Assembly: GCA_019915015.1 (NCBI GenBank)
Contig: JAHBBC010000051.1
Span: 1-64,000 of the forward strand
From: Auriscalpium vulgare
Lineage: Eukaryota > Basidiomycota > Agaricomycetes > Russulales > Auriscalpiaceae
Direction of reading: 5' to 3'
DNA length: 64,000 nucleotides
A model generated the notes under the pieces. The model was not told the DNA's origin. It was given only the letters and a program-made list of their open reading frames with translations, and did not search any database. Positions 1 to 64,000 of this stretch are shown here, piece after piece. A program made the position numbers and the translations under genes. Positions within the stretch are counted from its first letter, which is position 1, and each line of letters opens with the position of its first letter.

Positions 1-24
1 AAACCCTAAACCCTAAACCCTAAA
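1..24. repeat. Telomeric repeats, chromosome end
   Basis: The window opens with three copies of CCCTAAA preceded by AAA, so the G-rich strand runs out to the left end as TTTAGGG. This is the outer cap of the chromosome, or the stub of it that was assembled. The array stops abruptly at position 24 and runs directly into the middle of a Penelope reverse-transcriptase reading frame. The unit is a 7-mer, whereas most basidiomycetes have the 6-mer TTAGGG. With only three units the period should be checked on raw reads. Confidence 0.9.
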
Positions 25-927
25 ATTGAATGGTCTGCGTCCGACTTAAAGCAAGTCTTCTTAGACATGACGCTGTATCGTGATGAGTTTAACACACTCC
101 AGCACATGCCCTACCGCAAGGCGCAGAACCATCAAGAAAGAATTCCGTGGACATCGCACCATCCCTTAGACGTCAAACGAGGTACGTTTATTGGAGAAAT
201 GTCCCGGTTAGCCACGCTGTCGAGCACGAGCCGTGCTTATGCAGATGCAATGCGAGGGTTAGTCACTCTCTATAAAGCTCGTGGTTATCCGGAAGCGTTA
301 GTTGACGCTTGGTTATCATACAATTATAAAGAACGTTGGAACAAACGGATCAGTGTCACCCCTGACCGCAATCCCGGAGGCGTTCTGGTTTTGAAAACCG
401 AGTACAACACCGCTTGGAATTATTTCAATGCAATGGAGTTTGGAAATACCATCTTAGGATATTGGCGCGAATGGCTCGAAAGAGCTGATCGCGGCGACTT
501 CAATCGGAAGTATCCACCGCCCGCAGACGGCGATGCGGACGTCTTGGTCACTGATCTTCGTCTTCGGACGGAGGTTTCGCGACTAGGATTCCCTCCCATC
601 GACCTGCCTGACGTGCGGAAGCTCGATATCCTTAATCGTCGAATGATTGTGAGTCGCAAACGCACTCGCAATCTATTTGACATTACAAATCTTTGGAAAA
701 AGGTGGTTTTCCAGGAGTTGGACGAGCGCGTATCTGCCAATGTCGCCCAGGAACTGGACGGGCATATGGCCAAGGTTAATCGGATACGCGACCACGCTCT
801 TATCGACGCACCGGCACCCGTAGTCCCTGCCCCTGGTGAAGGGGATTCCTCGGACGAAGATCGGAACATCCATCGTCGACACTCGCCCCCGGCCCCGGAC
901 ACCTGGGTGTACGGACGGACTTGGTGA
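25..927 (+). pseudogene. Penelope reverse transcriptase, C-terminal fragment (outer copy)
   Basis: The reading frame is open from the telomere junction onward. It lacks the catalytic core and starts just after the region that holds the YIDD motif in the inner copy. It encodes only the thumb-like and C-terminal part, about 300 residues, ending in a proline- and acid-rich tail. No GIY-YIG nuclease motif follows, so the element is of the endonuclease-lacking kind. Relative to the inner copy there is one extra C near position 902, which changes the last residues and brings the stop forward to 927; the inner copy stops 16 codons later. The first in-frame ATG is at 67 but is internal to the original protein. 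Confidence 0.8.
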
Positions 928-1330
928 GAAGTATCTGTTGGTAGGCCTGTTGGCCTGCTATGGCGGAACAGCTTGTTTACCCTAGGAGCGCCCCCTCGCG
1001 GAGTCGTACCCAAGGGACGCATTTGTCGTTACCTTGCTCTGCACACGCGGGCCTGGGTTTGTTCTCCATGTGGGTAGAGCCTAGTAAACCTTAGTGCGCT
1101 GATGGACACCGCCTGATAGAGAAAATCAACCATGACCGCCACATTCCGGCTGTTCGTGGCGATAAAGAACTCCTCCATTGAACAACGCAAGTTATTCACA
1201 CAACTCACAAAGGTCCAAGTGCCTTGGAAGATTTACAAGACCACGGATCGTCGCGTGGGAGGTAAACCCTTAAGTGAGTATCTGTATAATGCAGAATACG
1301 CCAGCAACTGATGTTCGCTGCAGCCCTGAA

Positions 1331-1391
1331 ACCATAACCCTTAAACCTAAACCTAACCCTAGACCCTCAACCCTAGACCTAACCCTAAACG
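1331..1391. repeat. Degenerate interstitial telomeric repeats
   Basis: A run of CCCTAA-like units with variants such as CCTAAA, CCCTAGA and CCCTCAA lies at the end of the Penelope 3' untranslated region. It is shared with 20243-20301 and, shorter, with 38760-38800. It marks the place where the element RNA 3' end met older chromosome-end sequence, or a telomere-like tail carried by the element itself. Confidence 0.8.
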
Positions 1392-1736
1392 GTTAGGCGC
1401 TGGGCGGGTGGGTTAGGAGTGGTGATGTCATCAGCTCTCGTGGGAGCTGATTGCATAATGGTGCCTTGCGCTTCTCTGGAAATTTCCGAATTTCCAATTG
1501 CGTTCCCATCGGAATTCTGATTTCTTAATCGGATCAGAATCCGATGGAAGGTTCCTCACCGTTGGTTCGGGTCCGTTCTCACAGGGCATCGCATAATGAT
1601 GCGAGAACATCGGTCCCGCGCATGTCGGATCTTGGGAAAGATCCGGCCTTGTCGCGCGGGAAGCGTTGGCAGTGTGGATACCGCCCCACATGCGCTCCCG
1701 CGCTGTGTGGGTCGCGTTCCCATTGGCTGACTGCAG

Positions 1737-1778
1737 GTCCTGATGAGCCTATAAAGGCGAAACGGGTTCGGCGTCGAC
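1737..1778 (+). ncRNA. Hammerhead ribozyme in the Penelope element, copy 1
   Basis: All invariant core parts are present in order: CTGATGA at 1740-1746, stem II GCC/GGC (1747-1749 with 1756-1758) closing a TATAAA loop, GAA at 1759-1761, a three-pair stem III (ACG with CGT) closing a 7-nt loop, and the classic GUC cleavage triplet, so that cutting is predicted after C1775. GAC at 1776-1778 pairs with GTC at 1737-1739 to start stem I; the longer stem I was not resolved. A very short stem III is typical of the hammerheads described in Penelope-like elements. Cleavage would set the 5' end of the full-length element RNA about 150 nt upstream of its start codon. Confidence 0.85.
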
Positions 1779-1926
1779 ATCCCATCGACTCCCCGTTGAC
1801 CTGCCCCTTCTATAGCGCTCTTCAGTGGTCGCTTCGCTCCCCCTCCCTAAACCACCTTTTCGACCCCTGCTCCTCTTGCGTCATGTCTTCGTTCTTCCCT
1901 CTGCCAACATCGCGCATCTCCGGGCT

Positions 1927-4118
1927 ATGTCCCCCCTCATCGAGGCGGTGAGTCACGCTACCATCGCCTCGGCCGCGAACCCTACGGAGCCCGACGTACA
2001 CCATGTGTCGGCTCTCGTTCGCACCATCCAGGCGGCCGACTCTGTCGATGCCGTCTGCGCCCTAGTCCCCCCGGATTATGCGGCTGCCCTCCGTGCTCCT
2101 TTAGTGGAGATCGCCGCACACGCTACCAAGCGTTGCCGCGCGCGGGACACTTTGAACAAGTGGACGGCACACAAGACTGCGGGCACTCTCCCGCAGCACT
2201 TGCGCGGCAAACCCCCTCACATCCAGATGACAAAGGGGTTTGCGGAAAAAGACACCGCCGCGACTCATCGCAGCGGTCTGGACGCGGCTCACGCCAAGTA
2301 CCAGCTCGAGGCCCTAGAGGCCAGCCTTCGCGCTAAGAAGGACGAGGTCGCTTTCCTCGACGACGCGCTCACCCGGAGAAGCTCTACGCCGAGCTTATGC
2401 CGGTCGTGGTTGAGGTGGGCAACCGCCTCTACCAGACCCGGAAGCTGCCGAAGCTGGTTGACGGCCCCGAGGGCTCCCTCGTGGTCGACGGCTGGCTCAG
2501 CAACGAACCCGTCCGGGCGATATGTCAAGCTTTGCAGCGCGACATTGTCCTGTATGCGTACCGCATCATCTCCATCGTGGAGGAGCGGGACGCTGCTGTC
2601 AAGTCCAAGGCCACCCGCAAGGCGGCTTTGGACTCGGATGTTGACGTGACCATGGCCGACGCTACCGGCCCGTCCACCAAGTCGATCCAAGCGATCGTGG
2701 ACAAGGCAGTTGGTCGCGCAATCCAAAAGACCGGCAAGAAGCCGGCGTCCAAGAAGGTGAGTTCATCTGCTCACACTGCCCCTTCGTATGACGCCATCTC
2801 TAACTTCTTCTGGTCAGAAACCGCAGCCCAACGCCAAGGCGTCGGGCTCGAAGGGGAAGGACCCGCGGGACTACGTCCCGCCTCCCACTCGCAAGCGTCC
2901 GCGCGCGACTGGCAAGTCCACCATCCCCCCACAGAAGCGGGTCAACGCCGCCCTCCGCAAGGAGAAGGCGAAGGCCAAGGGCAAGGGAAAGTCGACCAGT
3001 ACGTACCTGGCCGCCCTTGGACTATACCGGACTGGCTGCTAACAGTCCCTCACACACAGGCAATTGAGATTTTGTTCGCGCAGTTATCTCCTAGCTACAT
3101 AGATGCGAATAAATTTAAATCATACGTTCATCTCTCTACTGGTGTGACGCTTCCTAAGGAATATGCGTATCAATTAAGTGTTGGTATGCGTTTTATGTCC
3201 TATCGTTCGCAGAACGCCAACCTCATACGCGAAGCGTGGAAGGACTTTGAACGCCGCATGCGATGGCGTTTATTCTTTGCGTTCTCTGGCGAACAATCAA
3301 TATATGATCCTGATTACGAGGTGAAACCCGCTCCTGGTAAACCCAAGAAGACACCACCCGTACTACCGCTATACCTCGAACGTGGTCTCCGCGAAGGTCG
3401 TCGCTTCGTTTATAATACGATCGACAATATACCTCCGGAGCAGACGAAGGAGACTCGCCAATTTCTCGGCCCTTCGCTCACAGCCACCGAGGCCTATCTG
3501 CGCGACCATGACTACGTTGTCACGGGCACAGATAAGAATTTAGGAATTGCGGTGTCAGAGAAAACCTGGATCATCGAAAAATGCGAAGACATCTTACGCG
3601 TAGACGCAGATTATGAGTCTATCACCGCGTTCGAATGCACAGCTATTCTTCGCCGGAAACAAATTGAGATTGAAGCTATCGCAGAGTTAGCTGAGAATTC
3701 AATCTACTTTGAAGGCAACGTCAGCGAATTTTTGCGGTCTAAAATAGTAGACAACGCTGATGTGTTAGAAACCGTTCCGCGTTTCTACGGGATACCCAAA
3801 ATACATAAGGTGCCAACTAAAATGCGGCCCATTATACCATGTCACTCGGCAGTGATGAATCCTTGCGCTAAATTTGTTTCTAAGAAACTTAAACCGCTCA
3901 TCTTAGCGGCGCCAACAATCCTACATGGAACCAAAGACTTGGCGATAAAATTAAGTCAACTCAGTCTCGATGCGAAACGTCGCTGGTACATTGTTACCGG
4001 CGACGTCGTTGCATACTATCCCAACGTCCCGATCGAATCGTGTCTTGCAGTTGTCTATCAACTGTATTGCGACCTCGTATTTGGAAATATGACGGAGGAG
4101 ACAAAACCCAACGACCGC
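1927..4118 (+). pseudogene. Penelope-like reverse transcriptase, 5' part (interrupted)
   Basis: The gene probably starts at ATG 1927. The N-terminal region (to about 2998) is not recognised and ends in a Lys/Ala-rich stretch. A 61-bp intron (2757-2817, GTGAGT..CAG with CTAAC) is clear; a second (about 2999-3059) has good splice sites, but the reading phase does not close. A one-base frame change also occurs near 2360-2380. From 3060 the frame is a Penelope-type reverse transcriptase: a conserved block with DKNLGIAV, then RFYGIPKIHK and RPIIPCHSAVMNP (template-binding region), and the first catalytic Asp in GDVVAYYPNVPI. The frame is cut after codon 4116-4118 by the LTR retrotransposon. The other half lies at 18646-19899. 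Introns inside the gene are a known trait of Penelope elements. Confidence 0.85.
4115..4118. other. Target-site duplication, left (CCGC)
   Basis: CCGC precedes the left LTR and is repeated at 18642-18645 after the right LTR. Removing the element and one copy of this 4-bp duplication rejoins the reverse-transcriptase frame exactly, which proves the insertion boundaries. Confidence 0.85.
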
Positions 4119-4973
4119 TGATGAGATGAACCCTGGGGGAGGCCCCGGGAACGTCGATAGAAATGGAGGGAGCGAGCAGCCAACCGCTGGCCCAAGAGGT
4201 AGTGGGTCGGAGGAAGAAACCCAAGATCGCGACCGTGCCCCGAACAAACCACCCAGGACCCCGCGGGTCCTGCCCTCGTCCTGCGGCCCTCTCTCTCTCT
4301 CTCTCTCTCTCCGCTCCCGTCCGACCGTCGCACGTTGCGTCTCTTCCCACACTATTCGGTGCGACCCTCCCGTCTGTCGCCGCCGGTCCGTCCTAGTTGC
4401 GGAGTCGCCCTTGCCGTCCGACCGTCCGACCTGTGTCCCCGCGCTTGTACCGTCCGAGTCGCTATCCTGGAATATAAACGTCAGTCATAAAACCTACCAC
4501 ACTGTATCACTCCAGTCTGTGGTTGAGTCGGGGCAGCGTAGCCCGTGGTATCGCAAAGGTGGCGCGACCCGGATGTCGCTACGGCTTCCTGGTTTAAGGC
4601 ATCGTGTCGGCCCAGTGGTCTGGCTGTGTCGCGTCGTGCGATGCTCTCTGTGAAGCAGGAATGAAAGGTGTAGTCTCGGGTGTAGGCCCAAGGTCCAAAA
4701 GTGTCCCTACAACAAGTCGAATCGCGTCTATATACCGCTGCTTCGTCAGCCCTTCCCACGCGTCTGCGCTCCTACGCGTCCTACCAAGTTCCGCGCCCGA
4801 CCGTTCCGACTCCCTACCTCGGCTCTCCGTCTCCTCCCCAGACGCTCGCTCGCTTTGTGCTGTCCCGTGGTCGTGCCGGTGCCGCGACGCCTGTGGGGCG
4901 TCTCGGGGGTGTGTGTCTTGGTGTAGCGGTGTGATGGTCCGTTTCGGTGCCTGTAGCGCTGCGGGTCCCATCA
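4119..4973 (-). repeat. 3' LTR of the gypsy element
   Basis: Direct repeat of 17787-18641, both 855 bp, with TG..CA ends. It contains a CT microsatellite near 4285-4310. The differences seen between the two LTRs are chiefly single-base gains or losses (for example near 4187, 4345, 4547 and 4934). Open frames inside it are not conserved proteins. Confidence 0.9.
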
Positions 4974-5011
4974 TCCTCCCCCCAACTGAGCTACCGACTG
5001 CCCTCAGTCGG
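4974..5011 (-). promoter_or_regulatory. Polypurine tract plus hairpin module 1, at the 3' LTR
   Basis: On the sense (minus) strand the order is a 7-bp perfect stem with an AGGG loop (5011-4994), a 4-nt spacer, TCAGTT, then GGGGGGAGGA directly against the LTR. That location is where the plus-strand primer of LTR elements sits, so the purine run is very likely the functional polypurine tract. The same module recurs at 6634-6672 and 10842-10875. Confidence 0.8.
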
Positions 5012-5123
5012 CGAATCCCCGGATGGCTCCTCCTGATAAAGGCTCCCTCGCGCCGTCTCGATGAGTCGTCAGGTAGCGTCGCACCGCCCGCCCGACCAAC
5101 CAACCCCCCCCCTACACACCATC

Positions 5124-6346
5124 ATGACCTGGTCTCCGCACACGTACCGTCGCGGTACTCTCTTGCTATACCACCTGGGTCGGGCCCCCAGCGCGGACTT
5201 CCCGCTCGCAGCAGCCGCCGAAGCGATCGAATCGCGCGAGCGTTGGGCACAGGAGGTGTTGGCTGTCATCGTACGGTTCCCCTCTTTTCCGCCCCGTTGT
5301 CGCGCTAACCGTCCGCTCCCATCGGCTGTAGGAATCCATCACCGATTCCGACCCCAGGCTGATCATCCCCCTCGCCGAGCGCATCCTCATGCCGATACTC
5401 GAGAAGCGATCCTCGTACCCGAGGTCGAGGATCGCTTCCGCTCGTGGGCGGGGCGCTTTCTTCGTCCCGCCCCGCTCCCTACGACCGAGCTGCACCCGTG
5501 GACCTCCGTTGTTGATCGGGTCGACCTACTTGACGCCCCCAAGGTTCGGCTGACCGCGACGCTGGTTGAGGAGAACTTTTGGGTCGTGTTTCGCAAACGC
5601 GGGTGCTCGGTCGCGTCGTACTTGCGCGAGCTCGCCATTTTCCATGCCGCCATCCCCGATGACCGTCCCCTGGGCAACCAGACGTGGGTCGCGTACGTCC
5701 TCCGAGAGGCCTTGGAATGTTCCGCGCTCTCCATTCGCCACTCGCGTGGTGGGACCGCTTTCCTTCCCGACTACGTCGCCCGCGAGTCGACCGCTTGGCC
5801 CATTTCGCCCCCACGCAGTACGGTCGCAACCTCGGCGGACTGGGTGCGCGTCTTTTAGCTCGTTTCGAGGCCGTGTACCGCGAGACCGTCGAGGAGCTCG
5901 CTGGGGCTACGGAGAACGTCGCCAATCTGCAAGCCCTTTGGGCCGACGCTCCCTACCTGTTAGCCATCGTTCGCGACCCCTGCCTCTCCCTCGAGCACGC
6001 AACCCGACTCTTCCTGGAGTACGCAGTGACTGCGGCATACGTTCTACGCCATTTCCCAGCCGCCCCGACCGAGCCCGACCTTTACACGAACAACCTCTTG
6101 GTGACCTTTGTGCGCCATCGTGTATTGTCGGGGCTCCCCGCCTTGCCCGCCGGTGAGGGTGTCGGCTTGGTTGACGACGATGCCGGCGGTGTCGATTCCG
6201 ACGAGCAGATGCAGGGCGATCCCGTGGACGCCGGGGGTGTCGGGGATAATGTCGCTGTGATGGAGCGTGTGGTGGTCGGCGATGTCGGCGCGATAGTGGA
6301 TTACCGCAGCGATAGTGATAGCGACATCGCGAGCAGTCGCGAGTAG
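5124..6346 (+). pseudogene. Antisense cargo gene alpha (paralogue of beta), frame-disrupted
   Basis: Exon 1 (5124-5270) has 49 codons and ends at a GTACGG donor; a 61-bp intron (5271-5331) has CTAAC and ends in TAG. The sequence then continues as a protein clearly related to gene beta, but in three successive frames, with shifts near 5400-5440 and about 5790. The last frame runs to the stop at 6346 and ends in an Asp/Ser-rich tail. Shared blocks with beta include the region around EELAGATENVANLQ and the exon-1 region ending in an acidic/Trp motif (ERWAQEV versus EEWGRKV). No known domain was recognised. It lies on the strand opposite to gag-pol, so its intron survives retrotransposition. It may be a pseudogene, or intact with assembly errors. 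Confidence 0.55.
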
Positions 6347-6630
6347 TGTACCCCTTCTGTAAATGGTCTCTCCGGCCGCCATGAATCGCACAGAACTGTG
6401 GCCCCTGATGTCTCATAGCAATGATCGTCGCGTTTCGCTGCGTGGGCGACTCATAGCGTCGCGCGGTCTCCGACCGTGTTCTGATGGATCGCGGATTCGG
6501 TTGCGCGTGGTCGGCTCTGACTTTGTCTTGTCCCGCTCCCTTCTGGCTACTTGTTCCTCGTGCACCCTGCGCAGGCTGGTCACCCGTCGCCGAGAAAATC
6601 CCTATCTTTCTCCTCGTCGCTCGTGACTGG
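6347..6630. other. Spacer between cargo genes alpha and beta
   Basis: I see no gene here. The stretch separates the alpha stop codon from hairpin/polypurine module 2. Confidence 0.4.
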
Positions 6631-6633
6631 CCA

Positions 6634-6672
6634 TCCTCCCCCCAACTGAAATCTGCGCCTGTCCTCAGACGC
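6634..6672 (-). promoter_or_regulatory. Polypurine tract plus hairpin module 2, internal
   Basis: This is the same architecture as module 1: sense-strand stem GCGTCTG/CAGGCGC with an AGGA loop, a 5-nt spacer, TCAGTT, then GGGGGGAGGA. One stem pair is G-U, which pairs only when read as the element's sense RNA; on the other strand it would be an A-C mismatch. Stem bases differ from module 1 while pairing is kept. It lies about 100 bp upstream of gene beta, so an antisense promoter role cannot be excluded. Confidence 0.7.
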
Positions 6673-6768
6673 GAATTCTCCGGCCAAACCCCGGCATATC
6701 GGGTCGCGGCGGGTTTCCGACGGCCTACATAACGAGTGCGGTCGGTGCGTGCGACCCAGCCTCCGACC

Positions 6769-7948
6769 ATGTCGTCCAGTTTCACCCTTGAGGCGCGTGC
6801 TTTCGCCCTTGTCGGGCTACTCCTCACTCCGCCCGCGATTGACCTGGAGACCGCTCCCGTCGAGACCCTGGTTCTGGCTCGGGAGGAGTGGGGTCGCAAG
6901 GTTGCTACGCTCTACGTAAGTCCTCGCGCTGTCGTTGCGATCCCCGCTCACGTCCGTGTCGCGCTTATCCAGAATGAAGTGTATAACACTGCGAAGCCAT
7001 CCGTCCTTCGTCTTGTCCAGGCAATTGTCAGCCCCGTCTTCGAGACGCTGTTCACTGTGTCCCCCGAGTCGCGCGCCGCGTTTGCTGAATGGGGTGGTAA
7101 CCTCATCAGCGACCTCGCGCCTCCGACGTCCGCTCCTCTCGACCCGACATTTTCGGTTCGCCCGATCGCTGGATTCACCTTCCCGAACAATCGCGACCAC
7201 TCTCGCCAGCTCTCGCGCCTCTGCGAGGGCGCCCTGTGGGCCGCATTTGAGTCGGGCCGCACGTCCGTTCCCCAGTACCGTCGCAGCCTTGGTGAGCTCT
7301 GCTTGGCCGCTCATCCCACCGGTCGCGGAGCGGGCATCGACGCGACAGTCCACGCGGAGTTCATTGCCGCATGAATGCTTGCGCTTCGGCTCTTCAGCGC
7401 CTGAACGGCGGGGAAGAGGCCCTCCTGTCCGAGGTCCATCGCCTCTCCTACTCGACCACCGGCATATCCCTCCCGACCTCCTGCGTACCCTCGCGCACCC
7501 TCTGTCCGATACGCTCATTACCCACACCACCGAGACCGTGGCGACCTTGGCGTCGATCTACGGCACCATCGCGCAACTTGCGCGACCCGACGACCGCCGC
7601 GCGCGTGGTCGCTGGGGTCCGTATGCCGACGCCTTTGACTCTGCGGATGGGTTCTTGGAGGCCGCCGCTGCCGCGTATCTGCGCGACGCCTTGCAGTGGT
7701 CCACCACTATCGACAGTCTTCATGCGCGCACCGCCATTGAGAGCGCTATCCTCGCGTCGAACCTCCCCACCGAGTTGTTGGCCGACGTCCACAGCGACCC
7801 GACGATGTTCTTGGACGAGGTCGTGACGTTCCGCGCAGTCCCGATGGGTTGGCAAAACGCGCACCGTGGTCGTCGAGGCGGGGGTGCGACTCGGGGGCGC
7901 CTCACTCAGCAGGGGCGTATCCCGCGTGACGATCCTGCCACGCTGTAG
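6769..7948 (+). pseudogene. Antisense cargo gene beta, frame-disrupted
   Basis: ATG 6769 starts a 49-codon exon ending in ATLY; a 57-bp intron follows (6916-6972, GTAAGT..CAG). Exon 1 has the same length and intron phase as gene alpha. Exon 2 stays open to a TGA at 7374, but alignment with alpha shows that the protein continues after one missing base near 7370 and another shift near 7455, then runs to the stop at 7948. The predicted protein would be about 370 residues, helical and rich in Ala/Leu, with no domain I recognise. Together, alpha and beta look like a tandem duplication of a unit consisting of the hairpin/polypurine module plus a gene. Confidence 0.55.
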
Positions 7949-8437
7949 CGTCGTCGCACTGTCGGAGCGTCGGGAGATAAAGGGAAAGAAAGAGCCCGCG
8001 TTAGTGTAGTGCCTTGTGCCCGCATGTACGTCGTTGAATGCCTCCCAATACGAGTATTGAACTTGCGACGCGTTACCCGCTTGTGCGACGCCAGTGTACC
8101 GTGGTCGCGCCCCGTGAGAGGGGCGGGCGCCAACGATTTGTGCGATTTCGCTCGCGCCAGCAACACGTGCCCGCCACGCGGCGTCGGAGCCGCGCGCGGC
8201 GTCCCGCACCGGTCCGGGGCATGTCGCGGGATCAAATCAACGATCGCTGATCAGATCGCGGATCGACCCGGCGTCGTGGGCGCTCGGAGGCAAAACCAGC
8301 GCTCTGGCCGGGCCACGCGGCCGGTCGCTCCCACGCACGCGCCATTGTTCGTGCGCCTGTGGCGAAGTCGCCGTCGCCCTTCTTCCCTCCTTCCCCTCTC
8401 ACTCGCTCCCTCCCTCGACACCCCGATTCCTTTCCCC
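7949..8437. other. Spacer upstream of cargo gene gamma
   Basis: No gene seen. Around 8220-8265 there is a cluster of GATC sites (CGATCGCTGATCAGATCGCG), and 8360-8430 is pyrimidine-rich, as is common just upstream of fungal start codons; it is a reasonable place for the gamma promoter. No clear TATA box was found. Confidence 0.4.
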
Positions 8438-10569
8438 ATGGACGCCGCATCCGCCGCCGACACCGCTGCCACCCGCGCGCTGCTGGACGCCCAGCACGCC
8501 TTGCTGGCGGGCATGGCTCGCGACGCCACCGCCGAGCCTCAGCTCGCTCTGTTGCGGCCCCAAGTCCGCCAGTTCATGGTGCGCCCGCTCTCACAGTCCT
8601 TGCCGACCCCGCTAACCCTTTGTTGTCTGTCGCCGCTCAGCGCACCTACCACGACGCTCGTGATCGCGGCGTTACGTTCTCGGCCGCGGCGCGGGCGCGC
8701 TTCTACGCCCTCGAGGAGGCCGTCCGTCCGCCGCACCAGGCCCTCGACGACGAGGAGGAGGACGAGGACGCCGTCGACGCCCCCGCGTCCGCCCCGCCGC
8801 CTACCCGACCCGCCGCTACTCTGCCGCCCGCTGTCGTCGCTGGAGGGGACGTCGAGGCGGAGACTCGCCCAGTTCGTACCGGTCGCCCCAAGGTGCGTCA
8901 GCTTCCCATCTTGTCTGTATCGCCGCTAACACGCCCCCGGCTGCGCTCACAGGCTCGCCGCGTGCCCGCCAACCGTGTCGAGGTTGTGCTGCCGCGCGCT
9001 GTACCCCCTGCGTCCCCTCGTTCTGCTCGGGGTGAGCGCCACGCTGCGCGCACCGATGTGTCGACCGCTTCGGTGTCTGCCAAGGTCGCGGGGAAGCGCC
9101 GCGCGTCGCGCTCGCCCGCGCCTACATCGTCTCCCCGTTCGCCGCCTCGCCCCCGCTCCGCCCGTGGTCGCCCCACCAAAAGGGGCCGTCTGACCCCCGC
9201 CTCCGTCGCGCCCGCCCTCTCCCGCCGTAGCTCCTCGTCGCCGTCGCCTCCTGTCGGCCTCGACGACTCGCTGTCGGAGGCGGTCGACGAGGACGGTGAC
9301 GCGATGTTCCACAAGTCGGACCGCCGCCCCACGAACACTGAGCGCTACGCCGGCGAGCGCCTCAAGGTCAGTCGCGCCATCCTTCCGCTGTACCCGCTCT
9401 GGCTCACGCCCCTCGTTTCGCAGACTGCCACCCGGTGCACCCGCTGTGCCACGAACTTCAAGCAAGGGCCCAAGCGGTGCGAGTTCAAGCCGCACCGACC
9501 CTCGAAGTGCATCCGCTGCCGCGCGCAGCGAAAATCCTGCTCCGGCGCCGTGCTCGCGGACGGTACGCGACCGCTCGCTCCCCCTCCCCGCTCCAACCGC
9601 GGGCGTTCTGGCCGCTCGCGGGCTGCTTCTCGTGCCCCGCGGTCTCGCTCTGCACCTCGTGCCGCCGCGATGTCGTCCACCGCCCGCCTGCTGGAGGACC
9701 TGCTCGCGTCCGCCGACTCCATGGGTGGGTGCTCCCCCGTCTCTCGCCGGTCCCCTTTCTGACGACTCTGGTCCCCTTTCACAGATCCCCCGCGCTGCGC
9801 CCGCGAGCTCCTGGCCGAGGTCTTGTCGTCTGTGGACGCGGATGTCGGTCGGTTCGAGTCGCTCCCGGCTGCCGACCGCTTCCCCGAGGGCGCCGAGTCC
9901 ATCGCCCTCGTCCAGGCGGAGCTCGATGCCAGTCGGACCGTCCTCCTCACCTGGCCGCACCGCCACGACCGCCTCCTCCTTCGCTGGGCGCAGTTGACTC
10001 ATCGGTACGGGGCGCGGGACACGTCCGAGGTCCCCGGCTCCGACGCCGCTCCCTCTCCCTCGCCGCCTGGTTCCCCCATCGCCGGGCCTAGCGCTGCCCA
10101 CGCTCCCGACTCGCCGGCCATTGCCACCATCCCGCCGAGTTCCGTCGCCGCCTCGACGCCGGGCGATCCCGCCGACTCCGACGAGGACGAAGACGAGCTC
10201 GCCGTCCCCGACCAGCCGCCGAGTCCCGACGAGGAGGAGGACGACCACGCTTCGGGTCGTGCCAGGCCGGCTCCCGTCGCGGGTTCGTCGGACGGTGCTG
10301 CCGATGCGGAGGATGAGGAGGAAGAAGAAGACGCGGGCGTCGCTGTGGCCGAGGGCGGGGAAGTCGCGACGGACGAGGAGGAAGAAGAAGACGCGGGCGT
10401 CGCTGTGGCCGAGGGCGGGGAAGTCGCGACGGACGAGGAGGAAGAAGAAGACGCGGGCGTCGCTGTGGCCGAGGGCGGGGAAGTCGCGACGGACGAGGAG
10501 AGCAGCGAGGCGGCTGCTGAGGAGGGTGCTGCCTCCGCGGAGGCCGTCGCCATGGACGTCGACGAGTAG
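8438..10569 (+). CDS. Antisense cargo gene gamma: zinc-cluster protein with acidic repeats
   Basis: Five exons give an unbroken frame of 630 aa: 8438-8578, 8641-8892, 8953-9366, 9424-9724 and 9785-10569. All four introns are 57-62 bp with GT..AG ends, and the first two have clear CTAAC branch sites. The N-terminal half is Ala/Pro/Arg-rich. A cysteine cluster with spacing C-x2-C-x10-C-x9-C-x2-C-x6-C begins at CTRC and ends at RKSC; it resembles the paired-cysteine, Zn-cluster-like motif common in mushroom hypothetical proteins. The C-terminal third is strongly acidic and contains three exact 20-residue repeats. A nuclear DNA- or RNA-binding role is inference. It is the only intact cargo gene, encoded opposite to gag-pol, and converges on pol with about 320 bp between stops. 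Confidence 0.75.
10321..10500 (+). repeat. Three identical 60-bp tandem repeats in gene gamma
   Basis: Three perfect copies of a 60-bp unit are in frame and encode an acidic 20-residue repeat beginning EEEEDAGVAV. Perfect identity suggests a very recent expansion or homogenisation. Confidence 0.9.
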
Positions 10570-10841
10570 TGTAAGTTTTCCCGACCTTCCCTGTCCTTTT
10601 CCCCTTCTATAGTTGTACGATACCCGGCCGCTCGACGTGTTTTCTTTTCCCTTTTCTTGTGTAGCGTACCTCTGCTACCTTTCTTGATTCTCGTGTGCTG
10701 CCCACCTGCATGTGCTCGTAACAATAGAATTTTAGTGCTCCCCCACCACAAAGGAGGAAGAAAAATAAGTTAAATCAGTAGGGTCAATGTACTGTCCGTG
10801 GTGTATCTCCTTAGCGTGCCTCCTAGTCTCGTCTCGTTGCA

Positions 10842-10875
10842 TCCTCCCCCCGACTGAGACTGCTGACCCCAGCAG
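10842..10875 (-). promoter_or_regulatory. Polypurine tract plus hairpin module 3, after pol
   Basis: On the sense strand, shortly after the pol stop codon, comes a 6-bp stem CTGCTG/CAGCAG with a GGGT loop, a 2-nt spacer, TCAGTC and GGGGGGAGGA. It is homologous to modules 1 and 2, with a different stem sequence but the same fold. In a simple gypsy element this is the spot where the 3' LTR would begin, so the 5.9 kb of cargo may have been added beyond an ancestral 3' end. Confidence 0.7.
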
Positions 10876-10889
10876 CGGTACAGGGCCTG

Positions 10890-13800
10890 TCAGGTGACAC
10901 TGCCGTCTTCTGCGCTGTTGCTCGCGGTGTCCGACGCGTCGCTGTCGATGCTGCGTGATTCCTGTGCTTGGGCGTCGACGTCAGGCTGCCCGAGGAGTTC
11001 GTTTAGTCGCCTGGCGGGTATGTCAATGAACTCCGGCAGCGGAGGTAGCGTGATGTGCGGTCGCGCGAAGTACGGAATGACGCGAAACTCCGCTGTGGGC
11101 CTGTCAAAGACCGCCCCGTGCATGTCGCACAGGACGTACGGTCCGCCGCGTCGCCGTCCGATTACGATGAACGGACCGTCGTAACGGGGCAGCATCTTGC
11201 GGTCGAGCGATTTCTCGAACTGCGTGAAGCGCACCAGGACGAGGTCCCCTCGTTGGAAGCCGTAATTCTTGATCGACACTTCGTGGTCGCGCTCGAAAAT
11301 TAGAGCATCGTGCCGCCGCTTGTCGAACACCTTCGAGTGGAGTGTGCGGAGCTGGGTGCGGCGCTTCTGTAGTGCGACAGCGCGTCGCGCGATTAAATCC
11401 GTGGTCGACAGTATTGAGTCGGGCGGTGGTAGGAGGTACGTCGCTTCGACGATATCGAGGGGCATCAACGCCTGCGTGCCGGTCGCCGCGAAGTAGGGGG
11501 AGCAGCCCATACGCCTGCGCGTCGTGATCCTGTCCGCCCAGAATACCGAGTGTGCGACCGCGGCCCACTTGCTCGCGTCACCGTCGGCGGCTTTGTACAA
11601 GGCCTGTCGGACGTCGAAATGTGATCGCTCTACGATTCCGTTGGATCTCGAGTTATAACCGGAGATGCGGATGTGGTGCACGCCGTAATCTTCTTCGAGA
11701 TGCTTCATCGCTGCCAGGTACGGCGTTCCGTTATCCGTTACAATTTCCCGGAGCGCTCCCCAGCGACAGAGTACGTCCTCGAATATCCATCGTGCGAGCG
11801 ACTTCGCGTTTTCCTGTCGCAGCATACGCCATTCTGGGAAGTGCGAGACCGAGCACCTTCCTTGTACGATGTATTTAAAGCCCCGTGAAGCCGGCATGTG
11901 CATGGTATCAGCGTACATCTTGGCAAACAGCGGCGCCGGCGTCGCGACCGTTGGGGGGATCAGCACGTGCTTCACCTGCCGCACCTGGCAGATGTGGCAC
12001 GATCGCACAAACCACGCGACGTCGCGGTCCATGTAGGGCCACCAAAAGCGTTCGAGGAGAAACATCTTCGTCGGGTACGCGCCGCGATGGCCGACGTCGT
12101 CGTGGCACGCCTTCAGGGCTCCTATGCGGCGTTCCGGGGGCAGTACGAGTTGGTGTCGCCCCTGGGGCTCCTTGCGAAAGAGACTCGTGCCGTCGAGGAA
12201 GAACTCGGTGCAGTACCGCAGGAACGTCGCATACTCTTGGTCGGCTAGGCCTTCCGGCCGCTGGAGCGTGTTGTGCCATTCCCGTACTCGCACGATTCGT
12301 TCGTCGGCTTGCTGCGCCTTGATGTCGCGGTCGACGGCGTCGTAAGACAACTCTGTCGGGGCGGCCTGGGTAACGAACGTCGCGATCGCGGCCCTTGGGT
12401 GGTCGCGCGGATCCCCCGACCGTGGCCTTGTACTGCGCGGTACGTATGCGTTTACGAGGTGAATAAATCCATACATGGCGTCGACCCAGTCCTCGAACCC
12501 GTCGTGCTCGTTTTCTGGTACGTCGCCCGGTTGGCGCCTTCGTCGTGACATCCCGTCAGGTCCATGAAATAGGCCGGGCACGTGAACGAGGACGAAATGG
12601 AACATGAGAATGGCAATAATCCACCGATTCATGCTGGCTGAGGGTTCAATATCGGGGTTGTCGAGCATGCCCTTAATGTAGCGTGCGTCGACTTCCACGA
12701 CCATGTTCCGCACTCCGATTAGATATATCTTCAGCGCGCGGAGCGCCCGAAACAGGCCGTATAATTCTAACTTTGGTTGCGAAAAACGCGCCTCGCGATC
12801 GTTCAACGCGATGGACCCAAACCGTGCGTACCGACGCTTCTTGCGACTCTTCGGATCGTCGGCGTCAGCCTGGCACAGCAAGAACCCGACCGCAATAGGA
12901 GACGTATCGACCGCGAGGATAACCGGTTCGCCCGACTGATAGTCGATCGGTTTCAGAGCTGGCGACTCCAGCAACGCGCTTTTGAGATCTTCCATAGCTG
13001 CTAACTGTTCCGCTCCGAATTCGAACGGCACATCTTTCCTTGTAAGGTGCGTGAGCGCATGCGCGCGATGTGCGAAATGGTGGATGAAGATCCTCAGCAC
13101 CCCGACCGTCCCGAGGAACGCCCGTACATCAGACAGGTCTTGACATGGCCCCCAATTCACAATCTTAGCCACCCGTTGTTCGTCGGGGATCCGCCCGTCC
13201 CTCGTGCAGCGGTGTCCGACCACGACAATTTCGGGCGCGCACAAAATAGTCTTCCAACCCGAAAACGTCCCGCCCGAATAACCCATGCGCTGTACGACGC
13301 GGTTGAGATTCTGAAAGTGTTCCCAGACAAATCGGCGGATGCCCTCGTTGTCAGCGATTGTCTCGTACCTCCCCTGGTCGTCCTTGTATTCGCTCGCGGG
13401 GCCCTTGACCGGTACGTCATCAATAAACGGTATCGTGACGTGGGGAATTTCCGGCCTCAGGATATGTGTGACGTCGTCGTGGAAGATAGGCACTGAATTC
13501 GTCCAGCCCATCGGTAGTGTTACCAACCGCAGCGCGCCGTAAGGAGTCTGGAACGTAGTGAGGTCGCGCGACGCTGGGTCCAACGCTCGCTCGTCGTATC
13601 CGACATACAGATCCAGCATCGCGCCGCAAGCCCGACCCGCGAATTGCTCGGCCAGTTGGTCGGTAAACGGGGGCACACCGGAATGAGCTATCGTGACGGC
13701 GTTTAACGGCTCCAGGCTGTGCACTATGCGCAGGCTCGTTCCATCCTTTTTGACCACGCAGAACCACCGCGACCTATACGACGAATTGGATGGTTCGTAG

Positions 13801-14549
13801 ACGTTCGCGGCCAACTTCCGACTGATTTGTTCCATGACTTGGTCGTAGATTCCCGGCGGGATCGGTATGTTGCGTTGTACCCATGGCGTGTGCGGTACGA
13901 CGGGTATCGTGACCGGCGGAAAGAAATCTTCGCGGAAGTGGCCTCGCTCGCTGTCGTCCCACGCGAACGCACCGTTGTGCTCGCACATAAAATGGTGCAT
14001 CAGCTTGCGTTCCTCCTTCCACAAGAAGTCCCCCTCGTGAACTACGTCGAATTGGTCGCGGCGCTCCTCGGTGTAACGCCCCGTCGGACGGAAGTCGGGG
14101 GGCTTCGTCGGTAACTTGGGTAGTGTCGCTAGCGGGTCGCCTCGTATGTCGCGTATGATTCTGAACTGCCCAGGCAAGTCGGCTAGTACTGGCTTCACTT
14201 TTAGGTGGGCGGGCTTATACTTTTTCTTGGTCGCTGCGAAAACCGCGCGTGCCCGCGCGCTGCTAGGCAACGACTTACAGTCGCGAAATTCCTGTTCGCC
14301 CGCGAACGAGGGCACCCCGGCTGGGGCGAGAAAGAAGACGGGCGCCGACGGAGCGTCCAAAGTCGCGTCTGTCGGCCGATTAAATATGGGAGGGGTAGAT
14401 TCTGGGAGATCGCAAAATGATAGATAGGTTGCTCGTAACTCTTCCGGCGAACTAGAGGAGTCGAAGGGGACCACGGCTTCCACGGAAATAGGATCGGCGG
14501 CGTCGCCCGTGAACTCGAGGACGAGCGCCACTTCCGCCTGGTCGTCCAA
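10890..14549 (-). CDS. pol: Gypsy pol: reverse transcriptase, RNase H, integrase
   Basis: Open for about 1,219 codons. The reverse-transcriptase region (roughly residues 230-430) includes RWFCVVKKDG and the catalytic box IPFIDDVPVKG, with Phe in place of the usual Tyr before IDD. RNase H follows with Asp in ILAVDTS, Glu in KLELYG and Asp in VEVDARY. Integrase has an HHCC zinc site (CHDDVGH, then CHIC) and a D,D,E core: ADTMHMP, VTDNGTPY, NGIVERSH. The C-terminal end has a short basic/beta region with YDGPF but no chromodomain. The frame is -1 relative to the protease frame, and the first codon is not an ATG, so expression by frameshift from gag-PR is likely. Confidence 0.9.
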   Translation of the reverse strand: MDDQAEVALVLEFTGDAADPISVEAVVPFDSSSSPEELRATYLSFCDLPESTPPIFNRPTDATLDAPSAPVFFLAPAGVPSFAGEQEFRDCKSLPSSARARAVFAATKKKYKPAHLKVKPVLADLPGQFRIIRDIRGDPLATLPKLPTKPPDFRPTGRYTEERRDQFDVVHEGDFLWKEERKLMHHFMCEHNGAFAWDDSERGHFREDFFPPVTIPVVPHTPWVQRNIPIPPGIYDQVMEQISRKLAANVYEPSNSSYRSRWFCVVKKDGTSLRIVHSLEPLNAVTIAHSGVPPFTDQLAEQFAGRACGAMLDLYVGYDERALDPASRDLTTFQTPYGALRLVTLPMGWTNSVPIFHDDVTHILRPEIPHVTIPFIDDVPVKGPASEYKDDQGRYETIADNEGIRRFVWEHFQNLNRVVQRMGYSGGTFSGWKTILCAPEIVVVGHRCTRDGRIPDEQRVAKIVNWGPCQDLSDVRAFLGTVGVLRIFIHHFAHRAHALTHLTRKDVPFEFGAEQLAAMEDLKSALLESPALKPIDYQSGEPVILAVDTSPIAVGFLLCQADADDPKSRKKRRYARFGSIALNDREARFSQPKLELYGLFRALRALKIYLIGVRNMVVEVDARYIKGMLDNPDIEPSASMNRWIIAILMFHFVLVHVPGLFHGPDGMSRRRRQPGDVPENEHDGFEDWVDAMYGFIHLVNAYVPRSTRPRSGDPRDHPRAAIATFVTQAAPTELSYDAVDRDIKAQQADERIVRVREWHNTLQRPEGLADQEYATFLRYCTEFFLDGTSLFRKEPQGRHQLVLPPERRIGALKACHDDVGHRGAYPTKMFLLERFWWPYMDRDVAWFVRSCHICQVRQVKHVLIPPTVATPAPLFAKMYADTMHMPASRGFKYIVQGRCSVSHFPEWRMLRQENAKSLARWIFEDVLCRWGALREIVTDNGTPYLAAMKHLEEDYGVHHIRISGYNSRSNGIVERSHFDVRQALYKAADGDASKWAAVAHSVFWADRITTRRRMGCSPYFAATGTQALMPLDIVEATYLLPPPDSILSTTDLIARRAVALQKRRTQLRTLHSKVFDKRRHDALIFERDHEVSIKNYGFQRGDLVLVRFTQFEKSLDRKMLPRYDGPFIVIGRRRGGPYVLCDMHGAVFDRPTAEFRVIPYFARPHITLPPLPEFIDIPARRLNELLGQPDVDAQAQESRSIDSDASDTASNSAEDGSVT

Positions 14550-14557
14550 CGACGCCT

Positions 14558-16240
14558 CTAGAGCCGAAAATCCCTGCGCTCGCCGGCGCTCTGAACGATG
14601 CGACGCGAGCCTCGCTCTACTGTCGGGACGGTCGCCGTCGCTTGAGTGTTGGGATCGGTGATCGTGATGGTCTGTCGCTCATCTTCAAAGTTGCGGACTA
14701 TACTCCCAGTGAGGACGTCGAAGGGCCTCCCTAGCAGGATGTCGTAGGCCGGAGAACGTATGACGTGTATCTGCACGTAGAGCGTAATGTCGCCTAGCTT
14801 TAGCGCTACGTTGCGGGCTAGCCCGAGGGATTTGTCAATCGAGCCGTTGGCGGAAAGCATGTCCAGTGTGATCGCGGGATCGTATGCTAGGCCGAGAAAA
14901 TGGCAAACGTCCTCGGACATGGAGATGACCTGCGACCCTGGGTCCAGGATGGCCTCAATGTGCGCTTGGTTATCCACCAAGGGCAGGACCGCTCGCAATG
15001 CCGATGACTCCTTTGCGACCACCAGCGGGGCCGGTTTCTCGGCCGAGGCACTCATCAACGTCAGCATCGGGTCGGAGAGCACTAGCGACCCGCGAGGCGG
15101 CACCGCTGGCTGGCTCTGTATGGCCTGCAAGAACGACGACGGCATGTGCGAGGTGTATCCCCGCGCTCGATCTCTCTCCTGCTCGCGCTCTTCCTCGTAC
15201 AAGTCGCCTGGTAAGTCCGACCACTCCTTGGTAGGCTCTTCGCCTTCCGCTACGGCCGTGTGCAGGACCGCTACTGGGGAGTCCCCGCTGGACAATACCG
15301 GGGCCGCTATGCGTCGCGGGGTGATAGCGTATCGCAACTGGGAGCGTACTTCTGGCGCCAGCGACAGTAACTCGCTCTGCGTCAGAGTGACGGAAGTCCC
15401 CATCGCGCGGCCGTAGACTTCCTTCGCGACTTCTTCACTATGGATGGGCGTGTCCTTGGTATAGGCGGCGACTGGCTTCTTCCCTTTGTCTGGTCGGGAC
15501 GCGTCCCCGACGGGTATGTAGGTTGCGTCGGGTACGGAGGCAAACGGATGGATGGGTTCCGGCTCTATCTCGTTGGGGTCCTTCTCGACTGTCGGTTCGC
15601 CCTCGCTCGCTTCCCTCGCTTCTTCCGCATCCTCTGGATCTTCGGGCACCGCGAACGTAACCTTCGACCGTTTTGCCGTGAATTTCGACGGGGATATCAC
15701 CACCTCAGGGACTAGCTTCCTGGATCGCACTCTCTCCCCGGGCAGCGGACCGATTGGTGGCGGTAACTCTCCGTTGCGAATCGCAGCCTCCCTTCGGACC
15801 CGGCCGGCGTTCCTCTGCTCCTTCATGAGTGTTAGCACCGCCATCTCTTGACGCAACTCCTCTAGTCGCTCGTCGTCCGTCAATGGCGGGATTAACTGGA
15901 TGAGCCCGGCGACGGGCTGGTCGCGCGCAGGTCGGAGTGGGTAGTCGGTGACAGCGATGGGGCCTGTCGATGCCAACATCATTGTTTCCGTCGCGTTTCC
16001 CGCGACTCTGGCCGCGACGTCGGCGCGCAGCCCGGACGGGTCCGTGCGATAATATTCGTCTACCCTCGCTTGAATCGGGCCTAGCCCAAATGGCACTGGC
16101 CTGCCGCTCTTGAGTACCACCTGGTTCATCTCGTTGCGTACCACCCGCCCCGTCGCTATGTAGTCTTGCAGGACGAGGCATTCGCGGATGAAGTGCTCGG
16201 GGCCGTTGCAGAACGAGCACCTGGCGCCATCCTGTCCCGG
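14558..16240 (-). CDS. Gypsy zinc knuckle and aspartic protease
   Basis: This frame starts with a CCHC zinc knuckle (C-x2-C-x4-H-x4-C, CSFCNGPEHFIREC) near 16215-16175. A long Pro/Glu-rich linker follows, then a retropepsin-like domain with ILDPGSQVISMS, in which the active site reads DPGS rather than the common DSG/DTG, and a later ILLGRPF that matches the ILG motif of retroviral-type proteases. The upstream gag frame differs by one base; the change falls around 16260-16340. It is therefore either a second frameshift site or a broken gag. The stop at 14558 overlaps the start of the pol frame. Confidence 0.8.
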   Translation of the reverse strand, partial: PGQDGARCSFCNGPEHFIRECLVLQDYIATGRVVRNEMNQVVLKSGRPVPFGLGPIQARVDEYYRTDPSGLRADVAARVAGNATETMMLASTGPIAVTDYPLRPARDQPVAGLIQLIPPLTDDERLEELRQEMAVLTLMKEQRNAGRVRREAAIRNGELPPPIGPLPGERVRSRKLVPEVVISPSKFTAKRSKVTFAVPEDPEDAEEAREASEGEPTVEKDPNEIEPEPIHPFASVPDATYIPVGDASRPDKGKKPVAAYTKDTPIHSEEVAKEVYGRAMGTSVTLTQSELLSLAPEVRSQLRYAITPRRIAAPVLSSGDSPVAVLHTAVAEGEEPTKEWSDLPGDLYEEEREQERDRARGYTSHMPSSFLQAIQSQPAVPPRGSLVLSDPMLTLMSASAEKPAPLVVAKESSALRAVLPLVDNQAHIEAILDPGSQVISMSEDVCHFLGLAYDPAITLDMLSANGSIDKSLGLARNVALKLGDITLYVQIHVIRSPAYDILLGRPFDVLTGSIVRNFEDERQTITITDPNTQATATVPTVERGSRRIVQSAGERRDFRL

Positions 16241-17235
16241 GCCGGGCGAGGACGATCGAAACGAGCGGCCGACGCCATCATCGGGCCCGGTGGCCCGCGC
16301 GTGTACGCCGACGGCTGCGGGCCTGCGTTACTCATCCCCATCGCATCGGCTCTCCCCGCGCTATACGCTTTCGCGATCTGCTCGGCCGCCTTCTCCATCA
16401 GAGCGGCAAACTGCTCGACCTTGATCGCAGGTTCTTCCGCCTTGACGGCCACGGGTTGGGACAAGTCGGCCAGACCCGCGGGGACGCTGAGCCCTGCCGA
16501 TCGCGGGGTGCTCGACGTGCCGTGCAGCACGTACCGCGCCGCTTCCACTATTTGGTCCATCGGGTACGGGCCGTCGCGATCGTGGTCGGGATACTTCAGC
16601 TGCAGCCGCTGCTCTATCCTATCTTGCAGTCCCTTCTGAAATCCACGCAAGAAAGTGTAGTCGCGGTCGCGCTCGGAGATACGCTGCCGCCCTATAAGAA
16701 ACTGGGAGATCGCGTAGAAACCGCGATAGTATTCCCCAACGTCGCCGATGGTCGTGATGCCTCGGCGGGCTGTCTCGGCGACGAGCTGATCGAGGTCGCC
16801 CATTGTGTATTTGCGCTCCTCGTCCGCTCCGGGGTATAGCGCTATGATCGCGGTCACGAACTCTTCGAACGTCGCATTGCCCGCGTACTGGGGTCGGCTT
16901 TGCCACTGGTCTGCTGTAAGGACGTCCAGGTATCGCGTGGCGTGCTCCTTCTTCTCCTGGTCCTGGCCGTCCTCGATACCCGCCCGCGTGAACAAGTGCC
17001 TCAACTCCGCGAAATAGCGTTGCAGCTCGCGCGGCTTAAGATTGTCGAACTTAGGGGCTTGGCGGTCGCCACGGGTAGGCATTGGAGTGGCCATGGTCGT
17101 GCGACGGGGTAAACGCGATAACGGAGTACTGGATTGCGATGTGGGAGAAACTGGTCGGGAAACCTGTGCGGCCGCTCCACGCCCGTCTCCTGATAAACCT
17201 CCGTGCGTTCCGACGTTTCCGCGGTCGGAAGCCAA
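16156..17235 (-). CDS. gag: Gypsy gag (capsid region)
   Basis: About 360 codons with a retrotransposon-gag-like core: PKFDNLKPRELQRYFAELRHLF near the start and GDVGEYYRGFYAISQFLIG in the middle, followed by a helix-rich stretch. The zinc knuckle is absent from this frame because it lies one base out of phase. The N-terminal start is uncertain: the open frame begins with a non-ATG codon, and 17236-17737 contains further gag-like, charged coding potential in shifted frames. Confidence 0.75.
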   Translation of the reverse strand: MASDRGNVGTHGGLSGDGRGAAAQVSRPVSPTSQSSTPLSRLPRRTTMATPMPTRGDRQAPKFDNLKPRELQRYFAELRHLFTRAGIEDGQDQEKKEHATRYLDVLTADQWQSRPQYAGNATFEEFVTAIIALYPGADEERKYTMGDLDQLVAETARRGITTIGDVGEYYRGFYAISQFLIGRQRISERDRDYTFLRGFQKGLQDRIEQRLQLKYPDHDRDGPYPMDQIVEAARYVLHGTSSTPRSAGLSVPAGLADLSQPVAVKAEEPAIKVEQFAALMEKAAEQIAKAYSAGRADAMGMSNAGPQPSAYTRGPPGPMMASAARFDRPRPARDRMAPGARSATAPSTSSANASSCKTT

Positions 17236-17737
17236 GCGGTCGCTGTCGAAGGCACCTGTGCCTCGTCTCGGTCCTCATCAATCAGCGCAGCCACTTCGGG
17301 CTCCGATTCCGACGGGGTAAGCTCCGGCGACGACCTTGTCGCATCGCTCCGCCAGTCAGCAACTCGATCGACGCCTCATTGACGTCCAGGAGCTCCTGAT
17401 GGAGGGACCGTCTACCATCCAACCGTGCTCCGACTCTTCCGATTGGACAGGGCCTGCCTCCGCGTTTTGATCGCCGGGAGCGTCGCCCGCAGCATCCCCG
17501 TCGTTCTCGGGTGCTGCGTCCGAACACCCGATGCCTCGCCGTCGTCGTTTTCGTTGTCGCCCTCGGCGCCTTCAGCGCTGGAAGTCGCGCGCGCTCTTCG
17601 TCCGACGCCCCACCTTCCGACGATGCGAGGTGTCCTGGCATGGACTCCGCCCGCTGACTGGTCGAGTACTCCGACGGGGCCGATCGGGGCGGTGCTCGTC
17701 GAGTGGGCTCTACGATAACCCTCGCCTTTGGTGCCAT
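17236..17737 (-). pseudogene. Probable N-terminal gag region, frames shifted
   Basis: An ATG at 17737, about 50 bp inside the 5' LTR, opens a frame that looks like the beginning of gag, but coding character moves between frames (acidic DNENDDGE-like and basic stretches) before the clear capsid frame at 17235. This is best read as gag N-terminus with one or more 1-bp indels. Confidence 0.4.
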
Positions 17738-17767
17738 CGGGTTGCTGAGCGGTTGACACTAGCCCCC

Positions 17768-17786
17768 TCGCGGTGGGCTCCACAAA
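17768..17786 (-). promoter_or_regulatory. Primer-binding-like site of the gypsy element
   Basis: Read on the minus strand, the sequence after the 5' LTR is TTTG followed by TGGAGCCCACCGCGA. It starts with TGG within a few bases of the LTR, as expected for a tRNA-primed minus-strand start, and resembles the TGGCGCCCACCG-type region found beside LTRs of many gypsy elements. The cognate tRNA was not identified. Confidence 0.6.
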
Positions 17787-18641
17787 TGATGAGATGAACC
17801 CTGGGGGAGGCCCCGGGAACGTCGATAGAAATGGAGGGAGCGAGCAGCCAACCGCTGCCCAAGAGGTAGTGGGTCGGAGGAAGAAACCCAAGATCGCGAC
17901 CGTGCCCCGAACAAACCACCCAGGACCCCGCGGGTCCTGCCCTCGTCCTGCGGCCCTCTCCCTCTCTCTCTCTCTCTCTCCGCTCCCGTCCGACCGTCGC
18001 ACGTTGCGTCTCTTCCACACTATTCGGTGCGACCCTCCCGTCTGTCGCCGCCGGTCCGTCCTAGTTGCGGAGTCGCCCTTGCCGTCCGACCGTCCGACCT
18101 GTGTCCCCGCGCTTGTACCGTCCGAGTCGCTATCCTGGAATATAAACGTCAGTCATAAAACCTACCACACTGTATCACTCCAGTCTGTGGTTGAGTCGGG
18201 GCAGCGTAGCCCGTGTATCGCAAAGGTGGCGCGACCCGGATGTCGCTACGGCTTCCTGGTTTAAGGCATCGTGTCGGCCCAGTGGTCTGGCTGTGTCGCG
18301 TCGTGCGATGCTCTCTGTGAAGCAGGAATGAAAGGTGTAGTCTCGGGTGTAGGCCCAAGGTCCAAAAGTGTCCCTACAACAAGTCGAATCGCGTCTATAT
18401 ACCGCTGCTTCGTCAGCCCTTCCCACGCGTCTGCGCTCCTACGCGTCCTACCAAGTTCCGCGCCCGACCGTTCCGACTCCCTACCTCGGCTCTCCGTCTC
18501 CTCCCCAGACGCTCGCTCGCTTTGTGCTGTCCCGTGGTCGTGCCGGTGCCGCGACGCCTGTGGGGCGTCTCGGGGGTGTGTGTCTTGGTGTAGCGGTGTG
18601 ATTGGTCCGTTTCGGTGCCTGTAGCGCTGCGGGTCCCATCA
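17787..18641 (-). repeat. 5' LTR of the gypsy element
   Basis: 855-bp direct repeat of 4119-4973. In element orientation this is the promoter-bearing LTR. Its right end is followed by the second target-site copy CCGC at 18642-18645. Confidence 0.9.
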
Positions 18642-18645
18642 CCGC

Positions 18646-19899
18646 GAACAACTCGAGGTCTTTCGACGTTCCCTGTACGCAGGAAACACTGAGTTGGTTA
18701 CAGTCTTTCAAGGCAAATATTACAAGCAACGCCGCGGACTCGCTATGGGCGTTGCTGACTCGCCGGACCTCGCTAATTTGTGGGGCTCGTATTGCGAGGA
18801 TAAATATAAAGTCCTTGACCACCCTAGAATCCCTTTCTACGGGAGGTACATCGATGACTGCCTCGCTATCGTATACGCTTCGTCTGAGCGCGAAGCACTC
18901 GATATCGTACAATCAGTTGTTAAAATCGATGGCTGTACAATTGAATGGTCTGCGTCCGATTTAAAGCAAGTCTTCTTAGACATGACGCTGTATCGTGATG
19001 AGTTTAATACACTCCAGCACATGCCCTACCGCAAAGCGCAGAACCATCAAGAAAGAATTCCGTGGACATCACACCATCCTTTAGACGTCAAACGAGGTAC
19101 GTTTATTGGAGAAATGTCCCGGTTAGCCACGCTGTCGAGCACTAGCCGTGCTTATGCAGACGCAATGCGGGGGTTAGTCACCCTCTATAAAGCTCGTGGT
19201 TATCCGGAAGCGTTAGTTGACGCTTGGTTATCATACAATTATAAAGAACGTTGGAACAAACGGATCAGTGTCACCCCTGACCGCAATCCCGGAGGCGTTC
19301 TGGTTTTGAAAACCGAGTACAACACCGCTTGGAATTATTTCAATGCAATGGAGTTTGGAAACACCATCTTAGGATATTGGCGCGAATGGCTCGAAAGAGC
19401 TGATCGCGGCGACTTCAATAGGAAGTATCCGCCGCCCGCAGACGGCGATGCGGACGTCTTGGTCACTGATCTTCGTCTTCGGACGGAGGTTTCGCGGCTA
19501 GGATTCCCTCCCATCGACCTGCCTGACGTGCGGAAGCTCGATATCCTTAATCGTCGAATGATTGTGAGTCGCAAACGCACTCGCAATCTATTTGACATTA
19601 CAAATCTTTGGAAAAAGGTGGTTTTCCAGGAGTTGGACGAGCGCGTATCTGCCGATGTCGCCCAGGAACTGGACGGGCATATGGCCAAGGTTAATCGGAT
19701 ACGCGACCACGCTCTTATCGACGCACCGGCACCCGTAGTCCCTGCCCCTGGTGAAGGGGATTCCTCGGACGAAGATCGGAACATCCATCGTCGACACTCG
19801 CCCCCGGCCCCGGACACTGGGTGTACGGACGGACTTGGTGAGAAGTATCTGTTGGTAGGCCTGTTGGCCTGCTATGGCGGAACGGCTTGTTTACCCTAG
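18646..19899 (+). pseudogene. Penelope-like reverse transcriptase, 3' part
   Basis: This continues in phase from codon 4116-4118. It carries the second catalytic box, FYGRYIDDCLAIVYA, then the Penelope thumb region (DMTLYRDEF, HPLDVKRGTFIGEM) and a C-terminal extension ending in an acidic, Pro-rich tail, with the stop at 19899. There is no GIY-YIG domain after the thumb. About 97-98% of it, from 18939 onward, matches the telomere-proximal fragment 25-927, with both substitutions and 1-bp indels, so the two copies have been separate for some time. Confidence 0.85.
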
Positions 19900-20242
19900 G
19901 AGCGCCCCCTCGCGGAGTCGTACCCAAGGGACGCATTGTCGTTACCTTGCTCTGCACACGCGGGCCTGGGTTTGTTCTCCATGTGGGTAGAGCCTAGTAA
20001 ACCTTAGTGCGCTGATGGACACCGCCTGATAGAGAAAATCAACCATGACCGCCACATTCCGGCTGTTCGTGGCGATAAAGAACTCCTCCATTGAACAACG
20101 CAAGTTATTCACACTACTCACAAGGTCCAAGTGCCCTTGGAAGATTTACAAGACCACGGATCGGCGCGTGGGAGGTAAACCTTAAGTGAGTATCTGTATA
20201 ATGCAGAATACGCCAGCAACTGATGTTCGCTGCAGCCCTGAA

Positions 20243-20301
20243 ACCATAACCCTTAAACCTAAACCTAACCCTAGACCCTCAACCCTAGACCTAACCCTAA
20301 A
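20243..20301. repeat. Degenerate interstitial telomeric repeats, second copy
   Basis: Same sequence as 1331-1391, at the 3' end of the inner Penelope element, followed by the same 450-bp segment that carries the ribozyme. Confidence 0.8.
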
Positions 20302-20648
20302 CGGTTAGGCGCTGGGCGGGTGGGTTAGGAGTGGTGATGTCATCAGCTCTCGTGGGAGCTGATTGCATAATGGTGCCTGCGCTTCTCTGGAAATTTCCGA
20401 ATTTCCAATTTGCATTCCCATCGGAATTCTGATTTCCTAATCGGATCGGAATCCGATGGAAGGTTCCTCACCGTTGGTTCGGGTCCGTTCTCACAGGGCA
20501 TCGCATAATGATGCGAGAACATCGGTCCCGCGCATGTCGGATCTTGGGAAAGATCCGGCCTTGTCGCGCGGGAAGCGTTGGCAGTGTGGATACCGCCCCA
20601 CATGCGCTCCCGCGCTGTGTGGGTCGCGTTCCCATTGGCTGACTGCAG

Positions 20649-20690
20649 GTCCTGATGAGCCTATAAAGGCGAAACGGGTTCGGCGTCGAC
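20649..20690 (+). ncRNA. Hammerhead ribozyme in the Penelope element, copy 2
   Basis: Identical core to the one at 1737-1778: CTGATGAG at 20652-20659, GCC/GGC stem II, GAAA, short stem III and GUC cleavage after 20687. Having it at both ends of the unit fits release of monomer RNAs from a tandem transcript. Confidence 0.85.
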
Positions 20691-20762
20691 ATCCCATCGA
20701 CTCCCCATTGACCTGCCCCTTCTATAGCGCTCTTCAGTGGTCGCTTCGCTCCCCCTCCCTAA

Positions 20763-20950
20763 CACACACCCAGTCGCCACACGCTTGCCAGCACAGCATT
20801 TCCCACGCCCGTCACAACCCATCAGATTTCCATCAGACTCGCACAGCCTGGTCGCACTACAGCCAACCTCGGCGCTCCGCAGCTCCGGAGCTCTCACGCC
20901 ATCCGAGTACTGCCTCAGTAGCCCATTGTCCGCTCGCCCATTGTCCGCCG
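20763..20950. other. Junction between Penelope repeat and Plavaka remnant
   Basis: The Penelope direct repeat ends at 20762. From here to the first recognisable transposase residues near 20950 I see no feature. Confidence 0.4.
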
Positions 20951-21765
20951 CACTCGCACAATTTCATGAGGACAAAGACGCGTTCTACCTGGCCGGCGCG
21001 GTGCAGAGCTTCGAGCTCCCGAAGCTGCACTCTATGCTGCACTACTCGGAGGCCATCAAGCTGTTCGGCACTACGGATAATTACAACCCAGAGTACGCCG
21101 AGCGCCTCCACATTGACCTGGGGAAGGATGCCTATATCGCCACCAATCACAACGACAAATATCCTCAAATGATGAAATGGCTGCTCCGCCGGGAGAAAAT
21201 CATGCGCCACAATGTATTCATCAAGTGGCTGCTGAGCGGGATGCGAGCTATCGGCGACCTCAAGCGCGTTCAAATTCCGCAGCAATTGTGGATCAAACTC
21301 ACCAAAAACCCAAGTGTGAAGGGTGTCTCATTTGCCAATGTTGCCACGCGATATGGCGCCGAAATGTTCAAAAATGATTTGGCCTGGTATATTGTCCAGT
21401 GGAACAACCCGACTTGGACGCCGGCCCGCGTCAAATGTATTGCGGCTGATTACACTGTCTTTTGGCTCAGTGGCAGCATTCCACAAGGTGAAGTTCTGGC
21501 ATCCTGATGCCCAGGGCCGCGACGACGTGCCCCAGACTTTGGATTGCATCTATGCTCGCCCAGAGTATCGTGACACGCGGCGGTCGCTCCAGGAGGGACG
21601 ATTTGACACGGCGCTGATTGATGATCGTGCGGTTGATGAGGACGAGTCACCGATTCATGGTACTGCATTCACCATTCAAATGAGTTTCTCCGGTTGCTAA
21701 TGGCCATCACGATGTTCAGGGTTCCGGGCAGTACAGGTCAGAATAGTTTTCTCGATGTCGCAGAC
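20951..21765 (+). pseudogene. Plavaka-type transposase, C-terminal region (fragment 1)
   Basis: The protein reads AQFHEDKDAFYLAGAV, then FELPKLHSMLHYSEAIKLFGT and YAERLHIDLGKDAY, blocks typical of the C-terminal half of mushroom Plavaka (CMC-related) DNA transposases. The N-terminal catalytic part is missing at the Penelope junction. One extra T in the TTTT near 21463 shifts the frame; the next frame continues with FHKVKFWHPDA. A probable intron (about 21659 to 21719) leads to VQVRIVFSM. After about 21765 the similarity stops and resumes at 23430. Confidence 0.65.
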
Positions 21766-23429
21766 TGCCGTGGATATACAGAGGCCTGGAGTGGTCCGCT
21801 CAAAAAAGGCAATTATTGATGCCATCAGTGGCGGGACCCCGGGCACTACAGATGTGTCATGTACCTTCCCAATGCAGAAGTACAGAGTTCCAGCCAAGTT
21901 AATCCCCTTATCGGGTGGTATGGCAGAGTCGCACATGCTCAGTAACTTGGTATTGCTGTTCCAAGCTTTGAATTTGATCCGAGCTTGAGGAGGGAGATGC
22001 ACGTCCGATATCACGTGACCACCTCGGAATTAGACTCTGGTGTTTCAGTGTGGCAATACATTTTCCGTCTTATTCTGAAGGGTTAGGAATACATTGCACC
22101 TCCAGATTTCGGAAGCCTGAGCATACTATGCCTTCCACTCAGTGCTCCCTCCTTGTTTTATTCTACACACCAATTGCCTCCTAACTCCGCGCTAACTCCG
22201 ACGTTGCCTCTGCTGCCCGCGCAGCATGATCCTGTGCACTGCAATAATTGTTTGCCAACACCGGGCTACTACTTGCATATCTCCCCGCACACTTGTGCTA
22301 TCTCATTGCTTTCTGTCATATAAATTCTTCATAAGTCGGAATAGGAGTTAGTAAGCGGCGAGTGCTTTGGCAACCTCGGAGTTGTGCCAGTCCGCACAAG
22401 TATACCATTCTCCCGGCATTTTCAGGTGCATTATATAAAATGGTTCAGATGTATGGTACAATGAGCAGATAGAGAAAATCAAACATACCAGGACGCGGAG
22501 AACAGGTCCGACTCTTAACTCCGAGTCTGAATCCCCAAGAGGGAGGTATTACTTACCATGCTCTCGTTATGCACATTTTCTGCACTGCTCTTGTGATCTA
22601 CAGCCTCTTTGTTCCATGTTTTGTTCTACACAACCAGAATTGCCACAAGCTCTGGTCCGACACTTTGATCCGACTCTGGTCCGACACTTTGATCCGACTC
22701 TGGTCCGACACTTTGATCCGACTCTGGTCCGACTTTGGTCCGACACTCTGGTCCGACCCTTCCGGTCCAACTCCGACTCCAACTCTGCCTCTGCCGCCCG
22801 CAACATAATCATGTTTTGTTCTACACAACCAGAATTGCCACAAGCTCTGGTCAGACACTTTGGTCCGACTCTGGTCCGACTCTGGTCCGACCCTTCCGGT
22901 CCAACACCGACTCCAACTCTGCCTCTGCCGCCCGCAACATAAGTCTGCAAACTCCGTCCATTGTCAGCCCGGATACGTGTCCGCTTCACCTCGCACATGC
23001 TCCATACCATTGTTCTTCTGTCATTTCAATTCTTCAAATGTCGGAATAGGAGTTATGCACTTTGCAATGTTGGATGGTCCGCACAAGTCCACTCTTGAGC
23101 TCCCGATATTGTCGGTTGCATGATACAGGCCGCAATTGTAATTCCGAGTTATGCAGATGGAGAATGAACACACCAAGTGCACTCTACGGAATGAACATTA
23201 AGTCCGACTTTTGGCAATTTGGCCCCACAGGTTGGTCTGCTTCTTTCACCCTCCTTCAACACATTCATCATGTGTATCATTTGTATCCTTTACTATTTAC
23301 TGCCCCGTCAGCTTTGGCTACAAGTGCTCATCACTGGATATTGATCTATCATTATATATTATCTGACTAATACAGGTAGGAGTTCAGGGGGACAGGGTGA
23401 GCCGAGCCTGCCGGGACCTCTCGATCGAA
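21766..23429. other. Insertion inside the Plavaka remnant, no gene seen
   Basis: About 1.66 kb separate the two transposase fragments. I found no protein family. The segment contains the minisatellite at 22650-22945 and AT-rich parts. Ends and target duplication were not resolved. It may be a non-autonomous element. Confidence 0.45.
22611..22945. repeat. Minisatellite, CTCTGGTCCGAC family
   Basis: Three 24-bp units (CTCTGGTCCGACACTTTGATCCGA) and shorter derivatives are nested in a larger duplicated unit that starts with ATGTTTTGTTCTACACAACC at about 22615 and again at about 22811. Open frames on both strands here are repeat artefacts. Confidence 0.8.
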
Positions 23430-23766
23430 GCTGACCACTCCAGGCCTCCGTATGGAGACGGGGTTCAAGGGCGTTGATCCTACCAGGAAGCCTCCGAAAC
23501 ACCTCGCCTATGTGGAATGGTTCACCAAGTTCCGCCCTACTGCCGACAACAACCACAACATGTACAGAGTATCGCGTGCAGTGGAGGCGGATCAGCGTAT
23601 GATCAGCATAGTGCCGGTGGAGCGGCTGCAGAGGAGCATCCATATGCTGCCCGTTTTTGGAGCGGAGGTCCCTCGGGAGTGGAAGAGTTCCACAGTGCTC
23701 GATAGAGCAGCACAATTTTACTTAAATTGCTTTACGGATCGCACGATGTACATTACGCTTTACTGA
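23430..23766 (+). pseudogene. Plavaka-type transposase, extreme C-terminus (fragment 2)
   Basis: Reads KHLAYVEWFTKFRP, MYRVSRAVEADQRM and FGAEVPREWKSS, then FTDRTMYITLY and a stop at 23766. This is the usual C-terminal end of Plavaka transposases and completes the fragment at 20951-21765. Its stop codon lies inside the 3' end of the convergent TET/JBP-like gene, an overlap of 14 bp. Confidence 0.65.
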
Positions 23767-25565
23767 AGGAACGCATGTCTTTCTCGAGCTCAGACACCTT
23801 TGAGAAGAGCCCCAGCTTCTCCCTCCAACGGCCCGCAGCCTCAGTCTTGAACTTCTGCGCGAGCGAGGGGTCTTCATTCTGCATCGTGGCCTCGGTTCGC
23901 AGGCCGTAGGTCCACCAACGGACCAGCGAGCCCGCGAAATGCTGAGTGAATGATTGGCGTGTTTCCCCCGGTTGAATGGCCGTGTTTGAGTGGGTAAGGA
24001 TGGCCGAAGGAATTAAAATGGTAGAACCTGGCGGGAACTCAATGAGGAGCTTGAGATCCCAGAGTATGAGATGGCCCCCTAGCTTGTAGTTGAAGTTCCC
24101 AAGGGCCGTAATCGCGCACCAGCCGTACGGCACGTTGCGAGAATCACGGTGCGGAATGGTGGCCGCCCTCGGGCCAAAGTTAAACGTTGCGGCGGGGAAG
24201 ATGCTGTTCTGGAATGGCTTCTCCAACGTGGGGTTGTCCTTCTGGATGTCGACGAGAACCTTGTCGAGATGCTGGTACATGAGGGGAGCGCCAGTGAAGA
24301 CACCAGCTGCACAAGTCGTCAGATGATTGCTAGCCATGGCTATAACGGCGCACGCACCGTTTGCCTGGCCTGCATACCGCACGAACGAGGGGTGGCGCAC
24401 GAGGCGATCCAGCGCCCGCTTGTGGTTGACGTTGTTGATCGGGATGTTGAACGGCGTCTGTCGCGACAGCAAATTAGCTCGGAGAAACGAGCGACTTGTC
24501 AGTGACGCACCTTGGGCCCGCCGCCGAAGGAGAAGCCTGTGCTCAGCGTAGGATATTGGCCTCTGCCATTCCCGTGCTGGGCCGCAGTCAGCTTGCATTC
24601 TTTCCGGACCTCGTCCATGGCCGCGCTCGCGTCCGGGGCAAGGTCCTTGTACCCGGGATCTCTCTTCGGCGCGCAAATCAGGCGCGCAATGACGCGCTGA
24701 TCGCGGTCGACAATGACGTGGCTGTCACTAGCCATACCCATCAGCTGGTGAGCCGGTATGAGAACGTGTCTGCTTACTCGCCATCCCAGGCTTTGAGACC
24801 GAAGGTGGGATCTTGAAGGAGTATTCTGGCATCGACAACGGTGCCCTTGTAGGGAACGGCGGCTGGCGCAATGCCCTGCGCTTTGGCGACGAATGCCCCT
24901 TTGGCAGCAGGGAGTAGTTCGGAGTCCTGGGTGGTGGCCGTGGCGGACGGCCGTCCGTACTTTTTGATGATGCGTGCGGTCGGCCTGGGGAGGGCGGACG
25001 GGCTGAACGCTCGTTCAGCCTTGCGCTTCTCGCAGCGGACCTTGCGCCTGTAGAAATGGGCCGGTTTTTCGTCGTGTCGCGGACCGTCGGCGGCGCGGAA
25101 CGCGCTGGTGATGGCGGGTGGCGCCTTGGCGTGGCGACGGTCGCGGGGCATGGCCTGTGGGCCGACGACGTCGGTGAGCAGGTTTGGATTGGGCGAAGGC
25201 AGGGCGGCGAGGGCGGCAGAAGGGCGCGTAGTGGCTGGCATCGTTCGTGGACTGTCGACGGCGCCGAGCATGCTGGCGGGGTCCGAGGGCGCCGCAGGGC
25301 AGGGAGGCGCGGCGGTGGAGCTATCACGCGGGGTCGGCGTCGCAGGTGGCGGGTTGGGTGTGGGGTAGCCTTCATCAACTATGGCTTGAAATAGGTCTTC
25401 AACGTTGAACGCGTCCGCCGCTCCAGAGTCGGCCGCTGCGTCGGCGTCGAGAGGGAACGTGTTGCGGATGGCCGCGGCGAGGTCGAACGAGAGCGGTGCC
25501 TGGTATATACTGTATGGGGAGTATTCTTTTTTGGAGCGAAGCTGGTCGCCGGTTAGTAAGGGCAA
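23753..25565 (-). CDS. TET/JBP-like 2-oxoglutarate/Fe(II) dioxygenase
   Basis: Three exons read in phase: about 25565-24778, 24721-24511 and 24457-23753, with 56- and 53-bp introns. They give some 567 residues, but the first codon is not an ATG and an upstream exon is likely. The last exon holds the double-stranded beta-helix: HRD (proximal iron ligands), GWCAITALG, GGHLILWDL, then a distal His in LTHSN and R-x-S (ETRQSF) 11 residues later, which fits binding of 2-oxoglutarate. The arrangement matches the expanded TET/JBP family of mushrooms, members of which oxidise 5-methylcytosine. Such genes are often found with KDZ and Plavaka transposons. Exon 1 is low-complexity, with a basic stretch. 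All catalytic positions appear intact. Confidence 0.7.
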
Positions 25566-26074
25566 AAGATGAGCAGCAGCAGGCTAGACGAACCATTGTT
25601 GAGTAAGTCGCAGCTCGCGCCTCGGTTGCGCCTCGCTTTGCGTCGGATTGAGAGGCCTGAAGAAGAAGTAGGTTAGCAAGATGTTGAGAGCACGGAACAG
25701 GAGCCAAGAGACGCCAGGAGTGGCATCATGCAAGGCAAAGAGAGCACTTTCCTTGCTGCCCTTCGCTGCTTTATGCTGCGTCTCGAAGCCTGTTGAAGAA
25801 AAGAGTAGGTCAGCAAACGCGTCGCAAGTGCGGGACGGGTGCCAAGAGACGCCAGGAGTGGCGTCATGCAAGGCCAAGAGGGGACTTTCCTTTCCACAGG
25901 GCCTTGCCAGTGCGCGTAGCGAGGAGGCTGTGGGAGAGGTGAAGGAGGGGAGCCGGGTGTTCGTTGATCGCGACGCGTGAAGCGTGACACATGATGTGTG
26001 ACTGCGGATGGAGACGCGACACGGAGGCTTTCTCCCTCGCGCCTCTCCATCTTCCCACCCAGGCGCCTCCCGCC
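25566..26074. repeat. Intergenic segment with a 139-bp tandem duplication
   Basis: Two related units (around 25696-25835 and 25836-25900) share AAGAGACGCCAGGAGTGGC and neighbouring sequence. The segment lies between the divergent TET/JBP-like gene and the gene at 26075 and must hold both promoters. The missing first exon of the former is probably here. Confidence 0.5.
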
Positions 26075-26962
26075 ATGGCCCATCATATTCTTCAAGCCAA
26101 CGTCAATATTTTCCTGGGCGAGCCTGGCGAATATGTGCCTAAGCCGCGCGCCTGCCTGCACAGATGCTGACTTGTGTCTTTCCTGTAGGTCATCGACCTC
26201 CCGCAGCTACGCGATGCGTGGTGGGTAGCTCACATTGTACCTGCCGCCTCGACGAACGCCGGCTCCACCTTCGTCGCAACAGGCGGCACTTTCCAGTCCA
26301 CGGACAGCCCCGCTCCGCCATTCGGGCCTCCCTTTAACGGCGCAGCGAACTTCGCCACCACGGCCTTCTCCCCCGCCTTCCCCGCTGCTGCGTTTGACCC
26401 CACCTCCGCCTTCCCCGCTGCTGCGTTTGACCCCACCTCCTCCTCCAACTCCGTCGCGAGCAACCCCGGGGGCGTCACGCCCGGCGTCGCGCCCCTCGTG
26501 CATCCTACTCCAACCGTCGCCGCCCCCATACCCACGCCGCTCTTCTCCGAGTCCGCCGGCGCCTTTCTCACAGGCGCTCTTCCCGAAGCGGCTGCGAGCG
26601 CAGCACCGTTCATCACCACCACCGCGCTCTTCGTCGCCAACTCGCCAGTGACCTACGGTGCCCCACCATCCAGTGGCCCGAGGACGCCTCCACCGTCCCC
26701 AGCACAGACCCCTGCGCCATCCCCCGCACTCGCCTTGGTCACAACCGCTGCAGCGGGCACATTGGTTGTGGACGACGACAGCGTGCCGTTCCGGCCGCTC
26801 ACCCCCGCGCCAGTGCACAGGCGCGCGCGGGCACGTCGCGGGGGCTCACCGCCTCCCCCGGTGCCTCCAGTCGGCGCCGTCCCGCGGCCGCCTCCAATGA
26901 GCCCGTTCGGCGGCGCTAACGCGTTCGTTGTGGAGGACGCTGTGGATGACCTGGCCATTTGA
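26075..26962 (+). CDS. Hypothetical Pro/Ala-rich protein
   Basis: ATG 26075 in a CGCCATGG context starts a 20-codon exon, MAHHILQANV..GEY. A 54-bp intron (26135-26188) follows and a second exon runs to the stop at 26962, 277 aa in all. After a short N-terminal segment that could form beta strands, the protein is Pro/Ala/Thr-rich and probably disordered, with a duplicated FPAAAFDPTSA-like segment and a basic RRARARRGG patch near the C-terminus. No family recognised. The short first exon is reminiscent of the genes at 27442-28312 and 38940-39838. Confidence 0.55.
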
Positions 26963-27441
26963 AGAAAATTTGGTATGTGGCTTGCTGGTTGGGTCGCTCA
27001 TACCGTCGTCTAACTGCCTGCTTTCACCGCTTAGCGTTTGGACACAGTCTCATTGAGTTGTTACTTGCGTCCCACCACGACTTGTTTGCGTTGCTCATAC
27101 CCTTGTCTCACTGCTTGCCTTCACTGCTTTGCTTTCGGAGAATTTCTTGTTTGCTTGTTACTTGCGTCTCACCATGAATATGTTGCTGACATAGCTTGAT
27201 TGTACTTACACAAATAAGACACGATTGGAGCTCCTTTCTCGTCGCGCATGCCTCAAGAAAGTCTTTCATACTGTAGCTAAAGACAACCGCAATGATCCGG
27301 CCCTATTCATTTCCCTCAGCACGACGCGGGCTGCCGAGCACAACGCGGGCTGCCGAGCACAACGCGGGCTGCCGAGCACAACGCGGGCTGCCGAGCACAA
27401 CGCGGGCTGCCGACAAACAACAGCGGTGCACCTTCCTCTTT
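26963..27441. other. Intergenic region between convergent genes
   Basis: Contains two diverged copies of a segment of about 100 bp (CTTGCGTC and CTCATTGAG blocks at 26985-27170) and the minisatellite below. No gene seen. Confidence 0.4.
27327..27413. repeat. 19-bp minisatellite
   Basis: GCGGGCTGCCGAGCACAAC is repeated four times plus a partial copy, with almost no variation. Confidence 0.9.
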
Positions 27442-28312
27442 TCACGCCTGCTTCGCCTGGCGGGCACGCTTGCGCTGGCGAGGCGTGCAATCCGCAGGCG
27501 CCGGGTTCGACAGCGCGGCCTCCGAAAGTCTGAGGGATGAAGTGAGCTAAGAGGCGGCAGAGATATGCAAAGAAGGGCGCACGAAGACGGGTTCGTCATC
27601 TCGAAGTACCCAGGACGGCCATCGATGGGCACAAGCTGAGCCTCGGCCGGGCTGAGGAAGAGCAGGCCATCGCTGGCAGCATACTCGCCCCAGTCCGACG
27701 GCGTCCTTGCGCGTGTTCCATCATCGGACGGCGTGGCCTCGCGCGATCCTGATGCTGCGGCCTGCTGCGTGGCGGGCTGTTCGACTGCAATAGCACGCGC
27801 TGCGCAATCAGGGGTGGCGGGATGGTCCATGGCCATGGGTGTGTGCACGGCGGCGGGAGTGGGGCCGTCTGGGCGATCGAGGGCCCGCGGTTCGTTTGTG
27901 CCAGGAGGAGGGGGCGCGCCCGAGAGGTCGCCTTCGCTGTGGGCGTGCGTGGTATCAGGATCTCGGGGAGCGGGGCCGCGCGCAGCAGACGGGGCGTTGT
28001 CTCCAGGGAGCGCATGTTGGGCGAGTTGGGAGGCACGCACAGCAGCGCTGGCGTCGGCGGTGCCGCCACTATACTTGGGCTGTGAAGTGACTTGCATGTG
28101 CTAGTAAGACACGAGGTCAGAAGAGAGGGTCGCGGTTGAGAGCAGCGCGTACGCACCGTGCCTACACCGCCATCATTTGGCCTGAAAGCCACCTCAACCG
28201 TGCCGTAACCTGACATGACAACGGCCACATCTTTCAGGGTGTCCTGAACGCCTAATGAGCACGGAAATGGGGGGCATGAAGGGGAAGAACGGACGTTGGG
28301 CCAGAAAGCCAT
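27442..28312 (-). CDS. Hypothetical protein, paralogue of 38940-39838
   Basis: A tiny first exon (MAFWPN, ATG at about 28312) is followed by an intron and then an exon reading DTLKDVAVVMSGYGTVEVAF and ending in GVGT at a GTGCGT donor. The third exon is a long Pro/Ala/Asp-rich stretch (ending near PGYFEMTN). The last exon ends in a basic tail (TPRQRKRARQAKQA) with its stop at 27442. The second exon closely matches DTLQDVNVVVAGHGTVDVVF of the gene at 38940, including the donor position. No function is known to me. A nuclear protein is possible from the basic tail. Confidence 0.5.
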
Positions 28313-28414
28313 CGAGCAGAGACGAAGGGAGCCGGGGTGTGACAGGGCGTCACATTTTGCGCGAGTCGCCTTGTTCTTATCTCACTCCCTTGTGCCCATC
28401 ACTCAACTTTCACC

Positions 28415-28552
28415 ATGGAATCACACATCCGCTTCAACGTGGAGGTTGCCCCTAGCAACGTGGAGGTTGCCCCTAGTCGCGTTGTGGTGTGTGTCGTGCC
28501 GTTTGCTTACGATTTCGTTGCGCTGACTTTGTTGCACGCAGGTACTCACGCT
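28415..28552 (+). pseudogene. Possible truncated first exon of a small gene
   Basis: ATG 28415 opens MESHIRFNVEVAPS with an exact 20-bp tandem duplication (AACGTGGAGGTTGCCCCTAG), then a GTGTGT donor and a CACGCAG acceptor near 28541. Downstream the sequence is the antisense of the zinc-finger gene, so this is either a gene head fused to foreign sequence or a chance frame. Confidence 0.25.
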
Positions 28553-29420
28553 GGTGGTGTCTCCTGCCGGGATCGCGGTCGGGGACTTGCACGGTCTCGC
28601 AGCACTCAGCGGATTCGACACGCTTGGGACCGTACAGATTTTTCCAGCGGTAGAGCTTCACCTGTTTCCAATATACGACACTCTTGTCTTCATCCGAGAG
28701 CGAAGAGAATGCGGCACCATCGAAAAGCGTGTTTGCAAGTGTCGTCAATGTAGGGCCGCCGCCGCCGATCTGCGATGTGCGACGTAGATATATCCCGACC
28801 TTTTCGTTCGACGAAGCCCTCAAGCCAACGCAAGGCTTGTCTACCATGATCACAGTGGCGCGCTTTCCCTTGGGCGGAGCACCTCCCCAGAAAGCTTCCA
28901 GCCGGTGGGATTTCGCAGGTGCCGTGCGGGGACATAGAGGGACGTGATCCTTAAAAGCCTTCACTTGGAAAGGCTGGGTCATTAGCTTCTCTTCCTCGCA
29001 TCCGGAGCACCAGACATATCGGACATTGTCTTGGTTGAATTGAGCTTGAGCGTCGAGTTCACGAATCTTGGCGACAAAGACGTCGTAGCGCCGACGATCT
29101 CTTACTGAAAGAGTTGAAGGGGACAGGATAGATGAGTTTGCAGCGCGCGTTCTGATAGACAATGCTGAATTTCCCACTGCAGCTTTAAGGCTGGGCGCAA
29201 CACGTGGGCGCTTCGCCTCGATAGCTAGCGAGTCGTTCGAGCGCTTGTGCTTTGTTGGCTTCGACCACTCTGCTCTCTCCTTCCCATCCCCCAAAGACCT
29301 CGAGCTTGCATCCGTTTCACTTCCACTGCCGACCCGCAACTTCTGTTTGACCCAACAACTGCTTTCTGTGCCTTCTTCAACGTATTCTTGGGACTCGGCG
29401 GCCTCTTGAAGATACCCCAT
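28473..29420 (-). CDS. Hypothetical protein with a putative BED/CCHC-like zinc finger
   Basis: ATG at 29420 (MGYLQEAAES). Ser/Lys-rich N-terminus, then a central block RRRYDVFVAKIRELD followed by WCSGC (C-x2-C) and, 19 residues on, HVPLC (H-x3-C), a cysteine/histidine pattern also seen in repeated mushroom proteins linked to transposons. The second half contains a conserved-looking VYWKQVKLYRWKNLYG. A donor site (GTGAGT) near 28547 suggests an intron before the printed stop, so the true C-terminus is uncertain. It may be part of a mobile element. Confidence 0.45.
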   Translation of the reverse strand: MGYLQEAAESQEYVEEGTESSCWVKQKLRVGSGSETDASSRSLGDGKERAEWSKPTKHKRSNDSLAIEAKRPRVAPSLKAAVGNSALSIRTRAANSSILSPSTLSVRDRRRYDVFVAKIRELDAQAQFNQDNVRYVWCSGCEEEKLMTQPFQVKAFKDHVPLCPRTAPAKSHRLEAFWGGAPPKGKRATVIMVDKPCVGLRASSNEKVGIYLRRTSQIGGGGPTLTTLANTLFDGAAFSSLSDEDKSVVYWKQVKLYRWKNLYGPKRVESAECCETVQVPDRDPGRRHHQREYLRATKSAQRNRKQTARHTPQRD

Positions 29421-30540
29421 ACCTTCGGTGACTGACGACGTGGCGATGGTGCGGCAGCGATATCTTCATTAGATGGGGATCTCGACCGAAAATCTGCATT
29501 GGAGGATGCAGACGCGAAGTCGGAGGGGGAGTATCGATGAGCATGTAAATGCCATGGGCTCTGTCCTCTACGGGAGGTGACAATAATGTTAGCGAGCTTG
29601 ACAAATGATTGAATCCTCGACAGGATGTAAGTATTACGATGGCACTTTTACGCCTGGGGGAGCCTGTTTTCATGCCAGTGGAGCGCAGTCATGGGCAACA
29701 GCTGTCCGTCGCGGACGGACGGACGGACGGCTCGCGGCACTCCTACGCAATCACGTGACCTATATGAGGTGGCCTGCGAGCGTCCGTCCGGGACGGACGC
29801 GCACACCTCCACCCCAGGATAGCGACCTTGACACATTCTGAAATCCTCGAGAGCATGCGTCACGATAAGCCCTGTTTACGCGCCATATCAGGTAAAGGTT
29901 GTTATCATGCCGGCGGAGCGCAGCCAAAATATGTGGGCAAACGGCTCGCGGCTCTCATGCAAAATCACGTGACCTGTCTGGGGTGGTCTGGGAGCGTCCG
30001 TCCCGGACGGACGCGCCCATCCCCTCAGAGCGACCTCAACAACCCATCCCACGGAGCATTGCCAAACCCCCGCCTTAGCAACAACCACCGCTTTCGAGGT
30101 GTTGAATAGCGAATTATGGTGGCGGAATACCTTAATTTCCCCTGCTTGGAAGGTGTCAACTATTGTGATGTTTCAGGCCCGTTTACATTCCTCTCTGCGC
30201 TATGTTTATATCTCGCCGCGCGCTGCGCGGTCCGTCCTCGACGTTCATCCTGCGTGACATGATGGTGCGACAACACTTGTTTGGAACTAGACTTAAAACC
30301 ACTTGTACCTAAGCCACCTTCACCATATAGACCGTACAGCGCCACCTCTTTATCTTTAGCCCTTGAAGCTACCTCCTCCCAAGCCGCGAGTATCGCATTT
30401 GTCATCCGAGGTGTGCGCGTTCGTCCTGGGCGGACGCTCCCACACCAACTCATGCAGCCTATCCACCGGGCTCACAGCGTCCTGTCCAATCAGCGTCTGG
30501 ATTGCTTGCAGGGTGGTAATCGCTAGGGGCGAAATGATTC
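29421..30540. repeat. Intergenic block with palindromes and E-box-like sites
   Basis: No gene seen. Three GTCCGTCC-n-GGACGGAC palindromes (29704-29720, 29781-29799, 29995-30013) and a degenerate one near 30411 lie here. The latter two of the exact ones share a longer context containing GCTCGCGGC and ATCACGTGACC. Low-level tandem duplication explains the similarity. Confidence 0.6.
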
Positions 30541-30620
30541 ATAATATAACATACATCCGCATCCCATGTAGCTCTCCCACTCTGTGTAAGTATGTAAAAG
30601 GACCGATATACTTACAGAAT

Positions 30621-33600
30621 TCATGGGCGGCTCGACTTTGGTCCCTTGCGGATTGCCCCGAGTGGACCCATTTCCTTCGTAGCCTGCATGAAGTCGTCGT
30701 CGGTCGTGAGGTTCCGACGTCCACGACCCGCCTTTTTTTTGGGTGGGCTGCTAACCCTTGGTGAGTCGGGGCGTTTGCGTTTGACTTCCTCAACTGTCCT
30801 GGAGGACGTGGTTCCAGCGCCGACGTCGTCGGCCATTTGGGAAGAGGATACCATGTCGAGTGTTCGGTTAAGATGAGGCTCGGCCCATTGGAGACCAGGC
30901 GACTCCGCCCTGTAGTCCAAGTCCCATGTCGAAGCCGCTGAGGGGCCGGACGACGGGCTCCTGGTTGGGGGAAGGGAGGGCGAGCAGAAGTTGTCTGCCA
31001 CAAGGTGCTCGCGCAGTACAGAAATCTCCTCATTTGTGCTCTCAGCGGGAGAGTTGGGACCGCGCAAGCTGCTGGTAGGGGGAGGGGTCCTGGTCCCCGG
31101 GCCGGAAGGGTAGCCGGGTGCGCGCGTGGCTGTCGGCTCCGGCACGGCAGTTCCTTGGCGTGACTCCGTAGCGGCCTCATTTTCATTGGGCGTGTCGTCA
31201 TAGCCCGATGGTTTGGACATCTCGAGTGCTGCAGAGGCAGGGGTAGTGTGCAACGGCGTGCTGGTCCTGGTGCCGGATGGGGAGGGTGCGCGTGTGCCGG
31301 TCGGATCTGGCACATCGGATGGTTTGCATGACTCCCAAGTGACCTGATTGGCATTGGTCGTATCGTCAGAGCCCGATGGTTTGGACACCTCGAGAGCTGG
31401 AGGCGTCGTCGAGGTACTGGATGGTCGGCTTGCAGCTGTGGCATGGCCAGCTTTGTCTACTCTGGAACCTTTGGACGATGCTTTCTGTTTGTCACGCTTC
31501 GCCCGCTTCTTCGGCTTAGGTAGAGATTCGTGCGAGTCGTCGTCGTCCATATTGCCTTCCAAGAAGTCCAAGAAGGTTAGACGAAAATGTTCCATCGCAT
31601 GCCGGATTCGACGTACCTCTTGGTGGTGCGCCTTTAACAAATGCATCTTGTAAGATGTGCTTGTCAAAAGACAGGTTGTTGAGGAAGACGTCTGGGGTCC
31701 TGTTGGCAATGAGGCGGTAGATGTACACCTGCTTGGATTGAGGTTGCCGCCAAACCCTCCCAATGAGCTGCTGATCCAGCATAACGGTCCAAAGCACATC
31801 CTGAAAGTATTCAGCGTGCGCTGAGAAAGTGCTTAGCTGACGACATACAATGATAATGAGTATGTTTGCGAATGCCATGTTCAACCCGACGGAGCCTACG
31901 GAAGACATCAACAACACTGGGCACTTGGGGTCCGCCTCAAACGTCTTGAGTGTTTTTGCGCGCACTGCTGCGCTAACGTTGCCAGTGATCGACATATAGT
32001 TAATGCCGAAAGCTTTGAGGACCTGAATTTCGCAGAGTTCTCAGCCGACTAAAATAAAATCCTAAATTTGCCGCTTACTGTCTCGATCAGTGGGAAAGAG
32101 CTGACGAAGTAGGCATAAACTATTATCTTATCCCCACCCGAGGCGGGGTTAGTGATGGCCTTAGGCGCATTGAATTGCTTGGTCTGAGAATCGTTGTAGG
32201 ACAGACTCTTCGCGCCTGGGGTGGAGATATGGTGCACTATGATCTCCAGCAGGGCGTGCATCTTGGCTGATGGATCTTTCAGATAGGCGTCCCGCGTCGC
32301 CGGAATGTCGGCTGTTGATACGTCATCGCAGAGTCGGTGAAGGACAACCTGGCGGATAGAGAGGTAGAAACGCTACGAGGTATCAGCTGGTATCAGCAAC
32401 AGGGCATGCTCAAATCCGATAACTTGAATGCTGTGAATGCCAGGTATTTATTTCGCCATCACAGGGATTTTCGCCGACAACGTCTCGCGCGGCTGTGCTG
32501 TCGTATTCCGTCCAGCACGACCGCCCCATACGCAGGGCTAGCACCTCCCGCCAGTGCCTACCCTCCCGCGTGTCCGTCCAGGACGGACAGCGTGGGCGGC
32601 GGTGCATGAGACAACACGCCGTTACGTACTCAGAGGACCACCTCCCGCGTGTCCGTCCAGGACGGACACTGAACGCTCACGAGGGAGATGGCAAGCAATG
32701 ACTTGAATGGAGTAAAGCACTCACCGTGCGGAATTGCTTCAGGGCTGTAGGGTTATTTTCTGCCTCCACTGCGGTGAGACGTTCGAGGTTTTCGTACTCG
32801 GGAGGGAACAAGTCGACCAGCCACTGGACCTCCTGATACGGTGGAAGGCCGGATATTGGCTTGCTCTCGTTGTCCAAGGAAGTCGCGGTACGTCTGATAA
32901 CCGCGCCGTCGAAGTACTCCCGTACCTTACTGATCGCTGTTTGTGCAGCATGTGCGGCCTCTGACACTGGTGCTTCTGTAGCATCGCCGTGGACGACTCC
33001 ACGCACAACCTCGAGCCCGTCCTGGCTTTTGTGCTTCTGGCGATCTCGCTTGGCAGCGGCGTTGATGTCTGAGGTGAGGGACCGCAGGATCAATGTTGAC
33101 TCCTCGCTACACCCCGGGAGCCCAAGGACACGACCGAGGTACCACAGGTCCTGCAATGGCTCAGTGAAGTCGTGCAGGTCAGGACCACGGTAGCTCACTG
33201 ATAATTTGTTCTGGATCGGGGTGGCTGTCATCGCAATGAAGATTTTGCAGTGCTTCTCCAACGAGCGGGCAGCCCAGTGATTGCCGTTCAGCCGGCGTGC
33301 TTCGTGCGCCTCATCGTACGCAGTGACGAGAAATGTCTGCGCGAAAATCGTATTCTTCTCCGCGTCGAGTCCAATACCAGGGTTCTTCATGGGGTACCCT
33401 TTTTCGTCCCTCTTGCCTGTTCCGTACAGTTTTTTGGCATCCGCCACGACAGCCTTGAGATGCAGCTGAATGGGTGGACATACATCGTCGTGGGGCGGTG
33501 GACGTACCGAGTGAGATGCAACATACACGCGCTTGTGTGGGGGCAGCTTGGCTTGTTCTTCGAGGGCGTCGACCCATTGCTCTCTTTTGTGGGGGGTTCC

Positions 33601-35242
33601 CGTCCAAGGGATAACGTCCAGGCTACCAGGCTTGAGGAAGCGGCGGGCTTCGTCACAGACCTGACTGACCAGGCCAGGAGGCACCACAATGAGGAAGGGA
33701 GTGGCTGGCAGGGTGCCCGATTTGCCAGATCTGTCCTTCCATGCTACGGTGCACTGGGTTAGGGATGGTAAACTACAGGCGCAGAATGGTGCGACTTACT
33801 CCACTCTCCCGGATATGAGCCATGCTTGCAGTGGTATTCCCGGTAGAAATCAAGCATAGCGAAGAGCCCAATAACCTGAAGGGTCTTCCCCAATCCGACA
33901 TCGTCCATAAGCAGCACTGGGCTCGATGTGCTTGCACGCGTCAGCATCCTGTGAATACCAACAACTTGATGCCAGCGCGGACGGAGCGGCTCGCCATTGT
34001 CGTCAAACCAGGCGTCGTCGCCTCTAGTGTGAACCCCGGCTGGGTCATACTTGGCATTGAAGAGGGGAATACAGTCCTTGACCCCCAGGAGCTTCCATAG
34101 GTCGTCCATCGACTTTGTTTGATACTGCTCCACCCCGCTGTCCCAGTCGACAGGTGCCGCACGGTCGACGTCAATGTCGGGCAAGGATGCCTCAGCGTGC
34201 ACATCTGACATGAGGGAGGATATGGCGGACGCGAGCGACTCTGCGTCTTCAGCGCTGGAAAGCAATTTCAACGCGTCGCGTAGAGCTTTTGGCAAGGCTG
34301 TGCATGTTCGTCAGTGTCAAGAGCACCCATGAGCCAAGGAGAGCTTACAGGATGGGACGGCACCGGGGCCTGTCTGCAGCTCTTCTCGAATGTGAATGAG
34401 ATTCTCCTTGTGGCGCTCAAGAACGCCTTCTGACTCGCCCCAGATGTCGACAATATGTTGCAATTTCCGTTGCTTTGCGGCATAGCCGCGCAGGACGGCT
34501 CTTGTGACGTCACCTCCGGGTGAGGATAGGGCTGCACCCGGGATGAGTTGGCGGACAGTAAATGTGAAACCAAGCCTACTCACACGCCCAGGTGTCGTCG
34601 AGCTCTTCCGTTATGCTCTTTGCTCTCGCCTTGTCGCGCCCGAATTTTTTACGGAAGGCGTTCCACATGGCGGCCACCACCGAGGACAAAAACTCCTGCA
34701 CCTCCCGCTTGGGCAGGGGCATCGGTTTTGTTGGGTCGTTCATTGCGTCCTTACCAAATAAAGCTTCGGCAATTGCCGGGTACATGGCGGCCACCCCGGA
34801 GTACTCCATCTCTGGGAAGTCGCTCTTCGTGATGTCATAAGCGTAGCGACTGGGGTGAATATGACCTGCGTACCTCGATATTCTCCACGATCTGGGGGGG
34901 AGTACGATCCGCATCCGCGAGGATTTGTTCCAACACGACGTCAACCCCCCACTGGTCCCAGCGGTCACGACAGAACTTCGTCCACCCTTCACGACCCGCT
35001 TTGTCATTGTTGTTCCTTGCGCGGCTGAAAAGTAATGGGTTTTCAGCAGCCCAGAACTTCTGGGCGTATGCTGTGATCTGTTCCAGCTGGGTAGGAGTGA
35101 GGCCCAGCTCTCTTGCGTCGGCCGCGGGTAGATACGGAGGTATGATTTTCCCAGTCCGCTCCTGCCATTCGGGCCACTCCCAAACACCGGAGTGGCGACT
35201 GAGCTGGAGCAGGGCGTGGCTCGGCGTGAATGTAGGCATCAT
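30621..35242 (-). CDS. SNF2-family helicase-like ATPase, paralogue 1
   Basis: About eight or nine exons from ATG 35242 (35239 is an alternative). N-terminal helical region (35242-34590). Motif I LMDDVGLGKTLQV at about 33880; motif Ia near 33680 (FLIVVPPGL); motif II YDEAHEARR (about 33315); motif III AMTATPIQN (about 33225). After the 376-bp intron (32724-32349) come the second RecA lobe with SITGNVSA, motif V SSVGSVGLNMA and motif VI QQLIGRVWRQPQ (about 31750). The C-terminal tail (31600-30621) is Pro/Ser-rich and basic, probably disordered, with KKRAKRDKQK and KRKRPDSP as likely nuclear signals. All ATPase motifs are intact. It is divergent from the gene at 35404. A role in chromatin remodelling or DNA repair is inferred from family only. 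Confidence 0.8.
32349..32724 (-). repeat. Expanded SNF2 intron carrying palindromes
   Basis: This phase-0 intron (GTGAGTG..CCAG) is 376 bp, while most introns here are 48-62 bp. It contains two exact TGTCCGTCCAGGACGGACA copies (32571-32589, 32650-32668), both preceded by CCTCCCGCG. The equivalent intron of the second SNF2 gene is 610 bp and contains the same motif. Confidence 0.75.
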
Positions 35243-35403
35243 ATTTCTTACTGCCACGGAACGGCGGCTTATTTATACGTTCGGACCGCATGTACTCCGG
35301 ATCAAAACATTGTCTGCAGGGTTGATGGCCGTGCTACCCTGCCCCTGGGAAGGATGATATAAAAAGGGAGCAACGAAAACCCTAAGCTCCTCTGAATAGC
35401 AGC
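35243..35403. promoter_or_regulatory. Bidirectional promoter
   Basis: 161 bp separate the start codons of the SNF2 gene (minus) and the 875-aa gene (plus). On the minus strand TATAAAT at 35277-35271 lies about 30 bp from the SNF2 start; on the plus strand TATAAAAA at 35358-35365 lies about 40 bp from ATG 35404. Two back-to-back TATA boxes suggest co-expression. Confidence 0.7.
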
Positions 35404-38093
35404 ATGGCCGCCCCCAGAGCACCCCATGAAGACCTGCCCGAACGTCAAGTCAGTCTAAAGACATTCGTCAAAGAAGCCGCCACTAGCCTTATGAGTGCCC
35501 AGCTGGTCGACGATGACGGGGAGGCAGAGGCTATTGTTGCCCAGGCCCGAGTTACCGAGTTCATCGATCTCGTTTTGTGCGGGCACTGTGAGTTCGAGGA
35601 TGAAGACGGGGACGACGTGCTGCATCGCGTGCGTGTGAACGCTCGACAAGGCTTGGCCGCAACGGACCCGACGAACTTCACAGTAACCCGCGACCTGGAC
35701 TCGGCCCTCGGGATTACAAGGAACCTCCCCTTCTCCGTACCATTCTCGTTTTATCCTGTCCCACCTCTCAAGAATATTTTGAGCACCCCCGTTCATCTCA
35801 AAGGACCCGTGGCCGACGAGGTAAGTAATTTTGTGGATAGCCCGTCGTCGTTACTAAAAACGTCACAGAACGGCGAAGAAATTGACGTCCCCCTTCACAA
35901 GATCCCCAACATTTGCATCGGCAAATTCGGCACCAGGCACCAAACTCGCGCATTCTTTCCCAGCTTGTACAAGAAAGTGGAGAAAGTGACTCAGGCCCAA
36001 ATGAGGAGATGGTACGACGAGTGCGTCCGACCTGCTTTGCAAGCGGTAGCGCCGGAGAGGATGGCCCACTGGCCACCAGATTATGACTCCGCCATGCGGC
36101 TGGACAGAGACGTAAGGGGCATGATCCACCTGGGTACCGTGGACATCCCCAGCGACGAACTGGTTGCGTTCACTCAGGCCCTGCGCGACAGGTGCGAAGC
36201 TCACTCAGACTTCGAGGACGTTTATTTCGGTCATGAGATCAGAGGTCTCAAGGAAGCGCATACACATCACCCTTCGGACCACAACGCGCGCGCACGAGCC
36301 CTTGCCGACTTCACTTCGTGTCTCGACATGGGACGCATCAACGACGACGAGTGGTGGGTCGATGTAGCCCTGGAGATCCACAGCAGGGCCGCAGGCGTCG
36401 TGCAGTGGCTGGACACCGCGCCCACCCAGATTCTCAAAGAGGTCCTTCCCCATGCCACGGACGGCCAAATCGAGAGACTGCGGAGGGGCAGGCGGTTCTA
36501 CACAGACACTGTTGCCCAGATCGGAGATTTTGCCGGCTTTCGAGTGGAGCCCGGCGCTGCCGGCACCCAAGATGGCGTCCAGTACATCAATGTGTACACC
36601 ACGGACAAGGCAGTAACGTACCAGTTGCACCATGGGTTGTGGAGGAGGCGCAGTGCCAAGGATACCTTACCGACCGAGATCGCTCGGTTGACCGCGGACA
36701 TTGAGAGGATGAAGGAGACGTATCAGTCGTGCACGGGGCTCAATCCACAAGTTGGGACTGCCAGGCTGGAGATCCGTGTTCGGATGTGCGATGCGTCAGA
36801 CGTACTGCGGGGCCTGCCCGACAGGATACTCAGGGAGTGCGTCGCGGTCGTGCCACCCAACGTCTGGTGGTAAGTCTCGCAACCTGCCGCTTCTACGTAT
36901 GCATTCTGATCCCCGCCAACTATCCACACAGGATGTTCAAGGTGTACCGACTTTCTGGCCTGTTCCTCGTCCTGAAGGCATTCCAGGACACGCCCAACAA
37001 AGCTGTTCGTTCAATCCCAGAGGCGCTCACGCTTGGGGCAATCATCATCTACATGCTGAATGCTCTAAATTACCGCCCTCAGGCAAGCGAGGACGAGGTC
37101 GAGCTCCTAGACTGGTGCTGTTATCACCAGCCCAGAGAGGTACAAGGAGAAGACGTCGAGGACGACCGGGACTGGGAGCCGCTTCACTACCAGTTTGGCG
37201 TATACTTCATATCCGGTATCGTGGAGCAGAGCGGTGTGCCGCGGATGTACTATCGCATGGTAGTGCCGAACGATGTGCTCCGAAAGCTGTACGGCGTAGA
37301 CACAATGGCGGACCTCAGGGCGGCATTCCATCTCTCCGTTACCCGCGCAGACAAGTCGTTCATTAACCAGACTCGCACGAAAAACCGCCGTCGAAACCGT
37401 CGAAACCTCCTCACTCTGGTGGATCCCGATCAGCTCCCACTGGCGTCGTTCAACCTGGACGAGGACAGTATACCAATGCAGCCACTTGCTCAAGCCGCAG
37501 GAGACGACGTTGAGGATGATGGCGTTGCCAGGGACGACGAAGATGGTCTGAACAACACTGTATCGCAGATCTGGGCTACCTTCGCCTTTGACCTCCTCGA
37601 TAACGGCCCAAACATGAAAGCGTCCTCAGCAGGAAGTTACATTACAATGTCCAGTGCCGACCGGGAGGGCGTGACGGACAACATATTCCGACAGACTGAC
37701 CTCTCAGGCGTTTTCCTGCGGGTTGCATTGAAAATGGTGACAGCCGAATCCTGGCATACCGTCCACTTCGATCACTGGTTTCCAGCTGAGATCCGGAAAA
37801 CCGCCTGGAGACAGAATTTCAATAACTTCCCATACTGGCAACGCTGGGTGAAATTGATCGACGGCCTCAGTCCAGAGGGCATCAGCAAGGTCAGGAACGC
37901 CATCTGGGTCCAAAAGTTCAGGGACCTTGTTTGGCTGCCGTTTTCGGAGGCCGGGCGGGCATGGCGGACCGGAGTCCAGAAGGACCCCAGGTTACGACAT
38001 TTGCCCCAGGGGGAAGAAGGGTTGCGATGTGTGTTGTTGGTGGTGAATGAGGGGACTAGGAAGACTTTGCAGGACTTCACGCTGAATGCGTAG
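35404..38093 (+). CDS. Large hypothetical protein paired with the SNF2 gene
   Basis: ATG 35404. One certain intron (36870-36931, 62 bp) and one probable 48-bp in-frame intron (35821-35868) give about 859-875 residues. The N-terminal third is acidic and helical. The middle has a conserved-looking charged block (WYDECVRPALQAV, GHEIRGLKEAHTHH). The C-terminal half begins MFKVYRLSGLFLVLKAF and includes an Arg-rich patch KNRRRNRRN and an acidic stretch before a Trp-rich end. I recognise no domain. Size, intron structure and unbroken frame indicate a functional gene. The shared promoter with a SNF2 ATPase suggests they work together, but this is inference. Confidence 0.65.
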
Positions 38094-38756
38094 AACACGG
38101 CGGAGGACGGGTTATATTGAATGTGATCATCATATTCGCAATGATAATGGGGCATGACGATCGCCCGCCTGTGTTCCATGCCAAGATTTGTCCGTCTGGG
38201 ACGGACGTCTGTGGGGGCGCCCACTAATCCAATCTTAGAACAGGCGGATACGGTGTGCTTCGATTACAACGCCGAGGCAAGCACCGTGTCAATCTTGGAC
38301 GGACAGTGAGGGGGGGCTCAGGGGTTAGGACGATCGCACGCCTGTTGGACGAGCCAAAGATTGTCCGTCCAGGACGGACGCCTGTGAGAGGGCCCACATA
38401 TCGTCTCTTAGGCGGTGTGTGTCGTTTACCAGACCGAGGCAGTCACCTTGTCCGTCTTGGACGCATTCCTTGCGGGCGTTTTATCACAAAGTCGCGCATG
38501 TCCGTCCCGGACGGACACTGCGGAGGGGCCGACGGATCGCGCGGATGCCAAACGCACAGGGTTTGGCACCGTGTGCGGGTCCGTCCCGGACGGACACTTT
38601 TGAACACTTCCTAAGGTGTGGTCAGCTCATTGAACCACCGAAAAACATATCCTCCGGCAGCACTCTGAAGCGATCGTGCACCTAGGTGCTTCAATAGGCA
38701 AGACAGAATGTAGCAGGATGTCAGTACATTGGAATTTTGGAAACTCCGGCGAAAGT
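38094..38756. repeat. Palindrome-bearing tandem repeats
   Basis: No gene seen. Palindrome copies lie at about 38190-38206, 38363-38379, 38499-38517 and 38579-38595, with degenerate halves near 38290 and 38450. The first two are embedded in a longer repeated unit (CGATCGC.CGCCTGT before, GTGAGAGGGC-like after). Confidence 0.7.
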
Positions 38757-38857
38757 TCAACCTAACCCTAGACCCTCAACCCTAGACCTAACCTAAACGG
38801 TTAGGCGCTGGGCGGGTGGGTTAGGAGTGGTGATGTCATCAGCTCTCGTGGGAGCTG
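38757..38857 (+). repeat. Internal remnant of the Penelope junction
   Basis: The degenerate telomeric repeats of 1331-1391 recur here, slightly shorter, followed by the same 60-70 bp (GGTTAGGCGCTGGGCGGGTG.. to ..CTCGTGGGAGCTG). Similarity stops before the ribozyme. It marks an old chromosome end or a relic of an eroded Penelope element about 38 kb from the present end. Confidence 0.75.
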
Positions 38858-38939
38858 GATAAGAGGCGCAGCATCTCGGCTCGCCCTCCCCAGCTTCCTC
38901 ACCTCTCCCACACCTCTTCAATCAGCGCGTTCGTGCATA

Positions 38940-39838
38940 ATGGCAACTGGGGTAAGCTATTGACCTCAGCGCCGTTGTTGCGACTGCTGATCGGCGCTCT
39001 ACAGGATACCTTGCAAGACGTGAATGTTGTCGTTGCAGGACACGGCACGGTGGACGTCGTTTTTAGGCCGGCAGACTTGGGAGCGGGCACGGTGCGTCCT
39101 TGCAGCTTCTTAGCATCCACGAGCTCTCGCTGATAGACGTCGTTGCTGCTTGTAGCACATCAGATTCCTTTCGATTCCTCGCGATGGTCCCAACCCCGCG
39201 CCCGCGCGCGATGGCCAACCCGCCATGCGTGCTATGCCCACTGAAGTGCGCGAAATCACCTCCAGCCGCCACACACTCGCTCCTGCTGCAGACCCTCCTC
39301 CTGCCGCCAGCGGCAGCCCTGCGCTGCTGGGCCAACCTATCGTGAACGCCCCGGCTCCCATCATCCACTGCGCCCCGCCGTCTCTGCGAGTCGCCAGCCC
39401 TGGGCACTCTCCCATAGACGTCGATCGTGCCGACTCCCCTGGATTGCAGGCGCACCATGAGGACCAAGAGTCAGACAAAGCAGAAGCCTCGGAGCACGAC
39501 AATTCGGGGCACGACAGCGACATCCCTCTTGACGACGACCCCAGCATGATGTTGCTCACGATGTCGCAGATGGCGCAGATGGGGGTGCACGGCTTGTCGG
39601 ACAGCGAGGTGGCCAGGTTGGGGCTCCCGCCCGGGATCTACGTGGATTTCTCGGAACAGCCTAACTTTGACGGCGGCGAGTCTAGCGCCAGGTAAGTGCC
39701 GTGCGTTTGCTTAGGGAATTCACTAATGCAATCCAATCTAGCGACGCCCATCTGCCGCCGTCGCAAGCGAACGCTGCGCGTGCGTTCCCCGTCAAAAAGC
39801 GGGCTGGTCGCAGGGTCCGCAATCCGAGGGGGGTCTGA
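38940..39838 (+). CDS. Hypothetical protein, paralogue of 27442-28312
   Basis: ATG 38940 with a four-codon first exon (MATG), a 53-bp intron, exon 2 (39005-39091) reading DTLQDVNVVVAGHGTVDVVF, then a GTGCGT donor. The following acceptor could not be fixed. From about 39225 a Pro/Asp/Ser-rich frame (EVREITSSRHTLAP.., IDVDRADSP) runs to a 48-bp intron near 39690 and ends in a basic tail KKRAGRRVRNPRGV at 39838. The short promoter includes the Penelope junction remnant. Function unknown; the tail suggests nuclear location. Confidence 0.5.
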
Positions 39839-40131
39839 GGAGCGGGGGAAGCGGCCCTCATAGCTAGGCACTTTTGCGACTGTGTGTAGATAACACTGCT
39901 TGAATTACTCGTCTTTGAATCGTCAACGCGGGTGCGCCCGCAGGAACAACGAACGGCGCATCCATTCAGAGCGCGCCCACGCCATCGCGCAATACGACGA
40001 CCCGACCATAACACATGCGATGATGCGCTCAACTCCCACCTCTACGCCGTACGCAAGGCGTGCCCGCGAACCGAGCATCTCGCCCTCCTGCCGTCCACAT
40101 TCTGCCCTCGCCGCCATTTAGAACGTATGAC

Positions 40132-40853
40132 ATGCGCAAGGCTGCGAAAGCGAAACAACCCTCACGAGCGCTAGACGACGACGACGATGGCCGTTTTCTT
40201 TCATCCGCATCCTCCTCGACCCCAGCGCGTGTCAAGATGCCACCACGCAGTCAACAGAATCGCCCACGACGTTCAGACCATGCACCGATGCCCCCTCCGC
40301 CGCCATCTTTGATCCCATCGACATCTGCGCTGCGTACACCCATCAAGCCTTCTCTAGCCCGCACCCGGCCATTAGACAACCCCCACCCTACCTCTTCGGT
40401 GCGCCAAACGCTCTCGCGCCCCATTTCGCTCCACAGCTCAGTCGCTCCGCAGGCCCAGACCCAGATGCCCGCGATGCCGGCAGGGCCATCCGACACAAAG
40501 CGTAAGCCCACTGCGCTGCCCGTCACGATGCCCTACCGGAAGCGGACGACGGTGACTCCGCTCAGCGTCGCAAAAGCGAGCGGCAACGGTAGCTTTGATC
40601 GACTCGCACCGCTGCCGGCGCCGAAGTTCCGCGCAATGCAAGCGAAGGGTGGAGCGGAGGGATTGCTGGGTGTCGGACAGCTGAGCATCGGGCAGGATGG
40701 TACGGAGGCGGTGGTGCTCGGGGATGCGAGGGAAGGGGAGGAAGAAGAGGCGGTCGGCGTTTCACCCGGAGGACACATTACGAAAAGGCGCGCAAAGAGC
40801 AGACCAGTGAGCTTGGAGCTCATCGAGAGTGCCAAGGGGCCTTACTCAGGTGA
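40132..40853 (+). pseudogene. Hypothetical basic, Pro-rich protein, 3' end replaced
   Basis: From ATG 40132 (MRKAAKAKQPSRALDDDDD) the frame is open and rich in Pro, Ser, Arg and Thr. It ends at a GTGAGT donor near 40853 after KRRAKSRPVSLELIESAKGP. The following 'exon' is simply the antisense of the CxC5 gene fragment, so the true C-terminus appears to have been lost. 39839-40131 may hold a further upstream exon. No family recognised. Confidence 0.4.
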
Positions 40854-40889
40854 GTCGCAATTGTCCTCAACTGCTCGTACATGTACTGA

Positions 40890-42441
40890 CTACATAGCAG
40901 AGACTCGCAAATGCGTCTGCTCCGCGCTGCTCTCCGGTATGAGGGGCGTACAGGAGCTCACCACGACGTTCGTGATCACGAAGGAGGGCGAGGATCACGA
41001 ACGCATCCCAGACCTGTTCGGTGGTGAGCGTGGATCCAAACTTGCTGGGAGTGGGCCGACGCATAGCGCGGCAGTACGATTCCAGGTGCAATACGGGGTT
41101 CAATAATCTTCTCAAATTGGAAGAATATGTAACAGAGACTACTTTATTTGACATCTTTGCCCTGCGGTTTGAGCTCAAGAGCAATGACATCATTTCGGGT
41201 TTTAAATGCAATTTAATAGCCGGAATGACGTCATCATCTCTTGCTAGCAATCGTGCTGTTCTATACGCTCTGCTGTTCTATACGCTCAATCCTAGTAATA
41301 TTACTGTGTGTGTGGAATGCTTTATAGGCAACAATATGTGTACAGTGAGTGTATCATCCCGAGTAGACGTGAGGCTGGTGAGGGAGCTGAAAGCGCGAGT
41401 GGACAAAGCGTGGGAGTGAATTTCCAAAAAAGGCGACACAGACTGTCGTTGCATGGGTCGAAAAAAAGCTGGATGTAGATGACATAAGCAACGATTCATA
41501 GGAATCGTAATTGCCAGTCCTCGACCTGAGTGTTGCTCTGAGATAGCGACATTTCATACGACCGTGCACAGTTTGTGGCAGACACCCTACTCGGAGGTGA
41601 GCACCACGTCAAAACCACATAGCAGCGGAACGGACGTACCAGCTGACAACCTCCAGGTCCGTCCATAGGCTGGCTAGTTCGGTTTGTACAAACTGATGCT
41701 CGCCAACTTGTAGGAAGGTCGGAACACCGGGGTAGTAGATGCGTTGGCCTCCGCGCACGTAGTAGTTGTGGTGATAGGTCGTCTGGCAGTCTGCGCGGAA
41801 TTATAAACACAGCGGACAGATGAGGACGAGAGGGGACATACAATGACATTATAGGTTTATTGCCCAGGCGGGGCGCGCGCCATCCTTGAGGGTAAATGCG
41901 ACGGCCCGTCGAGCTTGTTGCTTCCGAAGGGCAGGCCGACGTCCGCCACAGAGAGGGTTCTCGCAGCGGCTATGCGGCGGGTAGAAAGTGATAGTGGCTA
42001 GGCCACGTCAGAGATGGGGGACATGCAGCCGAAAGATGGCGACATACTGATGCCAAGGGGAAGGCCATGCTGCTCGAGCGCGCTCCGAACCGATGCCGCA
42101 TGCTCGTCGGGGCCAGGATTCACCCAGACAACGTCACAGAGAGCATCCCATATATCTTGGATGAGACCATAGGCAATGTTGGTAGCGTCGGACAGGACTG
42201 TGCATACGGATTGCGGTAGAAATGCAGGTGGCGGGCCGTCGGGGAAGGTCGGTGTGGGCTGCGCAAAGCAGATGTCGGCCTTCAGGGCGGCGGCGAGAGA
42301 GACGTAGATGAGGAGCTGTTCCATTGACACGGTCTCTAAGAGCTCGCGGTATTCACGCAGACGGCGAACGACCGAGACGAGCAGCATGGCGGGGGAGCGG
42401 GACGGGCAAAACACGTTCAAGTTCAGGCTGTATGCGCACAT
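40890..42441 (-). pseudogene. CxC5-type cysteine-cluster protein (KDZ transposon-associated), broken
   Basis: The 5' part (42441-41998) reads SMEQLLIYVSLAAALKADI, FLPQSVCTVLSDA and IWDALCDVVWVNPG. The next exon (about 41795-41645) carries TTYHHNYYVRGGQRIYYPGV and a VGEHQFVQTELASLW block, followed by SATNCARSYEM (about 41570). These are hallmarks of the CxC5 cysteine-cluster domain found in Agaricomycete KDZ transposons. The next conserved part, LTTEQVWDAFVILALLRDHE and PHTGEQR, is displaced to about 41030-40900 by some 400 bp of unrelated sequence, and the usual C-terminal cysteines are missing. Confidence 0.6.
41083..41500. other. Probable small insertion within the CxC5 gene
   Basis: AT-richer sequence of about 410 bp splits the CxC5 reading frame. 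ACGATTC occurs at both edges (about 41083 and 41494), a possible 7-bp target duplication, but removing it does not obviously restore the frame. No coding potential; it may be a MITE-like element. Confidence 0.35.
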
Positions 42442-43531
42442 TGGGTCTGGCTACGGATCGCCCATACAGATCTGACCGACAGCCTGGCCGGCCCAGGCCT
42501 GTCCAAACCCGATCAATCGCCGGAACTCCGCCGGAAGATTTGCGCCGGAACTTTTCGCCGGAGTTTCCATGTCCTGGATGCTCTCGAATGTAGGATATCT
42601 TCCAAACCGGTGGCTGTATTTCAAGCCCATGATGATCACTAGCGTACACAAAAATTCGCCGAACGAACTGGCAAGAAGGATAAGTACTGATGACCGCGGT
42701 GCTCCTCACAACTACTGTGCCCGCGGGCGCTTGCTCGGTGGGGCGTCCTCTGTGGGGCTCTTCGTAGACCGTTTAGGAGGTGCTTCGCTGTTCCCACGAC
42801 TCCGCGTCGCGACGACTTTGACCGGGGCGATGTGGCCTGAATTCCAGAAGTCAGAGCCCGTAGGAATGGTGACGGAATTGCCGGCTCCTTCCACCCAAGC
42901 GTCCAATTCATCGAGCCAGCGGAGGAAATTCTCGAAGCGCGCGCAGGTAGGCTCGCTCTTTGCATTCTTCGCGGCCTGGAGATGGCACTTGGCCATTTTG
43001 CGCATGTGGGGGATGTACTTCGGCCAATCCTCGTTCAGGTTCTGGGCGGCCAACTTTTCATCTTCCTCCGCTTCCCACTGATCAACGACACCCTCGTCCA
43101 ACATAGGGTACCCTTTGCGCAGTGCCGCGAGCAACGCCTGATTGGTGGACTTTCTTTCAGAGTCTGGCGTGGGGCGCGAGCGCTTGGCCGCGGGCTCTTC
43201 CGTCGACGCAGTGGGCTGACGCTTGGATGATCCGGCGGTCCTCGCTGGAGCTGCGAGCTTGTCGCCCGACGACTTCCCTACCGTGCTCTTAGCGGTGGCT
43301 AAGCGCATTGAACTCCTCGATGCTTGGTCGACCTGTTTCGTCTTGCCCTTCTTGGGACTGTTGCCTTCGGGCTCTTTGGCGGACTCGACGACTTCGTGCG
43401 ATCCAGTTGGCTCTCCCTCTGAGCGGGCGCTTGTAGCAGGGGACTTGGGGTCCAGGGCGCGCGGGGATGGCGGCTGCCCGCCCGTGCGGGATGAGACTTG
43501 CGCGTGGGGAGTCGTGGCGCGGGAGGATGTG

Positions 43532-43829
43532 TGTAAGAGGGGCGAACGCGTGTGGGCGCGCAACGCGCTCGTGCAGCGCTTGAGAAGCGCGACACGAGGC
43601 TACCGACGCGTGGAGCCAGCGCGTCGGTTCCCTGTGGCCAACTAGGCTGGCACAGGAGCCTAACAGATTGTTTGTATCTGTTAGGCTGTAGGCATTAGGC
43701 CGCGCCTCCTCGCTCTCGAGGAGGCACGACTACATCCACTCACTTTTGTACGCATCCATCGTTGCCAATACGAGCACACGGGTCGCGTTCATCCCGAGGG
43801 ATTGTTAAGTCTATCATCAAGCTATTACA
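43532..43829 (+). repeat. 5' LTR of the chromovirus
   Basis: 298 bp, starts TGTAAGAGG and ends ATTACA; same as 53593-53890. Contains an internal inverted repeat in CGCGCCTCCTC..GAGGAGGC. Confidence 0.95.
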
Positions 43830-43897
43830 CTTTTTTGAACGCCCACAACAAGTGAGCAAATCGTATTATTTGGTAAACTAACTACGACAAGTACAGT

Positions 43898-46800
43898 ATG
43901 CCGAGTGGAAAGAAAACCAGCAATCCCGCCCGCGGTGGCGGCCCTCGTACCTCCGAGCGGCTCGCCTCCAACAAGGACGGGACGTCCACACCTCCCGTGG
44001 ACTCTGGACAGACTCAGGAGTCTGGACAGAGCGTCGATACGATGGCGCCTGACAACGGCCCCATCGTCACCGACAGCGGCAACGCTCCTCCGGAGCAACC
44101 GCCTGAGGGCCCCTCAAATCGGGGCGTGTCCTCACACTCGTCTGTCGACGTCGAGGCAGAACTGAACCGTGGAGAGCAGAGCGACGGACAGTCGCCCACT
44201 CCTCCGCGCATCCCCGCTTCCCGCAAAGGAAAAGGGGTAGCGTTCGACAACAAGACGAACAGCCCCCCAGTGGTGCCAACCAATCTGGGGAGCGACATCC
44301 TGAGGGATGCGCTGGACGACATGTTCGTCCAGCTCGGTCTGCATGACTCGCAGATCGAAGAAGCGCATCGCACTGCTCAGCAGTCGATGGAGTCCGTGGC
44401 CAAAGCCAAGGAATTCTCGCGTATAGTGACACAAGGCCTTGACCGCCTGGCCAGCCAATATGGCTTTAGGCAGACGATCAAGGAGGAGGAGGCAGAGATC
44501 AACCTCCTCCAGCCTGTCGAGAAGGCTATTGCCGAGACTGGCAATGAACGTAATGTCGTAAACAACAGTACGGACGCTCCGCACAATAGACAGAGCATTG
44601 TCAGCATGACAAATGACAATTCGGCGCCCGTGCAGGTGTCGAATAAGGATAGCGACGACGAGTCGAAGCCTCCGGCGGCTATGAGAAGCAACGCCAGCAT
44701 TCCTGCGCCGCGCAGCGGGTTCCGCAAGATCGCAAGCGAGCAGAACGCACGCGCCGAGCGGCGCGCCGCTGCAATTGCAGGGCTGAAGCCGAGTCGCGAC
44801 CGCGTCTCGGCAGCGCCCTCGATACGCGAGATCTTGTCGGCCTATGACGCCGGCGATGATCGTCCCGACGGGGACACCTCTGATTACACAGAGGTCGACG
44901 ATGGGTTCGTGTCCCATATGTCGTATGCGGCAGGCCCAAGGCTACCCGCATATGCGAGCATCGGCCCGCATAAAATGACACTACGGGGAGTGAACGAACT
45001 CAACCCTACAGGGAACCGCATGAGCGTGCCCATAGGAGCCACGTCTCAGCTGCGGCCCCTGCAGCGTATAGTAGAAATGGTCCGCAAGCGAACCACCGAA
45101 GCATACGCACTGCCTCCTGGTGTAAAAACCATAAAGCAGAACCCACCCACTCCATTTGATGGAGAGGATAATCACCCCAAGATGGAGGAGTGGGTATCGT
45201 CGCTCCTCCGCGTAATGCGGCTGAGCGGAATAAACGGCGAGGAGTATGACGCCTACCGTGTCGACTTTGTCGGGCAAAACCTGAGCGGACCAGCCGCCAC
45301 CTGGTTTCACGACGAGGTCGAGTCCGAGGGACGCCAGAAGCGTAACTGGACTTTCGAGCAAGTGATAATCGGACTTCACAGCCGATTCATCATGAGCTCG
45401 GGGACGCAAGACGCGGTCCGTGCGTTCTACGGCACTCGCTACTCGCGCAAGAAGGGAGTTGCTGGCTACTTTAATGAGTTACGCAGCAACTCCGGCCGTC
45501 TGGTAGAAATGCCAGACGACTATACGTTCCGACAACAGTTCATGAGCGGTCTCCCCACGGAGATCGTTGACCTGATGTTCAAGACGCATAGTGCAAATCT
45601 GGACGAACATACGTCCGCCCAGATGCTCGACTTTGCCCTGAAGTCCGAGTATAGCATTAAACTCGCGCGTGAACACGCCCGAGATTTCCGTCCTTCAATG
45701 GAGAGGCCCACTATGGGCCAGCCCGCATTTGCGAAGGAAAAGGAAAAGGACTCGCGCGGTCAGTCGTCAAAGACTCACGACCGTAAGCGAGACTCCCGGC
45801 GCCCAGAGCGCAAGGAGTATAAGGAGCGGCCAAAGGCTCCTCTCCCCGCCGCCGAAAGGCGTTACGAGGGACCCCGTCCCGAGGTGAAAACCTTTAGAGA
45901 CAAAGGGAAGCCAGGAACGAAGCCTGGCGTGTGTTTCGCATGCGGGCAGCCAGGCCACTACATGGGCGATGCGGTGTGCCCCAAGAAAGGGGGCCCACGG
46001 ATGCACGCTGCTCGAGTTGAACACGATAGTGACGACCAGAACAGTCCTGGGCGCGAGGATGACCCTGGCGCCCAGAGCGACGACTCCGAACGTGACGATC
46101 CGTACGGAAGTCAGTACGAATCTGCGGATGAGTACGCAGAGAACCTGGAGAACCAGGCATCCGATGATGAATCGGATGCGGATGGCAGCCCCATCCGCAT
46201 GCATACGATGCGCATGCATTTCATGCAACTCGTCCCGCAGGATGAGCTACCAGCGCTTATACCGCTGGATGAACCTCCCGCTCTCGAAGAAGTCGTAAAC
46301 GACTCGGACGAGGAGGCGCCACTCGGGGCGGGACCAGACGCAATCATCGAGTACCCCGATGATACGCTGATACCCCCAGGAGAAGACCTAGGGGGAACGT
46401 ACTACGGTCCGTCTGCCGAAGGCGACTTCGGTATGACGTATGCTGAAGCTGTTTCAGCATACCAGCCTGGGGACACCCCGGGCTTCGGCCGAGCGTCTGA
46501 AATAGACGCGCAGGTCAGGCATAGTGACCGTCGCCGTGAATTGGAAGCTTGGTTTCAGCTGCCCCGCGAATTGCGCGATCAGCATGAAGCCCTGCAAGCC
46601 GAAGCAACGGCCGCCGCTGGGTACCAGCCTTTGGACCCGCGGCACCTGGTGGTCAACCCAGGACACGCCTGCTCACATCAGACGATGTGCGCGTCATGTT
46701 TCACATACGCGACACATATCCGACGGGCCGAGGACCGTGGAGACGCAGATCTTCTGCGCGCTCGCAAATATTACGAGGACGCAATAGAAGATCAATTTAA

Positions 46801-47749
46801 CCTAGGCTACAACACCGCGTTGTCAGCCGTATGGTCCGAACTTAAGATCTTCCGCCCTTCACACACCATGTCCAACGACTGGGTAAAAGGGTACCACGAC
46901 GCAGAGCGCGCGGTGCACACGATACCTATAAAAAGGTATCGTGTAATGAAACCCACAACTCAGGCCGCAGCATCATCAGCTGGACCTGAGAGCGACGACT
47001 CAGACTCCGAGCCGCCGCCGCTAGCAGACGAGCCCGCAAGGGAAAATCCTAGCGCGGACCTTGCCCCAGATGTTCAGGGGGAGGGGACGCACGCTATGCC
47101 GCGCAGGCAGCTAGCGCGTGTGGACACGCAAAAGGAACTGCGGCTCTTCGCAATGCGCGCGAAGATTCAGCAGGCTAACCTAGTTAGCCCGCCGAAACCC
47201 ACACAGTGGGTGTACTCAGCGAACATCCGGCGCAACTCCTCACCAGAAGAGCAGCCGGTACGTGATAATGTGAAGCACCAAGTGCTCGCAGCAATTATCA
47301 ACGTAGGCAATACGCCAATGTACGCACTGTTTGACAGCGGCAGTACAACGAATGGGATCAGCATGGATGCTGCCCATGTCGCGAAGCTCGACGTATTCGA
47401 ACTTCACGCTCCTATGACACTACAATTGGGTGTCATAGGGAGCAAGTGCCGTATTAACTACGGCACTAACTCTACTGTCACGGTCGGACAGCATGAGGCG
47501 CTCGTATACCTCGACGTGGCGAATATCGAGCACTACGACGTAATATTGGGCACCCCATTCATGAGTGCCAATAAGGTCAAGCTCGATTTCGAGGACCACA
47601 CTGTGAAAATCGGAAGCAAATCGATCCCCGCAGTGGCCCTTGACGCCGAGCGCGTACGCGCACAGCAGCGCAAGTCCACAGGACGTGCGCGAGCGGCACA
47701 CCCTCGAGTGCAAGCCGCACGTCAAGCACCGAAAGATGATGACGAATGA
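43898..47749 (+). CDS. gag: Chromovirus gag and aspartic protease
   Basis: ATG 43898, 1,283 aa. Acidic/Ser-rich N-terminus, then a gag capsid domain around residues 410-610 (TPFDGEDNHPKMEEW, ATWFHDEVES, VAGYFNELRS), a basic linker, a CCHC zinc knuckle (CFACGQPGHYMGDAVC) near residue 680, a long acidic spacer, and a retropepsin-like domain near residue 1,150 with ALFDSGSTTNG and a late VILGTPFM. The frame ends in a TGA at 47747-47749. The pol frame continues in the same phase immediately after, so a fusion by stop readthrough is possible. Confidence 0.9.
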   Translation: MPSGKKTSNPARGGGPRTSERLASNKDGTSTPPVDSGQTQESGQSVDTMAPDNGPIVTDSGNAPPEQPPEGPSNRGVSSHSSVDVEAELNRGEQSDGQSPTPPRIPASRKGKGVAFDNKTNSPPVVPTNLGSDILRDALDDMFVQLGLHDSQIEEAHRTAQQSMESVAKAKEFSRIVTQGLDRLASQYGFRQTIKEEEAEINLLQPVEKAIAETGNERNVVNNSTDAPHNRQSIVSMTNDNSAPVQVSNKDSDDESKPPAAMRSNASIPAPRSGFRKIASEQNARAERRAAAIAGLKPSRDRVSAAPSIREILSAYDAGDDRPDGDTSDYTEVDDGFVSHMSYAAGPRLPAYASIGPHKMTLRGVNELNPTGNRMSVPIGATSQLRPLQRIVEMVRKRTTEAYALPPGVKTIKQNPPTPFDGEDNHPKMEEWVSSLLRVMRLSGINGEEYDAYRVDFVGQNLSGPAATWFHDEVESEGRQKRNWTFEQVIIGLHSRFIMSSGTQDAVRAFYGTRYSRKKGVAGYFNELRSNSGRLVEMPDDYTFRQQFMSGLPTEIVDLMFKTHSANLDEHTSAQMLDFALKSEYSIKLAREHARDFRPSMERPTMGQPAFAKEKEKDSRGQSSKTHDRKRDSRRPERKEYKERPKAPLPAAERRYEGPRPEVKTFRDKGKPGTKPGVCFACGQPGHYMGDAVCPKKGGPRMHAARVEHDSDDQNSPGREDDPGAQSDDSERDDPYGSQYESADEYAENLENQASDDESDADGSPIRMHTMRMHFMQLVPQDELPALIPLDEPPALEEVVNDSDEEAPLGAGPDAIIEYPDDTLIPPGEDLGGTYYGPSAEGDFGMTYAEAVSAYQPGDTPGFGRASEIDAQVRHSDRRRELEAWFQLPRELRDQHEALQAEATAAAGYQPLDPRHLVVNPGHACSHQTMCASCFTYATHIRRAEDRGDADLLRARKYYEDAIEDQFNLGYNTALSAVWSELKIFRPSHTMSNDWVKGYHDAERAVHTIPIKRYRVMKPTTQAAASSAGPESDDSDSEPPPLADEPARENPSADLAPDVQGEGTHAMPRRQLARVDTQKELRLFAMRAKIQQANLVSPPKPTQWVYSANIRRNSSPEEQPVRDNVKHQVLAAIINVGNTPMYALFDSGSTTNGISMDAAHVAKLDVFELHAPMTLQLGVIGSKCRINYGTNSTVTVGQHEALVYLDVANIEHYDVILGTPFMSANKVKLDFEDHTVKIGSKSIPAVALDAERVRAQQRKSTGRARAAHPRVQAARQAPKDDDE

Positions 47750-50700
47750 AGTGTGTCGGCAGGCTCTATGAGAGTAGAACCTGCCACCACCGAGGCGCCT
47801 CCTCGGCGCCCGGAGCCAGAGCCTCCGGATGTAGGGGAAGATACGGAAATCGACAAGTTGAGGCAGGCATGGTACGAGCGTACACGGGACGTGATGTGCC
47901 CCGTACCGCTCGAACTACCGCCGTTTAGACTAGTCAATCACCGGATATCGCTGATAGACGAGAAGTTGAAAATCAACTTTCGCCTCCCACGATGCCCGGA
48001 TGCTCTCAAGCCACAACTCGCTGAGAAGATCCAGCGCTATGAAGCGGCTGGATGGTGGGAACGCCGCGTTGCACGCGAGGCAGCCCCACTCCTGTGCATC
48101 CCCAAGAAATCAGGGAAGCTCAGGACTGTTGTCGATGCAAGGTTACGCAACGACAACACAGAGAAGGATGTAACACCCTTCCCTGACCAGGATCAAATCC
48201 GTATGGACGTCGCTCGCGCGAAGTTCCGTACGAAGATCGACATGAGCGATGCATACGAACAGATCCGTATCGAGTCGGACGATGTCTGGAAGACAACGTT
48301 CGCCACGATCTATGGGACGTTCGTAAGTCTTGTCATGCAGCAAGGGGACTGCAATGCCCCTGCTACATTTCAAAGACTCATGACTGTAATATTCCAAGAC
48401 CTCATTGGAATTTACGTTCATGTATATCTTGACGATATATTCGTATTCTCCGACTCAATCGAGGAACACGAATCCCACCTGGGGGTGGTGTTCGACCGAC
48501 TAAGGACGAACCACTTATTCCTGAGCCAGGAAAAGTGCGACATATATTCCATGAAAATGGATTGTCTTGGCCATATTGTGGACAAGGACGGACTACACGC
48601 TGACTCTGACAAGATGGCGCGCGTCCGTAACTGGCCCGTCCCTAGAAACCAGGACGATGTCCGTAGATTCCTGGGGCTGGTACAGTATCTGGCACATTTT
48701 ATGCCAGATGTCACCGCGTACACAACACCCCTCTCGGGGATTATGGGACATGGGCGGCCATTCATCTGGGGCCCCTTGCAGCAGCGATGCTTTGAGAGCA
48801 TACGCGATCTAGCCTGCAAAACTCCTATCCTCAGGCCAATAGACCCGAGGACAGGAGTGCCCATATGGGTAATATGCGACGCCTCCACCTACGGAGTTGG
48901 CGCCGTATATGGCCAAGGCGATGAATGGCAGACATGTCGTCCTGCAGGATTCATGTCGAAGAAGTTCTCCAACGCACAGAAGAATTACTTCACGTACGAG
49001 CAGGAGACATTGGCGGTGCTAGAAGCACTGGCCAAATGGTCGGATAAGCTGCGAGGAAGACACTTCACAGTCGTCACCGACCACAAGGCCCTCGAATTCT
49101 TCGAGACTCGCGCCAACCTCTCACCACGGCAAGCGCGGTGGTGGGAGTTCCTTGCCACATTCGACAAGGAAATTGTATACGTCTCAGGCGCGTACAATAT
49201 AGTAGCCGATGGATTCTCGAGGATATTCAGCGGCACCGGCCCCGATCCGCCAGGCACTGAGTACGTTCGAATGGACGAAGTACTGGATCCAGATCATGAC
49301 GACCTGTCTCCGGAACGCGTCCTCGAACTAGCAGCAATCTCTGTCAAAGAGCTGGTTGCAACTCGAGATATCGAGGCCGCTGAGTTGGCACAACATGCGC
49401 AACAATCAGCGGGGCTGGCCACTGGACAGAACTCCGATGGAGATCAGGCCGTGGACAGCGCCCTACAAGGAGGGCCCTCATTACATGAGATGATCAGCGC
49501 AGACGTGGATTGGGCCGGACTAGCTCGCTCCACGTACGCACATGACACATTCTTCGCCGACATTCGCGAACACCCAGATAGACACGCAGCGTTTGAAACG
49601 CGCGATGAACTAATCTGGGTGAAGACGACAGGTGGCGAGTACCGTGTCTGCGTGCCTGACGCGATGGTCGGGAAGCGCAAGTTGCGCGAGATGATTGTGA
49701 GCGCGGCCCACAATATCATCGGGCATCTCGGGGGTCAGCGAACCGCCGAGTATGTGCGCCGATGGTTCTGGTGGCCAGGGCTAGGCAAGCATGTGGACAA
49801 GTTCTGCTTGTCATGCGGAACCTGCCAGACCACCAAAACGCTGAACAAAGCGCCGGCCGGACTTTTGAAAAGTCTGCCAACGCCCGAGCGGCCGTGGTCA
49901 TCCATTGGAATGGACTTCTTCGGCCCGTTCCCTCCGTCTGACGGATATGACTACGTGTGGCTGGTCATAGACCGGTTCACGTCGTTAATCCACTTGGTGC
50001 CGATTACCACGCGCACCAAGACCACCGAGCTCGCAACACTGTACATGCGCGAGGTGGTACGGCTTCATGGAATCCCAGATTCCATCGTATCCGATAGGGA
50101 CGCGAAGTTCACGTCAATATTTTGGCGTGAACTGCACCGGATCACGGGCACAAAATTAACGATGTCGACATCGTTTCACCCGCAGACCGACGGTGCATCT
50201 GAGCGCGCGATACGCACAGTGTCTCAGATCTTGCGGAGCATGGTACGCCCGGACCAATCGGACTGGGTGCGCCATCTGCCGCTCGCTGAGTTTGCCATCA
50301 ACTCCAGCGTGAGCGCATCCACCGGATACGCCCCGTTTGAGTTGACGTACGGGTATATGCCACGGATCATAAAATTCCCCGTGGCAAGTACCCCGTACCC
50401 TGGCGTACGAGAATACGCCAGGCACGCACGGGAGAGTCTCGAGCGTGCGCACGACTCCATCATAGAGTCCCGCGTGAAGCAGACGCTCCACGCGAACCGT
50501 CGCCGAAGCGAGGGCGACGAGTACCAGGTCGGTGACCTGGTGTACCTCAGCACGCTTAACCTAAACCTCCCCAAGGGGAGGGCGTTCAAGCTATTGCCGA
50601 AGTACATCGGGCCCTTCTCGGTGATCGAGGCACGACCCGAGACATCCAACTACAAGCTGGATCTCCCTGAGGAGTTACGGAAACGCCGGATACACCCGAC

Positions 50701-51025
50701 GTTCCACTCCTCACTGCTGAGGAAGCACGAAGCCAACGACGACGCACTGTTCCCGGGACGGGAGCCCAAAGCCTTTTACGACTTTGGGCGCGCCGACGAG
50801 GAGGAGTGGGTCGTCGACGCGATCGTGGGACACGACTGGAAGGGGAAGACTATCCTCTTCCAGGTTCGATGGGCTTTAGGTGACTACACCTGGGAGCCCA
50901 TCGAAAATCTGGACGAGGTGGAGGCCCTCGACCAGTATCTCGCGCTACAAGGAGTAGCGGAGTGGAGGCAGTTGCCAAGGAAGATCGCCGCGCGTAAGGC
51001 GGTGTCTCCTCGGAACCGCCGCTAG
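47750..51025 (+). CDS. pol: Chromovirus pol: RT, RNase H, integrase, chromodomain
   Basis: About 1,090 codons in the same frame as gag-PR, separated by one TGA. First in-frame ATG at 47768. Reverse transcriptase carries HVYLDDIFVFSDS; RNase H has VICDAS, YEQETLAVLE and VVTDHKALEFF; integrase has the HHCC site (AAHNIIGHLGG, CLSCGTC) and D,D,E in GMDFFGPF, IVSDRDAKF and GASERAIRT. The C-terminus is a chromodomain, WVVDAIVGHDWKGKTILF to YTWEPIENL, which in other chromoviruses guides integration to particular chromatin. All catalytic residues are intact. Confidence 0.93.
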   Translation, partial: SVSAGSMRVEPATTEAPPRRPEPEPPDVGEDTEIDKLRQAWYERTRDVMCPVPLELPPFRLVNHRISLIDEKLKINFRLPRCPDALKPQLAEKIQRYEAAGWWERRVAREAAPLLCIPKKSGKLRTVVDARLRNDNTEKDVTPFPDQDQIRMDVARAKFRTKIDMSDAYEQIRIESDDVWKTTFATIYGTFVSLVMQQGDCNAPATFQRLMTVIFQDLIGIYVHVYLDDIFVFSDSIEEHESHLGVVFDRLRTNHLFLSQEKCDIYSMKMDCLGHIVDKDGLHADSDKMARVRNWPVPRNQDDVRRFLGLVQYLAHFMPDVTAYTTPLSGIMGHGRPFIWGPLQQRCFESIRDLACKTPILRPIDPRTGVPIWVICDASTYGVGAVYGQGDEWQTCRPAGFMSKKFSNAQKNYFTYEQETLAVLEALAKWSDKLRGRHFTVVTDHKALEFFETRANLSPRQARWWEFLATFDKEIVYVSGAYNIVADGFSRIFSGTGPDPPGTEYVRMDEVLDPDHDDLSPERVLELAAISVKELVATRDIEAAELAQHAQQSAGLATGQNSDGDQAVDSALQGGPSLHEMISADVDWAGLARSTYAHDTFFADIREHPDRHAAFETRDELIWVKTTGGEYRVCVPDAMVGKRKLREMIVSAAHNIIGHLGGQRTAEYVRRWFWWPGLGKHVDKFCLSCGTCQTTKTLNKAPAGLLKSLPTPERPWSSIGMDFFGPFPPSDGYDYVWLVIDRFTSLIHLVPITTRTKTTELATLYMREVVRLHGIPDSIVSDRDAKFTSIFWRELHRITGTKLTMSTSFHPQTDGASERAIRTVSQILRSMVRPDQSDWVRHLPLAEFAINSSVSASTGYAPFELTYGYMPRIIKFPVASTPYPGVREYARHARESLERAHDSIIESRVKQTLHANRRRSEGDEYQVGDLVYLSTLNLNLPKGRAFKLLPKYIGPFSVIEARPETSNYKLDLPEELRKRRIHPTFHSSLLRKHEANDDALFPGREPKAFYDFGRADEEEWVVDAIVGHDWKGKTILFQVRWALGDYTWEPIENLDEVEALDQYLALQGVAEWRQLPRKIAARKAVSPRNRR

Positions 51026-51088
51026 ATCCCGATGGAATCTGCGGCAAATCTGACGCCCGGTTGTCAGATAGCGACAGGCGCCCTGAGG

Positions 51089-51109
51089 AGATCTCACCAA
51101 GTGAGATCT
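51089..51109 (+). other. Perfect 9-bp hairpin between pol and the third ORF
   Basis: AGATCTCAC, loop CAA, GTGAGATCT, in the 160-nt gap between the pol stop and the ATG of the third ORF. It may affect expression of the downstream ORF. Confidence 0.8.
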
Positions 51110-51185
51110 TCATCTAGGCGCGTGGATGCCTAAAAGGATCTGAAGTGCGCCAACGGCGACTTCAGCACTTTCTGCTACCACCACC

Positions 51186-53275
51186 ATGTCATCCCAGTCG
51201 TCCCGCAACACCGCCCCAATCGTCCCCGCCTCGTCCACTGCTCCCTCCAACCCTGCTGCGCAAGCAGCAGGGCCTCCAGCCCCTACGGGACTGGAGTCGG
51301 TGAACACTGCGCCGCGCACGGGCTTGCCCGCCGACGCAATGAACACCGAACCTGATGCGCCGCCGCTGTTCGCAGCTACGGGTCCGGCTCTCCAGGAGTG
51401 CCAAGCGACCCGACCCCCGACGTGCCAGTGCGAGTCCGCATCCCCAACGTCGGGGGACCCCATTGGACCTTCGATGGGGAGAGGTTCCAGTTCAGGCATT
51501 CCCACAACTGCCTGGTCTGTACCTCCTACGCGCTCCACCTCAACGACGGGTCTTCCAGCTGGGAGCACGCGGAAAACGCGTACGAACGCGCCCGCAACAA
51601 CCTCGTCGAAGACGGTATCGACCGCGGCCTCGCCTTCGCAGCGGAATCGGTTGACCGAGTCCGCCGCACGGAGGCAGAGGCACGTCACGAGCTGCAAGAC
51701 AAGCTCGATGACGCCCTCGGCTCGCGCGACCGAGCGCGCCAGACCGAGGAGCGCCTCCGTCTCGAACGGAATACGGCGAGAGAACGCGTCTCTACGCTCG
51801 AGGCAGAGCTAGAGACGGTGCAGCGCAAGCTGCACAACTTGACCATCGTCCATGACGAGATGAAGGCCAAGCAAAAGCCCGCGCCTCAGGGACCGCAGGG
51901 CCCTCCACTCTCTGACGAAGAAGAAGAGTACCTCGAAGACTGGGCAGCAGCCGTCGAGGAGTCTGCCCGCGCCGCGAGCGCGAGCGGACCGCCGCCCACC
52001 AAAAAGCGGAAGCGCGCGGCAGCGCCGGCTGCCTCCACCTCCTCCGTGCAGGTTGGAGCACCGTCACCGTTCCCGCACGTACACCCTCCGCCGCCCACGT
52101 CCGCAGGCCGGCAGCCCATTCCGGGGCACCCTAACCGCCGAGGACCGCCCATCACCGGATGGGCAACCTTCGCGCCACGAACTGGCCCGGAGGTAAAGGA
52201 CTTGATGCTCGCCGCCGAAGGTGACCTCATCGCTTGGCTGCGAGCAAAGTCCCTCGTCGGTCCCGCCGCGTCCAAACCCTCGGCCACGCGCACACCCGCA
52301 GAGCGCACGCTCTCCGCGCTCTGGCCACGCGTCAAACTGCTCAAGCCGGACGCTGGCACAGGGGGAGGGGTGAGTATGGGCTCGCAACCCATACCCAGCA
52401 GCTCGACGGTCGCGCCGAGCACGCAACCCGCCGCGACTGCAGCCGTGGTGCCACCGCCGGCTGTCATTGCCACTGCGGCACCCAGTTCCACGCCGCAGAA
52501 GGCGTCCAAAGCGTCCAAGGGCAAAGGGAAGGCAGTAGAACGCCCCCCTTCACCCGTAGACGCCGCCGTCGAGCCAGTGGCTCCGGCCAAGAAGGCGAAG
52601 AAGTCCAAAGGAAAGGGAAAGGAGCCCGAGCGCCCTCCCTCGCCGATGGACACCTCTGTGGAGGAACCGGCAGCTAACACTGCCCAGCCCTCCACACAGG
52701 AACCGACGTATCGCCAAGACGTCGGGGTATGGGTGCGGTACGTGTTCGACCACCCATCCAAGCGACCCCTCGGTGTGCAATTTCGCAACACCCCGGGGAT
52801 CCCTGCAGGCTACCCCGAGAGCGCCGCGCTGGACCAACACCTCGCGGTTCGCCGGGCCGGCCCTGCCGGGAGCAACGGAGTCGAGCATCCCCAGCATGAG
52901 GAGTTCGTCCGCATTGCGGAGGAACTGTTCTCCGTGCGCGGGATGTTCGAGGCTCTCATCCGAGACCAACGGTACTCCCGCGCCGCCAATACCCACCCTG
53001 TCCCCTTCACTGGAGACACGCGTCACATGACGCACAGCCAAGTCGCGCATCACTTCGCGCACTGCGGCTACCGCCCCCGGACCGTATCCCTCTCCTACTT
53101 GGAGAATTACGCCGTAGGGCGCCGTAACGAGCTGTTGGGCCGAGACCCTCTCTCGACGGCAGACTGGCCTACCGAACCCACGGTAGCCAGCCTCGTGAAG
53201 CGCTACAGCGCGACACGCCCACTCGTGGACGGGGTGTACATCAACGAATACCCCAACCGCTCGCTCGATCATTGA
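51186..53275 (+). CDS. Chromovirus third ORF, coiled-coil protein
   Basis: Starts at ATG 51186 (MSSQSSRNTAPIVP) in one frame and continues from about 51385 in another; a 1-bp discrepancy separates them. The second part (to 53275) contains a region with His/Cys residues (FRHSHNCLVC), a coiled coil (about 130 residues, RRTEAEARHELQDKLDDAL onward), a Pro/Ala/Lys-rich middle with KKRKRAAAP, and a globular C-terminal domain with VWVRYVFDHPSKRPLGVQF. No known family was recognised. A sense-strand extra ORF after pol is unusual; envelope-like features (signal peptide, membrane segment) are absent. Confidence 0.7.
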
Positions 53276-53566
53276 GCCCCCCTGATCTCAACGACAGGAG
53301 GGTCTACGACGACCGCTGCACCCCTTCCCACCGATGCCCTTGCCACAGCTGGGGAGCCCAGCGCCGCCGACGCCACCGCCGCGCAACGCGGGAGTGACGC
53401 CGAGGTGACTGACGTCGCCTCCTCGGCTGGCGAGGCTGCGGGGCCCACCAACATCGACAACGATGTTGCGATGATGGCGCTCGCAGATGCAGTCCCGCTT
53501 CCGACTCGTCGGACGGTGAACTGTAGGCCCGGGAGCGAATAGAAGAGGGGGCGGTTCGTTCAGGAG

Positions 53567-53592
53567 CCCCTGGCGCGGCTCCAGGGGGAGGA
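53567..53592 (+). promoter_or_regulatory. Hairpin and polypurine tract at the chromovirus 3' LTR
   Basis: CCCCTGG and CCAGGGG form a 7-bp stem whose 3' arm runs into GGGAGGA against the LTR. The purine run is the expected plus-strand primer. The placement of a hairpin directly before it mirrors the three modules of the other gypsy element. Confidence 0.7.
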
Positions 53593-53890
53593 TGTAAGAG
53601 GGGCGAACGCGTGTGGGCGCGCAACGCGCTCGTGCAGCGCTTGAGAAGCGCGACACGAGGCTACCGACGCGTGGAGCCAGCGCGTCGGTTCCCTGTGGCC
53701 AACTAGGCTGGCACAGGAGCCTAACAGATTGTTTGTATCTGTTAGGCTGTAGGCATTAGGCCGCGCCTCCTCGCTCTCGAGGAGGCACGACTACATCCAC
53801 TCACTTTTGTACGCATCCATCGTTGCCAATACGAGCACACGGGTCGCGTTCATCCCGAGGGATTGTTAAGTCTATCATCAAGCTATTACA
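53593..53890 (+). repeat. 3' LTR of the chromovirus
   Basis: 298-bp direct repeat of 43532-43829; followed by the target duplication ATGTG. Confidence 0.95.
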
Positions 53891-55390
53891 ATGTGTGGGC
53901 GGGCTGCGATCCGGTTGATTCATCGCCCATGCCTGATGAGACTTGCTCCTCTGGATACGGGGCGCGGGAGGATTCATTGACCGGGGGCGTTTCGTCCTTC
54001 CTTGGTGGCAAATTGGGACCGGAAGTCGGCTTGGGTGAAGATGTTTCGCCGGGTGGCGACTTGTCCGACGCAGGCCCTGATGGCTGGTCCGTAGACTTGG
54101 CGCTGGTGGTCGCAGTCGCAGCTTGGGACTTTGCCGTGTCTGATTGGCCACTGTCCTCTGAGCGCGTGGAGGGGCCAACTGCGGCGGGGGTTACGGGCTT
54201 GCCAGCTGGTGGCTGCACCGTGCCTGTCTTGCCCGATTTGCGCCGTGCTTTCTTCACCTCGCCCGCGTCGGCCTTCGCAGGCGTCCTGGATGTCTTGGCC
54301 TTCACTGGCGGGCTCTCCTCCTCGACGGCACCATCGACAATGTCCTCATTGCCTGCCTTGCGCGATTTCCGCCGCGGTTTCTTCACCTTGCCCGCGGGAG
54401 CCTTCGCAGACTTAGCGCCTTTGGATTTCTGGGCCTGGACCGCAAGGCTCTCCTCCTCCGACTCGACATCGGTGGGGTCGGCATCGTCGAGGTCGTCAGC
54501 GGTCGCCAATTGTTCTGTTCGATTGTAAGACAAGGATTCTGACAGGTGCAGTGGGACTCACGAAATGCTGGTTTCGAGCTCGTGAACACCTCTTGGATGT
54601 AACCTTTAGCGAACGATATGTTGTTCAGCCACACGTCTGGCGTCTGGTGTCCGATGAGACGGTAGACATGCACCGTCTTCGCCTGCGGTTGCCTCCAGAG
54701 ACGTCCGATAAGTTGCTGATCGGTCATGACGGACCACATCACATCCTGTGGGTGGTTTTTGTTAGAGCGTGAGAGACGAAATGAACTCCTTGCATACAAT
54801 GATAATGAGAACATTGGCCACGTGGAGATTGAGGCCAACTGTTCCCGCCTCGGATATGATCAGAACCCTTATGTTCGGATCGGTGCGGAACTGTTCAACG
54901 ACTTTACTCCGAGCGTCCATCGTCATGCTCCCGGTCAGCACGAGAGAGGAGGATTTGTTGAGAAGTTTCAGTTGCTGAGCTCGGTGATGAGGACAATGAC
55001 AACAGAGGAATCGTCGGAAGCTCACATTCTGCAGACGCGGATGGTTGAAGATGAAGAACGAGTAAATGACGACTTTGTCCGGGCTCACGTCCGTGACAGG
55101 CTCGTCTCCCCGTAGGTCTTCAACGGTTGGCGGTGATATAGCATCGCCATCGGCTACAGAAATGTCAGCGACGGACAACGACGATGGACAATGACTCGCA
55201 TACCCGCTGGTTGCTCATAGTGAAGCCCAGCTACGACGTGCTTGTCCTGAAGATGGTGGTTCAATATCTCCGCCACGTTGTCCAGCTTACGCGACGGGCG
55301 CCTGTCGTACTCTGCCATGGTGGCAGGGAGGGGTCCTACGTTAAGACAATCTGGGTGCGTGCTCGCAATGCGAAGGTCGAGATAGAAATC

Positions 55391-56000
55391 CTGTGGGATC
55401 AATAAATGGTAAGCACCCGGCTGCAGGGAGGGCGGAAAGCGACGGCTCAGAGGGTGCCGCACACATGAAATGTCCGTCCGAGACGGACACCCTGGGGGTG
55501 AGCCCAGTGCCGCCTTCGCAGACGATATGGCGTATGCCACACACATGAAATGTCCGTCCGAGACGGACACCCTGGGGTGAGCCCAATGCCTTCGCAGACG
55601 ATATGGCGCATGCCGCACACATGCAATGTCCGTCCGAGACGGACACCCTGGAGGGGAGCCCAATACCGCCTACGCAGAGTACACGGCGTATAGCGCACAC
55701 GCAGCGTCCGTCCGGGACGGACACCCTCATGACTGTCCATCGAGCACGCCGCGCGCGCTGTCCGTCTGGGACGGACAACTGAGGAGCTGCCTCCATGCAC
55801 GGTGCAGACGTCACACACGGCGCCCTCCACCGTGGAGGCGTTGCAGCCTCCTGCGGCGAGCAGCGCGTGCGCCTCGCTGTCCGTCCTCGGCGGCAGATTG
55901 CCATGGGGCCCTCGTTTGTGTCCCGGGGCTCCCCACCAGTACAAGCCGTCACAGTACGTCCGTCCGAGACGGGAAATGAGTAACTACGATTCACACTCAC
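55391..56000 (-). repeat. Expanded SNF2 intron with palindrome array
   Basis: 610-bp phase-0 intron (GTGAGTG..CACAG). Five clear palindromes (55471-55489, 55551-55569, 55627-55645, about 55705-55722 and 55759-55777) and two degenerate ones lie in tandem units of about 75-80 bp that also share ACCCTGG.GGTGAGCCCA and GACGATATGGCG. It is the positional counterpart of the 376-bp intron in the first SNF2 gene. Confidence 0.8.
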
Positions 56001-58571
56001 AAGTTTGGCCGGGTTCCTGATTCCGGCATCAGTCTCGAGTTGATCGACTGCGATTTGCTCCAGCACTTCCATCTCCCATGGGTGAGGCTTTTGAACCACC
56101 AGGTGTTCGCGATACGGGTAGAGACCAGAGATGGGCTTTCCGTCCGATCCGAGCGACTTACCCGTGCGACGTATCACACAGCCTTCGAACGCAACACGAA
56201 TTTCTTCAACGACTTGTCCAAGCTTCTCCCTGTGGTGCTTGCCGTAGGCAACGCCGGTCTGGCCCGCGATCGTCCTCGTGAGTACCTCCTTGGGTGGGCC
56301 TTGTTTCTTCGCTTCTTTCCGGTCCAGGGCAGTCCCCGAATTGACGGTCTTCTGCCATTTATTGATGCGGTCTTCACATGCGTCGGCGAACGCTGCAAGC
56401 CCAAGTGCGCGGCCAAGGTTGCAAAGATCCTGCGGTTGAGGTCAGAGCATGCGTGATATCGGCAGTCTAGATTACAGTCACCTTTGGGTGTGTTTGGACG
56501 GGTGTCGCGGTCATGGCAACGAAGACTCCCGACTTGGCTCGAAGCGTCCGACCTGTCATGTACATGAAATAACCTTCCTCAGAACGTGGGCTTCATCGAG
56601 CGCAGTCGCCGCGAAGGTTTCGCCGAAGACGGTGTGAGGCAGCTTGTTGGCGATGTTCGGCATCTCGCGCGGTGCGAACGCCTTTTTCCTAGGGTCTGGG
56701 ACCATGACGTGACGGAAGTCGGACATAGCGGCCTATTGGGTGTCAGCTCAGCTCGCTGAGGTTGAGCAAGTTGACAATACCGTAGTCGACATCAGCAGGA
56801 TGGTGTTATTGTAGCGGTTCCCTGTCCTCTTTTTGATCTCGTCCAGAGCGCCTAAGCGCCTCAGGATGCCCCCGGTGATGGGCTGGACTGGAATCGAGTC
56901 GGCGCGAAGGAACCTCGCGACCTCATGAGCCACCTGACCGACGAGGCCAGGCGGAACCACCATCAGAAACGGAGCGTTGGGGACGCGTCCGGTCTGATGG
57001 TTTGGGCCGCCGAACCTCTTTCCTGCTGCTGCGGATAAGGAACCACCGGCTGCGCCTAAGATGTCGCACCACTCACCAAATTGACCTGGGTAAGGTCGGC
57101 CTTGCCGGCGCTCATCCCTACACCACGCGAGCATCGCAAAGAAACCGAGGACTTGCAGGGTCTTTCCAAGACCCACGTCGTCCATGAGGAGGACAGGTTT
57201 ACCCTCGAATGCACAATCGAGCATTCTGCAGATGCCAACAAGTTGATGCCAGTGTGGCACCAAGGGCACGCCATTGCTCTCCTCCTCGAACCAAGCCCGA
57301 TGCAGCGATGGTACCTTGCTGCCTTCCAGGTCCACCTTCGGATGGAAGAACGGCAATTGGCCCGTCGTGATCCCGAGCGCCTGCCAGAGTTGTTCAACGG
57401 TGTAGTCCTTGTATTGATCGACGCCGGTGGTCCACTCCGCGTTGCTCAAGTCGCCCATGGCTGCATCGGCCGACATTGGCACTGGGTGGTCCGTTCGCTC
57501 TTCGTCGGGATCTTCGTCTCGACTGAGGTGACGCGCCCAGGGGATGAGGTCCCCGCTGCCTGATTCACTCGCTATCTTTTCCAAAGCCTCGCGCATCAAT
57601 TTCGGGAGCTCTGCATGTTGTCGTCAGACAGTCTGCTTGCTCCATAGCTCTAGCACTTACTTGCAGTCTTGTCCGGCTCATCGGGCTGGAGCCCCGCCAA
57701 AATGTCACGCACTTGCTGCTTCCTAGCCTCCAAGATCGTCACTGCCTCACCGTCCTGGCACTTGGTGACGATGGCCATGAGTTTGTTGGCCGTGGCCAAG
57801 TACTTACGGACCCCGTCGCCATTCGCGTTCCCCTCGAATATGCCTATGAGGGGTGAGCATGAGCAGACGAGCAGTTACACATGTCCTACATACCAGTCCA
57901 CCGCACAGTCAGGTCTTGCTCGTACTTCGTTCGAGTCTTTTTCATGCGTGTATGGCTTGTCCGCCATCCATCCCAGACATTGTTGATCAAGCAACCGACA
58001 ACGTTGCGTAGCTCGGGGGTCAGGAGGGCCGCGCCCGACTTGGTGATAAGGAATGCTTCATCGCCAAACAGGTGTCTGGCGATGTTCTCGTAGCTCACCG
58101 AGAGCTCGGTGTAAGACGGGAACTATGGCGCCTTGAGTGAGAAACTATCATGGACAGTGGGTAACTCACCTCAGATTTTTGCATCGCAACAATATATTCA
58201 TAGGGATTGACCTCTTCGACCTCCTCTAGAAACTGCCTGACGCTCTGCGGCACCTTCCACTTCTTCCAAACATTGGCGTGCCACGTGTGTGCAATCGCCC
58301 GGCCTTCTCTGTACTCCTCGTCGCGCGCCCTCTCTTTCGTCTCTTGGACCGTGAGCAGCCTTCGGGGTTTCAGGTCGTCGCCCCTGACATGCTTGGCAAA
58401 CGCACACGCAGTATCCAGTTGTGACTGCGAGAGGTTGGGCACAGTTTCAGGCCTTGCCTCTGTGGCCCAGGGCGGAATATCGCCGCCCGTGTACTCAGTC
58501 CACTCGTAGCTATCGACGAAAAGGTGCGTTGGCAGAAGGACAGTGGCGAGCATATACGACAAAGTGGGCAT

Positions 58572-59409
58572 GGTGGGGAAAAGAGAGGGCGACTGAGACC
58601 CAACTCGTGCTGGTTATATACTGCCTGGCCGATCGAATTTAGGAGCACATGACTCACGGCAGCACCAATGCGGACGGGCACGCGTGTCAAAGCCAAAGCG
58701 GGTCCGGGGATGCCGAGCGCGAATATGACCCGGAACCGGCCGAGCAGATGTGGCTCAGTGATTTCCCTACTCGTGCGGGTGTCGCGGTCATCAGGCCCAA
58801 ATGGTCCTGAGGTGTACGTTCGGAAGGAGAGCAGTATGCGCGTCGATGCCGCCTCCAACAATCCCTTGAAAGGCTTCGCACAGCTGCTATAAACATTTTC
58901 CCTGGGCTTAGTGTCCCGACGGGCGTTCCCTCCCAGGGCAATGACGACTGACCACTCCTTCCACAATTTGTGATGGGCTGAGCATTTTAACACGGCCTGG
59001 AATGCTCATGGCGTCCGTCCCGGACGGACACCGCGGGGACCGTCCTCATGCTGAGGCAAAACAGACGGCGTTCCACGGGAGGTATATCTGACCCGCGTGG
59101 CCTCTTCTGTCCATACGACCCTGCGGGGCGTCCGTCCAGGACGGACACACGGGGCTGTACCGCTGGGGCGTACCTTCGTCACCGGCGAGTCAACCCCAGG
59201 ACCGACGTGTCCGTCCAGGACGGACCGCCCGCGCCCACCATCTACGCTGTCCGCAGGCACAGCGCTCCACTCAGGTCACGCAGGTGTCGCATCAAAATGT
59301 TCATCGCAAATCACTCCAGGGGGGGCAACCTGAGCGGTCCGCTTCAATGCTGCGTGAACCGTGTCTTCAAATAGACCCTTAACCACAAATACCTACACCA
59401 CCTTTTCCC
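58572..59409. other. Intergenic region between the SNF2 and F-box genes
   Basis: 58614-58620 TATATAA serves the SNF2 gene. An open frame at 58993-58370 is not convincing as a gene. Palindromes lie at 59012-59030, 59130-59147 and 59208-59226. Confidence 0.5.
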
Positions 59410-60779
59410 TCAATACCCGTATTCCACGGCCTCCAGCCCTATCTTTAGCCCTGGAGCGTTAACCTCCCAATCCGCGAATGTCCCCCTCGTCATCTTGCAG
59501 CGTAAAGCCTCGACGGAAAACGTATCCCGCGTCCGACTCTTCCTCCACCTGTCGACATCCTGAGGGAACGTCGCCTTGGTGTACATGATGAAATCGACTT
59601 GCACAATGACCAACTTTGTCAAGCTGGGCAGATAGGACCCGTCCAAGGGCGCTTCGCCCATCGCCTCGCAGAAAGTAATCGCGCTTTGGCCAAAGACTTC
59701 CACTGTACGCAGGACGTGGGCTGATGCCATCAATGACCTCCACGTCCACGGCGCGGCTGTTGGATCGCCGATGTTGTAGACCAGGTCAACCATTTTCAGC
59801 GCGGACGTGGCAACGACAGCGGCGTGGGCAAGGCGTAAAACCATCCCACGGTTCGAGAACGGCGCGACAACGATGATGGAGGGTTTGTGGCCGGCCCGTT
59901 GAGCGCTGATTGCGATCTTCCACCAGCGCCCACTCTCACGGTCTATGGTCAATTGGTGGGAGATCTCTTGGTCCGTCTCCTGGAACCGGCGTTAAACTCT
60001 TGATCACATCGCAACAAAACTGGATCTGTCCTCACCATTGCCATCTGTGTGGGGGGTTTAGCTAACACTGCCAGAAACCCTTCGGCCGCCTCATGGTCCG
60101 GCACCTGGTGATGCTTAACGAAGATCGTGCGCTGGCAGGTGGAGGGATGTTGGACGTGCGAGATGAGCATAGAAACCATCCGGAGAGAGCCTGAGTCCTG
60201 CCAGGTAATCTCCAGTACCTCCAGTCTCGCGAGAGTGATGATCGGCATGGTTCCCTCGATGTCAAGGGAAAGTTGAACTGTGACTTGAAGGGTTGTCAGA
60301 CCCGCAAACGCACCGGAGAACCGCAGTGCGTCCGACAACTCCAAACCCGGATAGAACCCCCCTCGAAGTATGAGTGACTTCAGCGGCACCGCAACAGCTT
60401 CCATAGAAAGGCGACTCCACAACTCGAGCGTATCGGGAGCGTTATCAACCCAAAACGTGAGGACCTCCAGGCGTTCCCGGGCGGATCGGATAAGTTGAAC
60501 CATCTCAGGCGCCAGTGCTCTTTCTCCGCGAGGGGGCTCTACAAACATAGTGATCAATGCGCAACCACTCCTGGCAAGGTGGCTCGAGACCGAGGCCAGC
60601 CCACGCCGAGTGTAGACTTTCGCCCACAGAGCCTTGAAGGCGAGACCAGCGTCGTGCCATCGCCTGCACACCAGCAAGACCGCCGTCCAACTGCACATTG
60701 TTGCTTCCGATTCTTCCACCTCCGCCTTTAAAATTAGAAATATGTGGCCAAGTGTTTCTGTCGCCAGACGTGACTGCAT
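59410..60779 (-). CDS. F-box protein 1
   Basis: ATG 60779. Exon 1 (60779-60036) and exon 2 (59979-59410), joined by a 56-bp intron (GTGAGG..CCAG), give 437 aa. The N-terminus has a mushroom-type F-box-like motif: LATETLGHIFLIL, then WTAVLLVCRRWHDAGL and FKALWAKV. The rest has weak leucine-rich character, as in the large expanded F-box families of Agaricomycetes. Such proteins recruit substrates to SCF ubiquitin ligases through Skp1; the substrate here is unknown. Confidence 0.7.
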
Positions 60780-60948
60780 TATTGACTGTTACCATCTCTC
60801 TGTCAGCATTTCGGCGAGAAGACTTGGGGAAGACCTACGGTGACCGGGGGATATAAAGTCATTCATCGAACGAACACCCCCGCCCCGCTTTTATTCTACA
60901 TGCTGTTACCAACCCCGGGTTGTTCTACGTTATATCCCTTGTCACACT

Positions 60949-61485
60949 GCGGTTAACAACCTCAGGCCGCCCGCGATTGACGGTTTTGTCCGTCCCTGAC
61001 GGACGCGTGCGCGCACGGCCAATATTCGCACGCATCACCCGGCGACCCTGACGCACACATGCGTGATGCGGTTAACAACCTCAGGTCGCCCGCGATTGAC
61101 GGTTTTGTCTGACGGACGCGTGCGCGCACGGCCCATATTCGCAAGCATCACCCGGCGACCCTGACGCACACATGCGTGATGCGGTTAACAACCTCAGGTC
61201 GCCCGCGATTGACGGTTTTGTCCGTCCCTGACGGACGCGTGCGCGCACGGCCCATATTCGCAGGCATCACCCGGCGACCATCACACATGCGTGATGCGGT
61301 TAACAACCTCACTCGCCCTTCAGGGACGGTTTTGTCCGTCCCTGACGGACGCGTGCGCGCATGTCCCATATTTGCGGGCATCGCCCGACGATCGATGCGG
61401 TCAACGATCTCAAATCGCCCCTGAGAGCCAGTTATGTCCGTCCCTGACGGACGCGTGCGTGCATGGCCCATATTCGCCGATGTAA
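60949..61485. repeat. Five tandem units of 99-119 bp with palindromes
   Basis: Each unit begins GCGGTTAACAACCTCAGG or a variant and carries TTTTGTCCGTCCCTGACGGA followed by GCGTGCGCGCACGG and a short GCATCACCCGGCGA block. Starts are about 60949, 61068, 61181, 61296 and 61394. In the second unit the left half of the palindrome is deleted. Confidence 0.9.
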
Positions 61486-61617
61486 TCGCGGCTATCTTGC
61501 AGGACCCGCGGCATCTTTTCGAATGCTCAACATTTCATCGCACGCCCATGTGTGGAACCAGAGCGACGAAATAATACAAGCCCCGATTCCAACCAAGGGC
61601 TGCAGGCAGCGAAATGA

Positions 61618-63075
61618 CTACGCTCGAGTACTATCGACTACCAAACGGGAACTCTCAGACGCTGGCGGGTCACGGAAATAACAATCTACAAACTTCAACT
61701 GCTTGACCCCATCCGCCGCAAGTCTGGCCCACTCCTCGACATATTTGCCGCTTACCATGCAGCGTTTGAAAATGACCCTTCGCTCTCGTGCTCCCCATTT
61801 GTCCGACTTCAGCCACTCCAACACCTCCCGGGTCCATCTGCGGTTGCGTAGATCCAAGTCCCCAATGGTGACAAGTACCAGCGAGGAAAAGCATGGGTAC
61901 CAGCCCAAACCTTCCAAAATAATCCCCTTCTTGCGCCGTCGCCAGAGATAGTGAAGGGTTGATACGTTCATGTCTGGTAGCAGGCGCATACAGAGGGATG
62001 ACCATGAGCCACCCTCGGCGGGAAAATCGATGATGCATTCCTCGCAGTCGTTTCCCAATTTCATGATGCGGCGGCCGCTACCTTCTGAGCAGTGGACAGT
62101 CATGGGTGACCGCGTGGGAATCTGCTGTATGTCAGCGTCCCGCATGCTCAAGGTACTCCATGGACATACCCCAATCATGTGGCGTGGGAACACCATTGAG
62201 ACCAGAGTGTTCACCTCAGCGTTGTCGCCCTCGAGAATCAATGATCGCTTGCATGTCACGGGAAAGTGCATGAGGCCCATGACCCGAACGATGGTCCGAC
62301 GGGGCGACCAATTTTGCAATCTCGGCGCGTATATTTGAAGAGTAGAAAGGCGAGGGAATATGACTGGATCGCTTGCCTCGAACGTGGCGGTCTCTGCGAG
62401 GTGGAGTTCGATGTCGAGATTCTCCAAGTGGCTGAATCCCCGCAAAAGTCGCATGGCTTCCCAGTCGTGGGTTACTGGTGAGCGAGTCAGGGGGTTCTCC
62501 CCTCCGGATCGCAATCGGAATGAGACCAACTGGCCGGAGGCGGGGACAGACTCCGGCCACACTACGTCATACCAGGTCACGCTTCGGAGGAGGGGGGTTC
62601 CTCGTGACAGGAATCGGCTGGGCAAACGTCGTACCGCCTGGAACAGCGGTCGCTCTGTCCAGCAAGCCATGGTAAGGGACTCCAGCAGCGGTGCAGGTCC
62701 TTGGAGTTGGCGCAACAGCGGGGTACCATCGCCGTACCTCTCCGGACTCCAATCCAATTGGAGGCCCCGCAGGCGCCCTTGGTGCTCAACTATCTTCGCT
62801 GTGAGGCGTGGGTTCATGTGGCAATCCATGCCGGTAAAGTCGACCGAACGGGCCCCTGAGCGCGCAAAAAACTCGATCGCCCATTCCTCGCCGCCGTCGA
62901 TCTGATTGATGCGGGTCCAAAGTTCTCCATCGTCTATCGCTATCCGACGCCACCGTTGGCTGACGCTACTCACTGTAAGCAACAGGGACAACGTGTCGCC
63001 CCGATCGCACGCAAGATGCCGGAACACGGTGCTTAGTATCTCGGGGGCCAGGTCGTTGATTGTTGGGTGCAACAT
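61618..63075 (-). CDS. F-box protein 2
   Basis: Single exon, 485 aa, from ATG 63075. N-terminal F-box-like motif INDLAPEILSTVFRHL, then VSSVSQRWRRIAIDDGELWTRI, followed by leucine-rich, repeat-like sequence to the end. A TATATAAG box on the minus strand lies near 63194-63187, about 110 bp upstream. It is only distantly similar to F-box protein 1. Likely an SCF substrate receptor. Confidence 0.75.
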   Translation of the reverse strand: MLHPTINDLAPEILSTVFRHLACDRGDTLSLLLTVSSVSQRWRRIAIDDGELWTRINQIDGGEEWAIEFFARSGARSVDFTGMDCHMNPRLTAKIVEHQGRLRGLQLDWSPERYGDGTPLLRQLQGPAPLLESLTMACWTERPLFQAVRRLPSRFLSRGTPLLRSVTWYDVVWPESVPASGQLVSFRLRSGGENPLTRSPVTHDWEAMRLLRGFSHLENLDIELHLAETATFEASDPVIFPRLSTLQIYAPRLQNWSPRRTIVRVMGLMHFPVTCKRSLILEGDNAEVNTLVSMVFPRHMIGVCPWSTLSMRDADIQQIPTRSPMTVHCSEGSGRRIMKLGNDCEECIIDFPAEGGSWSSLCMRLLPDMNVSTLHYLWRRRKKGIILEGLGWYPCFSSLVLVTIGDLDLRNRRWTREVLEWLKSDKWGARERRVIFKRCMVSGKYVEEWARLAADGVKQLKFVDCYFRDPPASESSRLVVDSTRA

Positions 63076-63186
63076 TTCACCTTCGGAGACCCATGTCTTA
63101 GTAAACCAAGTGCTCCTGTAAACCTAGCATACATACCAGCTTTGGGGGAAAGAGGGGTGTCTCCTCCCGTGCTGTCGTCCGGCCCT

Positions 63187-63194
63187 TATATAAC
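63187..63194 (-). promoter_or_regulatory. TATA box of F-box protein 2
   Basis: TATATAAG on the minus strand about 110 bp before the start codon. Confidence 0.5.
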
Positions 63195-63361
63195 ATGTCT
63201 GGTACGGAGGCGCGCTTCCGCTGTGTGATTGGGACTCCGACAATGTCCTGTATGGGGAGCACCGCGCGACCCGCCTGACCTGTGACGTAGCCCGATCGGC
63301 CGTCCAGACACGGAACAAGTGCGCGTGCTACCCGATCAACAGATTATGGTGTTCGACCCGA

Positions 63362-63720
63362 TCAGTGCGCGTGTCCGTCCTGGACGGACGCCCCGCGTCC
63401 TGGCACAGTCAATTGGCGCGCACTTCGACAGCATCGCGGGGCCCGCATTGTCCGTCCCGGACGGACGCAACGCGTCCTCGCACGGCGAGTGCTGGCGCGC
63501 ACCTCGATACGCGTCCTGGCACAGTCAATGGGCGCGCACTTCGCGGGGCCCACACTGTCCGTCCCGGACGGATGCAACGCGTCCTCGTACGGCGAGTGCT
63601 GGCGCGCACCTCGATAGTGCCACGGCGGCGCAGCCCCTGACGGACGGCGGGCATGAATTGTAAGGAAGTTGCCCAAGGACCCCCTGCCTGTACGTCCGTC
63701 TGCGACGGACACCCTGAAGA
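63362..63720. repeat. Palindrome-bearing tandem repeats
   Basis: Palindromes at 63371-63388, 63450-63467, 63557-63573 (one mismatch) and about 63691-63711. The middle two are in a unit of about 105 bp sharing GTCCTGGCACAGTCAAT and GGCGAGTGCTGGCGCGCACC. Confidence 0.85.
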
Positions 63721-64000
63721 CCACACCTCGACAAGTGTTGCTCACATTCCGCTCGCTGACCGACGAAGACTACACGAGAGGCCCCCGCGGCGGCACTGGA
63801 CAAATTTATGCTATAATTCCCGCTACCTATAGGTAGTGGGTCTTGCAGTGCACTCAATGCCCATTTTACTGCAATCGTGGGTTGATCTTGTAACACGATA
63901 GAGCTCGCTTACACGACCTGATCGAGACGCTACCTGGCAATGCCTCTCATACAACAGCATCCACCTCACCTCCCCTGGTACTAGTGTAGCCCTACGCAAT
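63721..64000. other. Window end, no feature seen
   Basis: I see no gene in the last 280 bp. Confidence 0.3.

Follow-up and report, generated by a model that had tools for sequence, protein, structure and literature searches.

Antisense ORFs lying between pol and the 3′ LTR have been described in plant LTR retrotransposons, namely in the Retand lineage, Grande, RIRE2 and PvRetro13 (PMC7264820, PMC11963269). As given in these two papers, the Grande protein is reported to be nuclear and the TRP28 domain is predicted to bind DNA; the role of the antisense genes of plant LTR elements is left open there, and neither main text contains a word beginning with "intron". A fungal case is provided by the Boty-like elements of Botrytis cinerea with their antisense gene brtn (Zhao et al. 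2011, as cited in PMC7264820 and PMC8365987). Additional ORF3s that vary by family are described after pol in LTR elements of bdelloid rotifers (PMC5408684), and complex retroviruses are described as having accessory genes, including the antisense HBZ of HTLV-1 (PMC11963269).

The element studied here lies on the minus strand of the window, i.e. the whole stretch of 64,000 nucleotides of Auriscalpium vulgare DNA that was analysed. LTR alignment, ORFs and Pfam matches identify it as a Ty3/gypsy element at 4119–18641. Its 3′ LTR (4119–4973) and 5′ LTR (17787–18641) are both 855 bp long, begin with TG and end with CA; 852 of the 858 columns of their alignment are identical and 6 are gaps, and the lack of any substitution points to a young insertion. 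The 4 bp CCGC flank the element at both ends, as the duplicated target of an LTR retrotransposon. On the minus strand, a gag-like frame of 359 aa (16156–17235), named by position and without a Pfam match, is followed by a protease frame of 528 aa (14558–16144; Asp_protease_2) and by pol of 1219 aa (10890–14549). The domains are in the Ty3/gypsy order of protease, RT-RNase H and then integrase. The matches to the protease, to RNase H (RT_RNaseH) and to the integrase zinc domain (Integrase_H2C2) exceed their Pfam cut-offs, while that to RT (RVT_1, PF00078) scores 15.4, under the cut-off of 29.6. The end of pol at 10890 agrees with the first-pass annotation of this DNA, as does the presence of three plus-strand genes, alpha, beta and gamma, between pol and the 3′ LTR. 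We put a probability of roughly 0.78 on the reading, drawn from sequence comparison, that Auriscalpium vulgare, or a species close to it, harbours a Ty3/gypsy lineage with a conserved accessory module of three antisense genes at this position; this host is assigned by taxonomy and by a protein of 96% identity. The cargo genes are probably the element's own equipment and not stray passengers.

Set beside the described systems, the element shares with the plant Retand type the place of its antisense ORFs, from pol to the 3′ LTR, but differs from the plant elements, as these are described, in having six introns in three genes, two of which are paralogous, and three polypurine tract (PPT)-hairpins. 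The plant frames mostly encode the TRP28 domain, whereas the present proteins have no convincing Pfam family, and Pfam scans of the spliced cargo proteins gave no match to TRP28 (PF04195), the mark of a Retand-type frame. Boty, too, is an LTR element of a fungus and has an additional gene in antisense; by the title of that work it has one such gene against three here, and the present element is set beside brtn by description only. Complex retroviruses, as described, also have extra regulatory proteins, with HBZ read antisense like the present genes, but here several introns occur, spread over three separate antisense genes. The bdelloid ORF3s are extra genes after pol, as in this element, and differ in their reported enzyme or envelope domains, of which the present cargo has none. 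We know of no sequence relation between the accessory genes of complex retroviruses and the present cargo. The open-licence literature, to the extent that it was accessible, yielded no fungal LTR element with a set of several antisense genes and no paper on the retrotransposons or genome of Auriscalpium vulgare; the main text of a survey of fungal LTR elements (PMC3248453) contains no word beginning with "antisense". What was already known, as far as these sources report it, is antisense extra genes in plants and a single gene in Botrytis. The first-pass annotation knew of no fungal counterpart with several spliced genes, and none was found elsewhere in that literature, although brtn in Boty is a fungal precedent with one gene.

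Gamma is the only intact cargo gene in the window copy. Its exons on the plus strand (8438–8578, 8641–8892, 8953–9366, 9424–9724 and 9785–10569) are separated by four GT-AG introns of 62, 60, 57 and 60 bp, and spliced translation yields the predicted open frame of 630 aa. As annotated, the Auriscalpium vulgare protein P0003 joins exons at all four predicted junctions. Spliced gamma measures 592–630 aa in four subfamilies, in which the introns, taken in turn, have lengths of 62/64/67/52, 60/49/63/71, 57/56/57/54 and 60/58/56/61 bp (range 49–71); the splice fit failed for L039, and the L030 stretch stopped short of its stop codon. The length differences are mostly not multiples of three and the exons still rejoin in frame. 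For the frame to survive such changes the introns must be taken out, and the gamma introns therefore appear to be real. The first-pass annotation had also assigned to gamma a zinc cluster and an acidic tail. The tail and six cysteines are there, but the family-1 spacing, C-2-C-10-C-9-C-2-C-6-C, differs from what we take to be that of the standard Zn2Cys6 domain (presumably PF00172), and five gamma proteins gave no Pfam match at E 5, that domain included. Gamma has no PDB match by sequence, and the structure model of a 595-aa homologue is of low confidence (mean pLDDT 46.8). A regulator is a plausible reading of the protein.

Alpha and beta have one intron each. On the plus strand, alpha consists of exon 1 at 5124–5270, an intron of 61 bp at 5271–5331 and exon 2 at 5332–6346, and beta of exon 1 at 6769–6915, an intron of 57 bp at 6916–6972 and exon 2 at 6973–7948; together with those of gamma, the introns keep to the 57–62 bp first noted. 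In a correction to the first-pass annotation, two short indels break the exon 2 frame of alpha in the window copy, and two more that of beta. Three of the four indels are absent from all 19 other aligned copies and the fourth occurs in one other copy; some of them may be assembly errors. In a set of 31 family-1 copies that includes the window, 25 have alpha exon 2 open across 339 codons and the full beta frame is open over 393 unspliced codons, with an intron divisible by three, in 26, counts that come from sequence-pattern matches and possibly miss some open copies. This sample took the first 20 loci without L016, in which no more than the first half of the block is present, and 11 of the second 20, nine with partial matches being excluded. 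Protein P0002 of Auriscalpium vulgare, again as annotated, joins exons at the predicted beta junction.

The alpha and beta proteins are 19–22% identical over their alignment. In the genome search, family-1 beta finds alpha of a second family at E ~1e-8 and family-1 alpha at E ~4e-4, and the intron, placed by pattern, follows nt 147 in phase 0 in all six alpha and beta sequences tested. Comparison at this level identifies alpha and beta as paralogues from one ancestral gene. Derivation of the pair from gag was rejected, a comparison of the alpha/beta profile with the gag-like frame of the window giving no match (probability 0.1%). The cargo frames of the window have no Pfam match at E 0.1, and five alpha/beta proteins gave weak Pfam matches only (best E 0.025) and a best PDB match by sequence at E 0.19. 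The structure model of a 225-aa beta homologue is helical and of low confidence (mean pLDDT 38.0).

The three genes accompany pol across the genome. A DNA search with 10900–12400 gave 42 entries (40 of 183 candidates scored), from which 40 pol loci remained after two short fragments on C35 had been dropped, and one with 4900–6900 gave 40 matches (40 of 127 candidates scored); the copy numbers are lower bounds, and further RT loci at 82–85% identity are left out of the cargo counts. Within 20 kb of pol, gamma lies on the 3′ side and on the opposite strand at 39 of the 40 scored loci, alpha is found at 36, beta at 35 and all three at 35, while one locus has no cargo match and four more are without beta or alpha or both. 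The distances between cargo and pol are near-constant at most loci; on C10, C12 and C45 alpha lies further away, at 8.5–17 kb, as expected from nested insertions. A one-off insertion, in which other copies would be free of the segment, does not agree with these counts.

A genome search found nine loci that match beta at 32%, one of which represents the second family here. Its pol protein is 79% identical to that of the window, and its homologues of alpha, beta and gamma have the same order, strand and introns as in family 1, with proteins only ~30–36% identical. In this locus, read in part as L049 and L050, the order is LTR end, PPT-hairpin, alpha, PPT-hairpin, beta, gamma, PPT-like motif and then pol on the opposite strand; alpha, beta and gamma there have 387, 370 and 617 aa, and the gamma introns 54, 53, 60 and 51 bp. 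With ~30–36% against 79%, the divergence of the cargo either runs far ahead of that of pol or reflects exchange. A third set consists of 59 RT loci at 87–90% identity, 39 of which have, on their 3′ side, an antisense frame resembling alpha, at 6,959–6,971 bp in 25 cases. Judged from these frames, family 3 has at least an alpha-like gene; family-2 queries found no beta or gamma match for it among the matches listed. The 507 bases read at one family-3 locus include a PPT-hairpin.

By a Nei-Gojobori script, dN/dS is 0.22–0.34 in six gamma pairs, the comparison among copies that the first-pass annotation had proposed, 0.19–0.25 for alpha between two diverged groups and ~0.08 for beta (0.07/0.90, intron left out). 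Near-identical copy pairs have ratios from 0 to 1.04 with very few changes and give little information. All three genes are, on these ratios, under purifying selection. Such selection among element copies bears on the possibility that the element transduced host genes and has them as passive cargo. The introns would suit such genes, as capture in antisense would preserve them, and the cargo proteins are unlike any known retroelement protein. Nevertheless, a host origin has little probability next to the low ratios, a second family with the same gene set, and genome searches in which no intact single host locus appears among the matches listed. The few protein-database relatives (two, two and one proteins) are likewise all from Auriscalpium vulgare, although with ~8,000 candidates scored per search absence elsewhere is weak evidence. 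Between the two options first raised, transduced host genes and genes that serve the element, the latter is favoured, also by the 39 of 40 loci.

The three PPT-hairpins of the window, located by motif search and stem analysis, are on the minus strand. One lies at the 3′ LTR (4972–5011; motif 4972–4989, hairpin 4994–5011), one between alpha and beta (6632–6672; motif 6632–6649, hairpin 6655–6672) and one after pol (10840–10876; motif 10840–10857, hairpin 10859–10876). The motif CATCCTCCCCCC[AG]ACTGA has three hits in the window against 0.16 expected, and the genome contains 166 exact copies of a 15-base core of it but 0 of the reversed pattern; chance occurrence was rejected on these counts. 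In the sense strand the motif is preceded by a hairpin of the form CTG-NGGN-CAG. A stem of 6 bp or more that closes a 4-base loop is present in 21 of 24 distinct upstream sequences, against 9% of shuffles, two of the 21 not being this hairpin (an unrelated stem in L044 and another stem in L050). With L044 removed, 15 distinct cores have 93.3% of cells paired and 4 of 7 pairs changed on both sides; covariation is 0.491 against 0.127 in shuffles, with 0 of 500 shuffles as high, a score that related rows inflate and for which the register of the L050 core was set by hand. Five cores contain a U-G pair, which can form in the sense strand alone and so points to the genomic RNA. When the three window sites were folded as single strands (z of −2.5, −0.6 and −0.2), only the middle one had the hairpin as its best fold. 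Lentiviruses have a second PPT copy inside the element, the central polypurine tract; the present element also has internal copies, but two of them, each with a hairpin. These internal hairpin-PPTs may serve as additional sites of plus-strand priming or may instead be bound by the module proteins.

The copies are also mosaic. L013 and L020 are 99.7–99.9% identical over alpha, the spacer and beta and 65–66% in gamma, whereas L020 and L030 are 99.5–100% identical in gamma and 80.9% in beta, with a switch point near 8300, shortly before gamma starts. Such a build would be accounted for by template switching between co-packaged RNAs. In another reading of the cargo, the module would be one or more separate mobile units inserted into gypsy elements and riding on them, with the PPT-hairpins as marks of insertion borders or of old element ends: hairpins flank the module and also separate alpha from beta, subfamilies exchange module blocks, and the cargo is more diverged than pol. 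We regard this as unlikely, since module and pol stand together at 39 of 40 loci, the gene order is the same in two families, and Pfam scans found no transposase-like domain. Least probable are functionless chance ORFs, which a GC content of 61–72% per kilobase across 5001–11000 makes commonly long and of which numerous others above 100 aa overlap in the cargo region (ORF list), because the introns vary in length while the spliced frame holds and dN/dS is far below 1, and because homologues at 30–36% identity have the same intron positions.

For a conserved accessory module, the following course can be envisaged. Alpha, beta and gamma would be driven by plus-strand promoters of their own, and their introns, being antisense, would stay unspliced in the genomic RNA and hence be copied intact, an argument of the first-pass annotation that fits the retention of introns across copies and in two families. 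Gamma, with six cysteines, basic stretches and an acidic tail, would be a nuclear nucleic-acid-binding regulator, and alpha and beta would be helical partner proteins, in line with the helical but low-confidence model of a beta homologue. Together they may aid expression or replication of the element, like the accessory proteins of complex retroviruses, and may act on the hairpin-PPTs or the LTR. Splicing and promoters of the cargo genes are predicted and rest on comparison and annotation, and the functions given to the three proteins are guesses because there is no convincing Pfam or PDB match and the models are of low confidence. A more far-reaching version, which we hold tentatively and consider rather doubtful, is a retrovirus-like complexity in antisense, in which three spliced and selected genes and three hairpin-PPTs would form a self-encoded control circuit acting on the hairpin-PPTs or the LTR promoter, and the gamma block, exchanged between subfamilies, would diverge at the high rate that a conflict with the host or rival elements might bring.

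A fungal LTR element with several selected, spliced accessory genes would parallel the plant Retand elements and the complex retroviruses. In the sense strand, an intron would not survive one round of retrotransposition, and the retained introns are therefore a natural test of antisense shelter for spliced genes. Because one genome has dozens of near-identical copies and also three related families, there is a way to test the roles of antisense genes in LTR elements.

The two LTRs of the minus-strand gypsy element, at 4119-4973 (3′) and 17787-18641 (5′), differ only at gap columns, several of which lie in single-base or CT runs; these differences may be assembly errors. The element splits a reading frame, the parts of which are found at 2397-4121 and 18602-19899. 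Judged by eye, the interrupted frame resembles a Penelope-like reverse transcriptase; searches of Pfam and PDB with this frame returned no match. Its downstream part is duplicated, in pieces of 94-100% identity, at 21-1779.

Elsewhere in the window, 24-bp tandem repeats of the CTCTGGTCCGACACTTTGATCCGA type occupy 22615-22942, where two bigger, near-identical copies are also present. Another LTR-type element, distinct from the gypsy element, was recognized by eye at 43898-51025, within which lie gag-like and pol-like plus-strand frames of 1283 and 1090 aa, likewise judged by eye.

The acidic repeat of gamma, one of the plus-strand genes carried by the gypsy element, is encoded by three 60-bp units at 10306-10500, and this stretch varies in length between element copies. 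Among the matches to alpha, another of these genes, that were listed for the searched genome (G000), two pairs of oppositely oriented copies were observed with their 3′ ends face to face, at C27:200450-206278 and C40:183936-193673; the alpha matches are spaced by 1.8 kb and 5.7 kb, respectively. In the same genome, reverse transcriptase loci with 82-85% identity constitute an additional abundant set of related elements.
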